Below the pieces are notes generated by a model. The model was not told the origin of the DNA. It did not search any database and saw only the letters and a list, made by a program, of their open reading frames with translations. A DNA stretch of 64,000 nt, taken from Panorpa germanica (Eukaryota; Arthropoda; Insecta; Mecoptera; Panorpidae). The position numbers and the translations under genes were made by a program. The DNA is taken from NCBI GenBank assembly GCA_963678705.1, contig OY783209.1, positions 13,268,001 to 13,332,000 of the forward strand. The letters run 5' to 3'. Shown piece by piece: positions 1 through 64,000 of this stretch (the first letter of the stretch is position 1; each line of letters begins with the position of its first letter).

Positions 1-1024
1 GCAGAGTTTACGCAACATTCAATGGAGGTATTTTTAAATCTATTTTAATATGTTTAAAGCTATTAGTTAAACCGTTTCGCTAAATACCTCTCAGTTACTT
101 AGTTTTAATTCTCCATTAATTTTAACTGGTATTTTAAGTATACTATTGTGTCAGTGTCTGATTATTAATTCAACAAATTTAACAGTTATTATAGTTGCAT
201 TTCAAAAGTCGCAGGAGCTGCTTTTAATATTTGATATTTAATATATTTAAATATTAAGGAAAATTTTATTTACTATAAAGTATATTCAAGATTATAATAA
301 TTTAATTAACACATTTTCTATAGGTTAATATGAATTTCACATATATGTTTGTGGATGATCCTCTCCGAGAACAGTTACAAGGAAATATCACCTGGGTTAT
401 TCCAAACCCCGAGGGACTGGCACATTGGGTTCATCGAGAAGATTCTTGTAAGTGAATTTGCTTTTCAAACGCAAATAAAAATATACTTGCTTATATCTTA
501 AAACTTGCAGAAGATATAAAGTAATCTTTCTTTGTTATCTTCTGCGTTAAGTTACACAAATAATGTATTTTAATGCAGATGAAGGAGTCTACAACACTTA
601 TGTCTTGGACTCCGATTACCAGTCATGGGCCCTTCTAATGCACTGCGCAGAAAAGGAATCAGACACCCGGTACTTTTCAGCTTTACTGTTGTCCCGCAAA
701 CCGAATTTAGAAAAAAATGTAATTTCTTATTTAAGGTAAATTATTAAAGGAATTTTACCAAGATATACGCCAGCTCTGCGGAACTAAGGCTTTAATAAAT
801 AATATTTATACGTTTTATTTTATTCATTTAGAGATAAACTGCCCCGTTATGGAATTGACACAAACTATTTGTTTGCGATGAAACAAAATCAATGTGAACC
901 TGGAGATCCGCAGGACAAGCTTCGGTATTCCTTCAACAAACCAGATTTAAATAGGACCGTCACCACCACGAAGCGCCACCCCTTGCAGAGGGTGCACAAG
1001 AATCGAAACAAGAAGTCTACTTAA
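1..1024 (+). CDS. Lipocalin family protein, 3' part (Karl/apolipoprotein D-like)
   Basis: Secreted small-ligand carrier of the lipocalin fold, cut by the window edge. Four exons join in phase: 1-27, 324-447, 579-735 and 832-1024, giving 166 residues and a stop at 1022. The first 27 bases read AEFTQHSME and end at a GT donor. The YVLDSDYQSWALLMHC stretch (exon 579-735) is the late beta-strand signature of insect lipocalins, followed by a short helix and a Cys (NQCEPGD) that usually pairs with an earlier Cys. The end is unusually basic, with many Lys and Arg in the last 25 residues. NFT and NIT are possible N-glycosylation sites. The signal peptide and the GxW start motif lie upstream of the window. 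AATAAA sequences follow at about 1078-1090. Family assignment rests on recognised motifs; which member it is remains open. Confidence 0.8.
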
Positions 1025-1346
1025 TATAAATATATATCGTATTAATTATTTCTGGGTTGGCTTTATTCTCTCAAATATAAAATAAATAAATATTACTTTC
1101 TTTGAACTTAGAGAAAATTCTACACTCATAGAATATTCTTTATTAAAAAAATTATTTTTAATCAATAAAAGTTATTAAAATAAATATGACAATTATTTGA
1201 CATAACATAATATAAATATTCGATCTACAAGTTAATTATTAATTTAAAATCAATATTAATTAAAAAACCACAACCAGTTTAGAAACAAAAAACAAATAAA
1301 CAAAGAACAATTATAAAAGAAATAATTTTGATTCATTTCAAATAAG
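1025..1346. other. Tail-to-tail intergenic spacer
   Basis: AT-rich spacer between two converging genes. It holds AATAAA signals for the lipocalin (about 1078-1090) and TTTATT, the reverse-strand AATAAA, near 1140, which would serve the gene on the other strand. No coding signal seen. Confidence 0.6.
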
Positions 1347-3721
1347 TCAAAACTCATCTAGGTTTGTTGCTTCAGCATTCTCATTAACTTCATTTTTAGT
1401 TTCAGATTGTTTTTCAGATTTTTCCTCAACAACTAATTCATTTTCCTGAACTGCTTCCTCTTCATCATTTGTCTTTTGCTGTTTTTTAATTTCCTTGTCT
1501 TTACTTTTTTTAGATTTCTTATCTTTAGCTTCTGAACTCTCTTGATATTTTCTGTCTTTTCCCTTCGAGTTTTCCTTTTGCGCTTTGTTGTTCTTGTTTT
1601 TATCCTTTGCTACAACTTCTTCTGCATTGGGATCCTCAACTGCTGTATCTTCTTCATCTGCAGATGCTTCTTCTGTCTTATCCGATTTCTTATGACTATT
1701 TTTCTTAGATTTTTTATCCTTAGCTTCTGAACTGCCTTGATTCTTCTTATCTTTGCCCTTTGAATTTTCCTTTTGCGATTTATTCTTCTTATTTGTATCT
1801 TTTACAACAACTTCTTCAGCGTTTAGATCTTCCACTGCTGTATCCTCTTCATCTTCAGATACTTCTTTAGCTTTATCTGATTTCTGCTTCTTTTGTTTCT
1901 TTTCAAGTTTTTCATTTTCTGTTGCTTCACTGGCTGATCGTTTATTTTTCTTCTTCTCTTCCTTAGGTTTCTTTCGATATTCATTTTCTTTCACATCAGA
2001 CGGTAATTCTTCTGAAGATCCTGATAACTCATCTTTCTTATTCTTTTGCTTTTTATGCTTATTCTCCTTTTCAAGTTTCAGGGATTTGTCCTTCTTCTTT
2101 ACAGATTTTTCATGTCTTGGTTTTCCAGCATCCTACAAACATAAGATAAAGATTTTAATTAAATTAATTGGATTCTTTTTTTGCAAACTCATTATAAAAT
2201 AAGTTGTTACATTTTCAACATTCTTGCTTCTGTCTTTCTTGGCGTAGTCTTCCTTATGCTTCATTTCATTAGGATGTTGCTTGTCCTTCAAGTATTTCTC
2301 TTTGGCTTCGCGGACTTCTCCTTCAACTCCTTTCTTATTTTTCTTCTTTGCGTCTACATTTTGAGTTATTAAAACGCAAAATATGAAGACTGCTAAGAAA
2401 ATCCACGATAACCTGAAAAAGTTTAATGATTAATTAATTAAAAACAAATCCGATCAACATTTGAGGACCATTGCTGTTACTTATTAAGGATTGAGGTCGC
2501 ATTGACCTACAAGTGGCTTAACATGTAATCGCAGCGAAAGTTGTTATCAACCTAAGAAGTATACGTCAAGTTAATCTGCTTTAGTTGTAGATGTTTGTAA
2601 AGAGAGTATATGTAGTGTAGTAATAATCAGATTAAAATTAAATAATAATGGATTTGAGATTATCTATGCATTAATCTGATTTATTAGAGCAATTAAAAAA
2701 TTAAAAGCTTTTTAATAGTATGTGATAAACTAACATCTGATAATAAACTTGTAGTTTTATCTAAGTATGTATCAATCTGCAAACAAAACGTAGCATTTAC
2801 CTAATATTTATGTAGCGGATTTATTTAAAGGAATACGAGAAATCACGGACCCTATTCCTGAGTCTTGCGAACAATGATCGTGATCGAACAGATATGATTC
2901 ATATGAGTGAAACATTTTACGAATCACTTTTAAAAGAGTATTCCTGAAATGTATTATTAATTATTATTATAGTACAGGAATACTCTTTTAAAAGTGATTC
3001 GTAAAATGTTTCACTCATATAAATCAGATCTGTTCGATCACGATCATTGTTTGCAAGACTCAGGAATAGGGCACCAGAAACGTACCGATTTTTTATACCG
3101 TCTCGAAAATATAGATACTTTTAAAATATTTTTTATGACATGCCGCATAACAAAAAAAAACGTGGATGTTACCTTACTTTCATGTAATATTTTACTTAAG
3201 CAAAACCTAGTACTAATTATTCTAAAAGGGTCTTATTTTATTGCTATTCTTTTAAAGCCTTAAAAAGAACTTCAAAAGACATAATAATTTATTAAAAGGT
3301 TTTATGAGTATGTTAATGCACAAAAGGGTAGATTAGTTTTTCTAAAACTGTAATATAGGTCACAGAAAGTTGTATATTAGGTAAAACACAATTTGCGTAA
3401 CGGTATTTCTATTATGTTAGATAAACCTTAAATATGCCTAACTGTGTTTAGAGGGTTAAGAATATTAATGATTAATTCTGTTGGAATAAAATAACGATTT
3501 TTATTTGTATTTTTAAAAACCTTGAAAGTAATAACCAATAAATTTCTCGATGCAACAATAAACAAATAATCAAAAATCTAAAAGAAAAGATAAACCAAAT
3601 CGATTCATAGTTTCAATAATTATAATCCAATCTTCTATAACGAACAGATCAGTTTCTAAAATATTAATTTTAATTTTAAGAATGAATTTGAGACACGTAT
3701 ATATGTAGGTACTTACCTCAT
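1347..3721 (-). CDS. Secreted Lys/Glu-rich low-complexity protein
   Basis: Three coding exons on the minus strand: 3717-3721 (ATGAG), 2211-2412 and 1347-2132, 330 residues in phase. The start is chosen because ATGAG joined to the next exon gives MRLSWIFLAVFIFCVLITQN, a textbook signal peptide ending near VDA-K. The mature protein is almost all Lys, Glu, Asp, Ser and Asn, with no Cys after the signal peptide and no domain I recognise; it is predicted disordered. Residues from about 150 to 280 are a direct duplication of 65 residues (separate entry). The first intron (1.3 kb) carries a long inverted repeat. It converges on the lipocalin gene. Such proteins occur among secreted gland, cuticle or silk-associated proteins, but no function can be assigned from sequence. 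Confidence 0.75.
1495..1884 (-). repeat. Tandem 195-bp duplication inside the Lys/Glu-rich gene
   Basis: Two head-to-tail units of 195 bp (65 codons), about 1690-1884 and 1495-1689. Both contain DEEDTAVED, NAEEVV, QKENSKGKD and SSEAKDKKSKK. The units differ at scattered residues, so the duplication is not very recent. Confidence 0.8.
2850..3071. repeat. Near-perfect 97-bp inverted repeat (foldback)
   Basis: Left arm 2850-2946 and right arm 2975-3071 are reverse complements with about three mismatches, separated by a 28-base AT-rich loop. It lies in intron 1 of the Lys/Glu-rich gene, so a transcript of either strand would form a very stable hairpin. No flanking duplication or transposon end is evident. 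Confidence 0.9.
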
Positions 3722-4136
3722 GATTGCGTTTTTGTATTAAAACAATAGCGTCGACCTTGCTTCTCTTTGAACACGAACTGTTTGATAAAATGTGGTCTGG
3801 TTCTGGATGCCTGCCCTACTCAGAGTGATAACAATAAGTGAATAATTATGCGGAACGTAATTCCCGTAGATGCAAAACTACAACAGATAATAATTAAACA
3901 AAAATAAGTAATCACAAATCATGCTATCCTTTTTTTCTCTTTATTTTTAATGTAACTAAAGAAGATAACGATAATGTGTTTTTATTATCTATTATATAAA
4001 TGATAATAAAACTTGTGAGAGGTTTTCTGTACGACTTTAACTTTGGTTTTGATTTTCTGTCCTATTCTGTTTTAGATGTTTTGATTTAGGTGATAATTTT
4101 AAAATTGAAAGGTTATTTATTTAGCGGCCTATTTTG
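3722..4136. promoter_or_regulatory. Upstream region of the Lys/Glu-rich gene
   Basis: This region lies 5' of the minus-strand start codon at 3721. Read on the minus strand it has TCAAACAGTTCGTG near 3765-3785, a plausible arthropod initiator, but no clear TATA box. This is a position-based guess; nothing else was seen in the stretch. Confidence 0.25.
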
Positions 4137-4350
4137 TAACTGCTTACCTGACGTCTGTTAACTTCTGACGATTTTTCAAAAGCCTATATTTTCTAAACTA
4201 AGCTATGTAAGTTTACACAAAACTATCGGAAGACCTTAAATAAAGAGCAAAATGCATCAAATACTTTGAAACTGCCATAAGTAGCCTAATTTGTAAATTA
4301 TAGGGCTTTGAAAAATCGTCAGAAGTTAACAGACGTCAGGTAAGCAGTTA
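4137..4350. mobile_element. Foldback MITE with perfect 44-bp terminal inverted repeats
   Basis: Positions 4137-4180 and 4307-4350 are perfect reverse complements over 44 bases, starting TAACTGCTTACCTGACGTCT. The total length is 214 bp with no open frame. TA at both extreme ends would fit a TA target duplication of the Tc1/mariner superfamily, with the TIR then starting ACTGC. The perfect arms suggest recent insertion or ongoing gene conversion. Confidence 0.8.
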
Positions 4351-4382
4351 AAAACTAAGCCACTATGTATTGATAGTTACAT

Positions 4383-5031
4383 AATGGGCTTGTGTCCTTA
4401 TTTTTTAGTGGTCGATTTTTCAATTGTTGATTGAAATTGATGTTAATAAATGTGTATTGGCGTGTCTGTTTTATTAAATATCTAAATGTTGACGGAGATA
4501 TAGCAATTAAAATTTGAATTGTAGTTTTAGCGCTAGAAATGGTCTGCCATATTTGTATGACGTGAAATGCATTTTAACGTCCGTTATTTGTTGAGTAGCT
4601 CAGTGGTGTGGTAATGTTTTGTAGCTGTTGGTAGTCAAATAATCAAGTCAAGTCAAAGAATAATAACTTTTTATTTTATTTAACCCTGCTAAGGCAGACA
4701 TAATATTCGAATTTTATTGTTCCTTGAAGTAGGTGTAAATAATGTTTGATATTTTGATATATAAATACACATAGCAGAGTTTTATGAGCTGTGAGGTTAG
4801 CAGCGGTTGTGATGTCACATGCATTTGGAATATGCTATGTACAACCGTGTACAACGTTGCATTCCTTTAATAATTAAGGAGGCAAAATGACTTTTTTAAT
4901 TGTTAATATCTCTTAACATATTAGGAGTTATTAGTTATTAAAAGTAATTGAACATTTGAGGTTCTAGTAACCCACTTTATCAATATATAGTACACTTTTA
5001 TAGAAATTAAGACATGGGACACAAGCCCATT
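4383..5031 (+). mobile_element. GGGCTTGTGTCC MITE, copy A
   Basis: Complete copy in the orientation that starts AATGGGCTTGTGTCC and ends GGACACAAGCCCATT. The interior shares blocks with all other copies: CAATTGTTGATTGAAATTGA, CCCTGCTAAGGCAGACATAA and AATCCCTTTAATAATTAA-type segments. It has no open frame of its own, so it must be mobilised by another element's transposase. Target duplication unclear. Confidence 0.85.
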
Positions 5032-5100
5032 GTTTAGAATTAAATACAAAACATAAATTGAGACACTAAGCGAGACTTGGCAAATTGTTTTCTGTTCTAG

Positions 5101-5270
5101 TCTTGTATCTAGTCGCAATAATTGTCTTCAAAGGTATTTCAAAGGTTTGCAGCGCTGTGAATAGGAAGACAACTAAAAAGAAAGTCACTCAAAGAAGTAA
5201 CTTGGTTTACCCGGTTGAACAAAGTGATAACGTAATACAACAAACCTACTATTATTTAATTGAGGATTAA
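5101..5270 (+). CDS. Possible terminal exon of a small membrane protein
   Basis: A pyrimidine-rich stretch ending in TAG at 5100 is a good acceptor. The frame after it reads a hydrophobic segment (LYLVAIIVFKGI) followed by a charged tail rich in Lys, Gln and Tyr, and stops at 5270. An AATAAA overlaps the area just after the stop, which is unusually close. No upstream exon with matching phase was found; the MITE at 4383-5031 lies directly 5'. It could be an exon of an unseen gene, a broken remnant or chance. Confidence 0.3.
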
Positions 5271-6195
5271 AATAAAAATACACATAAAACAATGTACAAT
5301 TAAGTAGATAAATATGAAATATATTTATGAAGACAAATTACCTTTCAGCCCGAGAGTAAAGTATACTTTACAAAAGCTTAAAAATCTTTCTTTTCAAATA
5401 ATAAAACTGCAAGAGTTAATACTGAATCAACAAGGACTATTTATCAATGATGAGTGTTTGTGTTTCACTTAGCTGTGATACGGATCTACGTCAGAGCACT
5501 TCGTCAAAGAACGGAGTCAACACTCCATAGTAGACACTAGTCTGTGTTTGTATGTAATGTTATCAGATCACCGGCATTGAATTACGTGGTCATGAGCTAT
5601 AGGAACCAAGTGGATTTATTAAATCACTTAAAATAATTGACAATAATCATCGAATGATCTTGATCTGTTCTTTATAGTTAAATCTGCTAATCCCGCTCAC
5701 AAGAAAATACCTTAACTAGTTATGAATACTTTTACAAAACAAATAAAATTTCAAGAAGACTCTCAATTAAACTTTCCGTGTAGTTATGTTTCGTATAAAG
5801 GTTTTCTGGAATAAATAGAACTATTAATTATATAGAATCGTATAATTTGAATTGTTTCTAATTATAATCATGCAAGGGTTTCTGGGTAAAATATTCCGAA
5901 GAGTTGACAACATGAGAAACATGAAATGTTTTACGAAAGTTTGACGGAAATAAACAATGTGCTTATTTACAAATATGTGCATTGAATTTATTTTGAAATA
6001 AAAATATAATTTTTATTTTAATTATGATTATTCAGTCTATGATCATTATATAAAACTAATTAAAATAGAATTAGCATAAAAAGAGCATTTGTGTTGTTTC
6101 TATCTGTCAATTGTGAAATATAACCTAAAAGTTGTTTACAAATTGATCATTTATTTTATTTTTAAAATATTATTCTGTGATATAGAATATTTATA
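5271..6195. other. Intergenic, AT-rich
   Basis: No gene, RNA or repeat boundary recognised. The last 100 bases before 6196 are the presumed 5' UTR and promoter of the MRM3-like gene; no TATA box stands out. Confidence 0.5.
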
Positions 6196-7769
6196 ATGTT
6201 TTCATTTCGAAATGCTGTAAGAACTTATGCTAGATGGGCTCACAGAAGACCGTCGAGGGTAATATTACCTAGAGAAATAAATGCTGTTAACGAACTTGCT
6301 AAAGTTGATGCCGGTAAATTTAATTGTTTAGGTCTAATTCTCATTAAACTTTCTTATAATCATTTTTATAATTGATATTCTTTGTATTCTAGAGTACTTT
6401 GAAGAGATCAAGAACGTAGAAGTGAAACCAAAATTAGTTTCACAAGTGAAACGGGTAAACGAGGTAAAGCAAATTTCTGCCACCGTAGAAAGATCTACGA
6501 TTTCAGAAAAACCGAGAAAACAAACTGAAAATAGAGAACTAGAAATTAAAGATAGAGGTGAGAGTAAAAAGAGAAATGATAGAGTACAAAAACAGAAAAT
6601 AAAGAAAAAAGAAGAAAGTATAGTTCATGAAACAAAAAGGGATAAATCACTAATTACTGATGAAGAATCTCAATTAAATTACGTAAAACTAAGTCTTGAT
6701 GATCCAAAAATTAGTACGTTAATGTTGTCGGTAACATCACGCAAAAGACGTGATTACACGAAGCAAATAATACTAGAAGGGAAGAGACTCGTACGAGATG
6801 CTTTACTTTCCGGTCTGAAACCTAACGCTATTTTGTTTAGTAAAATAGAACATTTAAGAGCTCTATCGACTTGGCTGCAGCCTTACAACAAAGACTTAAA
6901 GAGCAATGATCATTTATTTTATCGTGTGACTTACACAGATTTGAAATTATGGTCTGACGTAGTTACATCTCCTGGCATAATGGGTATGACATCTTCATTT
7001 TCTTAAAACGAACAAGGAAATGAACATGATTTGAATTTACTTATTTCTTTTAGGTCTGTTTGAACGCCCTTCACTAACGTATACTCCAAAAAAAGAGGCG
7101 AACGACATAACTCTTCCACTCACAATAATTTGTGATAATATTAGAGAACCTTCAAATATGGGGGCTGTAATCAGAACTTGTGCCGCTCTACCTTGTCGTC
7201 AACTAATTCTAACTAAAGGTTGTATGAAATAAGTTAACGAAAAGAATTTTTAAGTATATGTTTGCATGCTCAAAGTTTCTAATTGTAAATTACAATGGTA
7301 TTTTAGGTTGTTGTGATCCCTGGGATTCAAAGGTATTACGTGGAGGGGCTGGTGGGCATTTTCGTTTATCATTTAAAGTAGACGCGACGTGGGATGAGCT
7401 GAGAGAACAACTTCCAGCAGAAGCTGCAGTTATAATAGCAGACAGTAATTCACAAAAGGTTGTGCCCGATGTACAGCTTGTTGAATATAATAAACCAATA
7501 TATAAAAATAATGAGCACATAGTTTTGGTTCTCGGCGGAGAAACGCAGAGCATTAGTAATGAAGCATATGAGTAAGTTCTTGTACTTCGTAAAAACAAAT
7601 TCTGTATTTACAAATGTTCGTTTATTCTTTTTTCTTTTGCAGACTTTGTCGATTGAGGAATGGTTCTAGAGTTTCTATTCCATTAGCTAGAGATGTAGAC
7701 AGTTTAAACACAGCTACTGCATTGTCTGTTATTTCATTTGAAATAAGACGTCAATTGTTGGATAAATAA
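6196..7769 (+). CDS. MRM3: Mitochondrial rRNA 2'-O-methyltransferase 3-like (SpoU/TrmH family)
   Basis: Predicted to transfer a methyl group from S-adenosylmethionine to a ribose of mitochondrial large-subunit rRNA, acting in the matrix. Five exons: 6196-6313, 6393-6983, 7054-7218, 7307-7571, 7643-7769; 421 residues, close to the family's usual size. The N-terminus (MFSFRNAVRTYARWAHRRPS) is basic and acid-free, like a mitochondrial presequence. Residues about 45-120 are a Lys/Glu/Arg-rich linker. A substrate-binding SpoU domain follows (SRKRRDYTKQIILEGKRLVR), then the trefoil-knot methylase with NIREPSNMGAVIRT (motif 1, catalytic Arg), LRGGAGGHFRL, LVLGGET (motif 2) and SIPLARDVDSLNTATA (motif 3). 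AATAAA lies at 7805. The next gene, another RNA methyltransferase, starts 394 bp downstream. Confidence 0.9.
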
Positions 7770-8163
7770 TTTGTATTATTGTTCTTAGGTATTAGAATTG
7801 TTGTAATAAAGATTAACTAAAATTTAAACCACCATTTATTTGTACTATTTTTTATACTATACTATTACTATTTATACAGTAAAGATAATGTATTACTATA
7901 TGGTTCAATTCGTTTTAAGTCAATAAATATAAGCTTACGTATTCAATTAGGTAGGCTTATTAACACTATACACATTTATTTTAGTGGTCATTGTTGTTTT
8001 GAATGAGTTTGATTACAAGTGTAAAAATAATTTGTGTTCAATGAAGAGGTAAAAAAATTAATGACATATTCAACATAACCTAAAAAAACAGATGTCAACA
8101 TTTGCATATGTGTACACAAGCAATATAATAAATATATATAATTAAAAGCACAATTAATTAATA
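7770..8163. other. Short spacer between the two methyltransferase genes
   Basis: AT-rich. It contains the polyadenylation signal of the upstream gene (AATAAA at 7805-7810) and must hold the promoter of the downstream one. No motif is clear enough to name. Confidence 0.5.
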
Positions 8164-9431
8164 ATGCCACAGAGTGTAGTCAATGGACCAGAACTGCGCA
8201 TTCTTGAACTGTATAGTGGAATTGGTGGTATGCATTTTGCATTTAAAGGTTTGTATATGTATCATTGTTTATCTAACGTGGTGGCTAATGTATTTTTTCG
8301 AATAATGTTAATGAATTTTAGAAAGCGGACTTGCTGGAGATGTTGTTGCTGCCATGGATATAAACACATTAGCTAACACAGTTTATAGACATAATTTTCC
8401 TACGATAAAATGCCTCAATAGAAATATACAGTCGTTGACTCCTCAGCATATAGAAGGTTGTTTCAATATTTAATTTCAATGCGATTGATGCTGATTTATA
8501 CCTCTCATATTATTATTTCAATTATTATTCAATTTTATTTTACAGAACTTAACGTAAATTGTATTTTAATGTCTCCACCATGTCAACCATTTACAAGAAA
8601 TGGAAATAAGAAGGACACTGAAGATCCTAGAACAAATTCGTTTCTCCACATTTTAAATATACTGAAAGAACTTTCAGGTATAAATCATATTTTATTGGAG
8701 AACGTGAATGGATTTCAGGAATCAGATACAAGGAACTTAATGGTGTCAACTCTCAATGATTGCCATTTTAATGTACGAGAATTTTTAATAACTCCAACTA
8801 ATTTGGGAATACCTAATAGTAGGCTGAGATACTATTGCATTGCACAAAGACAATTACCAGGAGCTCCAGTTGAAAATGAACCTATAGTAAGAAGAAAGTA
8901 ATGCTTGTTAATTCTTTAATTTTTATAGTTGCTTATGTACAATTATTTCAGCGGGATACTATTCCAGGGGTTGAACCACAGGCATGTTGTTTCAAAATAT
9001 CTACAATTCTAGAACAATCAGACCATACGCAGTTGCTACTGCCTGATAATTTACTCCAGCGCCGTGCCTGGCTTCTAGATATATGTAATCCAGACGATAA
9101 TCGATCGATTTGTTTTACAAAAGCATATTCTCATTTTGTAGAAGGAACCGGGTCAGTTTTCACCGAAAAACCAAAGCCAGTAATTGAACAAGTATTTAAA
9201 GAAGCTCATGAACTGAAGGAAGATCCAGAAAAAATGTTGCGTTGTTTAAAGCAATTAGATTTACGGTATTTTTCACCGCGGGAAGTAGCAAGATTAATGA
9301 GTTTTCCGACATCTTTCACTTTTCCACAGGAAATAACCAGGAAGCAAAGATATAGGCTGCTTGGAAATAGTATTAATGTTAAAGTTGTTAGTACGTTAAT
9401 ACCATTGCTGGTGAATAGGAGAGGTATTTAA
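8164..9431 (+). CDS. TRDMT1: tRNA (cytosine-5) methyltransferase, DNMT2/TRDMT1
   Basis: Methylates cytosine 38 of tRNAs such as tRNA-Asp, using S-adenosylmethionine. Four exons: 8164-8248, 8322-8456, 8546-8886, 8952-9431; 346 residues, normal for the family. The donor at 8886 (ATA|GTAAGA) is chosen because it alone keeps phase with the next exon. Motif I is LELYSGIGGMHFAF. Motif IV is SPPCQPFTRNG, with the catalytic Cys. Motif VI is LLENVNGF. The Dnmt2-specific CFTKAYSHFVEGTGS (Cys-Phe-Thr motif) is intact, and motif X is RYRLLGNSINVKVVS. There is no regulatory N-terminal domain, unlike DNMT1 or DNMT3. All catalytic residues are present, so it looks functional. Confidence 0.95.
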
Positions 9432-9691
9432 TAAAAACTACATTATGTGAAATTAATCTGCTTTTTTTATTATAAGTTAAGATTTTCTATAAGTACATAG
9501 TAGAAGGTCGTCGGTAATAGGATTTAGCATCGAAAATAAGCCGACGTTAATTAAATTAAAACAATATATATCTCTTCAAGTTATTTAATTGATTAGTATC
9601 TGATTGATTTATAGTATTATGGAGAAAGTTGGAGAAAGTTTTTAATAGATAAGTAATGAGTATGAACTTGATTCGTTTAGAATCACATTAG

Positions 9692-10332
9692 AATGGGCTT
9701 GTGTCCTCATTTTTTATTGGTCGATTTTTCAATTGTTGGTCGAAATTGATGTTAATAAATGTGTATTGGTGTGTCTATTTTATTAAATATCTAAATATTG
9801 ACGGAGATATAGCAATTAAAAATTTGAATTGTAGTTTTAGCGATAGAAATGGTCGACCATATTTGTATGACGTGAAATGCATTTTAACGTCAGTTATTTG
9901 TTGAGTAGGTCAGTGCTGTGGTAATGTTCTGTAGCTGTTGGTATTCAAATAATCAAGTTAAATCAAAGAATAATAAGTTTTATTTTATTTTACCCTGCTA
10001 AGGCAGACATAATATTTAAATTTTATTATTCCTTGAAATAGCTGTAAATAATATTTGATATTTTGATATATAAATACATATAGCAGAGATTTATGAGCTG
10101 TTGTAAGGTTGGTAACCTTACACAAGGATTGTGATGTCACATGCACTTGGAATGTGTACAACATTGAGTCCCTTTAATAATTAAAGAGACAAAATGACTT
10201 TTTTAATTGTTAATATCTCCTAACATATAAGGAGTTATTAAAAAATAATTGAACTTTTGAGGTTCTAGTAATCCACTTTATCAATATATAGTACACTTTT
10301 ATAGAAATTAAGACATAGGACACAAGCTCATT
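9692..10332 (+). mobile_element. GGGCTTGTGTCC MITE, copy B
   Basis: Full-length copy of the family, starting AATGGGCTTGTGTCC and ending ACACAAGCTCATT. The region between the mid hairpin and the 3' part is shortened compared with copies E and J. Confidence 0.85.
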
Positions 10333-11382
10333 CAAATGTTTTTAATATAAGTATGAAGTTAAACTATTTTTTCACAGATGGCTACTCTAAATGTTAAAAT
10401 GAATCTTACATTGTAAATAGTAGCTCGTATGATAATAAATATTGTTTTAAGTAATTATTATTTAATGAACAGTAATAATAATTTAAATAAGAAAATTAAT
10501 GATTCTAATTACGTATTAGAACCGGTACTCTCCTGCCATCTATGAAACACAACCGCATTTAAAATTATTGTTTTAAATTTGATTTTATTATACTACTAAT
10601 GTTTATTGAATTATTAATAAATCTGAGGATACAAAATTACAGAAATAAATAAAATTTAGAAAAAGGAGACATCAGATTAAGCTATCAGTTATTGTTATAT
10701 TTTTTATCATGAAACTTTTGCTTTTTTTATCAGTAATTTTTTTATCAAACGGTAATCAATTTCATGATTCTTAGCTTCTGAGCACCTTTAGAGCCGAGAT
10801 AAACAATTATTTTCTAAAATGACAACCTGATGAACAATGCATTCGGACTTATTACATTATTATCTTATAATTAAATGTACTCTATTTCGACATTAGAAAA
10901 ATTCATTCAAGATTATTTTATGATTGATAAATAAAGTTTTAAGTTTGAAATAGCCGACAATTTGGGATTAAGGTAATTAACTAAATAATAACTTAGTGAG
11001 GCTTTCACAATAAAAAACACAGACACGAACTCAGATGACTTATTTAGTTTTTGTGGCATTGTTCTCATTGTTTATTGTTATTTAATAGACCTTCTGATGT
11101 TAAGGAAAAGAGGATTTAAATTAAATGACAAGATTGACAAAATAGCATTAAGTTTGTGAATTAAGTCTTCATTTCTATAAAACTATACTGCATATTGATA
11201 AATGACCTTCAATGATCAATTATATTTTAATAACTTAACAGCCATAAAAATTTAGTCTACGTGTGAAGTCCCATCCGATGAATTGCCATCTCTTGTATAA
11301 AACAGAGTGTAAAAGAGACGTATACGTTGTTTATTTCATCAAGTTTTATATTAACATTGTTGTGAAGAAGGAAACTAATCTC
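10333..11382. other. Intergenic, AT-rich
   Basis: No gene recognised. Around 11290-11320 there is a CTCTTGTATAAAACAGAGTG stretch resembling the internal hairpin of the common MITE, probably a decayed remnant. Confidence 0.45.
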
Positions 11383-11999
11383 AATGGGCTTGTGTCCTAT
11401 GTCTTAATTTCTATAAAAGTGTAAAAGTAGGTTACTAGAACCGCAAGTGTTCAATTATTTTTTAATAACTCCTTATATGTTAAGAGATATTAACAATTAA
11501 AAAAGTCATTTTGTCTCTTTAATTATTAAAGGGATTTAATGTTGTACACATTTCAAATGCATGTGACATCACAACAGCTGCCAACCTTGCAGCTCATAAA
11601 TCTCTGCTATAAGTATTTATATATCAAAATATCAAATATTATTTATTAGTATTGCAAGGAACAACAAAATTGCAATATTATGTCTGCCTTAGCATGGTTA
11701 AATAAAATAAAAACTTATTATTCTTTGACTTGACTTGATTATTTGACTACCAACAGCTACAGAACATTACCACAGCACTAACCTACTCAACAAATAACTG
11801 ACGTTAACATGCATTTCACGTCATAAAAATATGGCCGACCATTTCTAGCGCTAAAACTACAATTCAAACTTTTAATTGCTATAGCTCCGTCAATATTTAG
11901 ATATTTAATAAAATAGACACGCCAATACACATTTATTAACATCAATTTCAATCAACAATTGAAAAATCGACCACTAAAAAATGAGGACACAAGCCCATT
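11383..11999 (-). mobile_element. GGGCTTGTGTCC MITE, copy C (reverse orientation)
   Basis: Complete copy inverted relative to copies A and B. Both ends are preserved (AATGGGCTTGTGTCC at 11383, GGACACAAGCCCATT ending at 11999). The central hairpin segment is missing. Confidence 0.85.
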
Positions 12000-12639
12000 A
12001 TTTATATCTTCTGTGACGTCATAGGCAGAACGAACAGAAATTCAGAAACTTCAAGTACTTCTCAATTCCTAAAAAGTACATTCATCGTTATTTCGCAAAT
12101 ACTCTCAATAAATACGTCATTCAAATACACTGTAAACACGTGTTCGAATATATTAAAAAAAGAACATTACATGTTTTTGCAGATAAGCTTCAATAAACCT
12201 GCCAAATTGTGACATTTTTATATCGCAATATGATAGCACGAACAACAAGCATTTGTAAATAATATTAAACAACATTTATCACAAAATTATATTTAACAAG
12301 GAAATTGCAGCTAATAGTTTTAAAAATATGTACTTCTTTGACTGTAACGATTGTAAAGAGTAAATATTATATTGACATATTAAAGATGCGCATGATGTTT
12401 TGTCATGAAAGAGTTCATTTACAGTTCAGTTTCTCAGAGTCGTTCATATGAAATGTCTTTTTTATCGGCTGCAAATGGCGAAACCACTCCACCTGTTGGA
12501 ATACAAATAAAGATAAAGTTGATGCGAACTATAATTGAAGTGAAATAGTGATAGAAACGTCACAAAACAGGACACTTCACGAAATTGTTTACTGGGCCGT
12601 CGCAGTAATGAATCTCGTCTTCAAATGAAGCATTTTAAT
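12000..12639. other. Intergenic, AT-rich
   Basis: No gene recognised. Positions about 12568-12596 (CACTTCACGAAATTGTTTAC) match 14497-14525, where the same sequence lies next to a LINE tail, so it is probably part of that element. Confidence 0.4.
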
Positions 12640-12836
12640 AATACATTTTAACTCTGAAATTATATTGTTGTATAAAAGAGATGGTAAACGGATTTGATGT
12701 ACCATGCATTGAAATGTTGTACAACGTTGAATCCCTTTAATAATTAAAGAGACGAAATGACTTTTGTAATTGTCAATATCTCCTAAAATAGAATTAGTTA
12801 TTAAAAAATAATTGGACATTTGAGGTCCTGGTAGCC
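12640..12836 (+). mobile_element. GGGCTTGTGTCC MITE, 3' fragment
   Basis: Matches the family from the hairpin (TTGTATAAAAGAGAT) through ACGTTGAATCCCTTTAATAA to TTGAGGTCCTGGTA, then stops before the terminal repeat. Diverged and truncated at both ends. Confidence 0.7.
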
Positions 12837-12954
12837 AAAGGTTAATTTTAGAAAAAAGGATGAACTTAAAAAATTCTTAAAACATTATACGTTTCAAAGC
12901 TCGTGATCCTCACGGCACGTAGATTTACATACACTGCTTCAAAATAACATTCCC

Positions 12955-13660
12955 GAAAAAGGGAAAGGAGTATTTTGAAAGTGTAGAACAGGAGCTAAGG
13001 AGAAGGGCTAAGGAGATACAACAACAGGAAAGAATGGGAAAAATCGAGAAAAGCAATTACAATACAAGATATAAAAGGATTTGGGAAAGTAATATACCTC
13101 AGTACTTAATAGAAAAAGACACAAACAACATAAGAAGGACAGCAAGGTTTAGATTGGGAAATGAGGAAAAGGAAACAGATACTGGGAAAGTAGTGAGGAA
13201 AGAATGTGTAGAGTGTGCGGAACGGAGGACGAAACACTGGAGCACATTAACTTTGATTGTAAGGAAAAAGTAGGGAGTGAGATGAATATTAGGCAGCTCT
13301 TAAAAGGGAGCAAGGAAGGGAACAGATGGATGGCAGAAATAATTAGAAGAAGGTAGGGTGAACCTTTTTAAATCTGTTTAAGGCAGAAGAATGTAATGCC
13401 GAAAGTGAAGGGAAGAGGTGGATGGCGGATATAGAGAAAGAAAAAAAAACTAGGAAAGAGAAGGAATAGCAGAGTAGAAACAGGAAGGACAGTAGCAGGA
13501 GGAGCGAAGCAGTAGCAGCGAAGCAGTAGCAGCGAAGCATTAGCAGTAGCAGTTTTGTTTTTATTTTTATAAGGAATTTTATATATATTTTTTTTTCGTT
13601 GAAAAAATGAGAATGTTTAGATTTAATAAGGATCAAAATTGAATTAAGCACAATGACATG
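12955..13660 (+). mobile_element. LINE 3' end, ORF2 C-terminal remnant
   Basis: The sequence reads, across one or more frameshifts, as the end of a non-LTR retrotransposon ORF2: a Lys/Arg/Glu-rich stretch (RYKRIWESNIPQYL), then ARFRLGNEEK, then a Cys-Cys-His-Cys knuckle (CRVCGTEDETLEHI). That knuckle is typical of R1/Jockey-type LINE C-termini. The 3' part holds an AGC-rich run (13500-13552). Near-identical segments occur at 45055 and, inverted, at 53570. The 5' end is lost and the frame is broken. Confidence 0.75.
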
Positions 13661-14484
13661 TATATAAATCCCAGTAAATATTTTGGAGTAAATTCTACTT
13701 AATTTCTATTACATATCATGAGTTTTTTGTCTGGAACGTGTTCGTTTTCTATTCAGTCGTTCATAGGAAAGGCCCTTTTTATGACCTACAGAGATCGCAA
13801 CAACGGTTCACTGCTGAATTAAAAGCGGAGTCGGTTTATGATTTATGACCGGAGTTATAAACTTGACACTAGCAGGGGTATAAAACTTAATGGAATTCTA
13901 CTTTTTAGAGTCTGCAAAATATAAATATTTAAATGAAGAAATAAATAGATGTAATCTTTAGTACGGATCGTGATTTTCTTAATGAATGTTATTCATCTTC
14001 ACCAATACTCGTTATATTAGTTTTTTTACATTGTTTTAGTGATTCAAAAATCCACGATCGGCAGGTCTGCGTTAGGTTTAAAACCTCTGTCTTACCATCG
14101 CTAGATTCTATCTTCGTTTATATACATTATATTCGGGGATTGAGGGAGATAGCGTCTGTCTATTACCATTAAAGAAATATTTGTTGAAAAAGGATAGCAT
14201 ATACTTTAAACATATTGTACTGGACAAAATACTACACTAAGTGTAACGGTGAAAAATATATTTTACTTGTCTAACCGCATCTCGTTTCTCTCTCACTTTG
14301 GAATAAATGAGATGAAAGTGAACTTAAAAAAAATATATCCATGTGGGAAAGAAACAGAAATACTTAATGAATGATGTTGGAAAAAGAAAGAATATTATTA
14401 TGAAAAAATTCTAACAACTAAAACAAAATCTGTGACAGGTAGAGAACTTGTAAAGCGTTAGAATAGAATTGTACGAGTGACTCG
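13661..14484. other. Intergenic
   Basis: No gene recognised. Mostly AT-rich unique-looking sequence. Confidence 0.4.
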
Positions 14485-14605
14485 AACTTCACCAAATAGG
14501 GCACTTCACCAAATTGTTTACTGGGATGAGTTAAGGCACAAGAGTGTAGTGCCAAATGGCAAAAACATTAAAAAATAAAATAATAATAATAATAATGTTA
14601 ATTAC
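14485..14605 (+). mobile_element. LINE 3' tail with (AAT)n
   Basis: GAGTTAAGGCACAAGAGTGT then a segment ending in AATGGCAAAAACATT and (AAT)n matches, inverted, the end of the LINE fragment at 52976-53035. A short simple-repeat tail is how many insect LINEs end. Confidence 0.65.
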
Positions 14606-15806
14606 AGTTATAAAATTAAGATTTTTTTTTTATCAATTTTTATGAAAAGTAAGAAGGCTATATATATTCTTGTCATAAAAATCTAAAAAAATATATTGTT
14701 AAATATATAACGGTTTATAACGGGTTTTAATGTAATTTTGAATGCTGATCTCAAATCTGTATTCGATTTTTAGATAAATGATTAGGACTAACATCTAACT
14801 TCACTTTTCTTGGTATAAGTCTAAGTTCGTTATATGCTTTTGCGACTTCCACTTCCGGCCGGCCCTGCATGAATTTTTCTATAAAAGTTGTTACATATGC
14901 CAATACTTTTCATGTAGGGGACTAAAACACACGCAAGAAGTTCAAACTATTTATCTCTGAAACAAATGAATCAGATTTTAAACAACTCGAAGAGAAGAGA
15001 AGATATAAATCTGATTTTGATAAGACAAGATATGTTCAAATATTTGTTTCATTCATTTTTTATTGTTGTGTGCCTTTTTGCACGTATGGAGAGAAATCCA
15101 GTGGAAAAGTTTCCAATACAGAATTTGGTGACCTAATTCGAATGTTATCATAGTTTCTCATGGTTCACTTGCTATTGGGTTGTTCTCTTAGTTCCAAATT
15201 CTAGGAAATTGTGCTACTGTGCAGCGCTTTTAAGCGGGCTTGCAGTTTTGTTACCAACGGGTTAGTGATGTGGTCCTACCGGAATTTTTTGGCCGTTATC
15301 AATGTGCTAGTGATCGTTGATCTAAATATCGATAGCCGCAAGATAACACTTAATGAAACCAAGAACCCAAATCCCTCGTTTAGTCGGATGACAAGTCGAC
15401 TCCTAGTCCCTAATTAATAATTCCTGTCCTTTGATTGATTGCAATTTAAGATTTATGATTTTTAGATATTCGGTGTAATTGTAATTACTATAATCTATCA
15501 TTCAAGCTGTTGGACGCACAAAAGGAGTTCTTATCACCACAGATAACGTATTCACAAGGTATTGTGTTGCTGAGTTCACTTCTGAGTTTCCTAAATATTA
15601 GCTCGTGCTCCTCATTATTTTCCGTTAGTATTGCTCTTTCTTTTGACAAGAGGAGTTCATTTGTGGATGAAGCAAAGACTTTCTAAATATCGTGTACAAA
15701 ATGGTAGCATCTTCCTTGGACATCATGCAGGTAGATATCTGTTTTCTATTTTGTTCTTGTTGGTAAACGTAAATATTACATAAAATTATATCTACTAATG
15801 TACATT
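14606..15806. other. Intergenic
   Basis: No gene recognised. Short chance open frames only. Confidence 0.4.
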
Positions 15807-15814
15807 GTATCATT

Positions 15815-16498
15815 CAGAGATGTTTTCAAAAGTATTTAAATACAAAATGCAAATACCTCGTTATTTTCCTATTTCAAATACAAAATAAAAAATAAATTTT
15901 ATGTTAGTAATTCAAATACAAAATACAAAATACGTATTTTAAAAATACTTTTGAGAAAATAGAATACTCTTTAAGTTGCTAATGAAAATGTTTTTTTTTT
16001 TAATAATTATGAGAATTCTCTTTAATAAAGATCGACTTCGTTTTGAAACATTTTTGTTTCTAGTCTGTACGTTAAAAGTACAACACATTTAGTACACTCA
16101 TGTCTAAATAATGTCAACTTATGAAGGAAAATATATAAATGTTGGATGTCGCATGTGGGGGTAGTAGGGAGTATTAAGACAATTGTGATTAACACTAAGG
16201 GCGCGTTCCACTAAGCGATCAAAACGATCACGGTCGCCAAGCTTGTACGGCAGAATGATCGTTGTGAACGCTTAGTGGAACGCGCCCTATGAAGTAACAA
16301 AAATTAAAAAATTTTTTTTTGTATTTTCCAAATAGGAAATAGGTTTGTAACAATTTTCAAATAAAATTATACTCTATACTCTTAAAAGATATTTAAATAC
16401 AAAATAGGTATTTATTATTTTGTATTTGCATTTTGAATCCAACAAACCAAACCAAATTTAGTGTTTACCAGTTTGTGTTTGAAAAAAGCACATCTGTG
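15815..16498. mobile_element. Non-autonomous hAT element with 8-bp target duplication
   Basis: GTATCATT occurs directly on both sides (15807-15814 and 16499-16506). The ends are CAGAGATG and CATCTGTG, an imperfect TIR of the hAT form CAGxGxTG. Subterminal regions are rich in repeats of AAATACAAAATA, on both sides and in both orientations, a usual hAT trait. There is no transposase frame, and a small foldback sits inside (separate entry). Confidence 0.85.
16198..16288. mobile_element. Nested foldback with 20-bp perfect arms
   Basis: AGGGCGCGTTCCACTAAGCG at 16198-16217 is the perfect reverse complement of 16269-16288. Pairing continues imperfectly inward (CGATCAAAACGATC against its partner). 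It is GC-richer than the host hAT element and is probably a separate insertion; the target duplication is short or absent. Confidence 0.7.
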
Positions 16499-16506
16499 GT
16501 ATCATT

Positions 16507-18798
16507 TATGTAAAAGAATTTTACGTAAATAAAACGAAAAATTGATGTGAATTATATATATTTTCTATATTATAATGTTCCAAGTGAAAGTTTATCTGTT
16601 TATTTGTTTGTTTGTTTATATGTTTACGCGATTTGTATGGTGGCTCGAAAACGGCTTCGTGCATTTTCTTAAAAATTGTCTGTTTCGGAGAGAAAAAAAT
16701 TCTAAGACTATTAGCTTCCTCGAATTTTCCCTGAATTTCCTGAAAACCCTTAGTTTTGGAAAAACTAAAAACAAAATGTTTACTTTTTGCTCTATAACTT
16801 TTATTTCATAAAAGATAGAAAGTTGAAATTTGGCATGTGTATTACGGTGTTTTCAAATGCTTTGAAATTTTTTTGAACATTTTTGGTACCTAATTTACAA
16901 ATCGAAAAAAAAAATCTCAAATTTTTAAAAAAAGTTGGTCAAATAACGAATAAATTGAAAATATTTTATATTTTGTTGAAAAAAATATATTTTTTTAGTT
17001 AATTTATATGAAACAAATTTTTATTATTTCAAATTGAAAATAGAAATAAAATTTGAAATGAAATTACGAATTACTTTGTTAGATTCAAATCATACACACT
17101 AAAAAGACGTCGGTTTGCGACGGGGGTAAACTTAGGTGTATGTATATTACCTGTAATTCGTAGATTGCCAGTGGAAAGTTAAAAAATAAATAAACAAAAA
17201 CGTAGATTTAGATAATAATAGTTCAAATACTAAAAAAGTAAATACAATATTGAAATACGCGTATTAAATGATAAAAACAATAAACTTAAGACGTAACAAT
17301 TGCGCCAGATTAGATTAGACAGTCTTTGTGGTGGAATTCAGTAATAAAGACAACTGCTTAAGGTAGTTGTCGCACTATATATCTCATCAGCAGAGTTGTA
17401 TACATTATTGTACTAATTATAAAGGATACCGGTATTTAATTATCCTGAAAATTTGAAGTTGATTGACCGTTTCGAGTGCGAGATAAATTGAATCAAAGTT
17501 CGAATCATTACTAAAGTCATACGGTTATCCTTACATTACAAACCGCTAAATACTGATCTGTAAATGAATGTCAAATTGTTTTCCATTTTCTCCTTCAAAA
17601 GCTAGACATCTAGAGCAACCACTTCAAGTCTTTTTTAATCCATGAATCATATTATCATATTCAGGGGCACTGTCGTCAACAGCACCCACTCGATTCTTTA
17701 GAATCTAACATTGCAATTAACATTCATAATTAATGAATCATGCTAATCACCTATTGGTAAATAACGTTAGTAACTGCTACTTGAAAAAACGTAATCAAAA
17801 AACACTGATAACTTAAGTGAAAGTCCCCCCGGGCGTCTTCATATCTATCTAAGAAGTGTATTTAACCATGATAAAGCAAAATAGTGGTTGTTAAAAATTT
17901 TAATAATTAGTACTTCTAAATTTTATTACAAATATTTCTACGCCTGATTTCTTAGCAACACTTTCGACTACATCTTTGCAGGTTGTATTTAATAGATGTC
18001 GCTGCCTGTTTACCCCTTCATGTTTCTAACTGCATGTTCTAGTTATACTAATGATCAATAGATGGCTGAAGTAGTTGATAACATAGATTCTTACTATTCA
18101 CTGCAGTGCGATTATTTAAATAAGAAATAAATACTTAAAAGTCAATAATTGTTTTTATAATTATTGTACTTGCATGATCACGTTTAAATGAACACAGAAA
18201 AATGTAAATATAGGCCGAAGGTTGTAAAACATATTAAGTAGCACTTAAGAATTGATTTTTAGAACTACAAGTTTGAACTTGATACAATTTTCTTCACGTC
18301 GATTCTGTTATCATAGATAATTGAGTCCAGTGATTTGATACCCGTCGGATACCAGGTCAAGATTATTTCAATCTAATAAAACAATGTGTAATCAATTTAC
18401 ATTACCTTACTTTTTCATATCCTGTCTTTACTTAAACTAAATAAACAATTTCATCCGAATAGAAAATATTAGGTCACTATATTAATCACTTGATGATATG
18501 ATTTGGTTTTACCATTTATCGAGTAATTATCTTGAATTCTATTATTTAAATATAGATTTATAGACTTCATGGAAATCTAGAATTTTTAGTTTTAGTAGAA
18601 CTTTGGTTACCTCTTATGGTTTTCCGACAACAACTGAACCTGTTCAGTTGATTTCCCTGGAAATCAACGTGGTTCATGACGTTCATGCGGATTCGTGGAC
18701 TCTTACCATTTTAAGATTATAATTTTGCTTTTCTTTTAATTAAGCAGATTGTTTCTCAGATTCATTTTCTGTTAAGAAACTGGGTCTCCAAGTGCTTC
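16507..18798. other. Gene-poor AT-rich stretch
   Basis: No gene recognised. It contains poly-A/T runs (16880-17050), a short perfect-stem hairpin at 17349-17371 and the twin palindromes listed separately. Confidence 0.4.
18631..18665. repeat. Two abutting short palindromes
   Basis: CAACTGAAC-CT-GTTCAGTTG (18631-18650) is followed at once by GATTTCC-CT-GGAAATC (18650-18665). Both are perfect stems with the same two-base CT loop. Confidence 0.8.
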
Positions 18799-19631
18799 AA
18801 TGGGCTTGTGTACTTACTTTTTATGGGTCCATTTTTCAATTTTTGATTGAACTTGATGTTAATAAATAACCCGGTCGAAATAAACGATAAAATATGGGTA
18901 AATTAGCTATTATTCACATAGAGCTAAACGTTGGTATAAACCTTGGGTACATTATTATAAATAAAATACTTAAAGTCCTCACCGATCGCACATCTGTGTT
19001 TATTTTGACCGGGCTAAAATGTATATTGGCGTTTCTGTTTTATTAAATACCTAAATGTTGACGAAGTAATAGCAAGTAAAAACATAAATTGTAGTTTTAG
19101 GCTACTGATGTCGACCATATTTATGAGGTCTCCATGTATAGATATATGTCAATTATTAATTATTATGCTGTAGTAATGTTTTGTAACAGTTGGTAGTTCT
19201 GAGTTTCTAGTTTACATGCGTACATGCAAAGAATAATAAGTTTTAATTTTATTTAACCCTGTTACGGCAGGCATAATATTCAAATTTTATTGTTTCTCAA
19301 AACAGCTGTAAATAATATTTGATATTTTGATATATAAATACATATAGCAAAGATTTATGAGCTGTAAGGTTTAGTAACCTGTAAACTTGCCAGAGTTTTG
19401 TCATGAATATACTATCTCTTTTACGCTCTATTGTATAAAAGAGATAGCAACATAGTGTTTTTCAAAGTTGAATCCCTTTAATAATTAAAGATATAAAATA
19501 ACTTTTTTAATTGTTAATATCTCCTAACATATAAGGAGTTATTAAAAAATAATTAAACATTTGAGGTTAACCCACTTTATCAACACATAGTACACTTTTA
19601 TTAAAATTAAGATATAGGACACAAGCCCATT
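18799..19631 (+). mobile_element. GGGCTTGTGTCC MITE, copy D, interrupted
   Basis: Copy enlarged by a nested 144-bp element at 18870-19013. It is more diverged than the other copies, which fits an older insertion. The 3' end GACACAAGCCCATT is intact. Confidence 0.85.
18870..19013. mobile_element. Nested CCCGGTC MITE
   Basis: Starts CCCGGTCGAAATAAACG and ends TTTATTTTGACCGGG, an inverted repeat of about 16 bp with one mismatch. It splits copy D between AATAAAT and the expected TGTATTGG, with TAA close on both sides. A second copy without its right end is at 54111-54240. Confidence 0.8.
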
Positions 19632-20175
19632 GTAGTTGTGCAGTTGACTTTTATAAAATTTATATTACAATGTCGTTAGATATTAGGGCTAAGGGCATAA
19701 CCCAATTATTTGCAGTTTATTTAATTTTGAAATGTCTTTGCTCTAAATACAGGTTTTTCTGCAAGTTACTCACCTGATCAAGACGTTTGGATAGAAATCA
19801 CTAAGAGATTAACAAATAAGAACTTGTTGTTGACAAAAATGTTGAAATGTTAAAAAATGTATGTCAACTGAAATAATATAAATGAAGATGGGTTTTTACA
19901 AAGATTTACATTTTTATCTGTAATTTGAGCTGGTAAACCTGGCGTACTTCTTATTTTAATTATGTTAATTATGTGCTAGAAACTTGTTAATAACCTGTGA
20001 TTATTTGCTGTACAATTATTTGCTAGACAGTAAACTTAAGAGTCTTGCTAATATAGTGAAACGAACGGCTAAGTACGGAGCAAAATAATAATAGTTGCAA
20101 ATTGTTCTTTAAATAATAAATACAAGTTAAAAGGAAATTGTGTTTAAGAAACAAAAGTGTTCAGCAAGTGCAGTA
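19632..20175. other. Upstream region of the SLC6 gene
   Basis: Probably the 5' UTR and promoter of the transporter. No TATA box or other clear element. Confidence 0.35.
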
Positions 20176-23100
20176 ATGGTAAAGAAAATTGCGCTGCAGA
20201 TTTGGCGGATCCAAAACCGGGTAATTTTTTTATTAATTGTTATGTAATTTTATTACTAGTTATTTTTTAGTTATTTACGTTACGTTCTTTTTCTGGTCTC
20301 TGAAATTAGCATGAATTTAAAAGGAACTCGAAAGATCTAATCATAATTTATATTGTATTTATATCGTATAATACACAATCTAATTTTGAAACGCCTGCAT
20401 GCATGCAAGCATGCAACAACTTTAACACCGAGAAGATGATACTCTATGCTTGTTTTTAATTAGTATCAGCTTTACGACTGTATGTGTTCGTAAATAACAA
20501 TTGCAAGAATTTGTAATTTGTCATTAATCTGCATTATATTATCTGCATATCTTATGTCACTCATAAAGACGAATTTATATTAGTTACATTTAATTGTTGG
20601 TATTTTATCAGTTGGTTTTGATAATGACATTTATGTGCTTTTTATCAGGTGTAGAATTTCATTTATTGTGGATAATTATAATATTAACGACGCTCGTCAT
20701 TTTAAAGAATGTATAGTTTAAAAATTATTAAAAATATCAGCAACATTTTGTTCTGCAGTCTTTAATTTAAAAAGTAAAATTCTTTATTTACACAGCCATC
20801 ATTTTAATAAAATAAATAAAAATCTTCTATAAATTTAAAGAAATGCTTGATAATATACAAAAATTACGCAATATATTTTAAATAGTAGAAAGGAAATATT
20901 TATACAGAAACGTGCGTGTAGGCGCGGATTAAAATTAAAATTTTCTGGGTGGAGAGCGCCTCTATAGATATCCGGCCTCCATCTTGAAAATAAGAATCTA
21001 ATCAGTTTTTCTTTAAAGTAGCTTGAACGATAATGAAACAAAAAAAAAATTACAAAAATTTCACAGACTTAAAATAATAAATGCATTATCAACGCGCGTT
21101 GCTTTGCAACAGAACAAAAAGGCAGTCATCACAATGGGCTTGTGTCCTCATTTTTTAGTGGCCGATTTTTCAATTGTTGATTGAAATTGACGTTAATAAA
21201 TGTGCATTGGCGTGTCTATTTTATTAAATATCTAAAGGTTGACGGAGGGATAGCAATTAAAAGTTTAAATTGTAGTTTTAGCGCTAGAAATGGTTGGCCA
21301 TATTTGTATGACGTGAAATGCATTTTATACGTCAGTTATTTGTTGGTTCGGTCAGTGCTGTGGTAATGTTTTGCAGCTGTTGGTAGTCGAAATAATCAAG
21401 TCAAGTCAAAGAATTATAAGTTTTTATTTTATTTAACCCTGTTATAGCACACATAATATTGAAATTTTTTTGTTCCTTGAAATAGCTGTAAGGTTGGTAA
21501 CCTGTAAACTTGTTAGAGTTCTGTCAAGAATATATCTCTTTTACGCTTTGTTGTATAAAAGAGATAGCAACATATTGAACGTGAGGTCATATGTCTTGGA
21601 ATGTTATACAACGTTGAATCCCTTTAATAATTAAAGAGACAAAATCACAAATTTGATTGTTAATTTCTCTTAACATATGATGAGTTATTAAGAAATAATT
21701 GAACATTAGAGGTTCTAGTAACCCACTTTATCAATGTATAGGATAATTTTATAGAAATTAAGACATAGGACACAAGCCCGTTATGTAACACCGTATATCT
21801 GGTTCACTGCCAGCAAGCGCCAGCAGTTTCATATTACATTCAAATTCATATTCGGGGTCAAGATCAGTTAAATTACTTAAAATTCTTCTGCATTATTATA
21901 TTAAGTTTCATCATGTACATTTAACCATCTCTAAGTGACTCATGTAATTGTTGCTAATTTAGTATTCAAATAGACATTAACGTTATCTCATCTAGCGCGT
22001 AGTTTCATCAGCAACGTCCAAACGTTACCTGACTATTATTATTTGGTGTATTTCATTATTTCGCAGTTCTAATAAAAGAACGCCTCCAACTTGTCACGTA
22101 CAACTAACTCGTGTTTTTTGCATGAATGGAGCAATGTGTTTGATTCGCTTTACGTTCCGTTCAATTCTCGGGAATCGTACTTCAGTACGTTGTTAAATAC
22201 AATCGCTGCTTCCCGGTAGAGCGGCCTTAAAAATTGCATCACCCTGCAAGCTGCGGTGAGGGTTTTGACTTTTGCACGTACTCGGTCGGCTCACATATAA
22301 AACAGGCTCATCTAGCGAATGATGGACTGATAGAGATACGAATTATCAATAGAATTTGTTAATGGATTAATTCGATAATTAATATTTTATAGTACTTAAT
22401 ATATCAATTAAATTTTAGTATCAGTATCATTTAATCGTCTGCAATGATTAATAACTATTCGGAATATTGTTTATTGGTAGGAAATTGCTAAATTATTTTA
22501 TTTAATAAAATAAATCCTATTTCTTGTCTATAATATTATTTGCTATTTTAACCTAAGTTTTTATTTAAATAATTTCAGCCAAACGGGGTTCAAAATAATG
22601 ACGCTTCGAATCAAAAAGCAAATCTTGAACCTAAACAAGATGGAGAATTGCAGGAGAGAGGAAACTGGGGAAGCCAAATGCAATTCGTTATGGCTTGTCT
22701 AGGATATGCCATAGGACTAGGGAATGTTTGGAGGTTTCCATATTTGTGTTACCGAAACGGTGGCGGTAAGTTCTACATTGTTTTATTTAATTTAAGTCGT
22801 GAAATTAAATGTAATAAAGTTATGTTCACTAATTACGTGAGTAACGTTTACGTATTATTTATATATCAGGCTACTTCCCATAAAACATTAATATTGAGTG
22901 AGAGTTTTACTTGTTGCCTTTAAATCAGGCGTAGTGTTTCTCTCCTGGGATAATACTCGTAAAAGTTCTGTGCCCAAATAGAAATTTGTAACATGGGCGC
23001 ACATGGGCGTCGGAGTGTGGGGCCATAGAGCTACGTAAACGGTACTTAAATGTGTTTAGTGGGCGTATACCACTAGGGTTGTCAAAAATTACGCGTTTTA

Positions 23101-26004
23101 TATTGAAAGCGAGAGTTTTTCCATAAAAGCAAGCTGCTAATAAATCAGCTCTGTCGTTTGTTCATTCTATTGTTTTTTTTTTAAATAATTATTACTTAAA
23201 GAGATCGTAGGGGTGTAAGAAACTATAAAAACTTAATTTTCAGAAGTTGGAAGATAAGATCTACATCTATTATTGAAGTCGACATCGTAGCCGAGATCGT
23301 TAAGGCATTGACACTCGATTGCGATGATCCGGGATTCAATACTGGTTGTTATATTTCTTTGTTAATCACTTTTATGTGATTATAGAATCTTGATAGTGGT
23401 ACAAGGTCAGTTGTACATAAGATGCTAACAAAATGGCGAAACAAGGTCTGTGAACCTATGAAGCCATGAAAACTATTACAAAAAATGTATCTATTATTGA
23501 AAATCGATAATGGATCATCAAAAACGTAAATGGTAAAATCAGTTATTCAATCATTTCATTTCATTTTAGGTAATAACTAAGTAAAATAGATTTTCTACTA
23601 ATATGGTTTCCATTTAAGAATATTTACTAATATTAAGTATGAATTTTTTGCATGAGAGAATCTTCTTAATAATATTTTTACATTTTTTATATAAAAAACT
23701 TTAAACTAAGAGTCACAATTTGAATTTTAATGTAATATTTTATATTCTTACATAATATTTATGTAGCAGATATGTTGACATTATTTGAACTTCGTTTCTA
23801 GGTGCATTTTTAATTCCATTTCTGCTAATGATGCTGGTGATTGGTCTACCGATTTTCTTCCTTGAAATGGTGATCGGTCAGTATTCTGGATTCGGGCCAA
23901 CTAAAGCATTCTCTCGGCTAGTTCCGGCTTTCCACGGCGTTGGCTACGCCGTCATCACTGTCATCACGTTGGTAACGATTTACTACATGGTCATTGTGGC
24001 CTGGATCCTCTTCTACATTTTTGCTTCATTCACGTCTGAGCTGAAGTGGGGCTCCTGCCTGAACGACTTCAATACGCTGAGTATGTTTGTTATTTACTAA
24101 ATCAAATCATGTGGCTCTAACTGATTGTAAACAATGATTGTTTTGACTTACAGATTGCTACAGCGGTTTGAATGAAAAGGCCTGCATTGATAGGCACGGA
24201 CCTAGCTTCACTTTCTTTAATAAGACATGCGTAACAGTGGAAGCCATTTGTAAAGATAACGGTCTCCCTTTTTTCAATAATACACACTGCGGAAGCGCCG
24301 CCATTAATTTTCTGCCGCTGAACCAGGTTATAAACAGAACTCTGGGAGCTGAGGAATATTATTTGTAAGTTACTGCTTTAACCGCCAATTTTGAGGGTTT
24401 TAAATCTAACAATACGTTTGCTTTTCCAGCAACTACGTTCTCAGAAATCACGATGCAACTTGGGACAGCTGGGGCTTCCCAAGTTGGGAGTTAACTCTTT
24501 GTCTCGCATTAGCATGGATCTTAGCATTCCTCTGTCTCATCAAGGGAATCAATAACGCAGGAATTGTAATCTACGTCACTGTGCTGACCCCCTACTTAGT
24601 TCTAGTCGCCTTGCTGGTCCGAGGCTTAACATTGGAAGGCTCGTACAACGGCATCATGTTCTACATCACTCCAGACTTCAGCAGTCTCGCCAACATCAAT
24701 GTGTGGGGCGACGCAGCTTCCCAGATCTTCTACTCCTTCGGCATAGCCTGTGGATCTTTAGTAACATTAGCCTCTTACAATAAATTTAATAATAATTGTC
24801 ATAAGGACGCAATATTTGTGTCCGTTACTAATGTAATGACCGCCATTTTTGCTGGCTTTGTGATATTCTCCATCACGGGTTTCTTGGCCCACGAAATGGG
24901 CGTCGATGTATCTCAGGTTGCCGATGAAGGCCCAGGGTTGGCTTTCGTTGCTTACCCGGAGGCTGTTCTTCGCATGCCGTTGCCACAGTTGTGGTCCGTG
25001 TTGTTCTTCGGAATGATGCTCATGCTGGGACTCAGCAGTCAGTTTGCTGGGATTGAAGCCATTAACACAGCCATCATTGACAGATGGCCTCATCTTAGGG
25101 CACATCGATGGAAGGTAATCTCATCATTTAATAAAACCTTGCAGTACACCACTGAGTTGTGCAAGAGTATACATCTAAACTTCAAGATTTGTCTTCCCAG
25201 GTTACCCTAGGTACATGTGTTACGTGCTTTCTCCTGGCGCTCCCCATGATCTGCAATGGAGGCGTCTTCCTCTTCACTCTCATGGACTGGAATACTGCTT
25301 CGTGGGCGATTCTACTGATCGGAATGTTTGAGGTAAATTGAAAGTACAACTTTTTAATATGTATTGTACATTAAAATATAAACCATATTGAATTCAATGC
25401 TTTACAGATTATTCAAGTATCATGGTTCTACGGGATTAAACGCTTCCTCGATAATATCGCTGATATGGAAATGAAGCTCTCGATAGTCGCCAAGTGTTAC
25501 TGGAGAACTACTTTAGTTGTCGTATCTCCACTAGTTTGCTTTGTAAGTATGGACTAGCACCTCCTTGCAATGACTGATGTAGTATTAGTAGACTGCCTAC
25601 TAGGCGTAAGAAACGCTTGCTAATATTTATGCATGTTTCAGGGATTGTTCGTGCTCCTGATGATTGAGTATGAAGTCGCTGAACTTAATGGCTATGAATT
25701 TCCCGTGTGGGCAGATGCAATTGGAATTTTGATTGGCTGTACCACATTAGCTCCAATTCCATTATTCTTCATCTACAGAGCTTTTATTAAGAAGAAGCCA
25801 GTATGTACACTAAATTTTTGTTTGTTATATTTGTTCGATAATTATATTTATAATTATTTTTATTTCTAGACCGGTTGGGCTCTTCTAAAACCTACGGAAA
25901 GTTGGGCCCCACAATCTAACAATGTTCTGAAGAAGAAAATTAAAGAATCTGAATTAGACTCAAAAGAAAACAGCATACATAAAATAAGTATTATAGCAGA
26001 GTAG
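20176..26004 (+). CDS. SLC6 Na+/Cl- dependent neurotransmitter or amino-acid transporter (GlyT/GAT-like)
   Basis: Twelve-helix plasma-membrane symporter that takes up an amine or amino acid with Na+ and Cl-. Nine exons: 20176-20220, 22579-22765, 23802-24080, 24154-24364, 24430-25114, 25201-25332, 25408-25542, 25642-25800, 25870-26004; 655 residues, all phases agree. TM1 holds [20 protein letters not shown] (residues 57-76, Na+ and substrate site). TM2-3 holds [13 protein letters not shown]. The large second extracellular loop has paired Cys and N-glycosylation sites (NKT, NNT, NRT). TM6 is [20 protein letters not shown], and TM8 has [12 protein letters not shown]. The sequence is closer to GlyT/GAT types than to insect nutrient amino-acid transporters, but the substrate cannot be fixed. 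The 45-bp first exon is the weakest part. Intron 1 holds MITE copy E, intron 2 a SINE-like piece. AATAAA lies at 26068. Confidence 0.9.
21133..21782 (+). mobile_element. GGGCTTGTGTCC MITE, copy E
   Basis: Full-length copy in intron 1 of the SLC6 gene, same strand as the gene. It includes the internal hairpin ATCTCTTTTACGC...TAAAAGAGAT. The 3' end reads ACACAAGCCCGTT, one base off consensus. Confidence 0.85.
22285..22335 (+). promoter_or_regulatory. Candidate internal TATA promoter of the SLC6 gene
   Basis: ACATATAAAACAGG lies about 290 bp before exon 2, in a locally GC-richer patch. An alternative start here would drop the 15-residue first exon. No matching alternative first exon could be proven. 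Confidence 0.25.
23270..23400 (+). repeat. tRNA-derived SINE-like fragment
   Basis: GTAGCCGAGATCGTTAAGGC at about 23288-23307 resembles the A box of a tRNA-Ser/Leu head, and GGGATTCAATACTGG at about 23331 resembles a degraded B box. The spacing between the two boxes is like that of a tRNA gene. It lacks a cloverleaf good enough for a working tRNA. It lies in intron 2 of the SLC6 gene. Confidence 0.5.
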
Positions 26005-26756
26005 TAGGATATGTGATAAATACATATATTTATAAAATTTTATATGATGAATTAAATATTTAATTATAATAAAATATTTTTGTAATTTATGTTGAAGTTT
26101 TAAGTACAAATGTTTTTACTTATAGAAACACTCAAAAAACTGTCACTATGCCCTAAGTTTTTTTTTTTAAATTTGTATTATTTGTGGTTGTGTCCCGTTT
26201 ATGTTGTTGAGACAAACTTAAACATAGTTCAAATGCTAGAAAGAGACAAAATGCAAGCGCAGAAATCTTATAAGATTAATACATATACACGTGTGTTTAT
26301 AAACAGAAATAGATTCAATTTTATAAATCTGATGTAGGGGTCATACTTATTGTGTGATCGGGTTCGGATATTTAGCATATGTTGACACTTGGTTACTGTT
26401 CTTTCGGCAAAAATTGCAATCCGTACAGGAAGAATGAGGTCACTTAAAAGAAAATTTTAAATTTAAAAAGTTAAATTCCTTTAATTAATTTTTTCATCTG
26501 GTAAGACTGAAACAAGAAGTACATTGGGTCCAATCGGGTCACATCGACTTAATGTAAATAAACTGATAAGCAAAGAAATTGACATCGGATAATTGTCAAA
26601 AGGAGGTTGTTAATAAATATGTATCATTTATTAAGCACATCAAGCAAAAAAGTATATTAATATAAACAATAGTGAATAAGTTATGTGAAAGAAAAAATAT
26701 TCTTTCACAGCATTTCTAAGAATATAATTTAAATTATTTTAAGAGGGCAGAGCAAA
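26005..26756. other. Spacer between SLC6 and nucleoredoxin genes
   Basis: Contains the transporter's AATAAA (26068) and the promoter of the downstream gene. No other element seen. Confidence 0.5.
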
Positions 26757-28575
26757 ATGGCGAATGCCGACTGGCGAGTGTTATTGTTTGGCAACAAACT
26801 AATAAAGTGCAGTACAAATGAATTGTTGTGTACCTTAGAAGCACTGAATAATGATGGTAATAATTTGGAAATAATATATGGCATTTATTTTTCATTTGCT
26901 AATATACGAGAAGAAGAAGTTAATGAAAAGTTATTGAGCCTTTACACAAAGTTAAACGAACATAGCGCTAAATACGATTTTAAACTTATACAAATTGTGA
27001 TGTGGAGCAATCTAGATACTGTCAGTGATATTGAAAAGAGTTTTGCAGAAAATATTGAGGGCATGCCATGGCATGCTATTCCATTAAAAGAAGCGCAAGT
27101 TAGAGTAAGTAAAAGTGTATGGTTCATGTATTTATTCTCTTTAAAAATTATCCTGAATTAAACTCCTACATTAAAATTTACAGCGAACCCTGGCGCAAAA
27201 ATTTGGACCCCGTTCTGGAGGAGCTTCCTTATTATTGTTGGACTCAGAAGGTCGTGCATTATGTAGTGAAGCTCGTGAAAGATTACTACAAGATCCTGCA
27301 GGATTAGAATTCCCTTGGAGACCTCGACATGTTGATGAGGTTGTTGAATTATATTAGATTGATATTATATTAGGTATTTACAAAATATAATTATTGAAAT
27401 ATGATTGTAGATCTTGGAAGGAGTGACACTGCTAAAGCCCGAAGATGATACCACCACTTACAGCGATCTTCCGGCTGATTGTATTCGTGGATTTTATTTT
27501 TCTGCACATTGGGTAATTTAGTGTTATTAATTGTATTATTTTCAGAATTATAGTATTAACCATGTCTCTTCTAGTGCCCTCCATGCCGAGCTTTTGTATC
27601 TCAGTTGCAAGAGACTGCAGAATCTGTTAAGAAAAAACAAACAGCCCAGTGGGAAATTTTGTTTGTATCCAGTGACAGGTAATTGAAATATGTGTAGTAA
27701 TTATAGCAATGGACATGGATCTATAATTGTTTAATTAATTTTTCCTTTAGGAGCAAAGAATCATTTGATACACATCGTGCTGCGATGCCCTGGATTTGTG
27801 TGCCTTGGGAATCGGAGGCAACACGTACAGAACTTGCACGTGCTTTAAACGTGAGGGCAATACCAACCTTGGTACTAATAGATCAGAAAGGTGCTATAAT
27901 AACAACGGACGGCCGTGGAGAAGTAACAGATGATCCTGAAGGATTTAATTTTCCGTGGAAGCCAAGACCTGTTAATTTTCTAACAGAAAGATATGCTGCA
28001 AAGATGCATGACTTTCCTGCAATAGTTTTATTTATTGGTGTGTTAACAATTTAGAAGTACGTATGTAGGCATTTATACAATTCACGTTTTCTCTAAATTG
28101 TAATTATTTTGCAGATGACGACTCCGATTTAAATGCTGTGAAAATTTTAAACTCTGCGGCTGAGAAATATTATGGCGATAATGACATCGATGTCAATTGC
28201 CATTTGAATATAGAATCTCTAGAAGAAAACTTTTTAGATTATCATTTTTTATTTTCTTTCGAAAATATGACAATGGCCAAATCTATTATTAAGCTCACTG
28301 AAGGTAAGAGCAACAAACACAAACAGTTTTTATTATTTTTGATTGCAATTGATTCGGAAACCTCAGACATTCTTCGTGAGTTTGTTGGACTTGAAGATAC
28401 TGTGCCTTTGATGACAGCTATTGATATACCACGAGAAAAATTAGCTATAATGGAAGAATCTTTAGAAATAAGTGTTGAAAATGTTAAGCAGTTTGTAAAA
28501 AAATTTGTCAGTGGCGAAATTGAGTGCACCAAAATAAAATCTAAAGACACTAGAACAAATTTTGAACAGGAATAA
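26757..28575 (+). CDS. NXN: Nucleoredoxin-like thioredoxin-fold protein
   Basis: Thiol-disulfide oxidoreductase of the nucleoredoxin/tryparedoxin type; in vertebrates it binds Dishevelled and modulates Wnt signalling in a redox-dependent way. Six exons: 26757-27104, 27184-27339, 27411-27512, 27575-27678, 27751-28037, 28115-28575; 485 residues. There are three thioredoxin-like regions: an N-terminal one without CxxC (residues 1-170), the central catalytic one with FYFSAHWCPPCRAF (Trp202, Cys203, Cys206), and a C-terminal one without CxxC. The central domain continues with FVSSDRSKESF and the cis-Pro segment VRAIPTLVLID. Intron 3 falls exactly between Trp202 and Cys203. The length slightly exceeds vertebrate nucleoredoxin. 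Confidence 0.9.
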
Positions 28576-29787
28576 TGCAAGGCATTCATATCATTGAGGA
28601 AAAACATAGGATTAATATGCTATCCATCAGAACCGCCTTCCTGTAATGCATTTGTTGTTTTTCAAAGCTAGCAGCAGCCACACATTATTCCATAAATTGA
28701 TAACACGTATTACAGTTGAATGTTAAAAGTGAAGTGTTTAAAAATACATTCAAACAAATCTTCATATTGTGAAAGTATTATAAAGGTTTCAATATTATCT
28801 AGAGGATTTATTTAAATGTCTTATTACAATCATACTGGTCTACACTGCAGTATTTGCTTTATTTTATAAGAGAAAAGTCATAATATAAGAAATTAAAACG
28901 TTACGAAGAAACTTAACGTTTGGTAATTAATATAAGGGTTCGTTAAATCCCAATTTATTTAAGTCTACCGCTGGTCTTGTATTACCTAAAATAGTTTTAT
29001 TTATTTATTTATTGTTATTTTATTAATTTTTTTTTGTTAAACATCGAATATTAGTGGTATAAGTAATTTATGAAAATGTGTTATAGGGATAAATTATTGA
29101 AAATGTAGTTTTCAGAAAATATCAATTCTATAATGGTTTGAGGCATATATTTGCTGAAATATGTGATTCTTTAAATATAATATACTATTGGTATATTTCA
29201 AAAATTCATTAAGTTTTCCATTAAATAAGTAAAGATAATCATTAAACTATATAAACATGATGCAATAATAGATGTATTATCGAAAAAATAGATTTATTTT
29301 ATATATTACATAACAATTATGTGAAAAATTTACATATAATAAATATTACATTATTGACTTAATCATATTGTATTATTATTGACTATTAATTAGTATTATA
29401 TTTTGGGAATATTTATGTAGCAGCTGTCGTATATAACTGCCATAATAAATACAAAAAAAAGTTAAACTTAAAGATAGGCTGTTAACTCCTAACACCTAAG
29501 AAAAGGGGCTTCCTGAGTGTTACAATTAATTATATTTTTCACGAGTACCCTAAGAATATATATTTACAGATTTTTAAATTTACGTCATATATAAGGATAG
29601 AATATGCTTGTAATTTGATAAAGAAATATCATTTAGAAGACAAAAACTTTCCTGAGAGAAAAAGCTTTATTCAAATGGTTCTTTTATAGAAAACGTTAAT
29701 AAAAGCGCAATAGTTAAAATAGATAAAAATACAAAAGTTGCAAATTTATAAGATATTTAACAATATACAAAAGATAACGCTAACTAT
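28576..29787. other. Spacer between converging genes
   Basis: AT-rich 3' regions of the nucleoredoxin-like (+) and receptor-like (-) genes. It includes a repeat shared with 31560-31885 and one copy of the recurring AATATTTATGTAGCAG motif (about 29408). Confidence 0.5.
28815..29140. repeat. Diverged direct repeat, copy 1
   Basis: Alignable by eye to 31560-31885 in the same orientation: AAGAGAAAAGTCA-AATATAA, CTGGTCTTGT, TACCTAAAATAGTTT and AAAATATCAATT appear in the same order and spacing, with gaps. The two copies flank the receptor-like gene. Confidence 0.65.
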
Positions 29788-30868
29788 TCAAATAGCGTCG
29801 TAACTATTGGGATTGATACGCTCTGTATCGGAAGTACCTTTTCTGCAGCCCCGGCGCAAGAATTCGACACCGTTCTGAAATATAATTATGCAATGTTATA
29901 TACATATATATATAAAAAAAAAGAAGTCAGTTATGACTGGATATAACATTTACCATTGTTCTAGATGGTACACTTCTCCAAAATTCCAAATTTGGAATCA
30001 TTTCAAGACCTCTTGCTCCTAGAGAGAATCTATTGATGAGCATTCCAAGTAATAGATAAGTTCCGATGCATGTAACGAGGATCATAAATAGAATGAAAAA
30101 CCATCCATGCCCACTATCAAAAATCTTGGGACAAGCAACTTGTGAAAAGAGATTCAAGGTCTAAAAATATATATTATTTAAGCATGTAACTAACTATACA
30201 ATATCATTAAAAAGAATGAAGTGATTTACATACGTGATCTGTAGCATTTTTAAAAACTAAATATGATTCAGCTGTGTGCACGCAAATTAAATTAATAGTA
30301 GTTTGACTGTAAAAAGAAATTAATTACATTTAAAATTATGTGAATCAGCAGATGCTCCCAAACTTTTTACAACAAGTTAATCCTAAAACTTACATTTTGT
30401 TGCGATTATAAACGTATGTTAATTGAGAATTTGGTTCTTGTTTAAATGCACCCTCGGAAAATACGCCTAGATTTGTGTAGGAATAGTTAACCAGTATTGA
30501 ACTCTGGTTGGCCCATGTATTTGTTGTTCTGAGACATAGCTGCAAAATGTTTGTATATTATTGCGGTGTTATTTTTACTTTTTAGTAAAAGGATAAAACT
30601 CAATTTAACTTACAGAATAATCATCGCATTCAGTCTTATTTACAGGAGCTTCACTTGGTATCAATTTTGTATTAGAACATGGATGAAAATAGTAGGTTAG
30701 GTTATTTATTGTTGGAGAAATTATAGGCGAAACTATTGTGTTTAAATTTACTTCTTCTCCATTATCAAACATACATATACAATTATCAATATTATTACAA
30801 ATTTGAGCAGACACTGTATTATATACTATTAAAAGTAAATATATGAATTTGACACTTATGTACTCCAT
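29788..30868 (-). CDS. Type I membrane protein resembling cation-dependent mannose-6-phosphate receptor
   Basis: Five exons on the minus strand: 30614-30868, 30394-30539, 30234-30306, 29954-30160, 29788-29874; 255 residues, phases agree. A signal peptide (MEYISVKFIYLLLIVYNTVSA) precedes a lumenal domain with Cys pairs and five possible N-glycosylation sites (NLT, NKT, NQS, NYS, NAT). The single helix WFFILFMILVTCIGTYLLLG is near residues 180-200. The tail GARGLEMIPNLEFWRSVPS closely follows the M6PR/Atg27-type tail, which in M6PR carries sorting signals. A role in Golgi-to-lysosome sorting is inferred from that tail. The lumenal MRH-like fold is weak by eye, so mannose-6-phosphate binding is not claimed. 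Confidence 0.65.
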
Positions 30869-31309
30869 GATGAATTTACAAAAATCTAATTTGCATATAA
30901 AACAGTTGCTGTCGAATTAAATAAGAAATTATTTTCTTGGATGTATATTTGAAAATTATCAGTTTAGAATAATTAGATTTGCATTATCTTTAATAATACA
31001 CTATAAAATACGCAGTATTTCACAAAACTTAAGAATTTAAATCCAATCAAGGTGCAGATTAGAACAAGATTTACTTTTAAGATGGCACCACTTTGAAAAT
31101 GTATATATTCTTTTTAAATATTTTACTAAAAAAATAATACTAAGGTAATGATTAATTAAATAAATAATATTTTTATTTTTAATACATCAACCACATTAAA
31201 TTTAACAGTGTCACAGTTACAAACAATAAAAAATATTCGGACTTAAAATAATACAGCAGCATTAATTTGACTAAAAACCAAAGATTTTTGCTCTTAAATA
31301 TTGAGCTCT
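30869..31309. other. Upstream region of the receptor-like gene
   Basis: AT-rich. It lies between the start codon of the receptor-like gene and the end of the giant gene, both on the minus strand, so it must hold the promoter of one and the polyadenylation site of the other. TTTATT-type signals (reverse AATAAA) occur around 31160-31175. Confidence 0.4.
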
Positions 31310-34300
31310 TTAATTGCGTTTGTATTCACTAGGCTGCTGTTTTTTACAACGAACCTAGAAATAAAATATATAGTTTACAATTACTTGAAGTAATTAAAAT
31401 ATTACGTTGAGTACTATTGTATAAGTACTTGAAAGTATATTTAAATTTACGCCTGCGGTACGCAACCAACACTATTTTATTATGACTTAAAAATGAATTG
31501 AAATAAATGTACATTTTCAATAAGTAAGCATTAAAGCATTATAAACGGTAAATAATTTATAGATTTTTTATTAAACTTTCGTATTACAGCCGTTCGTATT
31601 ATAAAAGAAAAGTCACAATATAACAAATTAAATGTACGTTTTAATTTGATGTTTAGTATACATTAATATTTCGCTAAAAAGCCAATCTGTTTAAGTTTCC
31701 CACTGGTCTTGTGTTACGAGTACCTAAAATAGTTTCATTTATTTATTTATTGTTTTGATTTTTTGTTGTTAACCATACGATACTAGGATACAATTATGAA
31801 TAACCTATATCAAATTATTACATGAGTATAATCATTCATTTAATTACTGAAAACGCACTTTAAAAAAATATCAATTTCATAATGATGCATTATATATATT
31901 ATTAATCTGTAGATAACTCAGAAAAATGTGTTCGAATTTCGCTGGAACGCATACTTCCCGAAAATTACTTTCGCAGGTATCTCAAAAATCAGTATTCGGA
32001 GATGTCTTATTGATAGTTTATTCATATTACACAATAACATGTGCAGTACGGAGATACCGCCCATTTTTTCTATGATCTTTTGTCGTTCTTACTCACGTGT
32101 CGGCCTCTTTGTGGATATGTGTGTGTTGACCACACGGCTGGTCTCACATTGAAACACACTACTTGCGGCGCCGAAAATTGATATATTTTCAAAATTCCAT
32201 TGTCATAACTTACCGCGTTCGCACAACGTAGCATATAGTTGACCTTGTAGGTGGTGAGAGTTTCTATCGGATCCTGCAAGCGCTGTTCTGACCTGCATTA
32301 AACACAAAAATAATTAAGAGTACTGTAACAACAGATAACTACCAAATAATCCATTCCAATATCAAGGAGTTTAGTTTCAATTTGTGAGATGTATGAGTTT
32401 TAAATTTCCCGCGTTGTTCAAATTTTTATCGATCAGTTACGATTCCGATTGAAACTGTCAGTTTTTCGTATGTGTAAACACTAAAATTTAAACGTCAAAT
32501 TTAAAGCAAGCCGGAGCCGAGAACAGTAGCTGAAGAGTATTGTGTAAGAAAAGGAAACCTTATTCTGATCGAATCGTGTAAACTGGAATCTAAAATGTAA
32601 TGAAAATTGAAAGAAAATCGAGTCTGGTTGTGAAACAAAATCATGTCGTGTAATAGGCCTATGAGCAAGATGAACTACGAAGTAAACAGCGGTAAATTAG
32701 AAACTTCAATTCCTTGTGAATATAGACAATAGTAATGTAGTAATAAAAATACACACGATAGAATATCACTTTTAAAGTGTTTTGCCTGTGTTTTGGAAAG
32801 GGTATGTGAATTTAATTAGTACTTACGGTGAATTTGAACTATATTTGTAATTTGGTAGTTTTTTCTTTTCACTTAGTAGTTTCTTCCTTGCAAGGTTGCG
32901 CATTCTTAAGTTCTTCGCCAATTGTGATATGACAGTCTTGTCGGCGTCAATTTGAGAGCCCAGTTGCATTACTGAGAAAAAGCAAATGATATATTATAAA
33001 AAACACATCTCATTAAATATAAGACAAAATGTGCTTGTGGACTCCTTCTTTAGGGGTAAGTTTTTTAAATTTTCCACAGCCTTCGTTATATAATACTTCA
33101 AGAGATACACAACCCAGACACACAAATACTCTTATGCATCTCTGTTGTATAAAACAGATAAATCGTGGTAACGTACCATGCATTAGAATTTTCTACAACG
33201 TTGGATCCCTTTAATAATTAAATTTATAAATCTTTGAAGAGGAATATAAAAAGACTAGGGCTTGTGAGTTCATTGTTTGGGGGTATTTTTTTATGACTTG
33301 GTTGAAATCTAGTTGAATCAGTTCACCCCGCAATGGGCTTATGTCTTATGTCTTAAATTTTATAAAAGTGTACTATATATTGATAAAGTGGGTTACTAGA
33401 ACTTCAAATGTTCCATTACTTTTTAATAACTCTTTATATGTTTGGAGATATTAACAATTAAAAGTCATTTTGTCTGTTTAATTATTCAAGGGATTCAACG
33501 TTGTACAACATTCCAAATGCATGTGACCTTACAACCGCTATGTTGTTTCTCTTTTATACAACAGAGCGTAAAAGAGATATACTCTTCACAGAACTCTGAC
33601 AAGTTTACAGCTCATAAATCTCTGCTATACGTATTTATATATCAAAATATCAAATATTATTTACAGCTATTTCAAAGAACAATAACATTTCAATATTACG
33701 TCTGCCGTAACAGGGTTAAGTAAAATAAAAACTTATTCTTTAATTGACTTGAATATTTCGACTACCAACAGCTACAAAACATTACCACAGCATTGACCTA
33801 ATTAACAAATAACTGACGTATAAAATGCATTCACGTCACACAAATGGCCGACCATCTCTAGCGCTAAAACTACAATTCAAATTTTTAATTGCTATATCTC
33901 CGTCAACATTTAGAAATTTTATAAAACAGATACGCCAATACACATTTATTAACATCAATTTCAATCAACAATTGAAAAATCGACCACTTAAAAAATGAGG
34001 ACATAAGCCCATTATATCTCTTTTAAAATACATTTGTAATTAAATATTCTTACTCTTTTGTTCGGTGCTTAATTGCTTCGTTAAAATACATTTTCCAAAC
34101 ATCCATTTGTCATTATTTGTATCAGAATCTTTCGAAGAATATTCTTGAGACCGGGCTAGAATATAAGAGCTGTTTATAATAGCTGAATGAATATACTGCA
34201 CATCATATTTTTAATAGGTATAGGTATAGGATAATAGTCCAATTAGATGCGAATCGCATCACTCTGAATGGTGATTGGAATCCTATTAGACATTAGTGTG

Positions 34301-37300
34301 ACATTACATGAAGCTTTGGACAGCATGTCTGAACCGGCCGGAACGCTCCGTACCCCCTCTGACTGCCTTCCTAATACTTTCCAAACGAGGTTTGCCAAGG
34401 TGCAAGTCGTGGTACTAACACTTCTTCTCAGATTTCAACATAAGGACACCAACTAACGACCGTACACGAGTAGAACACAACCAATAACGACTTATATGCA
34501 TATGCCTTTACATGCGGACAGAGATCTTCATATCAAAAATAAGTTGCAGCCATTTTGAATATACCGAATCTTCGTAAATGTTCGGCTAACACGAAACTAA
34601 TATTCTTGAAATCGTATAAATAAATCACACCTATTTTATTATTTGTTTGTGTGGATTATAATACATATACATGGTCTATGTAGTGGTGAGAGATAATATG
34701 TTCTCTCGAACACTGTCTAACTACTGTCTAACCGCCATCTGATACGAGATTACTAAGATACGACAAATTGTTTGTAGGTAGATGGCGTTAGTACGACGAT
34801 AGCTAACTCTAATTTACAATTTTAATTATTTTAGTATTAGTCTTAATCATATCATGTTCTCAAATAAATAATATTATTCATCTAAAACTACTTACTGGAC
34901 TTATTTTTTACACTGCTTACTCCCGAACTGCTCTGCAAGGAACTGGACCGTTTCGACGTCTTTTTGCTTTTTTTTGGTAAGCACATTTTGTCAAGGTCTT
35001 TAGAGCTTATCTGCTGTAGAATTTTTATTATTAATATTATACTAAAATAAATTGTACTAGTTATTTAAATTTGCTCTCGTTACTTATTCTTATGATACTG
35101 TTTTCCTCACTGTAACATCTCTTTACTCGAACTACAAACAGTTATGTAGCATTTACGTATAATTTGTATCTAAATGTATCTACTACATAAATAAGATAAC
35201 AATTTATTTGGTGTGGAGTAGAGAAACATATGTAAATAGATTGCAAGACGATTTTGTGTTTCAGTGAATACATTTCTAAGGGTTTGTCAAAAATTTTATA
35301 ACCTTTATTATGGTTCTCAAACTTACGCTTAAGACTTAAAAATATATAGAGTATTCGATAATATCCCAGTCATATAAAAATTGGAATTTAACTAGAAAAT
35401 ATAGCAATATTCATTTTCAAAACTAATTTTTGCGGTTCCAACTCATTAAAAGTCAGTGGAAGAAAGCTTGAAATGTAGATACGTTATTCATCTAACTAAG
35501 TGCAGCTTTAGATTTTGATTCGCGTTTATAGTTACTTACATAAAACGATTTAAACATAAAAAAACATGATTTTTTTGATAATATTTAACCTGCTGTATAT
35601 TATCGCCATCCATATTTCGCTAGAGAAAATGGCCAAGTATCGTTTCACCCTAATAGAATTTAGAAAAACATTTGTCGCTTTTAAAAATTTAAAGATAATA
35701 TATGCTGAATAAATAATACAGGCTCAAATCTAAAAACTGGACTTTCAGTTAAGGAATCAAAAATACAAATTAAATAGCGCCATTTTACATTATAACGTTG
35801 ATTTCAAGAAAGATGAATTGAACTACATCTGTAAGTTTGTTTTAAGGCCGTGAACTTTAGTTATTTCTTAGTTAAGAAGGAAAAAGTGGATTTAAAAACT
35901 CACTTCGGCAAATGGTTTCGGTTGAATCGAGGAGTCAGTCCTCAGAGCCATTCCTTTCATTTTTTGTTCAGTAGTATTTGGAGACAGTCTTCGACACTTC
36001 TTCGTGCTCTTCAATTTGATGCCATGTTTGGGAGCTGTGCGAGAACTCATTCCCCGGGACGGATTTTTAATAAGTCTACCTGGAGATTCGTTTTCATAAA
36101 CACTTGATCGAATTAGAATCCTACTTCTTTGCGTACCTGGTGCAGAAGTCACTCTTACTTTTTTGTATGCCTTCCGCATGCTACTTGGGATTACAGAGGT
36201 GTTCGATTTCTTAGGACTGTGCGGAATGTCATGTAGCATTATTTTGTCTTTTTTAGGAGAAGGAGGTTCATAGTAGGGTGATGGCATGAACATTTGAATA
36301 GTGTCCAGCAATTGTTGATCAATGACCATCGGTTTCATTTTCTTGACTTCTACGTTTCTGGAAGCACTTCCTTTCGTATATTTTGTTTGGTGGATCGCAG
36401 AATATTTCTGCTCTGTTCTGTTTCTGCTTTGCTCCGATCTAAAAGAACTATGTGTAGGGAATAAAGATCCAGGTTGCAGTGAACACATATCAATTACCGG
36501 CTCTGTTTTGTAATTTGCTTCAAAAGTTTTTCGTTTATGTACGATACTTTCACTTAGACCGTTATCTTTTATCCACTTTGGTTCGGAACCGCACATTTCC
36601 GCTGATGTGGAACTTTCATTATATACTTCAGTTGTATGACTTTTACTTACAGATCGTTCCTTCTCAAAAATGCATTTAACTGACATTGGTCTTGAATCTG
36701 CCTTGTAGATCATTTTATCACGGTTGACCGCTATTTGAGTTAAACTGTCTCCTCGTTCGGAGAACGGGTTACTTGGCTCATGCATCTCATCAATGTCTTT
36801 ACTTTGAAAAATATGGTTTGGAGTGGTCAATGGCAGATCATGAAACTTATAAACACAATTAATATTGAATGAATCTATCAAACTATTCATTTCTTTATAG
36901 TTGATGTTAGTAATTTGACGATCGTCCAACTCGTAGGAAGGAAACGATGGCGATTGCGACGGCGGTGGAGATGGTGGTGGTGGTAGCGGTGCCGATGGTT
37001 TGTTTTGTATAGGATCGGACATGTTTCGAGCATATAGTACATCAACCTGAGAATGGGAGGGTTCAACCGGAATGGGCTCGTTGTTATAATGCGAAAAAGC
37101 AGTAGCCGCAAATTTACTCTCTGGGTTGAAAAGCGTTGGTGGAATGCTTACATGCTGCAAAATGTACGAAATATTGTTAGAGGCAGAAGAGTTATCAGGC
37201 TGTGAGTGCTTCTCTTCGGGGTTGACACGTTTTGGAGCGACATATGTCCCTACATTTTTGCGTGTAGCCACATTGGTCGTTTTATCTTCCTTGCCGCTAG

Positions 37301-40300
37301 GTAATGAGTTAATATTATACTCTGTTGCAACATCTTCAACCGAGCTCGTATAAAAAATCTTGGGAACTGTTCCTTTTACATATTTAGAATCAAATAATTT
37401 GGGATGTAAGGGAGCTTCGCATTCTATTTTAATTTTCTGAACAGGGGTACTCGGTTTGCTAACTTTAACGTTTGTGGAAATTTTCTTCGAGGACTTACTT
37501 AATGGTTGTGTTACAAAATTTAAACTTTTGTTCGCAGAAGCTGAATTTGTACTTTTCCGCTGGTGGTGTTGTTGATGATTTGTATTTCGAGAGGAACTTT
37601 GGCCTGGGCTATGTTGATTTGACGCTTTTCTTGACCTATTTGAATGGTTCGATGCTTTTGCATGAAGATTACTTTTGGTTGTACTTGATATCAGATTGAA
37701 ATCATTTCCGAGTTTCGAGGATTTCGATTTCTTGGGTGTAGGAGGCTTTGAATCTAAGCGATGTGTTTCTGATGTGATGCCCAATTTAGATGAGTGTTTT
37801 GATTTTGAATGTGATTTCTTTTGTGGAACTACTTTGTAATTTGTATTATGTTGACTTTGAATTCTTAGCGTACGCGATATCGATGGCTCGCTAGCCGTGT
37901 TACGGTTTATCGACTTTGTTGGTGTAGTTAATGGAGCAATTTTATTCGAAGAGGTATATTTAATAGATAAATCTGTTTCACTTAACGATTCTTTGCTTGT
38001 TACTTCTGGAATACTTGAGATACCACTTGACCTTGAACGATAAGTATAGCCAATGTTGTCGTATGGCGCATATTGGTGCTTGACTTCGGAGTCAATTAAT
38101 GATTGAAGAGCATCAGCTACATGCATTGGATTAATTCCCAAATGAGTGGATTGGTCAGATGGTGACACAACTACGTCCATCTGAGGATTGATGTATGCGT
38201 CATCCAGAGCATACCAGTTATTTGCTTTTGGTTTCTCAAATTCTACTTTTAAAGAAGTATCTTTTAATTTGGAATAACCTAATGTGTTTATATCGCATGA
38301 GGCAAGGCTTTTCTGCGTTAGCGACATTGGATCTTTGGCATCAGTCTCTAATAGCGCTGTATGAACACTTGTTTTAGTTATTCTTTTCCGCTTTCCTTGA
38401 GCTTTTTCTTTATCGTTTGCTTGGTCTGAAACAACCATATTAGTATGTGTGGGATTGGCTGGTGGCAGACTCAGTGTTTCCAATTTTGATAGTCCTAGAG
38501 TCTTTGTTTTCTTTTTCATTTTTGACTTGTTCTTGTCATTTAAGTTACTCTTACTGTTTGTTATATCTAATGGATCTTCTGATGGTTCATAACTCCTGAG
38601 CGCATATGATGTACCAGGCGAACTAGTAACTAGGAAAGTAGACTGCTTGTTGTTAGATTCATCTACTAAAATGTGTGGATGATTACCACTAGTATCATGT
38701 GCAGTTTTTAAATTACTTTTTGATGCAGCTACCATAGGTTTAATCACATCAGAACCACTTGAACTTCTCTTACGATGTGACTTAATACTTGTTGATGATT
38801 TTCCTCCTGTTGACTTATTTGCCAAACTAATTCCTGATTTACCTCCCACCCTTATTACTGGTACTCCCAATTTTTGAGTTAAGGCTGATACTGATGCAAC
38901 ATCTTTTGAGTTATGATCTGTTAAAGTTATTGTAGATTTGGTTCTCTTAGATTTCGTACCTCCTAAACTTGTTGCTGATTTACCTGTTATAGTTCCTATC
39001 GATTTACCTCCAAAACTTGTTGTGGATTTACCACCTAAAACTGTTATTGATTGACCTTCCAGATTGGTTGTTGATTTACCTATACTTATATCTCCAACAT
39101 TTGTCAGACTCGGACGTGATGGTGTACCTTTACCTGCAACTGTACTTGATGGTGCACCTGTACGTGTACCAGTACTTCCACCGGTACTTGCACCAGTACT
39201 TCCACCGGTACTTGCACCAGTTCTTGCCGCAGTACTTCCTCCCGTACTTGCACCTGTACCTGCACCTGTACCAGTACCTACACCTACACCACTACCAGTA
39301 TCTGCACCTGTATTTACTGTATCACATTTCGTTCTACACGGTTTAGCGTTTGACTTGGATTTATCTTTACTGCCACTATCACTACCACTACCTGTTTGCT
39401 TCGATGAACATGTGCATGGTGGTTTTGATTGTTTTCCACCTGCACTCGTGGAAGTACCAGTTAGGGTTTCATATCCTTTGCCTTCCGTTGAACAAGGTTT
39501 TGGTGCTCCCATTACGATATGCTCTATTTCATTCAAAGCGTTTTGCAAAGACTCATAAATGCCCTCTAATGGCGCAGCGTTTTTTGGACATGAAACAGCG
39601 GCACCAGAATTACTTGTTTTTTTGCTCATACAATCTAATATGCCTCTCAAAGATTTTTCTAAAGCAAAACATTCGGGGTCACAAGGTCCGCATTTTCCGT
39701 CATTTTCGTTGTTTCCTCCGTTCCTACCGTTCCCACCGTTCCCACCGTTCCCGTCGTTCCCATCGTTTTTACCTTTACGACCTTTCCCACCTTTCCCGTC
39801 ATCATCGTGAGATTTATTTGAGTTCTTTTTATGTTTGACGCTAACTTCAGCATAGGGTAAATGATACGTCGAAGAACTAAAAAATTTCTCGTCTGACGGG
39901 TTCTTTACATGTGTAGTTTTCAACTTTACTGAATACTCCGTATTGTCATCGCCACCATCTGTACCATGTTTATTAGACTTATTTGATTTATTGGAAGCGG
40001 TTGACTTAATATTAGTTCCTGCTCCACCAGTTCCTGCTCCACCAGTACCTGATCCACCAGTTCCTGATCCACCAGTTCCTGATCCACCAGTTTCTGAACG
40101 GGGTTTACAAGGACAAGTAATACAAGGCATATCAACTAAACTCAACACAGGACACGAATGCTCATCATCATTATCTCCATCCTTTTTTACTTCTTTGCTA
40201 TCTGGCTGGAAAGAAGAGTCTACGAATCCTGTGCAGTCTTTACTGCAATCTTTATTCTGCTCATTTGACATTTCTAATGCTCGTTTTATTTCGTCGATCA

Positions 40301-43300
40301 TTTGCTTTAAATTACTTGTCGCATCGTCTGCACAAATTGGTTGTGGAGCACAGGGCCGTAGACTACAAGGCTGTAGAGGACAAGGTGGTGGACTACAAGG
40401 TGGTGGCATACAGGGCGGTGGCATACAAGGTGGTGGACTACAAGGTGGTGGTATACAAGGCGGTGGCATACAAGGTGGTGGACTACAAGGCGGTGGCATA
40501 CAAGGAGGTGGCATACAAGACGGTGGCATAGAAGGCGGTGGCATAGAAGGCGGTGGCATAGAAGGCGGTGGCATAGAAGGCGGTGGCATAGAAGGCGGTG
40601 GCATAGAAGACGGTGGCACAGAAGACGGTGGCATAGAAGACGGTGGCATAGAAGACGGAGAAGCACCAGGCTCTGGAGTAAATGACAGTGTGTCACTAGA
40701 CGGTGGGGGACGAGGCTTTGGAATACTTGGCTTTGGAGGACTTGGTGCTGGATCAGACGATGGTTGAGCACAAGGTGGTGAAGCATAAAGCGGTGGAGGA
40801 CAAGGTGGTGGAGGACAAGGTGGTGGAGGACAAGCTGGTGGAGCACAAGGCGGTGGAGCACAAGAAGAAATAGCAAAACATGGTGAAGTACAAATCACAG
40901 CAGGACAACGTGATGAACTATTTGATGAAACACAAGGTTCTTCCTTACGACGTGACTTAGCAGAAGGTGGAAGTTCTGCCGTACAAGGACCTAGTCGTTT
41001 AATTTCGGTGAGCAGTTTCAACAACATTTGTTTGGGGTCATCCTCACAATCCTCCGGACAAGTTCCTCTATTCGAATCTTGTAGTGTTGAAGAATTAATT
41101 AATGGTACTGTGATACTCGGTTTCTTGGTGCCTTCTCTGGCGCATATAGTCATATTCACAGTTATATCATCTTGATCAGGAGAAGGACATGTTCGTTTTT
41201 TGGTTAGGGCAAGGCAAGGATCAATTTGCTGCGGTGATGCCGATGAACATGGCTTTGACTGTCTTATTATATCGTTAAAAGCTTGTTTTATAGCTTGAGA
41301 AATAGAGAATGTAGAACCGGGACATGGTTCCGGACGACATGGCTTTGGAGAACATGGCAGTGGAGAACATGGCTGTGGAGAACATGGCTGTGGAGAACAT
41401 GGCTTTGGAAAACATGGTTGCGGTAAGCATGGCAATGGAGGGTATGGCAATGAAGGGCATGGCTGTGGAGGACATGGCTGTGAGGGACATGAATTATCAG
41501 TTTGTTGCTGGTTGCATATACAAGTTGCTCCATCTTTCTGTTGGTTGTTCTGATTTTGCTGGTCCATACAATCAAGGAGTTGTTTGAAAAAGGATTCTAA
41601 TGCATAACACTCTGGGTCACAAGTTCCATCACTTGGTGAAGCATCAGCTTCAACGACAGAATTGTTAACTGGATCGTCTGCATTAGTACCTGTTGGCTTA
41701 CAAGGACAAACAATACAAGGATTATTTGTCAAAGTCAACAAAGGACATATTTTCTTTTCTATGCTTTCTTCATTTCTAGGCATTCCAGGGCACTCTGGTT
41801 TACAAGAAGTCTTTGGCGCTTTTATTGGACACTCTTTTTTGGATGCCTCAACTGCATATTGATTTGCAGCCTCCGTAACAACAGACAAAGGCACACATGG
41901 TAAACCAGATTTTTCCAATATGCATGTGCAAGACTTCGATGAATTGGTTGACGTAATAGGAGCTGGTTTTTTCATTTCGGAGAGCAGTTGCATTAGCATT
42001 TTTGTGTTTTCGTTCTCGTTCTCGTTAGTACAACTTTCTTTAGATGGGAGATCTAGTTTTAAACGACCACATGATGGTAACTGAACACACGACTTTGTTT
42101 TAACAGTTTCTTTTGGTACACATATTCTTATATTAAGCGGCTTTTCACAAATAGCCGTGCATGTTGTTTTCTTGTTTAGGGCAATACAGGGTTCATCTAC
42201 TTGCGGCGAAGGACAAATATTACGTGGACACGTTTCTTGGCATGGCTCAAGTAATAGTAGAACTTCTTTTAAAGCATTTTTTGCATTGCCCGTTAGCTTG
42301 TCTGTAATCTTTGGAGAACTACACGCTGATGTATCATTTTTCACTATTTCTAAGATATCTTTTAACATATGTTCGAGTATTTCATTTGTTTTCGCTATTT
42401 TCATACAATCTGACATGGTACTTGTCCCGGCTCCCTGTACAGCTGTGGTTTGCTGTGATTTACATTGACAAACTTTTGTTTTGTTTGGGGACGGTTTCTC
42501 GGGACATTTAGGCACCGCACAAGGTGGTTTTTGACAATCTACTAGACACACTTGTGAATCTGAAAATGAAACGCTTGGTGATGCTCTTGATGTAGAACAA
42601 GGTGTACAGCTTAAATCCTCTTCTGCAGGACCTGTTAAATATGTAGCTGGGGGACAGGAACATGTCGATGGGGGAGGATCTCCGTATACTATTCGCACTG
42701 CCTCATTAACAGCCCTCTTTAGATAATCCATAATTCCTTCCGGTCTCTCACAACACTCGGGTTCATATGATCCGCAGGGTTTACAATCAGTTATTTCTGA
42801 AATGTAAGCACAGGTAATGGTCGTTTTATGTTCATGGACAGTTTCCAAAATATCTTTTAGAACCATTTCTAGGGCATCATAATCTGGGTCACATGGTTTA
42901 GCGGAATCAGAATTTTTTAAGCATTCGTCGATGCGTATATTTGTTAAATACGAATTCGAATTTGATTTGACAGCTTTTGATTTTACATTAGTATCTGAAG
43001 TACTACTGCATTGTTCCACAGTTAGACTGACATTTTGTTGTTCGCAATAGCCTAATCGTCGTCTATTTGGGACTCTGTTTTCTTCCGCTCCGCTTATGGA
43101 ATTAAAGAATCGTGGACCAGAGCATTCCAAAATGTCATCAATTGCTCGAAGTTGCCTACTCTTGCATCTTAGATCAGCTTCAACCGGGTTGTCATTGTTT
43201 AATATTTTACCTATACTAATATCAAAGAAGATCTCTATCGAACTCATATCATCCCTTAAGGAATCCAGGCTCGACAGTTCCTGTTTGCATATAGATAGCT

Positions 43301-44801
43301 CCTTATTTTTCTCGTTCAGTTCTATTGAAATATCCGATATTAAGGACCGAAGATCTTCCTGTAATTAATATAAATTGTATTAAAATTCAACCGTGACTAA
43401 TTTAAGACAGATTTCTGGACAGATTTCTAGACGATTTTACCTCTTTTTTATTCTGTTTGCACACAGCTACCTGTAAATCTTTTATATCATTGGACTGCAT
43501 ACAAATAGTTGAGCAAGTATTATTGACCCGCTCTTTTAAACTTGTCACTTCTTCAGCTTTACAGCACAATAAACAATTCTGTTGTTTTATTGTTGCCTTT
43601 AAACAATCAACTTCACGTTGGTTTTCGCATTTAAGACGATCTAACTGTAGACACAGCTGCTCTTTCTGGGACACAAGGCATTGGTAATCTTGTAGAGCTG
43701 ATTTCAACCTGCCCTCACATTTTTCAGCCCTATTTATTAATTCGCAAACGACATCGTTCATTCCCTTGAATACTTCCAATTGTCTTTTGAGCATATCTCG
43801 CTCGTGTGCAGTGTCATTCAGGCATTTGGCAGTCTGAGCTAGTTCACACTTCTGGTTTTTGTAGCATTGGTCCAGCTCCGTTATCTTTGAATGTAGACAG
43901 ATTATTTCTTGGTAGCAAGGGGTTTCGCAAGGGTTTCCACAAGGGTTTTCGCAAGGGTTTCCGCAAAAATCTTCCGGATAACAGCTTCTAGAACAGTCGT
44001 CCGGTGGTGCTCCGCAGGGTGGCGTCATGTACGACGCCAGTCGATTGGATATTGTCGCATTGCATGTTCCCTAATCAATGACAAATCAATCAATTTCTCA
44101 ATAAGTTGAAAATATGACCACTACATTAAAAATATCAATAGGTCAATCCACCTTCTTACGTTTTATATCTACCATAAAGTCTCTACACGGTGTTTACAAA
44201 AATGTTAACTTTTAATATAGTGGGCTCTTTCTTCAAAATACGTTTTACAAGTTGCTGGACATCATAATTTAATTTGATAAAGAGTGCGCAATGGAACAAA
44301 ATATTGGTTAAATACATATCATTTACAGTATCAAATTTGAGCTCTGATCAGCCCTACTGAACACCAATTTGGAAACATAAGTGCCTCAACAATCAAAATA
44401 AAAATTTAAAAAATTAAAAGGCGCGGGTAGTTTCGAAATTAAATGAACAGGAAGTAGTCTTACCAGATTACAGTTCGATAACAGCTGAAAAAAAATCACA
44501 TGTTATAATGGTTGTATAACAAGTCAAATTTGTGCAGCAATTAAATTTGAGTAACTTTCTTTCTAAAGAGTTAATTGGAAATACGTACATACGAGGCCGC
44601 TATGTTCTTCAGCGATTTGAAGTTGCTGACGAGCCCCAGCAAATACACACTTCGGATGTATTCGTCCGCATGCATGGCCCTAACGTCATTGCAAGATTCA
44701 TATCGTTTCAGACGCCCCTCACTTCTTTTCCTGCAAGGCTGCTGTATGCAAAGTTTATTGGTGTTCAATAACCCTTGTCCTCTTTGAGTTATATATGACA
44801 T
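31310..44801 (-). CDS. Giant Cys/Pro/Ser/Lys-rich modular protein, family not recognised
   Basis: Nine coding exons on the minus strand: 44589-44801, 44464-44484 (21-bp microexon), 43441-44070, 35904-43358 (7,455 bp), 35590-35619, 34896-35013, 32827-32971, 32214-32292, 31310-31354; 2,911 residues with every phase matching. The start at 44801 has an in-frame stop just upstream. Order: N-terminal helix; Cys-Gly-Asn-Pro repeats; coiled coil with many Cys (about 115-330); repeated Cys modules (about 380-1350) split by Pro-Pro-Cys, Pro-Cys and Gly runs; a long disordered basic Ser/Lys/Asn region; and a short conserved-looking tail (YKVNYMLRCANAVRC). There is no signal peptide or membrane helix. 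The frame stays open past 35904 to a stop at 35892, but GAA|GTGAGT is a strong donor and the phase-0 30-bp exon continues the frame. Function unknown; composition suggests a disulfide-linked structural protein. Confidence 0.7.
31560..31885. repeat. Diverged direct repeat, copy 2
   Basis: Partner of 28815-29140, in the last intron of the giant gene. The shared blocks are in the same order. Confidence 0.65.
33110..33226 (-). mobile_element. GGGCTTGTGTCC MITE, internal fragment
   Basis: Contains CTGTTGTATAAAACAGAT and ACAACGTTGGATCCCTTTAA, matching the middle of the family. Both ends are missing. It is in intron 6 of the giant gene, just beside copy F. Confidence 0.6.
33332..34013 (-). mobile_element. 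GGGCTTGTGTCC MITE, copy F (reverse)
   Basis: Full-length copy in the intron between giant-gene exons at 34896 and 32971, with the internal hairpin present. Both ends carry the same change (GGGCTTATGTC and GACATAAGCCC), keeping the inverted repeat complementary. Confidence 0.85.
38950..39095 (-). repeat. Gly-Lys-Ser decapeptide repeat in the giant gene
   Basis: Roughly five 30-bp units coding variants of GGKSTTSFGG and GKSATSLGGT. The region is low-complexity and basic. Confidence 0.65.
39140..39330 (-). repeat. Gly/Thr/Ser minisatellite in the giant gene
   Basis: Codes TGASTGGSTG-type units with a 12-24-bp period (GTGASTGGST and relatives). The plus strand reads as pyrimidine-rich CACCAGTACTTCCACC repeats. 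Confidence 0.8.
39705..39795 (-). repeat. Gly/Asn minisatellite in the giant gene
   Basis: 9-bp units coding GNG and DGN (NDGNGGNGGNGRNGG). The plus strand shows CCCACCGTT and CCCGTCGTT units. Confidence 0.8.
40018..40100 (-). repeat. GTGGSG minisatellite in the giant gene
   Basis: Four to five 18-bp units, GATCCACCAGTTCCT on the plus strand, coding GTGGSGTGGSG and GTGGAG. Confidence 0.85.
40335..40880 (-). repeat. Pro-Pro-Cys and Met-Pro-Pro-Ser minisatellite in the giant gene
   Basis: About 30 units of 15 bp. Two diverged blocks code (S/C)MPPP and PPCxP. The periodicity keeps all six frames largely open, which explains long spurious antisense frames here. Confidence 0.9.
41325..41495 (-). 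repeat. SPQPC minisatellite in the giant gene
   Basis: About eleven 15-bp units coding Pro-Cys pentapeptides (PQPCS, PLPCS, PKPCR). On the plus strand these are GGCTGTGGAGAACAT units. Confidence 0.9.
43908..43972 (-). repeat. Cys-Gly-Asn-Pro repeat in the giant gene
   Basis: Four to five 12-bp units coding CGNP, CENP and CETP just before the coiled coil. Similar in form to the Cys-Gly-Pro repeats of insect sperm-tail proteins, but too short to imply homology. Confidence 0.75.
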
Positions 44802-45054
44802 TTAATTCACTGATTTTATTCTAATTTCACGAAAAATTTGTTATGTTTTTAAACGATGACTTATAATTTGGTATTGAACTTTTCTTTTGTTTTTTTTTTC
44901 TACAGATTTATATCATTCACAATTTAAATTGTTTTTTGTTCACCAATTTTTAAACTATTGGTAATACGGTAAAGCTCCATTCCCACTTATACTTTTATTT
45001 TTTAATATTAGATTTTATTTTGACAATCTGCTTGCGTTGGTAATATACTTTATT
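44802..45054. promoter_or_regulatory. Upstream region of the giant gene
   Basis: Sequence 5' of the minus-strand start codon at 44801. AT-rich; no clear TATA box or initiator could be chosen. Confidence 0.25.
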
Positions 45055-45835
45055 TAATCTCAGTACCTTATAGAAAAAGATATAAAAAACATAAGAAGGA
45101 GAGCAAGGTTTAGATTGGGAAATGAGGAAATGGAAACAGATACTGGGAAAGTAGTGAGGAAAGAAAGTATAGAGTATGCGGAACGGAGGACGAAACACTG
45201 GAGCACATTAAGTTTGAGTGTAAGGAAAAAGTAGTGAGCAAAATGAATATTGGCCAGCTATTAAAGGGAGGCAATGAAGGAAGGAGGTGGATGGCGGAAA
45301 TAGAAAAAAGGAAAGAAAAAACAGGACAATAAATAAGCTCGTAGCTGAGTTGCATAAGGAACATGAAGAGAGAGAAAGTACTAAAAGAGGCAGTGAAGGG
45401 AAGCAGGAGAAAGAAAGAAGTAGCGAGGAAACAGTTAAACTTCAGTCCAGAAAAATAGAGGTTTTTCGGAAAGGAGATAAGGTCAAGAGGTGGATGACGG
45501 AGATAGAGACAATAATAAAATAGTAAAGGAAGAGAGTCAAGAAGAAATAGTAAAGTAAGAGAGTCAAGAGGAAATAGGAAAGATAGAGCGTCTATGCCTG
45601 TAATAGACATAAGTGGAGAAGTGAAAACGAAGAGAGAAGGCAGGAAGGATAGTGAAACGATAATAGAGGGATTGTCGAGAGGAGACAAGGAAGGCAAGAG
45701 GTAGAAGATACAGGCAATAAGGAAGGAGAAGCAGGAAACGGTGTGAATAAAGGAGGAGTAGCGGACATGAAGAGAGAGGATCAAGAAAAGAAGAAACAGA
45801 AAGTACTATTCGAAGTAGTAATAGTCTAGAATAGT
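45055..45835 (+). mobile_element. LINE 3' end remnant
   Basis: Very similar to 13100-13350 (GAAGGAGAGCAAGGTTTAGA onward). The Cys-knuckle region is frameshifted. It then continues into a purine-rich tail of repeated GAAGGAAGGAGGTGGATG-like units different from the 13-kb copy. Confidence 0.7.
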
Positions 45836-48800
45836 TTAAGTTTACTTTTAACTGTAATATTTATACTTCACAAGAAATTACCAACATTAAGAAAGAATCA
45901 TTGAAATCGGAGTAGTATTGACGGGTTCCCTTATTTTTTATGTCGGATTTTTTCAGTGCGGACCAGGAACATAAACTACGAGAAATTCTACTAGGTAAAT
46001 ACAAAATTTACTTAATCAGAGTATTATATTATTAAAATTCAAATATTTGTAAAGATGTTAGAATACATAGTTTATATATAGTTAATATAAGATATATGTA
46101 TATAGATTAATAATATTAATTTGGTTAGACTTACATTTCTGAAAATTTCTTTTGGTATGAAACTGTCGAAATGCAAAATATATTTTTATAATATATAAAT
46201 AGGCAAGTAAGCCTACAGTTTATAATTATTAGCACTGAAATTTAGATATTTCTTTAAAATGAAAGCTTAAAACTTTCTAAAATTTGAAATAAAATTTCGA
46301 TTTTAGAATTTAGTGATATAGTTTAATATCTTACACAAAGAGACTTTCTATTATACTAAAGATATTAAAGTAAAAGAAGGCTGAAAGTTATTTAATACTA
46401 AGCAGTCACTTTTTGAAATCCTAGTTGTGTTTATTATGTTAAAAAGAGAGTAATTTTTGTGACGCTACCTGGCGCTACTCTAATTGTAGGTATAATTAAA
46501 AGCGAACTTTAATATTTTTGCTATTTTTTGAAAGACGACTTAATTTTGTGTATATAGATTAAATATTTAATTACATTGTATGTTTTATTATCTTATTTTT
46601 AATTATTAGAATTGTCATTACCTAATTTATATATTTTTTTTGTTATTTTGTAAAATTTTCTTTGTTAGTTTCGATATTTGCTAAGGCTATTAACTTTTAT
46701 TATATGTTTAGAAATGAATGAAAAAAGACGTAGTTATATACGAGTAAATTTTTAAAGTGTACAAGTAAAGTACTACAACCAAATTATAAAAACATAGCCA
46801 AATATTATCACAATGTATGTATTTATATTATCATTTAAATTCATTTAAAAAAATCGTTAATCTTTTTTTTTAGTAATATTATTCGAAATTCTTCCCCAAA
46901 ATTTCAAATACATTACTAAAAGACAAACTAATTAGACAAACATCAATTAATTTCTATGATAGAAATGTTCCTTTTGTTAACAAGGTCACAGAGAAGCTTT
47001 TTGTGATAGTTGAGCATAGCAAAGTTTATAAGAATACTTTCGTCTAACCTATTTTATTTAAATTCCGATTTATTTGTAAGCAGACAATTCGTTACCTTCT
47101 TGCGCAGTTCTAATGGACCAATGGACCAAGATAAGACTCAGACTGACTGCTTACAACATCTCACAAGGAGTCTACTAGATCTTCATCACTTCATTTTTAC
47201 TGGTTTTTATAGTCACAATTTGTTTTGTATGTAAGGTTTAAAGCATAACGAATAAGTAAGAAATGTGCAAGATTATTAAAAATATTATGAGGATACTGTA
47301 TTTAGTAAAACCATTACATAAAAATAAATACATTGCATATAATCTTCCCCTTTATTATATAGAATATATTTATTTATTATTTAACGTTTTTATTATTAAA
47401 AAAGCAGAAGAAATCACATCTATTGAAAATAGGCTATGAATTTTATATTATTCAAGGAAGTGAGATTTGAATACATAAACCATATAAAAAATTTAATTTC
47501 CACTACAAAATCTTCTTCTCAATCTTCTACTTCTATGGTGCGTATTTATGGTCAAGAGAATATTTTTATGAATATATCTTTTAATTTTTTTGGTCTCTAC
47601 ATCTTATTTAACGGACGACAGATAGTTTCATTTTTAAGCAGTGAATTAAGTTAATCCGACACATTATATATATAGATATATATCAATATATATTAATTTG
47701 TATTTAATACATCATAATTAACAGTTAAGTATATTTCAAAAATTATCCAAAGTTCGAAACCAGTATTTGTTACTTGTATGGCACCTGTGAGACAATAGAT
47801 AAACTAAAATATTTACCAAAGGCACATATGAATTTTTGAATATATGTTTGTAACTTTGAAATATTAAATACAAACATTTGTTCTTATTCTTATATTATAA
47901 TATTATATTGCGTATTTATTAGTTCTAGAATTATTTGGCGTATTAATTCGTTAATTAATTATTATTTATGTGGGTTTTCATCTAGAATTCTAGAAATATA
48001 AGCGCGTGCATTTAAAGATTTTGTAAGTGCTAAATTGGTTTTATTTAAATATTATATGGTTGTCAATTGCATTTTTATTAAAGTATTATTTCATTTTACG
48101 CTAGTAATTAAGATTATATGTATTATATTTTGATTATCTATGAGAAAATATATCAGCAGATATGTTGTCTGGTCGCAGTTAGTGCTGCTTGCAAAAGCTG
48201 ACGCTAGGTTGCAGCACGCTAATACTTTAAATTTAACTGTTTTATTTATTTCAATTCATAAATAAGTTCTGCGACCATAAAATCATACTTTTATATTTAT
48301 TTGTAAAGAAGCGCGATAATATCGCTTTTTTTTAAAGATTTTTTAATATGTTTTTAATGCATTGCGCTTTAGGCTGGTCCCCTAATTAAATGTGTGTGTC
48401 ATGGCGAGTTGACTTGTGTTAGATTCAGCTGTTAATCTTAATTTTATGATTGAGAATTTTTTAATTAATTTCAAGTCACAATAAATAAATCGCTTATTTT
48501 TTAAGAATATTTTACTTTTAAATTTAACTGTCGCATAGTTTTACTTTTCTTGTGAATGTTATGTCTCATTGATTTTTATAATACTTTAAATAGTCAAATA
48601 TTGAGTTGTACGATTCTAAACGAATTTTGTATTTAATAATTTAGAATTTAACTGTAATTATATTCTTTGTTGTAATATGTGAATCCGGTGATTCCTCATT
48701 GAATTCCCCAATTATGTTGGATTAAAAATTAATAGAATAGAATTACATAACACAATAAAATGAAATTATAGTTTCTTTAATTATATATTGAATTAAAATG

Positions 48801-49224
48801 ACTGTTGAAATCACTGAACTCAAAACTTCAATGTATTTAATGTTATAGAATAGTTTTAATGATTCCATAATAATTGTATAATCCTTTGAGACAACAGTTT
48901 AGTTCCTTTTTACAAATGAATGCAATATTGAATTTCATTGAAGTTTTAGAAAAGCTTTTTTTGACGGCTTTTAATGTATTCAACATAAAAGCGGGCTAAA
49001 ATTGAAATAAATTAAAGTAAAACGCTTACTACACGGTTCTGTAATATTTATGTAGCAGATATACTTAGTTATAAGCTATATGTAAATGTTATTATATCGT
49101 TTTATCGGACAAATGTTGTCTCAAAAGCTTTATAAAATCAAATAATAATATTATATTATAAATGGAAATAAAATCAGCTTTTGTTGTCAGTGATGTTTAT
49201 CAAATTGTTTTACTGCATTTAGAT
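45836..49224. other. 3.4-kb AT-rich stretch without recognised genes
   Basis: Mostly A and T, with short chance frames only. Part is likely 3' UTR of the minus-strand gene ending at 49225. One AATATTTATGTAGCAGAT motif lies at about 49043. No transposon ends recognised. Confidence 0.45.
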
Positions 49225-51672
49225 TTATGCTTTTGCTTCTTGTACTTCGACAGTAACACTTTCTAGTACTGGAGGAATAGACGGTACTCCCATGCCATGA
49301 TGATTATTGACTCCTGGACCAGTGGGACTTTTATTTGAACGCGTTGAAGCTGCAGAGGCGTTGCTACTTCCTCGAGAACCACGACGTGAACCAGCTGTAA
49401 AAGAATATGTATTAAAGGTATTTATAATAATTAAAAAAGTTCTGGGGGTCTAATTAATTAATACGTAATAGAAAGGTATGTGTGGTATAAAGTGTCACCT
49501 GATACATATGCAACAATTGTTACTCTACTTCACTTTAAGAGAAGGATTTGTCACGTTACTGTTTATCATGCTATTGAGGCCGTCACTAGGGCTTCTGGAC
49601 ACGACCAGACCCGGACCTAAATCCGTCGGGTTTTGGCAATAAACCAGAACCCGGGACTCGGGTAGAAAAATCGATGGATCCGGGACTGAATGATTTTGCT
49701 GGTGTAAATGCAAAATAAAATAAAACCCAATGCGCGCCGCTCGAACTACATAGCCCAAAAATTTAAAATATTTCTTAAATATTTATTTATATACCTATAT
49801 ATATATTAAATACGATAGTACCGTTACTAAACAAATAAATCATAAAGTTTAGTAAAGGATTAGCATAAAGAATTATATATTAAAAAGGATAGAACTACTA
49901 TGATGTCGAGACGACTACCAGACACAAGACCAATAAAAAGAAAGAACTAACAGGATTAAAGTAATTTAAGTAGCTATTTAAATGAAAAAAAATTCTTAAA
50001 AACTTGCATCAATCTACAACTAGTTCAATTATCCTAATCGATTGTAAGTATTGGTCTAATTATTAACAGGTAACATTAAAAGTTTAGCTACGTAGCTAAT
50101 GAATAGACTTTTCGCGAAGTTGGCAGTCTATTCCACAGGAAACTTATATATGTTAGTAGATAACGATGAAAAGATATTATCAATGGAATATAATAGAATT
50201 CAATTTAATTTAAAAAAAAAGCGGAAAAACCTGTTGTGAGTGCTGTTATAGAGGCTTAGGATTTTGGAAAATTGAAGCAGGAGTTTATCCTTTTTAGGAA
50301 TACAAAAAAAGAACGTTACACCTAGAGAAGTTTTATGCCGCGCTATGCACGGTCGAACCAACTTCGACGGATAATGAAAGAACATTCTCGGTGTCTGCAA
50401 ATTTTTGCACCAAACTTAGATCGTCATTGCGGGATAAGTCTTTAAATGCTTGGTCTTTCTTAAATATCAGTATATTACAGATAGTAAAGTAAAATAAGTT
50501 GTAAAATTGTTATGTAATTACTTAAATAATAAATGAATTGCGATTATTACTTGAAAATTTAGATGCTTTTTATATTTTTCTAAATTTCGGACCAGATCGG
50601 ACCCGGATTCGTCGGGTTTATAAAATATTGGACCCGGATCCAGCGGGTATTAAAAGCCCGGGGTTTTGAGAAGCCCTAGCCGTCACTAATTATTAAAATT
50701 AATTATTTATTTTTCGTAAAGTTAGTAGAGTTTCAATGAAGATTACGGTTTGTCAAAACAACATCTCATAACTGCAAACGCTGCTGGTGTGTATTACGGA
50801 AATGACAAATTAAATATTCTTTGAGTATAGGAATAATCTGATTATGAGTTCTAGATGATATGAGTTCAGCAAATTTAAAAAATTAAACGTGTATTGGTTT
50901 TTAGGAAGGTTATAGTCTTCTTTTCACCTACACGCGCGTGCATTATCAATATATTTAATAATTAATTTAGCAAATAAACAATAAATAATTCAGTTTTAAT
51001 TACACATTTCAAACAATCAGTATTGTTCTATTGTTATTGATGTAACTGGAGCTATATTTATATTGTTATTATCGTAAAAAGTTACTGGAAGTGTTGACGA
51101 TGCATTGTCCAGCGATTCTTATTACTGGATATAATATAATTCTTACTATTTTACAGCTAAAATGTTTAAGTTTATGGAAAATTTAAAAACAAATGGAAAA
51201 ATTTGACATTTACCTTATATGTATTTTAACAAATAAAATTGTATACAATTAATGAACATTCTATTTACGTTAAATACTGCTATAAGGTTTCTAGGGTCAC
51301 AGAGGCTACTAAACTATGCATTTTAATGCTATCACACTTGCCAGAAGCAAATATTTAACAAAGCAACCCTCTAAATTCTAACCTAAAGATCTACAGAGAG
51401 TTTATTTTATTCTACGTTTAACTCAAATTTCTAAAAACTGATTTTTTTCAATCTTAGAAGTGGTTTTTTGTCTCGTACCTAACCTACCTTGCGACGTAGG
51501 TGAATGGGGCCTTAATGAAGCCATACTGGGTTGTCTGGAAGGACCCCTAGCGGAGCCCCTGGAACCCCGACGTTCTGCGCCGTGTAAAAGCTTTCCATCA
51601 CGAAGTAGCGAGACATTCATTAATCGAGGATTGGGTGTGTTGAAAATGGTTCGATTCTCACGCCAACGAGCT
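49225..51672 (-). CDS. C-terminal two exons of an unrecognised gene with Arg/Ser-rich tail
   Basis: Exons 51488-51672 and 49225-49394 on the minus strand, joined in phase (CAAG|GTAGGT to CAG|CTGG). The 119 codons read ARWRENRTIFNTPNPRLMNV, then an Arg/Gly/Ser-rich segment (RRGSRGSARG, SRRGSRGSSN), and end VTVEVQEAKA. Upstream exons, needing two more bases of phase, were not found within the window. The basic Ser-rich composition fits a phosphorylated cytoplasmic tail of a receptor or channel. That is inference; I do not recognise the protein. The single intron carries a whole hAT element (49587-50678). Confidence 0.6.
49587..50678 (+). mobile_element. Decayed hAT transposon with perfect 8-bp target duplication
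   Basis: GCCGTCAC flanks both sides (49579-49586 and 50679-50686). The TIR is TAGGGCTTCT. Subterminal regions hold repeated GACCCGGA and CGTCGGGTTT motifs near both ends. At 50322-50492 (+) a frame reads the C-terminal hAT dimerisation segment (EPTSTDNERTFSVSANFC, then LRSSLRDKSLNA); the rest of the transposase is gone. 1,092 bp, inside an intron of the minus-strand gene. Confidence 0.9.
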
Positions 51673-51689
51673 CTGAAACAGATTATACA

Positions 51690-51935
51690 TTTATTACACA
51701 AATTCAATTATGTCCGGTCAGGAGTGCCGAATTTGGAGATCAGGAGGCCCTGGGGCAACGAAAGAGAGGAGGCTCCTAATTATTTTCCTAATTAGGTAAA
51801 AATGCTGTTTGAAAAAAAGCGGAAAAGTTGCTGACCCGTCGAAATTTGGATATTTCGTTTTATTTCTATGGTGGAGGACCCGGGCGATAGCCCCGCCTGC
51901 CGGCCACAATTGTTGGGAGTTACTTAATTAAATAA
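51690..51935. other. GC-rich island of unknown origin
   Basis: Noticeably richer in G and C than its surroundings (GGAGGCCCTGGGGCAACG, GACCCGGGCGATAGCCCC). No open frame or repeat partner in the window. It may be a transposon end or an exon I could not place. Confidence 0.35.
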
Positions 51936-52041
51936 GTGAGGTTATATCCTTGGATATAGTAGAATCTTACAAGTAAATTAAATATAATACAAATTAATAT
52001 CTATTAGGTATAATATACATAGATTATTAATGGGGTGAGAA

Positions 52042-52234
52042 CCATGCATTTCACGTCATACAAATATGGCCGACCATTTCTAACGCTAAAACTACAATTC
52101 AAACTTTTATTTGCTATATCTCTGTCAATATTTAGATATTTAATAAAATAGACACGCTAATACACATTTATTAACATCAATGTTAATCAACAATTGAAAA
52201 ATCGACCACTAAAAAATGAGGACACAAGCCCATT
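52042..52234 (-). mobile_element. GGGCTTGTGTCC MITE, copy G (terminal 190 bp)
   Basis: Keeps one end, from TGCATTTCACGTCATACAAA to GGACACAAGCCCATT, in reverse orientation. The other two thirds are absent. Confidence 0.8.
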
Positions 52235-52434
52235 AGATACTAAACGTAAAGTTGATATTAAATTTCCAGATTCAGAATCATAACCTCTTAAAGATAGATT
52301 GCATGATGCTAAAGTAATTATAAAATTAATTGTACGCGTCCTACTTCTTGTCAGAAAGTTATTCTACTATTGATTTCACTTTGCAATAAAGTATCGATGA
52401 TATTTTCTTGTAACTAATTATTATAAGATAGAGA

Positions 52435-52720
52435 TTAGAGCATTAATATGCTGCTGTGAGTTTTCATGGTCAGATATACTCGTACATTGTGTAAAATTGC
52501 TTCTAACGGAAACACCGTTAACCCATGCGAGAGAAGTGAAAACTTCTTTAGGTACATTGGGCACTTTTTTATGATATGATTCTTTTCTCGGGAAGTACGG
52601 CCTAATAGTTTAAATAAGATTGTGGATAACATTTTACAAATATTTGCTTACACACGTTTAGGGCCCTTGTAACCCGGGGGCCCTGTATCATTGATACGGC
52701 GGTAGCTACTCCTTTGGACA
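52435..52720 (-). mobile_element. Fragment of ZMYM1-like hAT transposon (N-terminal part)
   Basis: The minus strand from 52632 reads MLSTILFKLLGRTSREK, matching 57605 downward, then continues one frame over as the TTF-type region of hAT/ZMYM1-like transposases (VPKEVFTSLAWVNGVS). The outer GC-rich part (GGGGGCCCTGTATCATTGAT near 52677) is shared with the right end of the 56754-57683 element. Frameshifted and truncated. Confidence 0.75.
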
Positions 52721-52969
52721 TTAACAATTAAAATAAGTCATTTTTTACCATTTAATTATAGAAACATAAAAGAACAGCCCCTGTGTACAACTCACGTTAT
52801 ATACGAATATGTATGTATCCCACTACGGCCAGGAACTATGTGACTCTATATATGATATATGAAATACATACAGTGGTGTATTAATAAACATTAAAACACA
52901 AGTTTGTTCTTATGATAAAATCTATTAAAAGCGGCTACACCCTACTAACCAGAGACATTTAATTTAATA

Positions 52970-53575
52970 TTATTATTATTATTATTTTTAACGTTTTTGC
53001 CATTTGGCACTACATTCTTGTGCCTTAACTGATTTATTTACATGTTATTGTGCTTAATTCAATTTGTAATTAATAAAATATATATAATTAAATATATATA
53101 AATAAATATAATATACTTAATATATAAAATTCCTTATAAAAATAAAAACAAAACTGCTACTGCTACTGCTTCGCTCTTCCTGCTACTGTCCCTCCTATTT
53201 CTACTCTGCCATTCCTCTTTCCTAGTTTTTTTTTCTTTCTCTATATCCATCATCCACCTTTTCCCTTCACTTTCGGCATTACATTCTTCTGCCTTAAACA
53301 GATTTAAAAAGCTTCACTCTTCCTTCTTCTAATTATTTCTGCCATCCATCTGTTCCCTTCCTTGCCCTCTTTTAAGAGCTGCCCAATATTCATCTCATTC
53401 CCTACTTTTTCCTTACAATCAAACTTAATGTGCTCCAGTGTTTCGTCCTCCGTTCCGCACACTCTACACATTCTTTCCTCACTACTTTCCCAGTATCTGT
53501 TTCCTTTTTCCTCATTTCCCAATCTAATCCTTGCTGTCCTTCTTATGTTTTTATTTAATTTAATTTAATAAAGAG
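52970..53575 (-). mobile_element. LINE 3' end remnant (reverse)
   Basis: Minus-strand 53522-53304 reads an open C-terminal segment with the intact knuckle CRVCGTEDETLEHIKFDC. The (ATT)n tail is at 52970-52986. It is the best-preserved of the four LINE pieces; the 5' end is truncated at about 53570. Confidence 0.8.
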
Positions 53576-54110
53576 CTATTAAGAAGCATAACCATATAAA
53601 TTCTTTTCAATAAAAACAATTGATACAAATATTTAATTCTGTGCAAATATTCAAGATAAAAATGATGTCGTTGACTCATGGGATATTTCACAACATGATC
53701 AGCTGGTCTACAACTACAGTTGTCGAACGCTTGTTTATTCTAGAGGTTTGTCAAGGAGTGGTGCGGGTGCGGCGGCCGGCGTTTCATTCTAGTGCCAGAC
53801 GCTTTGCTGTCCGTCTCGACGTCCCCTGATTCGCAGCAGGCGTCAACTCATGCGTTGTTGCCATGTGGTTTTGACATTTTAATCAGCTGGTGATAGTTAC
53901 GTCAGAAACGAATGACACATCTCCCATAATATTGGGAGGATACACGCTGTATAACGACAAGATATAACTTGTTATCAACTTGATAAAGAACACAGAAAAA
54001 CAACATAATTAAATGATGAAATAGTAATCAAAGAAAAGGAATATTCATCAACACACTACAATACAATACAAATTTTAATTGAATTTTTTACAACTGTACT
54101 AAAAACTTTT
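53576..54110. other. Intergenic with a GC-rich patch at 53750-53870
   Basis: The patch GTGCGGGTGCGGCGGCCGGC and its CpG-rich surroundings stand out from the AT-rich background. It could be a promoter or 5' exon of the minus-strand gene downstream of it. No splice partner was proven. Confidence 0.3.
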
Positions 54111-54240
54111 AACCCGGTCAAATTAAACGATAAAATAAGGGTAGATTAGCTATAATTCGTATAGGGCTGTAAGTTGATATACACCTTGCGGACATTATTA
54201 TAAATAAAATACTAAAAGTCCTCACCGATCGCACATCTGC
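54111..54240. mobile_element. CCCGGTC MITE, second copy lacking its right end
   Basis: Starts AACCCGGTCAAATTAAACG and runs in register with 18870-19000, including AAGTCCTCACCGATCGCACA. It ends before the TTTGACCGGG repeat. Confidence 0.75.
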
Positions 54241-54364
54241 ATTAAAAATTCATGGTCAAAGATCAATAAAAATAGTTTTTCCAATTTTTTCGGTAAGTTT
54301 TATCATAAAAATAGATCAGACAAAAGTTGAAGATCATGAAATTATCTACAAAAATTGTTCTTTT

Positions 54365-54915
54365 TTTTTCTTTAATTATTAAAGGGATTCAACGTTGGAC
54401 AACATTCCAACTGCATGTGACATCACAACCGCTAGTTGCTATCTCTTTTGTACAACAGAACGTAAAAGAAATAGTATATTCAAGATAGAACTCTGGCAAG
54501 TTTACAGGTTACCAACCTTACAGCTCATAAATCTCTGCTTGTATATCAAAATATCAAATATTATTTACAGCTATTGCAAGGAACAATAAAATTTCAATAT
54601 TATGTCTGCCGTAACAGGGTTAAATAAAATAAAAACTTATTATTCTTTGACTTGACTTGACTTGACCAACAGCTACAAAACATTACCATAGCACTGACCT
54701 ACTCAACAAATAACTGACGTTAAAATGCATTTCACGTCATACAAATATGGCCGACCATTTCTAGAGCTAAAACTACAATTCAAATTTTTAATTACTATAT
54801 CTCCGTCAACATTTAGATATTTAATAAAGTAGACACGCCAATACACATTTATTAACATCAATTTCAATCAACAATTGAAAAAACGACCACTAAAAAATGA
54901 GGACACAAGCCCATT
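54365..54915 (-). mobile_element. GGGCTTGTGTCC MITE, copy H (one end missing)
   Basis: Reverse orientation. It begins within TTTAATTATTAAAGGGATTC and keeps the GGACACAAGCCCATT end at 54915. Confidence 0.8.
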
Positions 54916-55294
54916 ACAATTTACTTTTTAGTTTGTGACCAACCGTGAACCCTACGATCACGTCTCCGAGTTTCCCGTTACTTGTTAAGTAACAAGGTCC
55001 GTCAAGTCATTATTATCAGGTGGGGATTCACCTGTTACTTTACTAGGAATTGATTTGATGTCTTGCAAACAGGTACCCAGGCACAAATCAAATGCAAATA
55101 GCTAAGGACTCGATTTGCATCTTTTGAAGGGACCGGAAATATTGCTTGATAGTAATGATGTTCGAAAACTACGTAGGACTAAACCTTCGAACCTAGTAAT
55201 CTAATCATGTAGAATTGTTCATTGGAGCAATCTCTACCACACCGTGTAATTATAGTATAAAATGTAAGCCACTAGATAAGTGTATCTATACATA
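54916..55294. other. Spacer between two MITE copies
   Basis: No gene recognised. It is somewhat less AT-rich than the flanks. Confidence 0.35.
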
Positions 55295-55923
55295 GTAAGC
55301 TTGTGTCCTTAGTCTTAATATCTATAAATGTGTACTATATATTGATAAAGTGGATTACTAGAACCTCAAATGTCCAATTATATTTTAATAACTCCTTTAT
55401 ATGTTAAGAGATATTAACAATTAAAAAAGTCATTTTGTCTCTTTAATTATTAAAGGGATTCAACGTTGTAGAAGATTCCAAGACATGTGACCTCACATCG
55501 ACTATATTGCTATCTCTTTTATACAACAGAGCGTAAAAGAGATATATTCTTGACAGAACTCTGACAAGTTTACAAGTTACTAAACTTACAGCTCATAAAT
55601 CTCAGCTATATATATTTATATATCAAAATATCAAATATTATTTACAGCTATTTCAAGGAACAATAAAATTCCAATATTATGTCTGCCGTAAAAGGGGAAA
55701 TAAAATAAAAACTTATTATTCTTTGACTTGACTTGATTATTTCGACTACCAACATCTACAAAACATTATCACAACACGGACCTAATCAACAAATAACTGA
55801 CGTATAAAATGCCTTTCATTTAGATATTTAATAAAAATAGACACGCCAATATACATTTATTAACATCAATTTCAATCAACAATTGAAAAATCGACCACTA
55901 AAAAATGAGTACACAAGTCCGTT
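55295..55923 (-). mobile_element. GGGCTTGTGTCC MITE, copy I (reverse)
   Basis: Nearly complete. Its ends are mutated (GTAAGCTTGTGTCC and ACACAAGTCCGTT). The internal hairpin is present. A deletion of about 100 bp removes the GTCATACAAATATGGCCGAC block. Confidence 0.8.
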
Positions 55924-56753
55924 GTAGTATTATAGAAAATTAAAAAAATTAAAAAAAAAACAGGAAATAATTAAACAATTAAAATTAATTTTCGAATATT
56001 TGTTCTTTACATTTTTATTTAATTTTTGACCTATATTTGAAAAAGGCCTGAAGGCAATTTTGACGAGATACAATTGATTTTGGCGTACCAATTGTAACAA
56101 GGTAGCTAATCTAGCTGTGGTGGTCCCGAACGTATCAGGTTGAAGAGAGATTATAGTATTGTGCATTCAAATTTGTTAAAATTGAAATTTGAAACAAAAA
56201 TACTCCATTTCTGAGGATAATACTTCACCGACCGGTCGGTATACTTAACCGACCGTAACAGAATGTGTTGACCAACCAAAGACAGTCTTGTCTGTAGCGT
56301 GCGCTTAGTCTTATAAGACTATATTAAAAATTCTCAGAAGGCCTAGGTCAACACTTAATCTCCATCTGTAGTATCAGTAATTTATTACTACACTGTTTGC
56401 AGAGCTGCTGAGAATCTGAGATGACGATGCCCTCACGGTATCGTTACCACAGGTTGTGAAATACAACAAAAAAACATTATGTAATATTTGAAAATAATTA
56501 CACAAAAGCATGCTGTGCCTTGATAGTACAGAAACAAGTTGGTACTCGAGTTGTATAACCTGTAGAGTATTTGCTACACGTGCATGTGGTCATATCAGTT
56601 TGATTACGACATTGGCAGATTAGGAAATAGATATTATCAGATTTTTAATTAGGATAATTCAATCGATTGCTTTTACTCGATGCCTTGAACTTTGGAAGTA
56701 AAATTGTACATAGTAATTATCAAATTTATAGACATACAAGTATATGAAATATA
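55924..56753. other. Intergenic
   Basis: No gene recognised. It contains a perfect 14-bp palindrome ACCGACCGGTCGGT at 56227-56240. Confidence 0.4.
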
Positions 56754-57683
56754 CAGTGGTGTAGCGTGCCTTAGACGGGCCCTGTATGAAAATTTGTTGG
56801 GGGCCCAAATGATGGGTAAAGATTTTTCACAAAAGGAACAAAAACGCTCGCATTGAATTAAAATAATTATATATTGATTATACGTTATTACTTACAATTA
56901 ATACTCTTAGGAACTAAACTAGCCATACAATTCAAATCAAATATACACTTTTCTTGCTTTTTGTTCGGCGAATCATTCATAGCTGAAGACGATTTCAGTT
57001 TTTCTAAATTTTCTGCCTCTATAGACAATAGTGATAAGTCTGATAGCTTTTCCTGTCCCATACAAGTCCTTAGATAATTTTTTATCAGTTTTAATTTCGA
57101 AAAACTTCAATCAGCTGTTGCAGTTATAACCGGAAGGGTCAAGAATAGAAAGCATGCTGTTATTACTTCCGGAAAACTAGATACAAGACTACTGAATTTT
57201 ATCAGTAATATTTCCATGAGTTTCTTAATGGAATGAATTTTCTGAATTTCAGATTTTAAGCATGTTTTCAAAGCAATGAATTGTTCATAAAGATCAATTG
57301 ACATGTCTTTACTGTATTTAGCAGACAATTTTTCGGCATACTTTTTTATTTTTTGGTTTGAAAAAGATAAACAGTTTCGGTAATACTTCGAACATATTAC
57401 TTAGGTCACAGAGGCTCTGAAATATTTGTTTAGTTTGAGAAATTAATATACCTAAACAGCAAATAGTACACATTGACTTTGAAGTACGATTCCAGGTCTG
57501 AAATTCTCTCATCTTCTGATAACTCACGTTGGGCACTTTTTTATGATATAATTTTTTTTCTCGGGAAGTACGGCCTAAGAGTTTTAGTGAGATTGTGGAT
57601 AACATTTTACGAATTTTTGGGGCACCTTAGACCGGGGCCCTCGTATCATTGATACGGCTGATACGGCGGTAACAACGCCCCTG
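56754..57683 (-). mobile_element. Decayed ZMYM1-like hAT transposon
   Basis: The ends are CAGTGGTGTAGCG and, inverted, CAGGGGCGTTGTTACCG. They are flanked by GAAATATA and GCAATATA (7 of 8 bases identical). The minus strand holds the N-terminal start (MLSTISLKLLGRTSREKK, from 57605) and the C-terminal hAT segment with FLTLPVITATAD. A stop codon follows where the family has Glu-Arg-Ser. The middle is deleted. This is a dead internally deleted copy. Confidence 0.85.
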
Positions 57684-59493
57684 GCAATATATAATAGCCC
57701 GAAGATAGAATTTATCATAACCTAAAAATTACCCAGTCTCAAAATATGCTTGTATTATAAATAGTGTTAGGATGTTTGGTTCTATGAACTATGAACTATT
57801 TGAGATGGAATAAACCGCTTTAGGTGACCCCTGTTGGGATATTATATCTTCCATGAACTAAAATTCTCGGCGGCTCAACATCTGAAGAGAAGGAAAGGTG
57901 AAGGGAGTACACTCACACGTTACAAATTCTTCGTTACTCGAATAGAACTTCAGAGTGTAGTTCAGCACAGAACATTGGACACGGAGCACAGAGAGATACG
58001 GATTTGGAATTTCGACAAATATCCATCGGCTAAGAGAAATGAAGATATACTTATTCGATTGAAATTGATTAGTAAATGAATGCTGAACTAATTATTGATT
58101 ATTACTTGAGAGAATCCTAACAATTGTATTATTTAATTATTGTTACTCGTACCAGCCGGTGCTTCTAATACTTTGTTCCAGTAGTAACTGCTTGTTGTTT
58201 GTATATGAAACATTCGCATGTATAATAATTTTAAGAAACGCTAAGTTCAATTGTGTAGGTCAATTATGTTATTGACTACAATAACCCATTTAATTAATGA
58301 AAATGTTTGCACATAATTAATTATAAATTATTATTTACAAGTACACAAACAAATAGATGTACCACACATGTTTGAAAGAGAAACATAATTCAATAATTAA
58401 AGTGGTAAAAAATTAGAACAAATGAAAAGGCCTTTGTTTGTACCATTGCATTCGCTGTTGAACAATAGAGTGTAAATGAGATACAAGATTAAACGCCACA
58501 GTGCTTGACAACTGTCGCGTAGTTTTTATATAATGACGTGCTATAAATAAATAAGATTACTTATTATGTTTTACAGACTTTGTGACACTAAAAATAAGTC
58601 TGACAATTAAGCGGTAAAACGAAATTTATATCTTAAATAGCTCCGTCAATTTCTGAATATTTAATTAAATAAAATGCCAATACGAGATTTAAAAGATAAC
58701 TCTAATAACTTGAATAACTCTTGTGACCGGAAATTTACATTTTAAATCTATCACACGGTTACATTTTAATCATAATTTTATATCTGAATGTATGAACTCG
58801 AATCAATGATAAACGTCATACAGACGCCACAGTCCGCAAAGCATGGTTCCGAGAAACAGCAGAGTGAGACAACACTAGTTGCCCCACCAAACTCATGCGC
58901 AAGAAAAGAACTGCAATAGAATAGTCAAATCAGCCGTACTCTAGAGCAGTCAGTGTTGGTCAGTGTATCTGACACGTGTTCTGGGGCTTCTGGCATTTTA
59001 GAGTAGAGCCGGTTGTAGCTCAATGAGTAACGTAGTGTCAGAATCCTCAGCATTTACTCTCGTACTCGTATCATTTAAATCTAAAATAAACACTGAATTT
59101 CTCAATGTAAAAATATTGCGCAACAATACTTAATAGTGTTACTATATATTAAGATAATTACAATATCTCCAATCAGTTAAAGTGAAACGACCAACATGTG
59201 ATAGTCAAATTATATTTGTTTGAATCAGTATTAATTTTATTCAAATTTCCGATAAAATATGTTAAATAATATAATATAATTAGTGTTTATTAAATATTAT
59301 AATTAATAATTTGTTTTTTTAATAACAAATTAAGACACCCACCTACTGCAAATTGTTTTTTTTTTTTATAAATTATTTAACGTTAATAATTTTTTATACA
59401 TTTTTCAATTAATTTTTTTAAATATATTTTTTTATTAATAGTAAAGTTTTGTGATAATTTGTGTTTGTGGTTTAATAAAAAGACTTTTTTAAA
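57684..59493. other. Upstream region of the ABC transporter gene, with remnants
   Basis: An open frame at 57834-58079 (+, ending RLKLISK) has no recognised similarity and no clear start. Diverged pieces of the common MITE appear around 58440-58690 (AATAGCTCCGTCAATTTCTG). The locally GC-richer 58800-59080 stretch, with several TCAGT initiator-like motifs near 58950-58965, is the best candidate promoter for the downstream gene. Confidence 0.35.
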
Positions 59494-62400
59494 ATGGATA
59501 GCGGTAAAAACATAAGGCCAAAAGTGGCCAACCCTGTTTCAAAAGCTAATGTACTGTCAAAAATTACATTTTGGTAAATATACTTTTATTTTATTTTATT
59601 ATTACTTAAGACGTTGTAGAAATTAGAATATTGTGTTCTAATTAAGTTATTAATTAAAGTAACTTGATAGCTAAGTATTTCATGTAATACTTAATAATTT
59701 TTGAAGAAATTAAATACATTTATTAGCATTTAAACACAAAGTGCCTGTAGCATTACAATTATTGACCTTGCTTGAACCATAGCTTTAGAGGCATGCTCTT
59801 TGTGATTATATATTACTTATATGTAAATAAATAATACAATTATCTATGAAAAATCAAGTACCTTATAAGTACTACTTATGTTTTGATTACATTGTGCAAC
59901 ATATACAACGTGTAAAAATAATTGTTAGACAAAATTATTAGCGTTAAACTTTTTCAAGTGGTGTTGCCACAATTCTTTTTCGACAAATGCAAGTCTACTT
60001 AAAGTCATTCTTGTCTCCAGTGTGTGCTTACACTACCAATATGACACTGCACAAATGTTTTTGTTCTCTTACTCTCTTTTGTTAAAAAGAATTCAAATAG
60101 GTATTGCTTGAATAGGTATAGGTTTGAAATGGAATGTACGTTGTTCAGCCATTATTTTTCGTTTACCTTGTGCCACAGGGATTCCACAATACAATGTTTA
60201 AATTTGGGGAGCCCTTGACATAGAAATATATTACTTTCATTGTAAAATACTTTTGTACACACATTTCTGAGGTTGTTAAACTAACAGTAAATAAATATAA
60301 ATATGTATTTATTTTTCTCATGACGCTAAATGGAATTTGCTGGGCAGTATTAACTGGGAAATCAAGTCCATTGTTGACAAAGAGATTTATAATTAGTAAT
60401 TTGCATAGTAATTACAAACACTGCCGAGATATTTGTTCTGTGAAAATAAACTTCTGTTCTTTCCAGAGTAAAGCTCTTATCACTGTTTAAACTATATATA
60501 TTTATCTCGAATGATTGGCAACTTTAGCTTATACTGGACAGATTCATTCTGAATATTTTTGTATTTTTATTTTTTAATAATATTTAATAGGTTGTTTTTC
60601 AAATGCAATTTTTTTAAGTTAATCATAAGTAATATTACATAAAATATACGTTTCATATTACAACATAAGAACACATCATTTGCATAAGTATTCTTTTACA
60701 TTTCAAAACATTAAATGTTTTTTAAATAACCTCTATTTTTTATAAGAACATATTTTATTATTTCTTGGGGATAAATATATATGTACATACATTTCATGTA
60801 CTATGTATAACACCCTTTTATCATAATATACTACAAAGGAGGTGGGACCCTAATTTATCATTTCTATATTCCCAAACTCTAAATTCCAGTTCCCGGTAAC
60901 AAAAACAGCACTTTCTATACTACATATATTGTAGGTTCTTTCATTCGTGATTTTAATGATAATAACAATTACTTTTATATATTAAAAAGAATGAGGAAAT
61001 GATTATATTTTTAAGGTTAAATACATAAGAAATAATTGTGACTGATACATAATAAGTAGGGTACAATTTATATGCATTTACATATCTATGTATAGTTTCA
61101 CATATTTTGTTACATAGCACTTTAATTGTTTTCCATTAGATATTAACTATGATTTACTTTAGATTTTTATGACATTACGCATTTGATAGCGTATAAAGAG
61201 CAGTAGCAGTAAAGAATAACGACCTTCTAAAATGTTGACAGTATTTGCGGTTTCGTCGACTCATATATATGGGCTACATCAAATTAAAACCGTTAAGTTC
61301 CATTCTTTGTTTCCCGCAGCAAAATATTTCTCCACATAAATAATAACATGGAGTAATGACCCCACTTTGCCATGCTGACATTCTATTGTAGAACTATTTT
61401 CAAGAAGTTTACTACGTTCTCGATTTACCGGCTAGATGACAGTGTTTATTAAAGAGAATGGATTTCAATGAACCGGCATTTACCTTACTTTCTCTTATAG
61501 TAATTTAATGTGTACTGTAATGTAATAATAATTGTCTAATCATGTTCATACAGCATACAACATACTTGCTTCAACACAAAAACAGATATTGCTGACAATT
61601 TACTTCTCGGAAAATGTGTCACAAGTAAATAAATAAAAATGTAATAGTGTTCTACATTCTGATTTTGCTTCGTCATAGAGAAGGATAATAGATAATATTA
61701 TTGGGGGCACGGTCTAGCTAGTGTAATAAACAACTTCTGATAACTGTTTACTATAAGCGAATACAGTTGCATGCGATTTTGATAATGAGCTTGTGTTCTC
61801 ATTTTTTAGTGGTCGATTTTTCAATTGTTGATTGAAATTGATGTTAATAAATGTGTATTGGCGTGTCTATTTTATTAAATATCCAAAAATATTGACGGAG
61901 ATATAGTAATTAAAAATTTGAATTGTAGTTTTAGCGCTAGAAATGTCGCCCATTTATATGACGTCAGTTATTTGTTGAGTAGGTCAGTGCTGTAGTAATG
62001 TTTTGTAGCTGTTGGTAGTCGAAATAATCAAGTCAAATCAAAGAATAATAAGTTTTTATTTTATTTAACCCTGTTACGGCAGACATAATATTGAAATTTT
62101 AGTGTTCTTTAAAACAGCTGTAAATAATATTTGATATTTTGATATATAAATACATATAGCAGAGATTTATGAGCTGTAAGGTTGGTAACCTGTAAACTTG
62201 TCAGAGGTCTGTCAAGAATATATCTCTTTTACGCTCTGTTGTATAAAAGAGATGGCAACTACCGGTTCTGAGGTCACATGCATTTGGAATGTTGTACAAC
62301 GTTGAATCCCCTTAATAATTAAGGAGACAAAATGACTTTTTTAATTCTCCTAACATATAAGGAGTTATTAAAAAATAATTGAATATTTGAGGTTCTAGTC

Positions 62401-64000
62401 CACTTTATGAATATGTAGTACAGTTTTATAGAAATTAAGACATAGAACACAAGCCCATTCATATTCTCCAGGTGCAGTGTACTCGATAGCAATTTATTTC
62501 TATGCTTTCAACAACTGAACAATGTGTTTTAAATTTACACAAGCAATAAGATCTAAATTTTTATTACAGGTGGTTACTAAACATATTCAGAACAGGGTTA
62601 CAGCGACCTCTAGAGGTCACGGACATGTTCCAACCCTTAGCATCACATAAATCCACAAGATTAGGGGATAGATTTGAATTTGAATGGAACAAAGAAATGA
62701 ATAAACCAAAACCTAGTTTACTGAAGGTTATGATACGAATTTATGGACTCAAAGCTTTAGGGCTCGGTTTCCTGTACTCAATACTTGAAACAGCGACAAG
62801 GTAATAAAAATATTCTGTAAAATATGGTTTGGTTCCACAATCTAATTAACTCTTAAATCAATCATTTATGTTTATTTTTAGAATAGCACAGCCCTTGTTA
62901 CTTGGAGGGTTGATATCATATTTCAACCCAGGGCAAACGAATATCACGTTGGAAGAAGCTTATTGGTACGCAGGGGGGATTGTCATATGTTCCGCGATAC
63001 CAGTTATCGCATTCCATCCCTTTATTTTATGTATTCTACATGTAGGGATGCGAATAAGAGTAGCATGCTGCTCTTTAATATATAGAAAGGTAAGTTTCTT
63101 TGCTAATAATAATTTGTAAAAATTGTAGTCTGTGTTTCTGTTTCCACATACTTTCAGCCTCTTAAATATATTTTTTAAACTTAAAAATATTATTAATTGG
63201 CCAAAAAAGATACTAACAAAAATTAATTTGGTTTAAATGTCAATGTAGTGCAACCCTTAAAATATTAAATTTGTATCAAGATTTATTACGTCTTTCTAGT
63301 TTATTTTAATTTGATATTTAATAATAAATGTAAACTAGATACAAACAGTTTGTGATATGTATTGTTTATGATATAATCTTCTCCAGACGCTTGTACTTTA
63401 TAATTACACATATTAATCTTTTGTTTGTTACTATTGTGCTCCTATTTGCAATAAATACTGTTGTTTCGACAGTATTTGCACATGATAAATGTATTTTTAA
63501 TACTACAAATATTTGCTATTAGATAATTTTAGCTATAAGATAATTTCAGAAAAATATTTTTTTTAAAAAAACATCATTGTTCAATAATTGACATGATATT
63601 TTATAAGTTATGCAATAAATTAATTTGATTTAAAAAAAAGTGGCATAGAAACAGCTTGAAGAATGTAACACATGTTTTTTTATTTAAATCTTATGTAAGT
63701 TTGCCGTTACGAAATATTCAATCAATCCAGTAATTGTTGTGCCAGTTGTAACAATATTAATTCATGCTTCCAGGCGTTACGCATGAGTAGAACATCATCA
63801 GGTGAAGGCCTGTCAGGACAGGTGGTTAACCTAATGTCCAACGACGTACACAGGTTTGATCTAGCCGCTGCGTTTGTTCATGACCTCTGGAGAGGTCCTG
63901 TTGATGCTCTTCTATATGGTTATTTCATATATCGTGAGATAGGTGTTGCAGCTGTTTTAGGCGTTGCTTTCATGGCTTTATTCATTCCATTACAAGGTTT
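59494..64000 (+). CDS. ABCC-type ABC transporter, MRP4-like, 5' part
   Basis: Exporter of the multidrug-resistance-associated protein family. It moves organic anions out of the cell at the cost of ATP. The first exons join in phase: 59494-59573, 62570-62800, 62882-63089 and 63774 onward, running off the window. The N-terminus (MDSGKNIRPKVANPVSKANV) and the WLLNIFRTGLQRPLEVTDMF segment are characteristic of short ABCC proteins (ABCC4, fly l(2)03659) that lack the extra TMD0. The first membrane domain begins at LKALGLGFLYSILETATR and continues with ALRMSRTSSGEGLSGQVVNL and LMSNDVHRFD, the conserved elbow and first intracellular loop. Nucleotide-binding domains lie outside the window. Intron 1 (3 kb) holds MITE copy J. 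Confidence 0.9.
61784..62459 (+). mobile_element. GGGCTTGTGTCC MITE, copy J
   Basis: Full-length copy in intron 1 of the ABC transporter, ending 110 bp before exon 2. Ends are AATGAGCTTGTGTTC and GAACACAAGCCCATT, with the internal hairpin intact. Confidence 0.85.

Follow-up and report, generated by a model that had tools for sequence, protein, structure and literature searches.

The span from 31310 to 44801 of the window (the whole 64,000-nucleotide stretch of DNA that was analyzed) raises the question of whether it holds a real gene and, if so, to what its product is related and what that product may do. The initial annotation proposed a giant Cys-rich gene for this span and gave no strand. 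The span is indeed the coding part of a gene, which lies on the minus strand (44801-31310).

Gene model

The features of the gene are listed in Table 1. The exon phases are consistent, as had been claimed, whereas the proposed nine exons and about 2,911 residues had to be revised: eight clear exons with correct splice sites yield 2,901 residues, and inclusion of a candidate ninth exon yields 2,935. The predicted product has a mass of approximately 318 kDa. The assignment of 85% of the protein to a single 7,455-bp exon was confirmed by an open frame of 2,485 codons. From base composition, the probability of finding no stop in this exon is approximately 5e-69, and its two other sense frames contain 151 and 221 stops. 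The codon score was highest in the proposed frame for eight of the nine exons, the exception being the last, 45-bp exon. For the small exons 1 and 5 this score says little, because their in-frame values (-0.196 and -0.164) were no better than those of introns. In the intron harboring candidate exon 6, one candidate was found versus 0.02 expected, using criteria (splice sites and phase only) fixed after the candidate had been seen. Polyadenylation-type hexamers are present 3' of exon 9 at 31183, 31177, and 30994. The gene is real; its open frame and splice sites also support the earlier view that it is maintained.

Table 1. Features of the gene in window coordinates
Feature	Position	Strand	Basis
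Exon 1, MSYITQR domain, 71 aa	44589..44801	-	12-gene alignment A4, 13 genes, phase-0 donor
Exon 2, 21-bp microexon	44464..44484	-	AG/GT sites, phase 0
Exon 3, Cys-rich head and Cys-studded coiled coil, 210 aa	43441..44070	-	AF2 helices, paralogue coil HMM
Exon 4, giant, 7,455 bp, 2,485 aa	35904..43358	-	Open frame, head shared with five paralogues
Cys module unit 1, residues 443-867	41622..42896	-	Self-alignment vs shuffles
Cys module unit 2, residues 868-1374, holds both Pro-Cys tracts	40101..41621	-	Self-alignment vs shuffles
TRF arrays in unit 2	41337-41482, 40761-40864, 40380-40658	-	TRF
Partial Cys module unit 3, residues 1511-1640	39303..39692	-	Self-alignment vs shuffles
Basic Ser/Thr-rich, Cys-poor tail, residues 1641 onward, start	35904..39302	-	pI 9.86
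Exon 5	34896..35013	-	Splice sites, phase
Candidate exon 6, optional, 102 bp	34054..34155	-	Splice sites, phase, codon score
Exon 7	32827..32971	-	Splice sites, phase
Exon 8	32214..32292	-	Splice sites, phase
Exon 9, includes stop codon	31310..31354	-	Splice sites, phase

Relatives outside and within the genome

The gene had been assigned to an unknown family. This held for the domain and structure collections: no match exceeded the curated cut-off in Pfam (exons 1, 3, and 4) or NCBIfam (exons 3 and 4), and none among PDB sequences fell under an E value of 0.05. It did not hold within the genome, where exon 1 recurs in 12 other genes and the sharing extends to the coil and the exon-3/exon-4 junction. 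Viral contigs contained no relatives of exon 3, unit 1, part of the tail, or alignment A4, and prokaryotic genome contigs contained none of A4; since both collections hold hardly any insects, this says little. In the titles and abstract openings of the papers retrieved, the protein was not named, and a search for MSYITQR and GPDGKPIG gave no paper. A lepidopteran origin, implied previously, is doubtful, being at odds with the mitochondrial tRNA order I-Q-M (read by eye), as far as Ditrysia are concerned. The chorion family, used as a test for Lepidoptera, gave no match, nor did any of its 14 controls.

Exon 1 was found in 13 genes, all of which keep the MSYITQR start: 11 in a tandem cluster (C6:10.707-10.803 Mb) located 2.5 Mb from this gene, one on contig C2 at 23.54 Mb, and this gene. 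Alignment A4, which comprises 12 of the 13, has 14 invariant columns, and this gene is 38-52% identical to the 11 others and carries the N-terminal pattern MSYITQR...RLKR..SC.D.R. The resemblance extends beyond exon 1 and its phase-0 donor, which this gene and its paralogues have in common. In the paralogue gene models, which were read by eye from ORFs, the acceptor of the exon-3/exon-4 intron lies at the same residue and in phase 0 in five of six paralogues examined, and the matching phase-0 donor is plain in three of the six (p07, p16, and p95). In addition, the first 42 codons of exon 4 match the giant-exon heads of five paralogues, with a summed score of 260 (best of 2,000 heptad-preserving shuffles, 239); these five were picked for looking alike, leaving out p16 (a near copy of p07), p25, p34, p42, and the C2 member. 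For one paralogue pair, dN/dS was 0.25 in exon 1, 0.26 in the coil, and 0.38 in the giant exon. These resemblances place the gene in a family of 13, in which it is the large, Cys-rich member that lies dispersed.

What the gene shares with this family is thus the exon-1 domain, the phase-0 donor, the coil, the intron position, and the giant-exon head. In contrast, several paralogues have a further shared module, repeats such as GPDGKPIG, and a coil at the C-terminus. Neither that module nor the C-terminal coil was detected in this gene, which has Cys modules and a basic tail in their place; as the mid-module and C-terminal coil were shown for several members rather than for all, we did not treat them as family-defining. 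By eye, the Cys modules resemble an amplified paralogue mid-module (C..xHI..AL..TN.AI.AII), and exon 7 resembles the C-terminal coil. Neither likeness was supported by shuffle tests. With an HMM of the mid-module from four paralogues, 52, 228, 4, 198, and 36 of 300 shuffles scored as high as the five stretches tested, the single weak exception being unit 2 (1.1 bits). With an HMM of the C-terminal coil from three paralogues, 197 and 109 of 300 shuffles did so. In pairwise comparisons, 37 to 420 of 500 shuffles scored as high, whereas all five paralogue controls stood at 0 of 200. The ORFs of the paralogues are mostly poorer in Cys than this gene, and the function of the family therefore need not involve disulfides. 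What was an "orphan giant gene" can thus be restated, in testable form, as one of 13 family genes whose N-terminus is constant and whose giant exon is different in most of them; Pfam and PDB sequences, as searched here, yielded no match to this family.

Coiled coil

In exon 3, AF2 places helices at residues 51-83 and 88-209 of the exon. Leu, Ile, Val, and Met recur in the coil with a periodicity of 3.5 residues, which was equally strong in none of 5,000 shuffles. An HMM built from the coils of 10 of the 12 paralogues scored 25.4 bits against the exon-3 coil, compared with at most 14.6 for heptad-preserving shuffles (n = 500) and -8 for the reversed sequence. Two AlphaFold models were weak (pLDDT 64.7 and 44.9), one being a helix and nothing more and the other a chain predicted with low confidence; the module alignment used for fold prediction (A3) was imperfect. 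We considered whether cysteines in the core of the coil could form chain-to-chain bonds. This was not supported: the cysteines lie off the core, but no more so than other non-hydrophobic residues (P 0.19 to 0.36 in three stretches).

The coil, with its periodicity and predicted helices, would also suit a somatic cytoskeletal, centrosomal, or ciliary scaffold in which the cysteines bind metal or are merely tolerated. Pfam coil resemblances below threshold point the same way, among them that to the GAS/Gas8 microtubule-binding coil (PF13851), which was scored at 10.8 of 32.3 bits (E 0.31) by this gene and at 18.2 of 32.3 bits (E 0.0017) by a paralogue. However, these scores lie below the cut-off and could be obtained by any coil, and the Cys modules have been duplicated and are still recognizable, suggesting that cysteine matters. 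We regard such a somatic scaffold as somewhat unlikely.

Cys modules, Pro-Cys tracts, and basic tail

The reported mixture of Cys-studded coil, Cys modules, Pro-Cys tracts, and basic tail was borne out. Behind the coil, a Cys module of 400-500 residues is present a little more than twice in diverged form, as delimited by self-alignment against shuffles with blocks that were picked after self-BLAST; the copies remain recognizable by the cores CDPEC(Y/F)ALE or CDPDYDALE. Before residue 1,641 there are 135 of the 146 cysteines, and 11 are in the tail. No copies of the modules were found elsewhere in the genome in searches with units 1 and 3, which also missed the gene's own diverged units, so that distant copies may escape.

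The Pro-Cys repeats are pentads, P-C-x-P-P and C-x-P-x-P. Changes in the array are mostly nonsynonymous because its units turn over, and the array thus gives no evidence of constraint. Between modules, dN/dS per block ranged from 0.25 to 1.0, with a pooled dN of 0.61 and dS of 1.13 that are affected by overlapping rows and saturation. These values do not establish constraint on the gene's own Cys modules. The block with dN/dS near 1, the recent homogenization of repeats, and later parts without detectable kinship to the family's own modules would fit a decaying or fused relic, in which a family gene was joined to unrelated repeat-rich sequence and has little function. We consider this highly improbable given the unbroken 2,485-codon frame, the correct splice sites, and module cores that are still recognizable despite divergence.

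Extracellular structural proteins are commonly rich in Cys and Pro, repetitive, and giant, and together with the pentads this would accord with a product of cuticle, silk, eggshell, or seminal secretion that is cross-linked outside the cell. The N-terminus (MSYITQRGQG...) is, however, polar and basic, with a start common to all members, and the heptad coil also argues against such a product. No 19-residue stretch had a mean hydropathy above 1.16 and the N-terminus lacks a hydrophobic run, which makes a signal peptide or membrane span unlikely, as judged from hydropathy rather than with a dedicated predictor. An extracellular location is accordingly improbable.

The Ser/Thr-rich tail has, besides its basic pI, three SPKK/TPKK motifs. 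Such a tail could bind DNA in a germ-cell chromatin or nuclear protein, with the cysteines locking compacted chromatin. Against this, pI values are acidic (5.0-5.3) for the coil and for Cys units 1 and 2, and a 318-kDa protein with a long coil is unlike any sperm nuclear basic protein known to us. A chromatin role is similarly improbable.

Proposed function

We tentatively favor, with slightly less than even confidence, an intracellular structural scaffold of approximately 318 kDa that is oligomerized by its coil and cross-linked by its cysteines, and whose gene is the sole one of its kind in the genome as searched. In such a scaffold, (i) the constant basic MSYITQR head would dock on a shared partner, (ii) the coil would oligomerize, (iii) surface cysteines of the coil and the Pro-Cys tracts would form interchain disulfide (or metal) cross-links, and (iv) the basic, phosphorylatable tail would bind an acidic partner. 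Most family members fill the giant exon differently, behind the constant head and long coil.

The sperm tail may be the likeliest site of this scaffold, although this assignment, drawn from analogy, is rather doubtful. More speculatively, and probably going too far, the genes could form an undescribed insect family in which a fixed docking head and coil and, in each gene, one freely evolving giant exon give rise to varied filament or matrix proteins, this member being a redox-locked cross-linker in a cytoskeletal material peculiar to the species, perhaps that of the sperm tail. Expression in the germ line would make this a clear example of new proteins being invented rapidly on a fixed chassis and would provide one more candidate for a disulfide scaffold in insect sperm tails.

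A promoter with the fly testis TCE (ACATCNAAATTT) was not supported: with up to two mismatches, no match was found at 44801-45200, next to the coding start, and the 91 matches in the whole window equal chance (mean 89.7). Mammalian ODF1 and keratin-associated proteins are comparable in using Cys-x-Pro or Cys/Pro pentad repeats for disulfide cross-linking; neither was matched when Pfam and PDB sequences were searched with this gene. The Mst(3)CGP sperm-tail proteins of Drosophila (Mst84D and Mst87F) are small. In flies that have lost the Cys-Gly-Pro genes Mst84D, assembly of the axoneme and the mitochondrial derivative is disturbed (PMC10645079). Mst(3)CGP proteins resemble this gene's product in their short-period Cys-Pro repeats. 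They have Cys-Gly-Pro triplets (PMC10645079), whereas in this gene no TCE was found near the start and, in place of Cys-Gly-Pro repeats, it has pentads within a 318-kDa coil protein.

Structure of the giant gene

The minus strand carries the giant gene, in which eight clear exons join in one frame to give 2,901 residues. A candidate extra exon has good splice sites and a fitting phase, and including it gives a protein of 2,935 residues; 0.02 such chance stretches are expected in its intron, by criteria picked after the candidate had been seen. Nine exons, as proposed in the initial annotation, are thus plausible as eight clear ones plus this candidate, while the proposed length of 2,911 residues agrees with neither of the two models. 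The giant exon does measure 7,455 bp and has no stop in 2,485 codons, where base composition predicts about 152. In 8 of 9 exons, the proposed frame had the highest codon score (training set, 1,393 codons from neighboring genes); the score carries little weight for the short ones. The joined frame, the AG/GT borders, and the stop-free giant exon bear out a real gene.

By eye, three similar retrotransposon-like fragments (12923-13270, 45126-45520, and 53307-53564) share RLGNEEK or CGTEDETLEHI stretches. Some 325 bp separate the second, which is upstream, from the start codon of the giant gene.

Features of the window, the giant-gene protein (residue numbers of the 2,935-residue model), and the gene family (C2 and C6, contigs of the same assembly)
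Feature	Location	Strand	Remarks
MRM3-like rRNA methyltransferase	6338-7003		
C-5 cytosine methylase	8422-9428		presumably DNMT2
SLC6-type transporter	24410-25207		
Thioredoxin-like	28069-28572		under cut-off
ATG27/mannose-6-phosphate receptor-like	29930-30160		
ABC transporter-like	62850-63116		under cut-off
Exon 1	44801-44589	-	AG/GT where bordering introns, frame-consistent
Exon 2	44484-44464	-	AG/GT borders, frame-consistent
Exon 3	44070-43441	-	AG/GT borders, frame-consistent
Exon 4 (giant exon)	43358-35904	-	7,455 bp; AG/GT borders, open frame
Exon	35013-34896	-	AG/GT borders, frame-consistent
Candidate extra exon	34155-34054	-	102 bp; good splice sites, phase fits
Exon	32971-32827	-	AG/GT borders, frame-consistent
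Exon	32292-32214	-	AG/GT borders, frame-consistent
Exon	31354-31310	-	AG/GT where bordering intron, frame-consistent
Basic, Cys-rich head	residues 1-130		
Coiled coil	residues 131-375		
Cys modules (units 1, 2, and 3)	residues 443-867, 868-1374, 1511-1640		
Basic Ser/Thr-rich tail	residues after 1,640		pI 9.86
Giant gene	C6:13.31 Mb		
11 tandem family genes	C6:10.707-10.803 Mb		10707011-10802763; L022-L032
Single family gene	C2:23.54 Mb		

Protein architecture and Cys modules

The residue map contains the mixture initially described: a coil with cysteines, Cys modules, Pro-Cys tracts, and a basic tail. Altogether, 135 of 146 cysteines precede residue 1,641. Leu, Ile, Val, and Met recur every 3.5 residues in the coil, and none of 5,000 shuffles was equally strong. 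The coil cysteines sit off the hydrophobic core, but no more than polar residues generally (three stretches: P 0.03 to 0.08 versus all positions, P 0.19 to 0.36 versus other non-hydrophobic positions). AlphaFold, run without relatives, predicted long helices for exon 3 (mean pLDDT 64.7) and only short helices for unit 1 (pLDDT 44.9).

Five inter-unit block pairs were chosen from self-BLAST and compared with 1,000 shuffles of each of two kinds. The observed scores were not reached, except once in 1,000 for the 790-860/1298-1380 pair (Cys and Pro fixed). The module core reads CDPEC(Y/F)ALE in units 2 and 3 and CDPDYDALE in unit 1. Judged from sequence, the modules are a diverged tandem duplication. 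Among module blocks, dN/dS was 0.25 to 1.0, a range that is unreliable at such divergence. Unit 2 contains two Pro-Cys tracts with a 15-bp period, which are partly homogenized through recent turnover.

A family of 13 genes

When exon 3, the tail, unit 1, and unit 3 were searched against the whole genome, the giant gene alone was reported; since its remaining units went unreported as well, these searches may overlook distant copies. The exon 1 search revealed 11 further places, and a second query brought the total to 13 genes. In the exon 1 alignment (12 of 13 genes), MSYITQR is invariant and 14 columns are invariant; the thirteenth gene likewise begins with MSYITQR. A phase-0 donor closes exon 1 in 11 of 12 genes examined. 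The giant gene has 25-34 exon 1 residues in common with each of its 12 paralogues, with just 8-16 codons identical, a pattern suggesting that the protein sequence is conserved despite saturated silent change.

A coil profile built from 10 of the 12 paralogues, whose gene models all come from open frames alone, scored 25.4 bits on the giant gene (best of 500 heptad-preserving shuffles, 14.6). Exon 4 opens with 42 residues that scored 260 against the giant-exon heads of five paralogues, picked by eye among ten displayed (best of 2,000 heptad-preserving shuffles, 239). In 5 of 6 paralogues examined, the exon 4 acceptor matches that of the giant gene in residue position and phase; the donor matches in 3 of 6. 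A small exon 1 tree of 13 rows and 69 columns, in which 7 of the 10 inner branches are open, paired the giant gene with the C2 gene (support 92/90).

Past the coil, profile and pairwise tests detected no relation between the giant gene and its paralogues. Several paralogues have a common mid-module and C-terminal coil, and several carry repeats particular to themselves; three, for example, have GPDGKP-type arrays. Profiles of the mid-module and C terminus gave no convincing match to the Cys modules or C terminus of the giant gene (lowest count, 4 of 300 shuffles for unit 2, at just 1.1 bits). In pairwise tests against the giant gene, 37 to 420 of 500 shuffles scored as high, while all five paralogue controls stood at 0 of 200.

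Pfam gave nothing above cut-off for exons 1, 3, and 4; with the 12 exon 1 domains, four families matched one member each, at E 0.029 or worse. NCBIfam returned a single coil match for exons 3 and 4, far under its cut-off, and no PDB sequence had E below 0.05. The initial "unknown family" therefore holds for library matches and fails within the genome, where exon 1 is common to 13 genes and the coil and the exon 4 head also match those of paralogues. On these comparisons, we regard the giant gene as real and no orphan: it belongs to a 13-gene coiled-coil family that we could match to no described one, and within that family it is an outlying, Cys-rich member.

Most of the 11 cluster genes show an evident coil and a giant ORF. 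For the pair 10707011/10716009, dN/dS was 0.25 in exon 1, 0.26 in the coil, and 0.38 in the giant exon; dS fell from 0.75 in exon 1 to 0.07 in the coil, a difference that suggests gene conversion. ABC-transporter-like ORFs (by eye) lie among the family genes at C6:10761072-10761503 and C6:10775147-10775578; their displayed ends are identical, a sign of recent segmental duplication within the cluster.

Putative function

The giant gene has the head, the coil, and the conserved junction. The head may bind a partner common to the family, the coil would drive oligomerization, cross-links could form through exposed cysteines of the coil and the Pro-Cys tracts, and the tail would be accessible to phosphorylation. 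By analogy, sperm is the favored site of action, a reading that draws entirely on other proteins: fly Cys-Gly-Pro proteins are described as made in the testis, with tail assembly disturbed when they are lost (PMC10645079), and sperm proteomes may be rich in lineage-specific proteins, as described for Lepidoptera (PMC5712127). No fly testis promoter element was found for the giant gene.

Mitochondrial contig and COX1-like copies

Contig C249 (16,386 bp) is mitochondrial: Pfam identified COX1, and under code 5 there are open frames taken to be ND2 and COX2. By eye, its tRNA order before ND2 is I, Q, M (ARAGORN detected Q only). PMC3463433 describes I-Q-M as the ancestral insect order, retained by ghost moths, and M-I-Q as that of previously sequenced Lepidoptera, all Ditrysia; one tineid moth is listed in the literature with I-M-Q. 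The order in C249 makes a butterfly or ordinary moth unlikely, against the Lepidoptera implied initially. The COX1 protein of C249 tentatively resembles those of stoneflies or their relatives, a hint at most. Beyond C249, 19 COX1-like places were seen, 17 of them above the Pfam cut-off; two on contig C5 each occur twice, about 104 kb apart.
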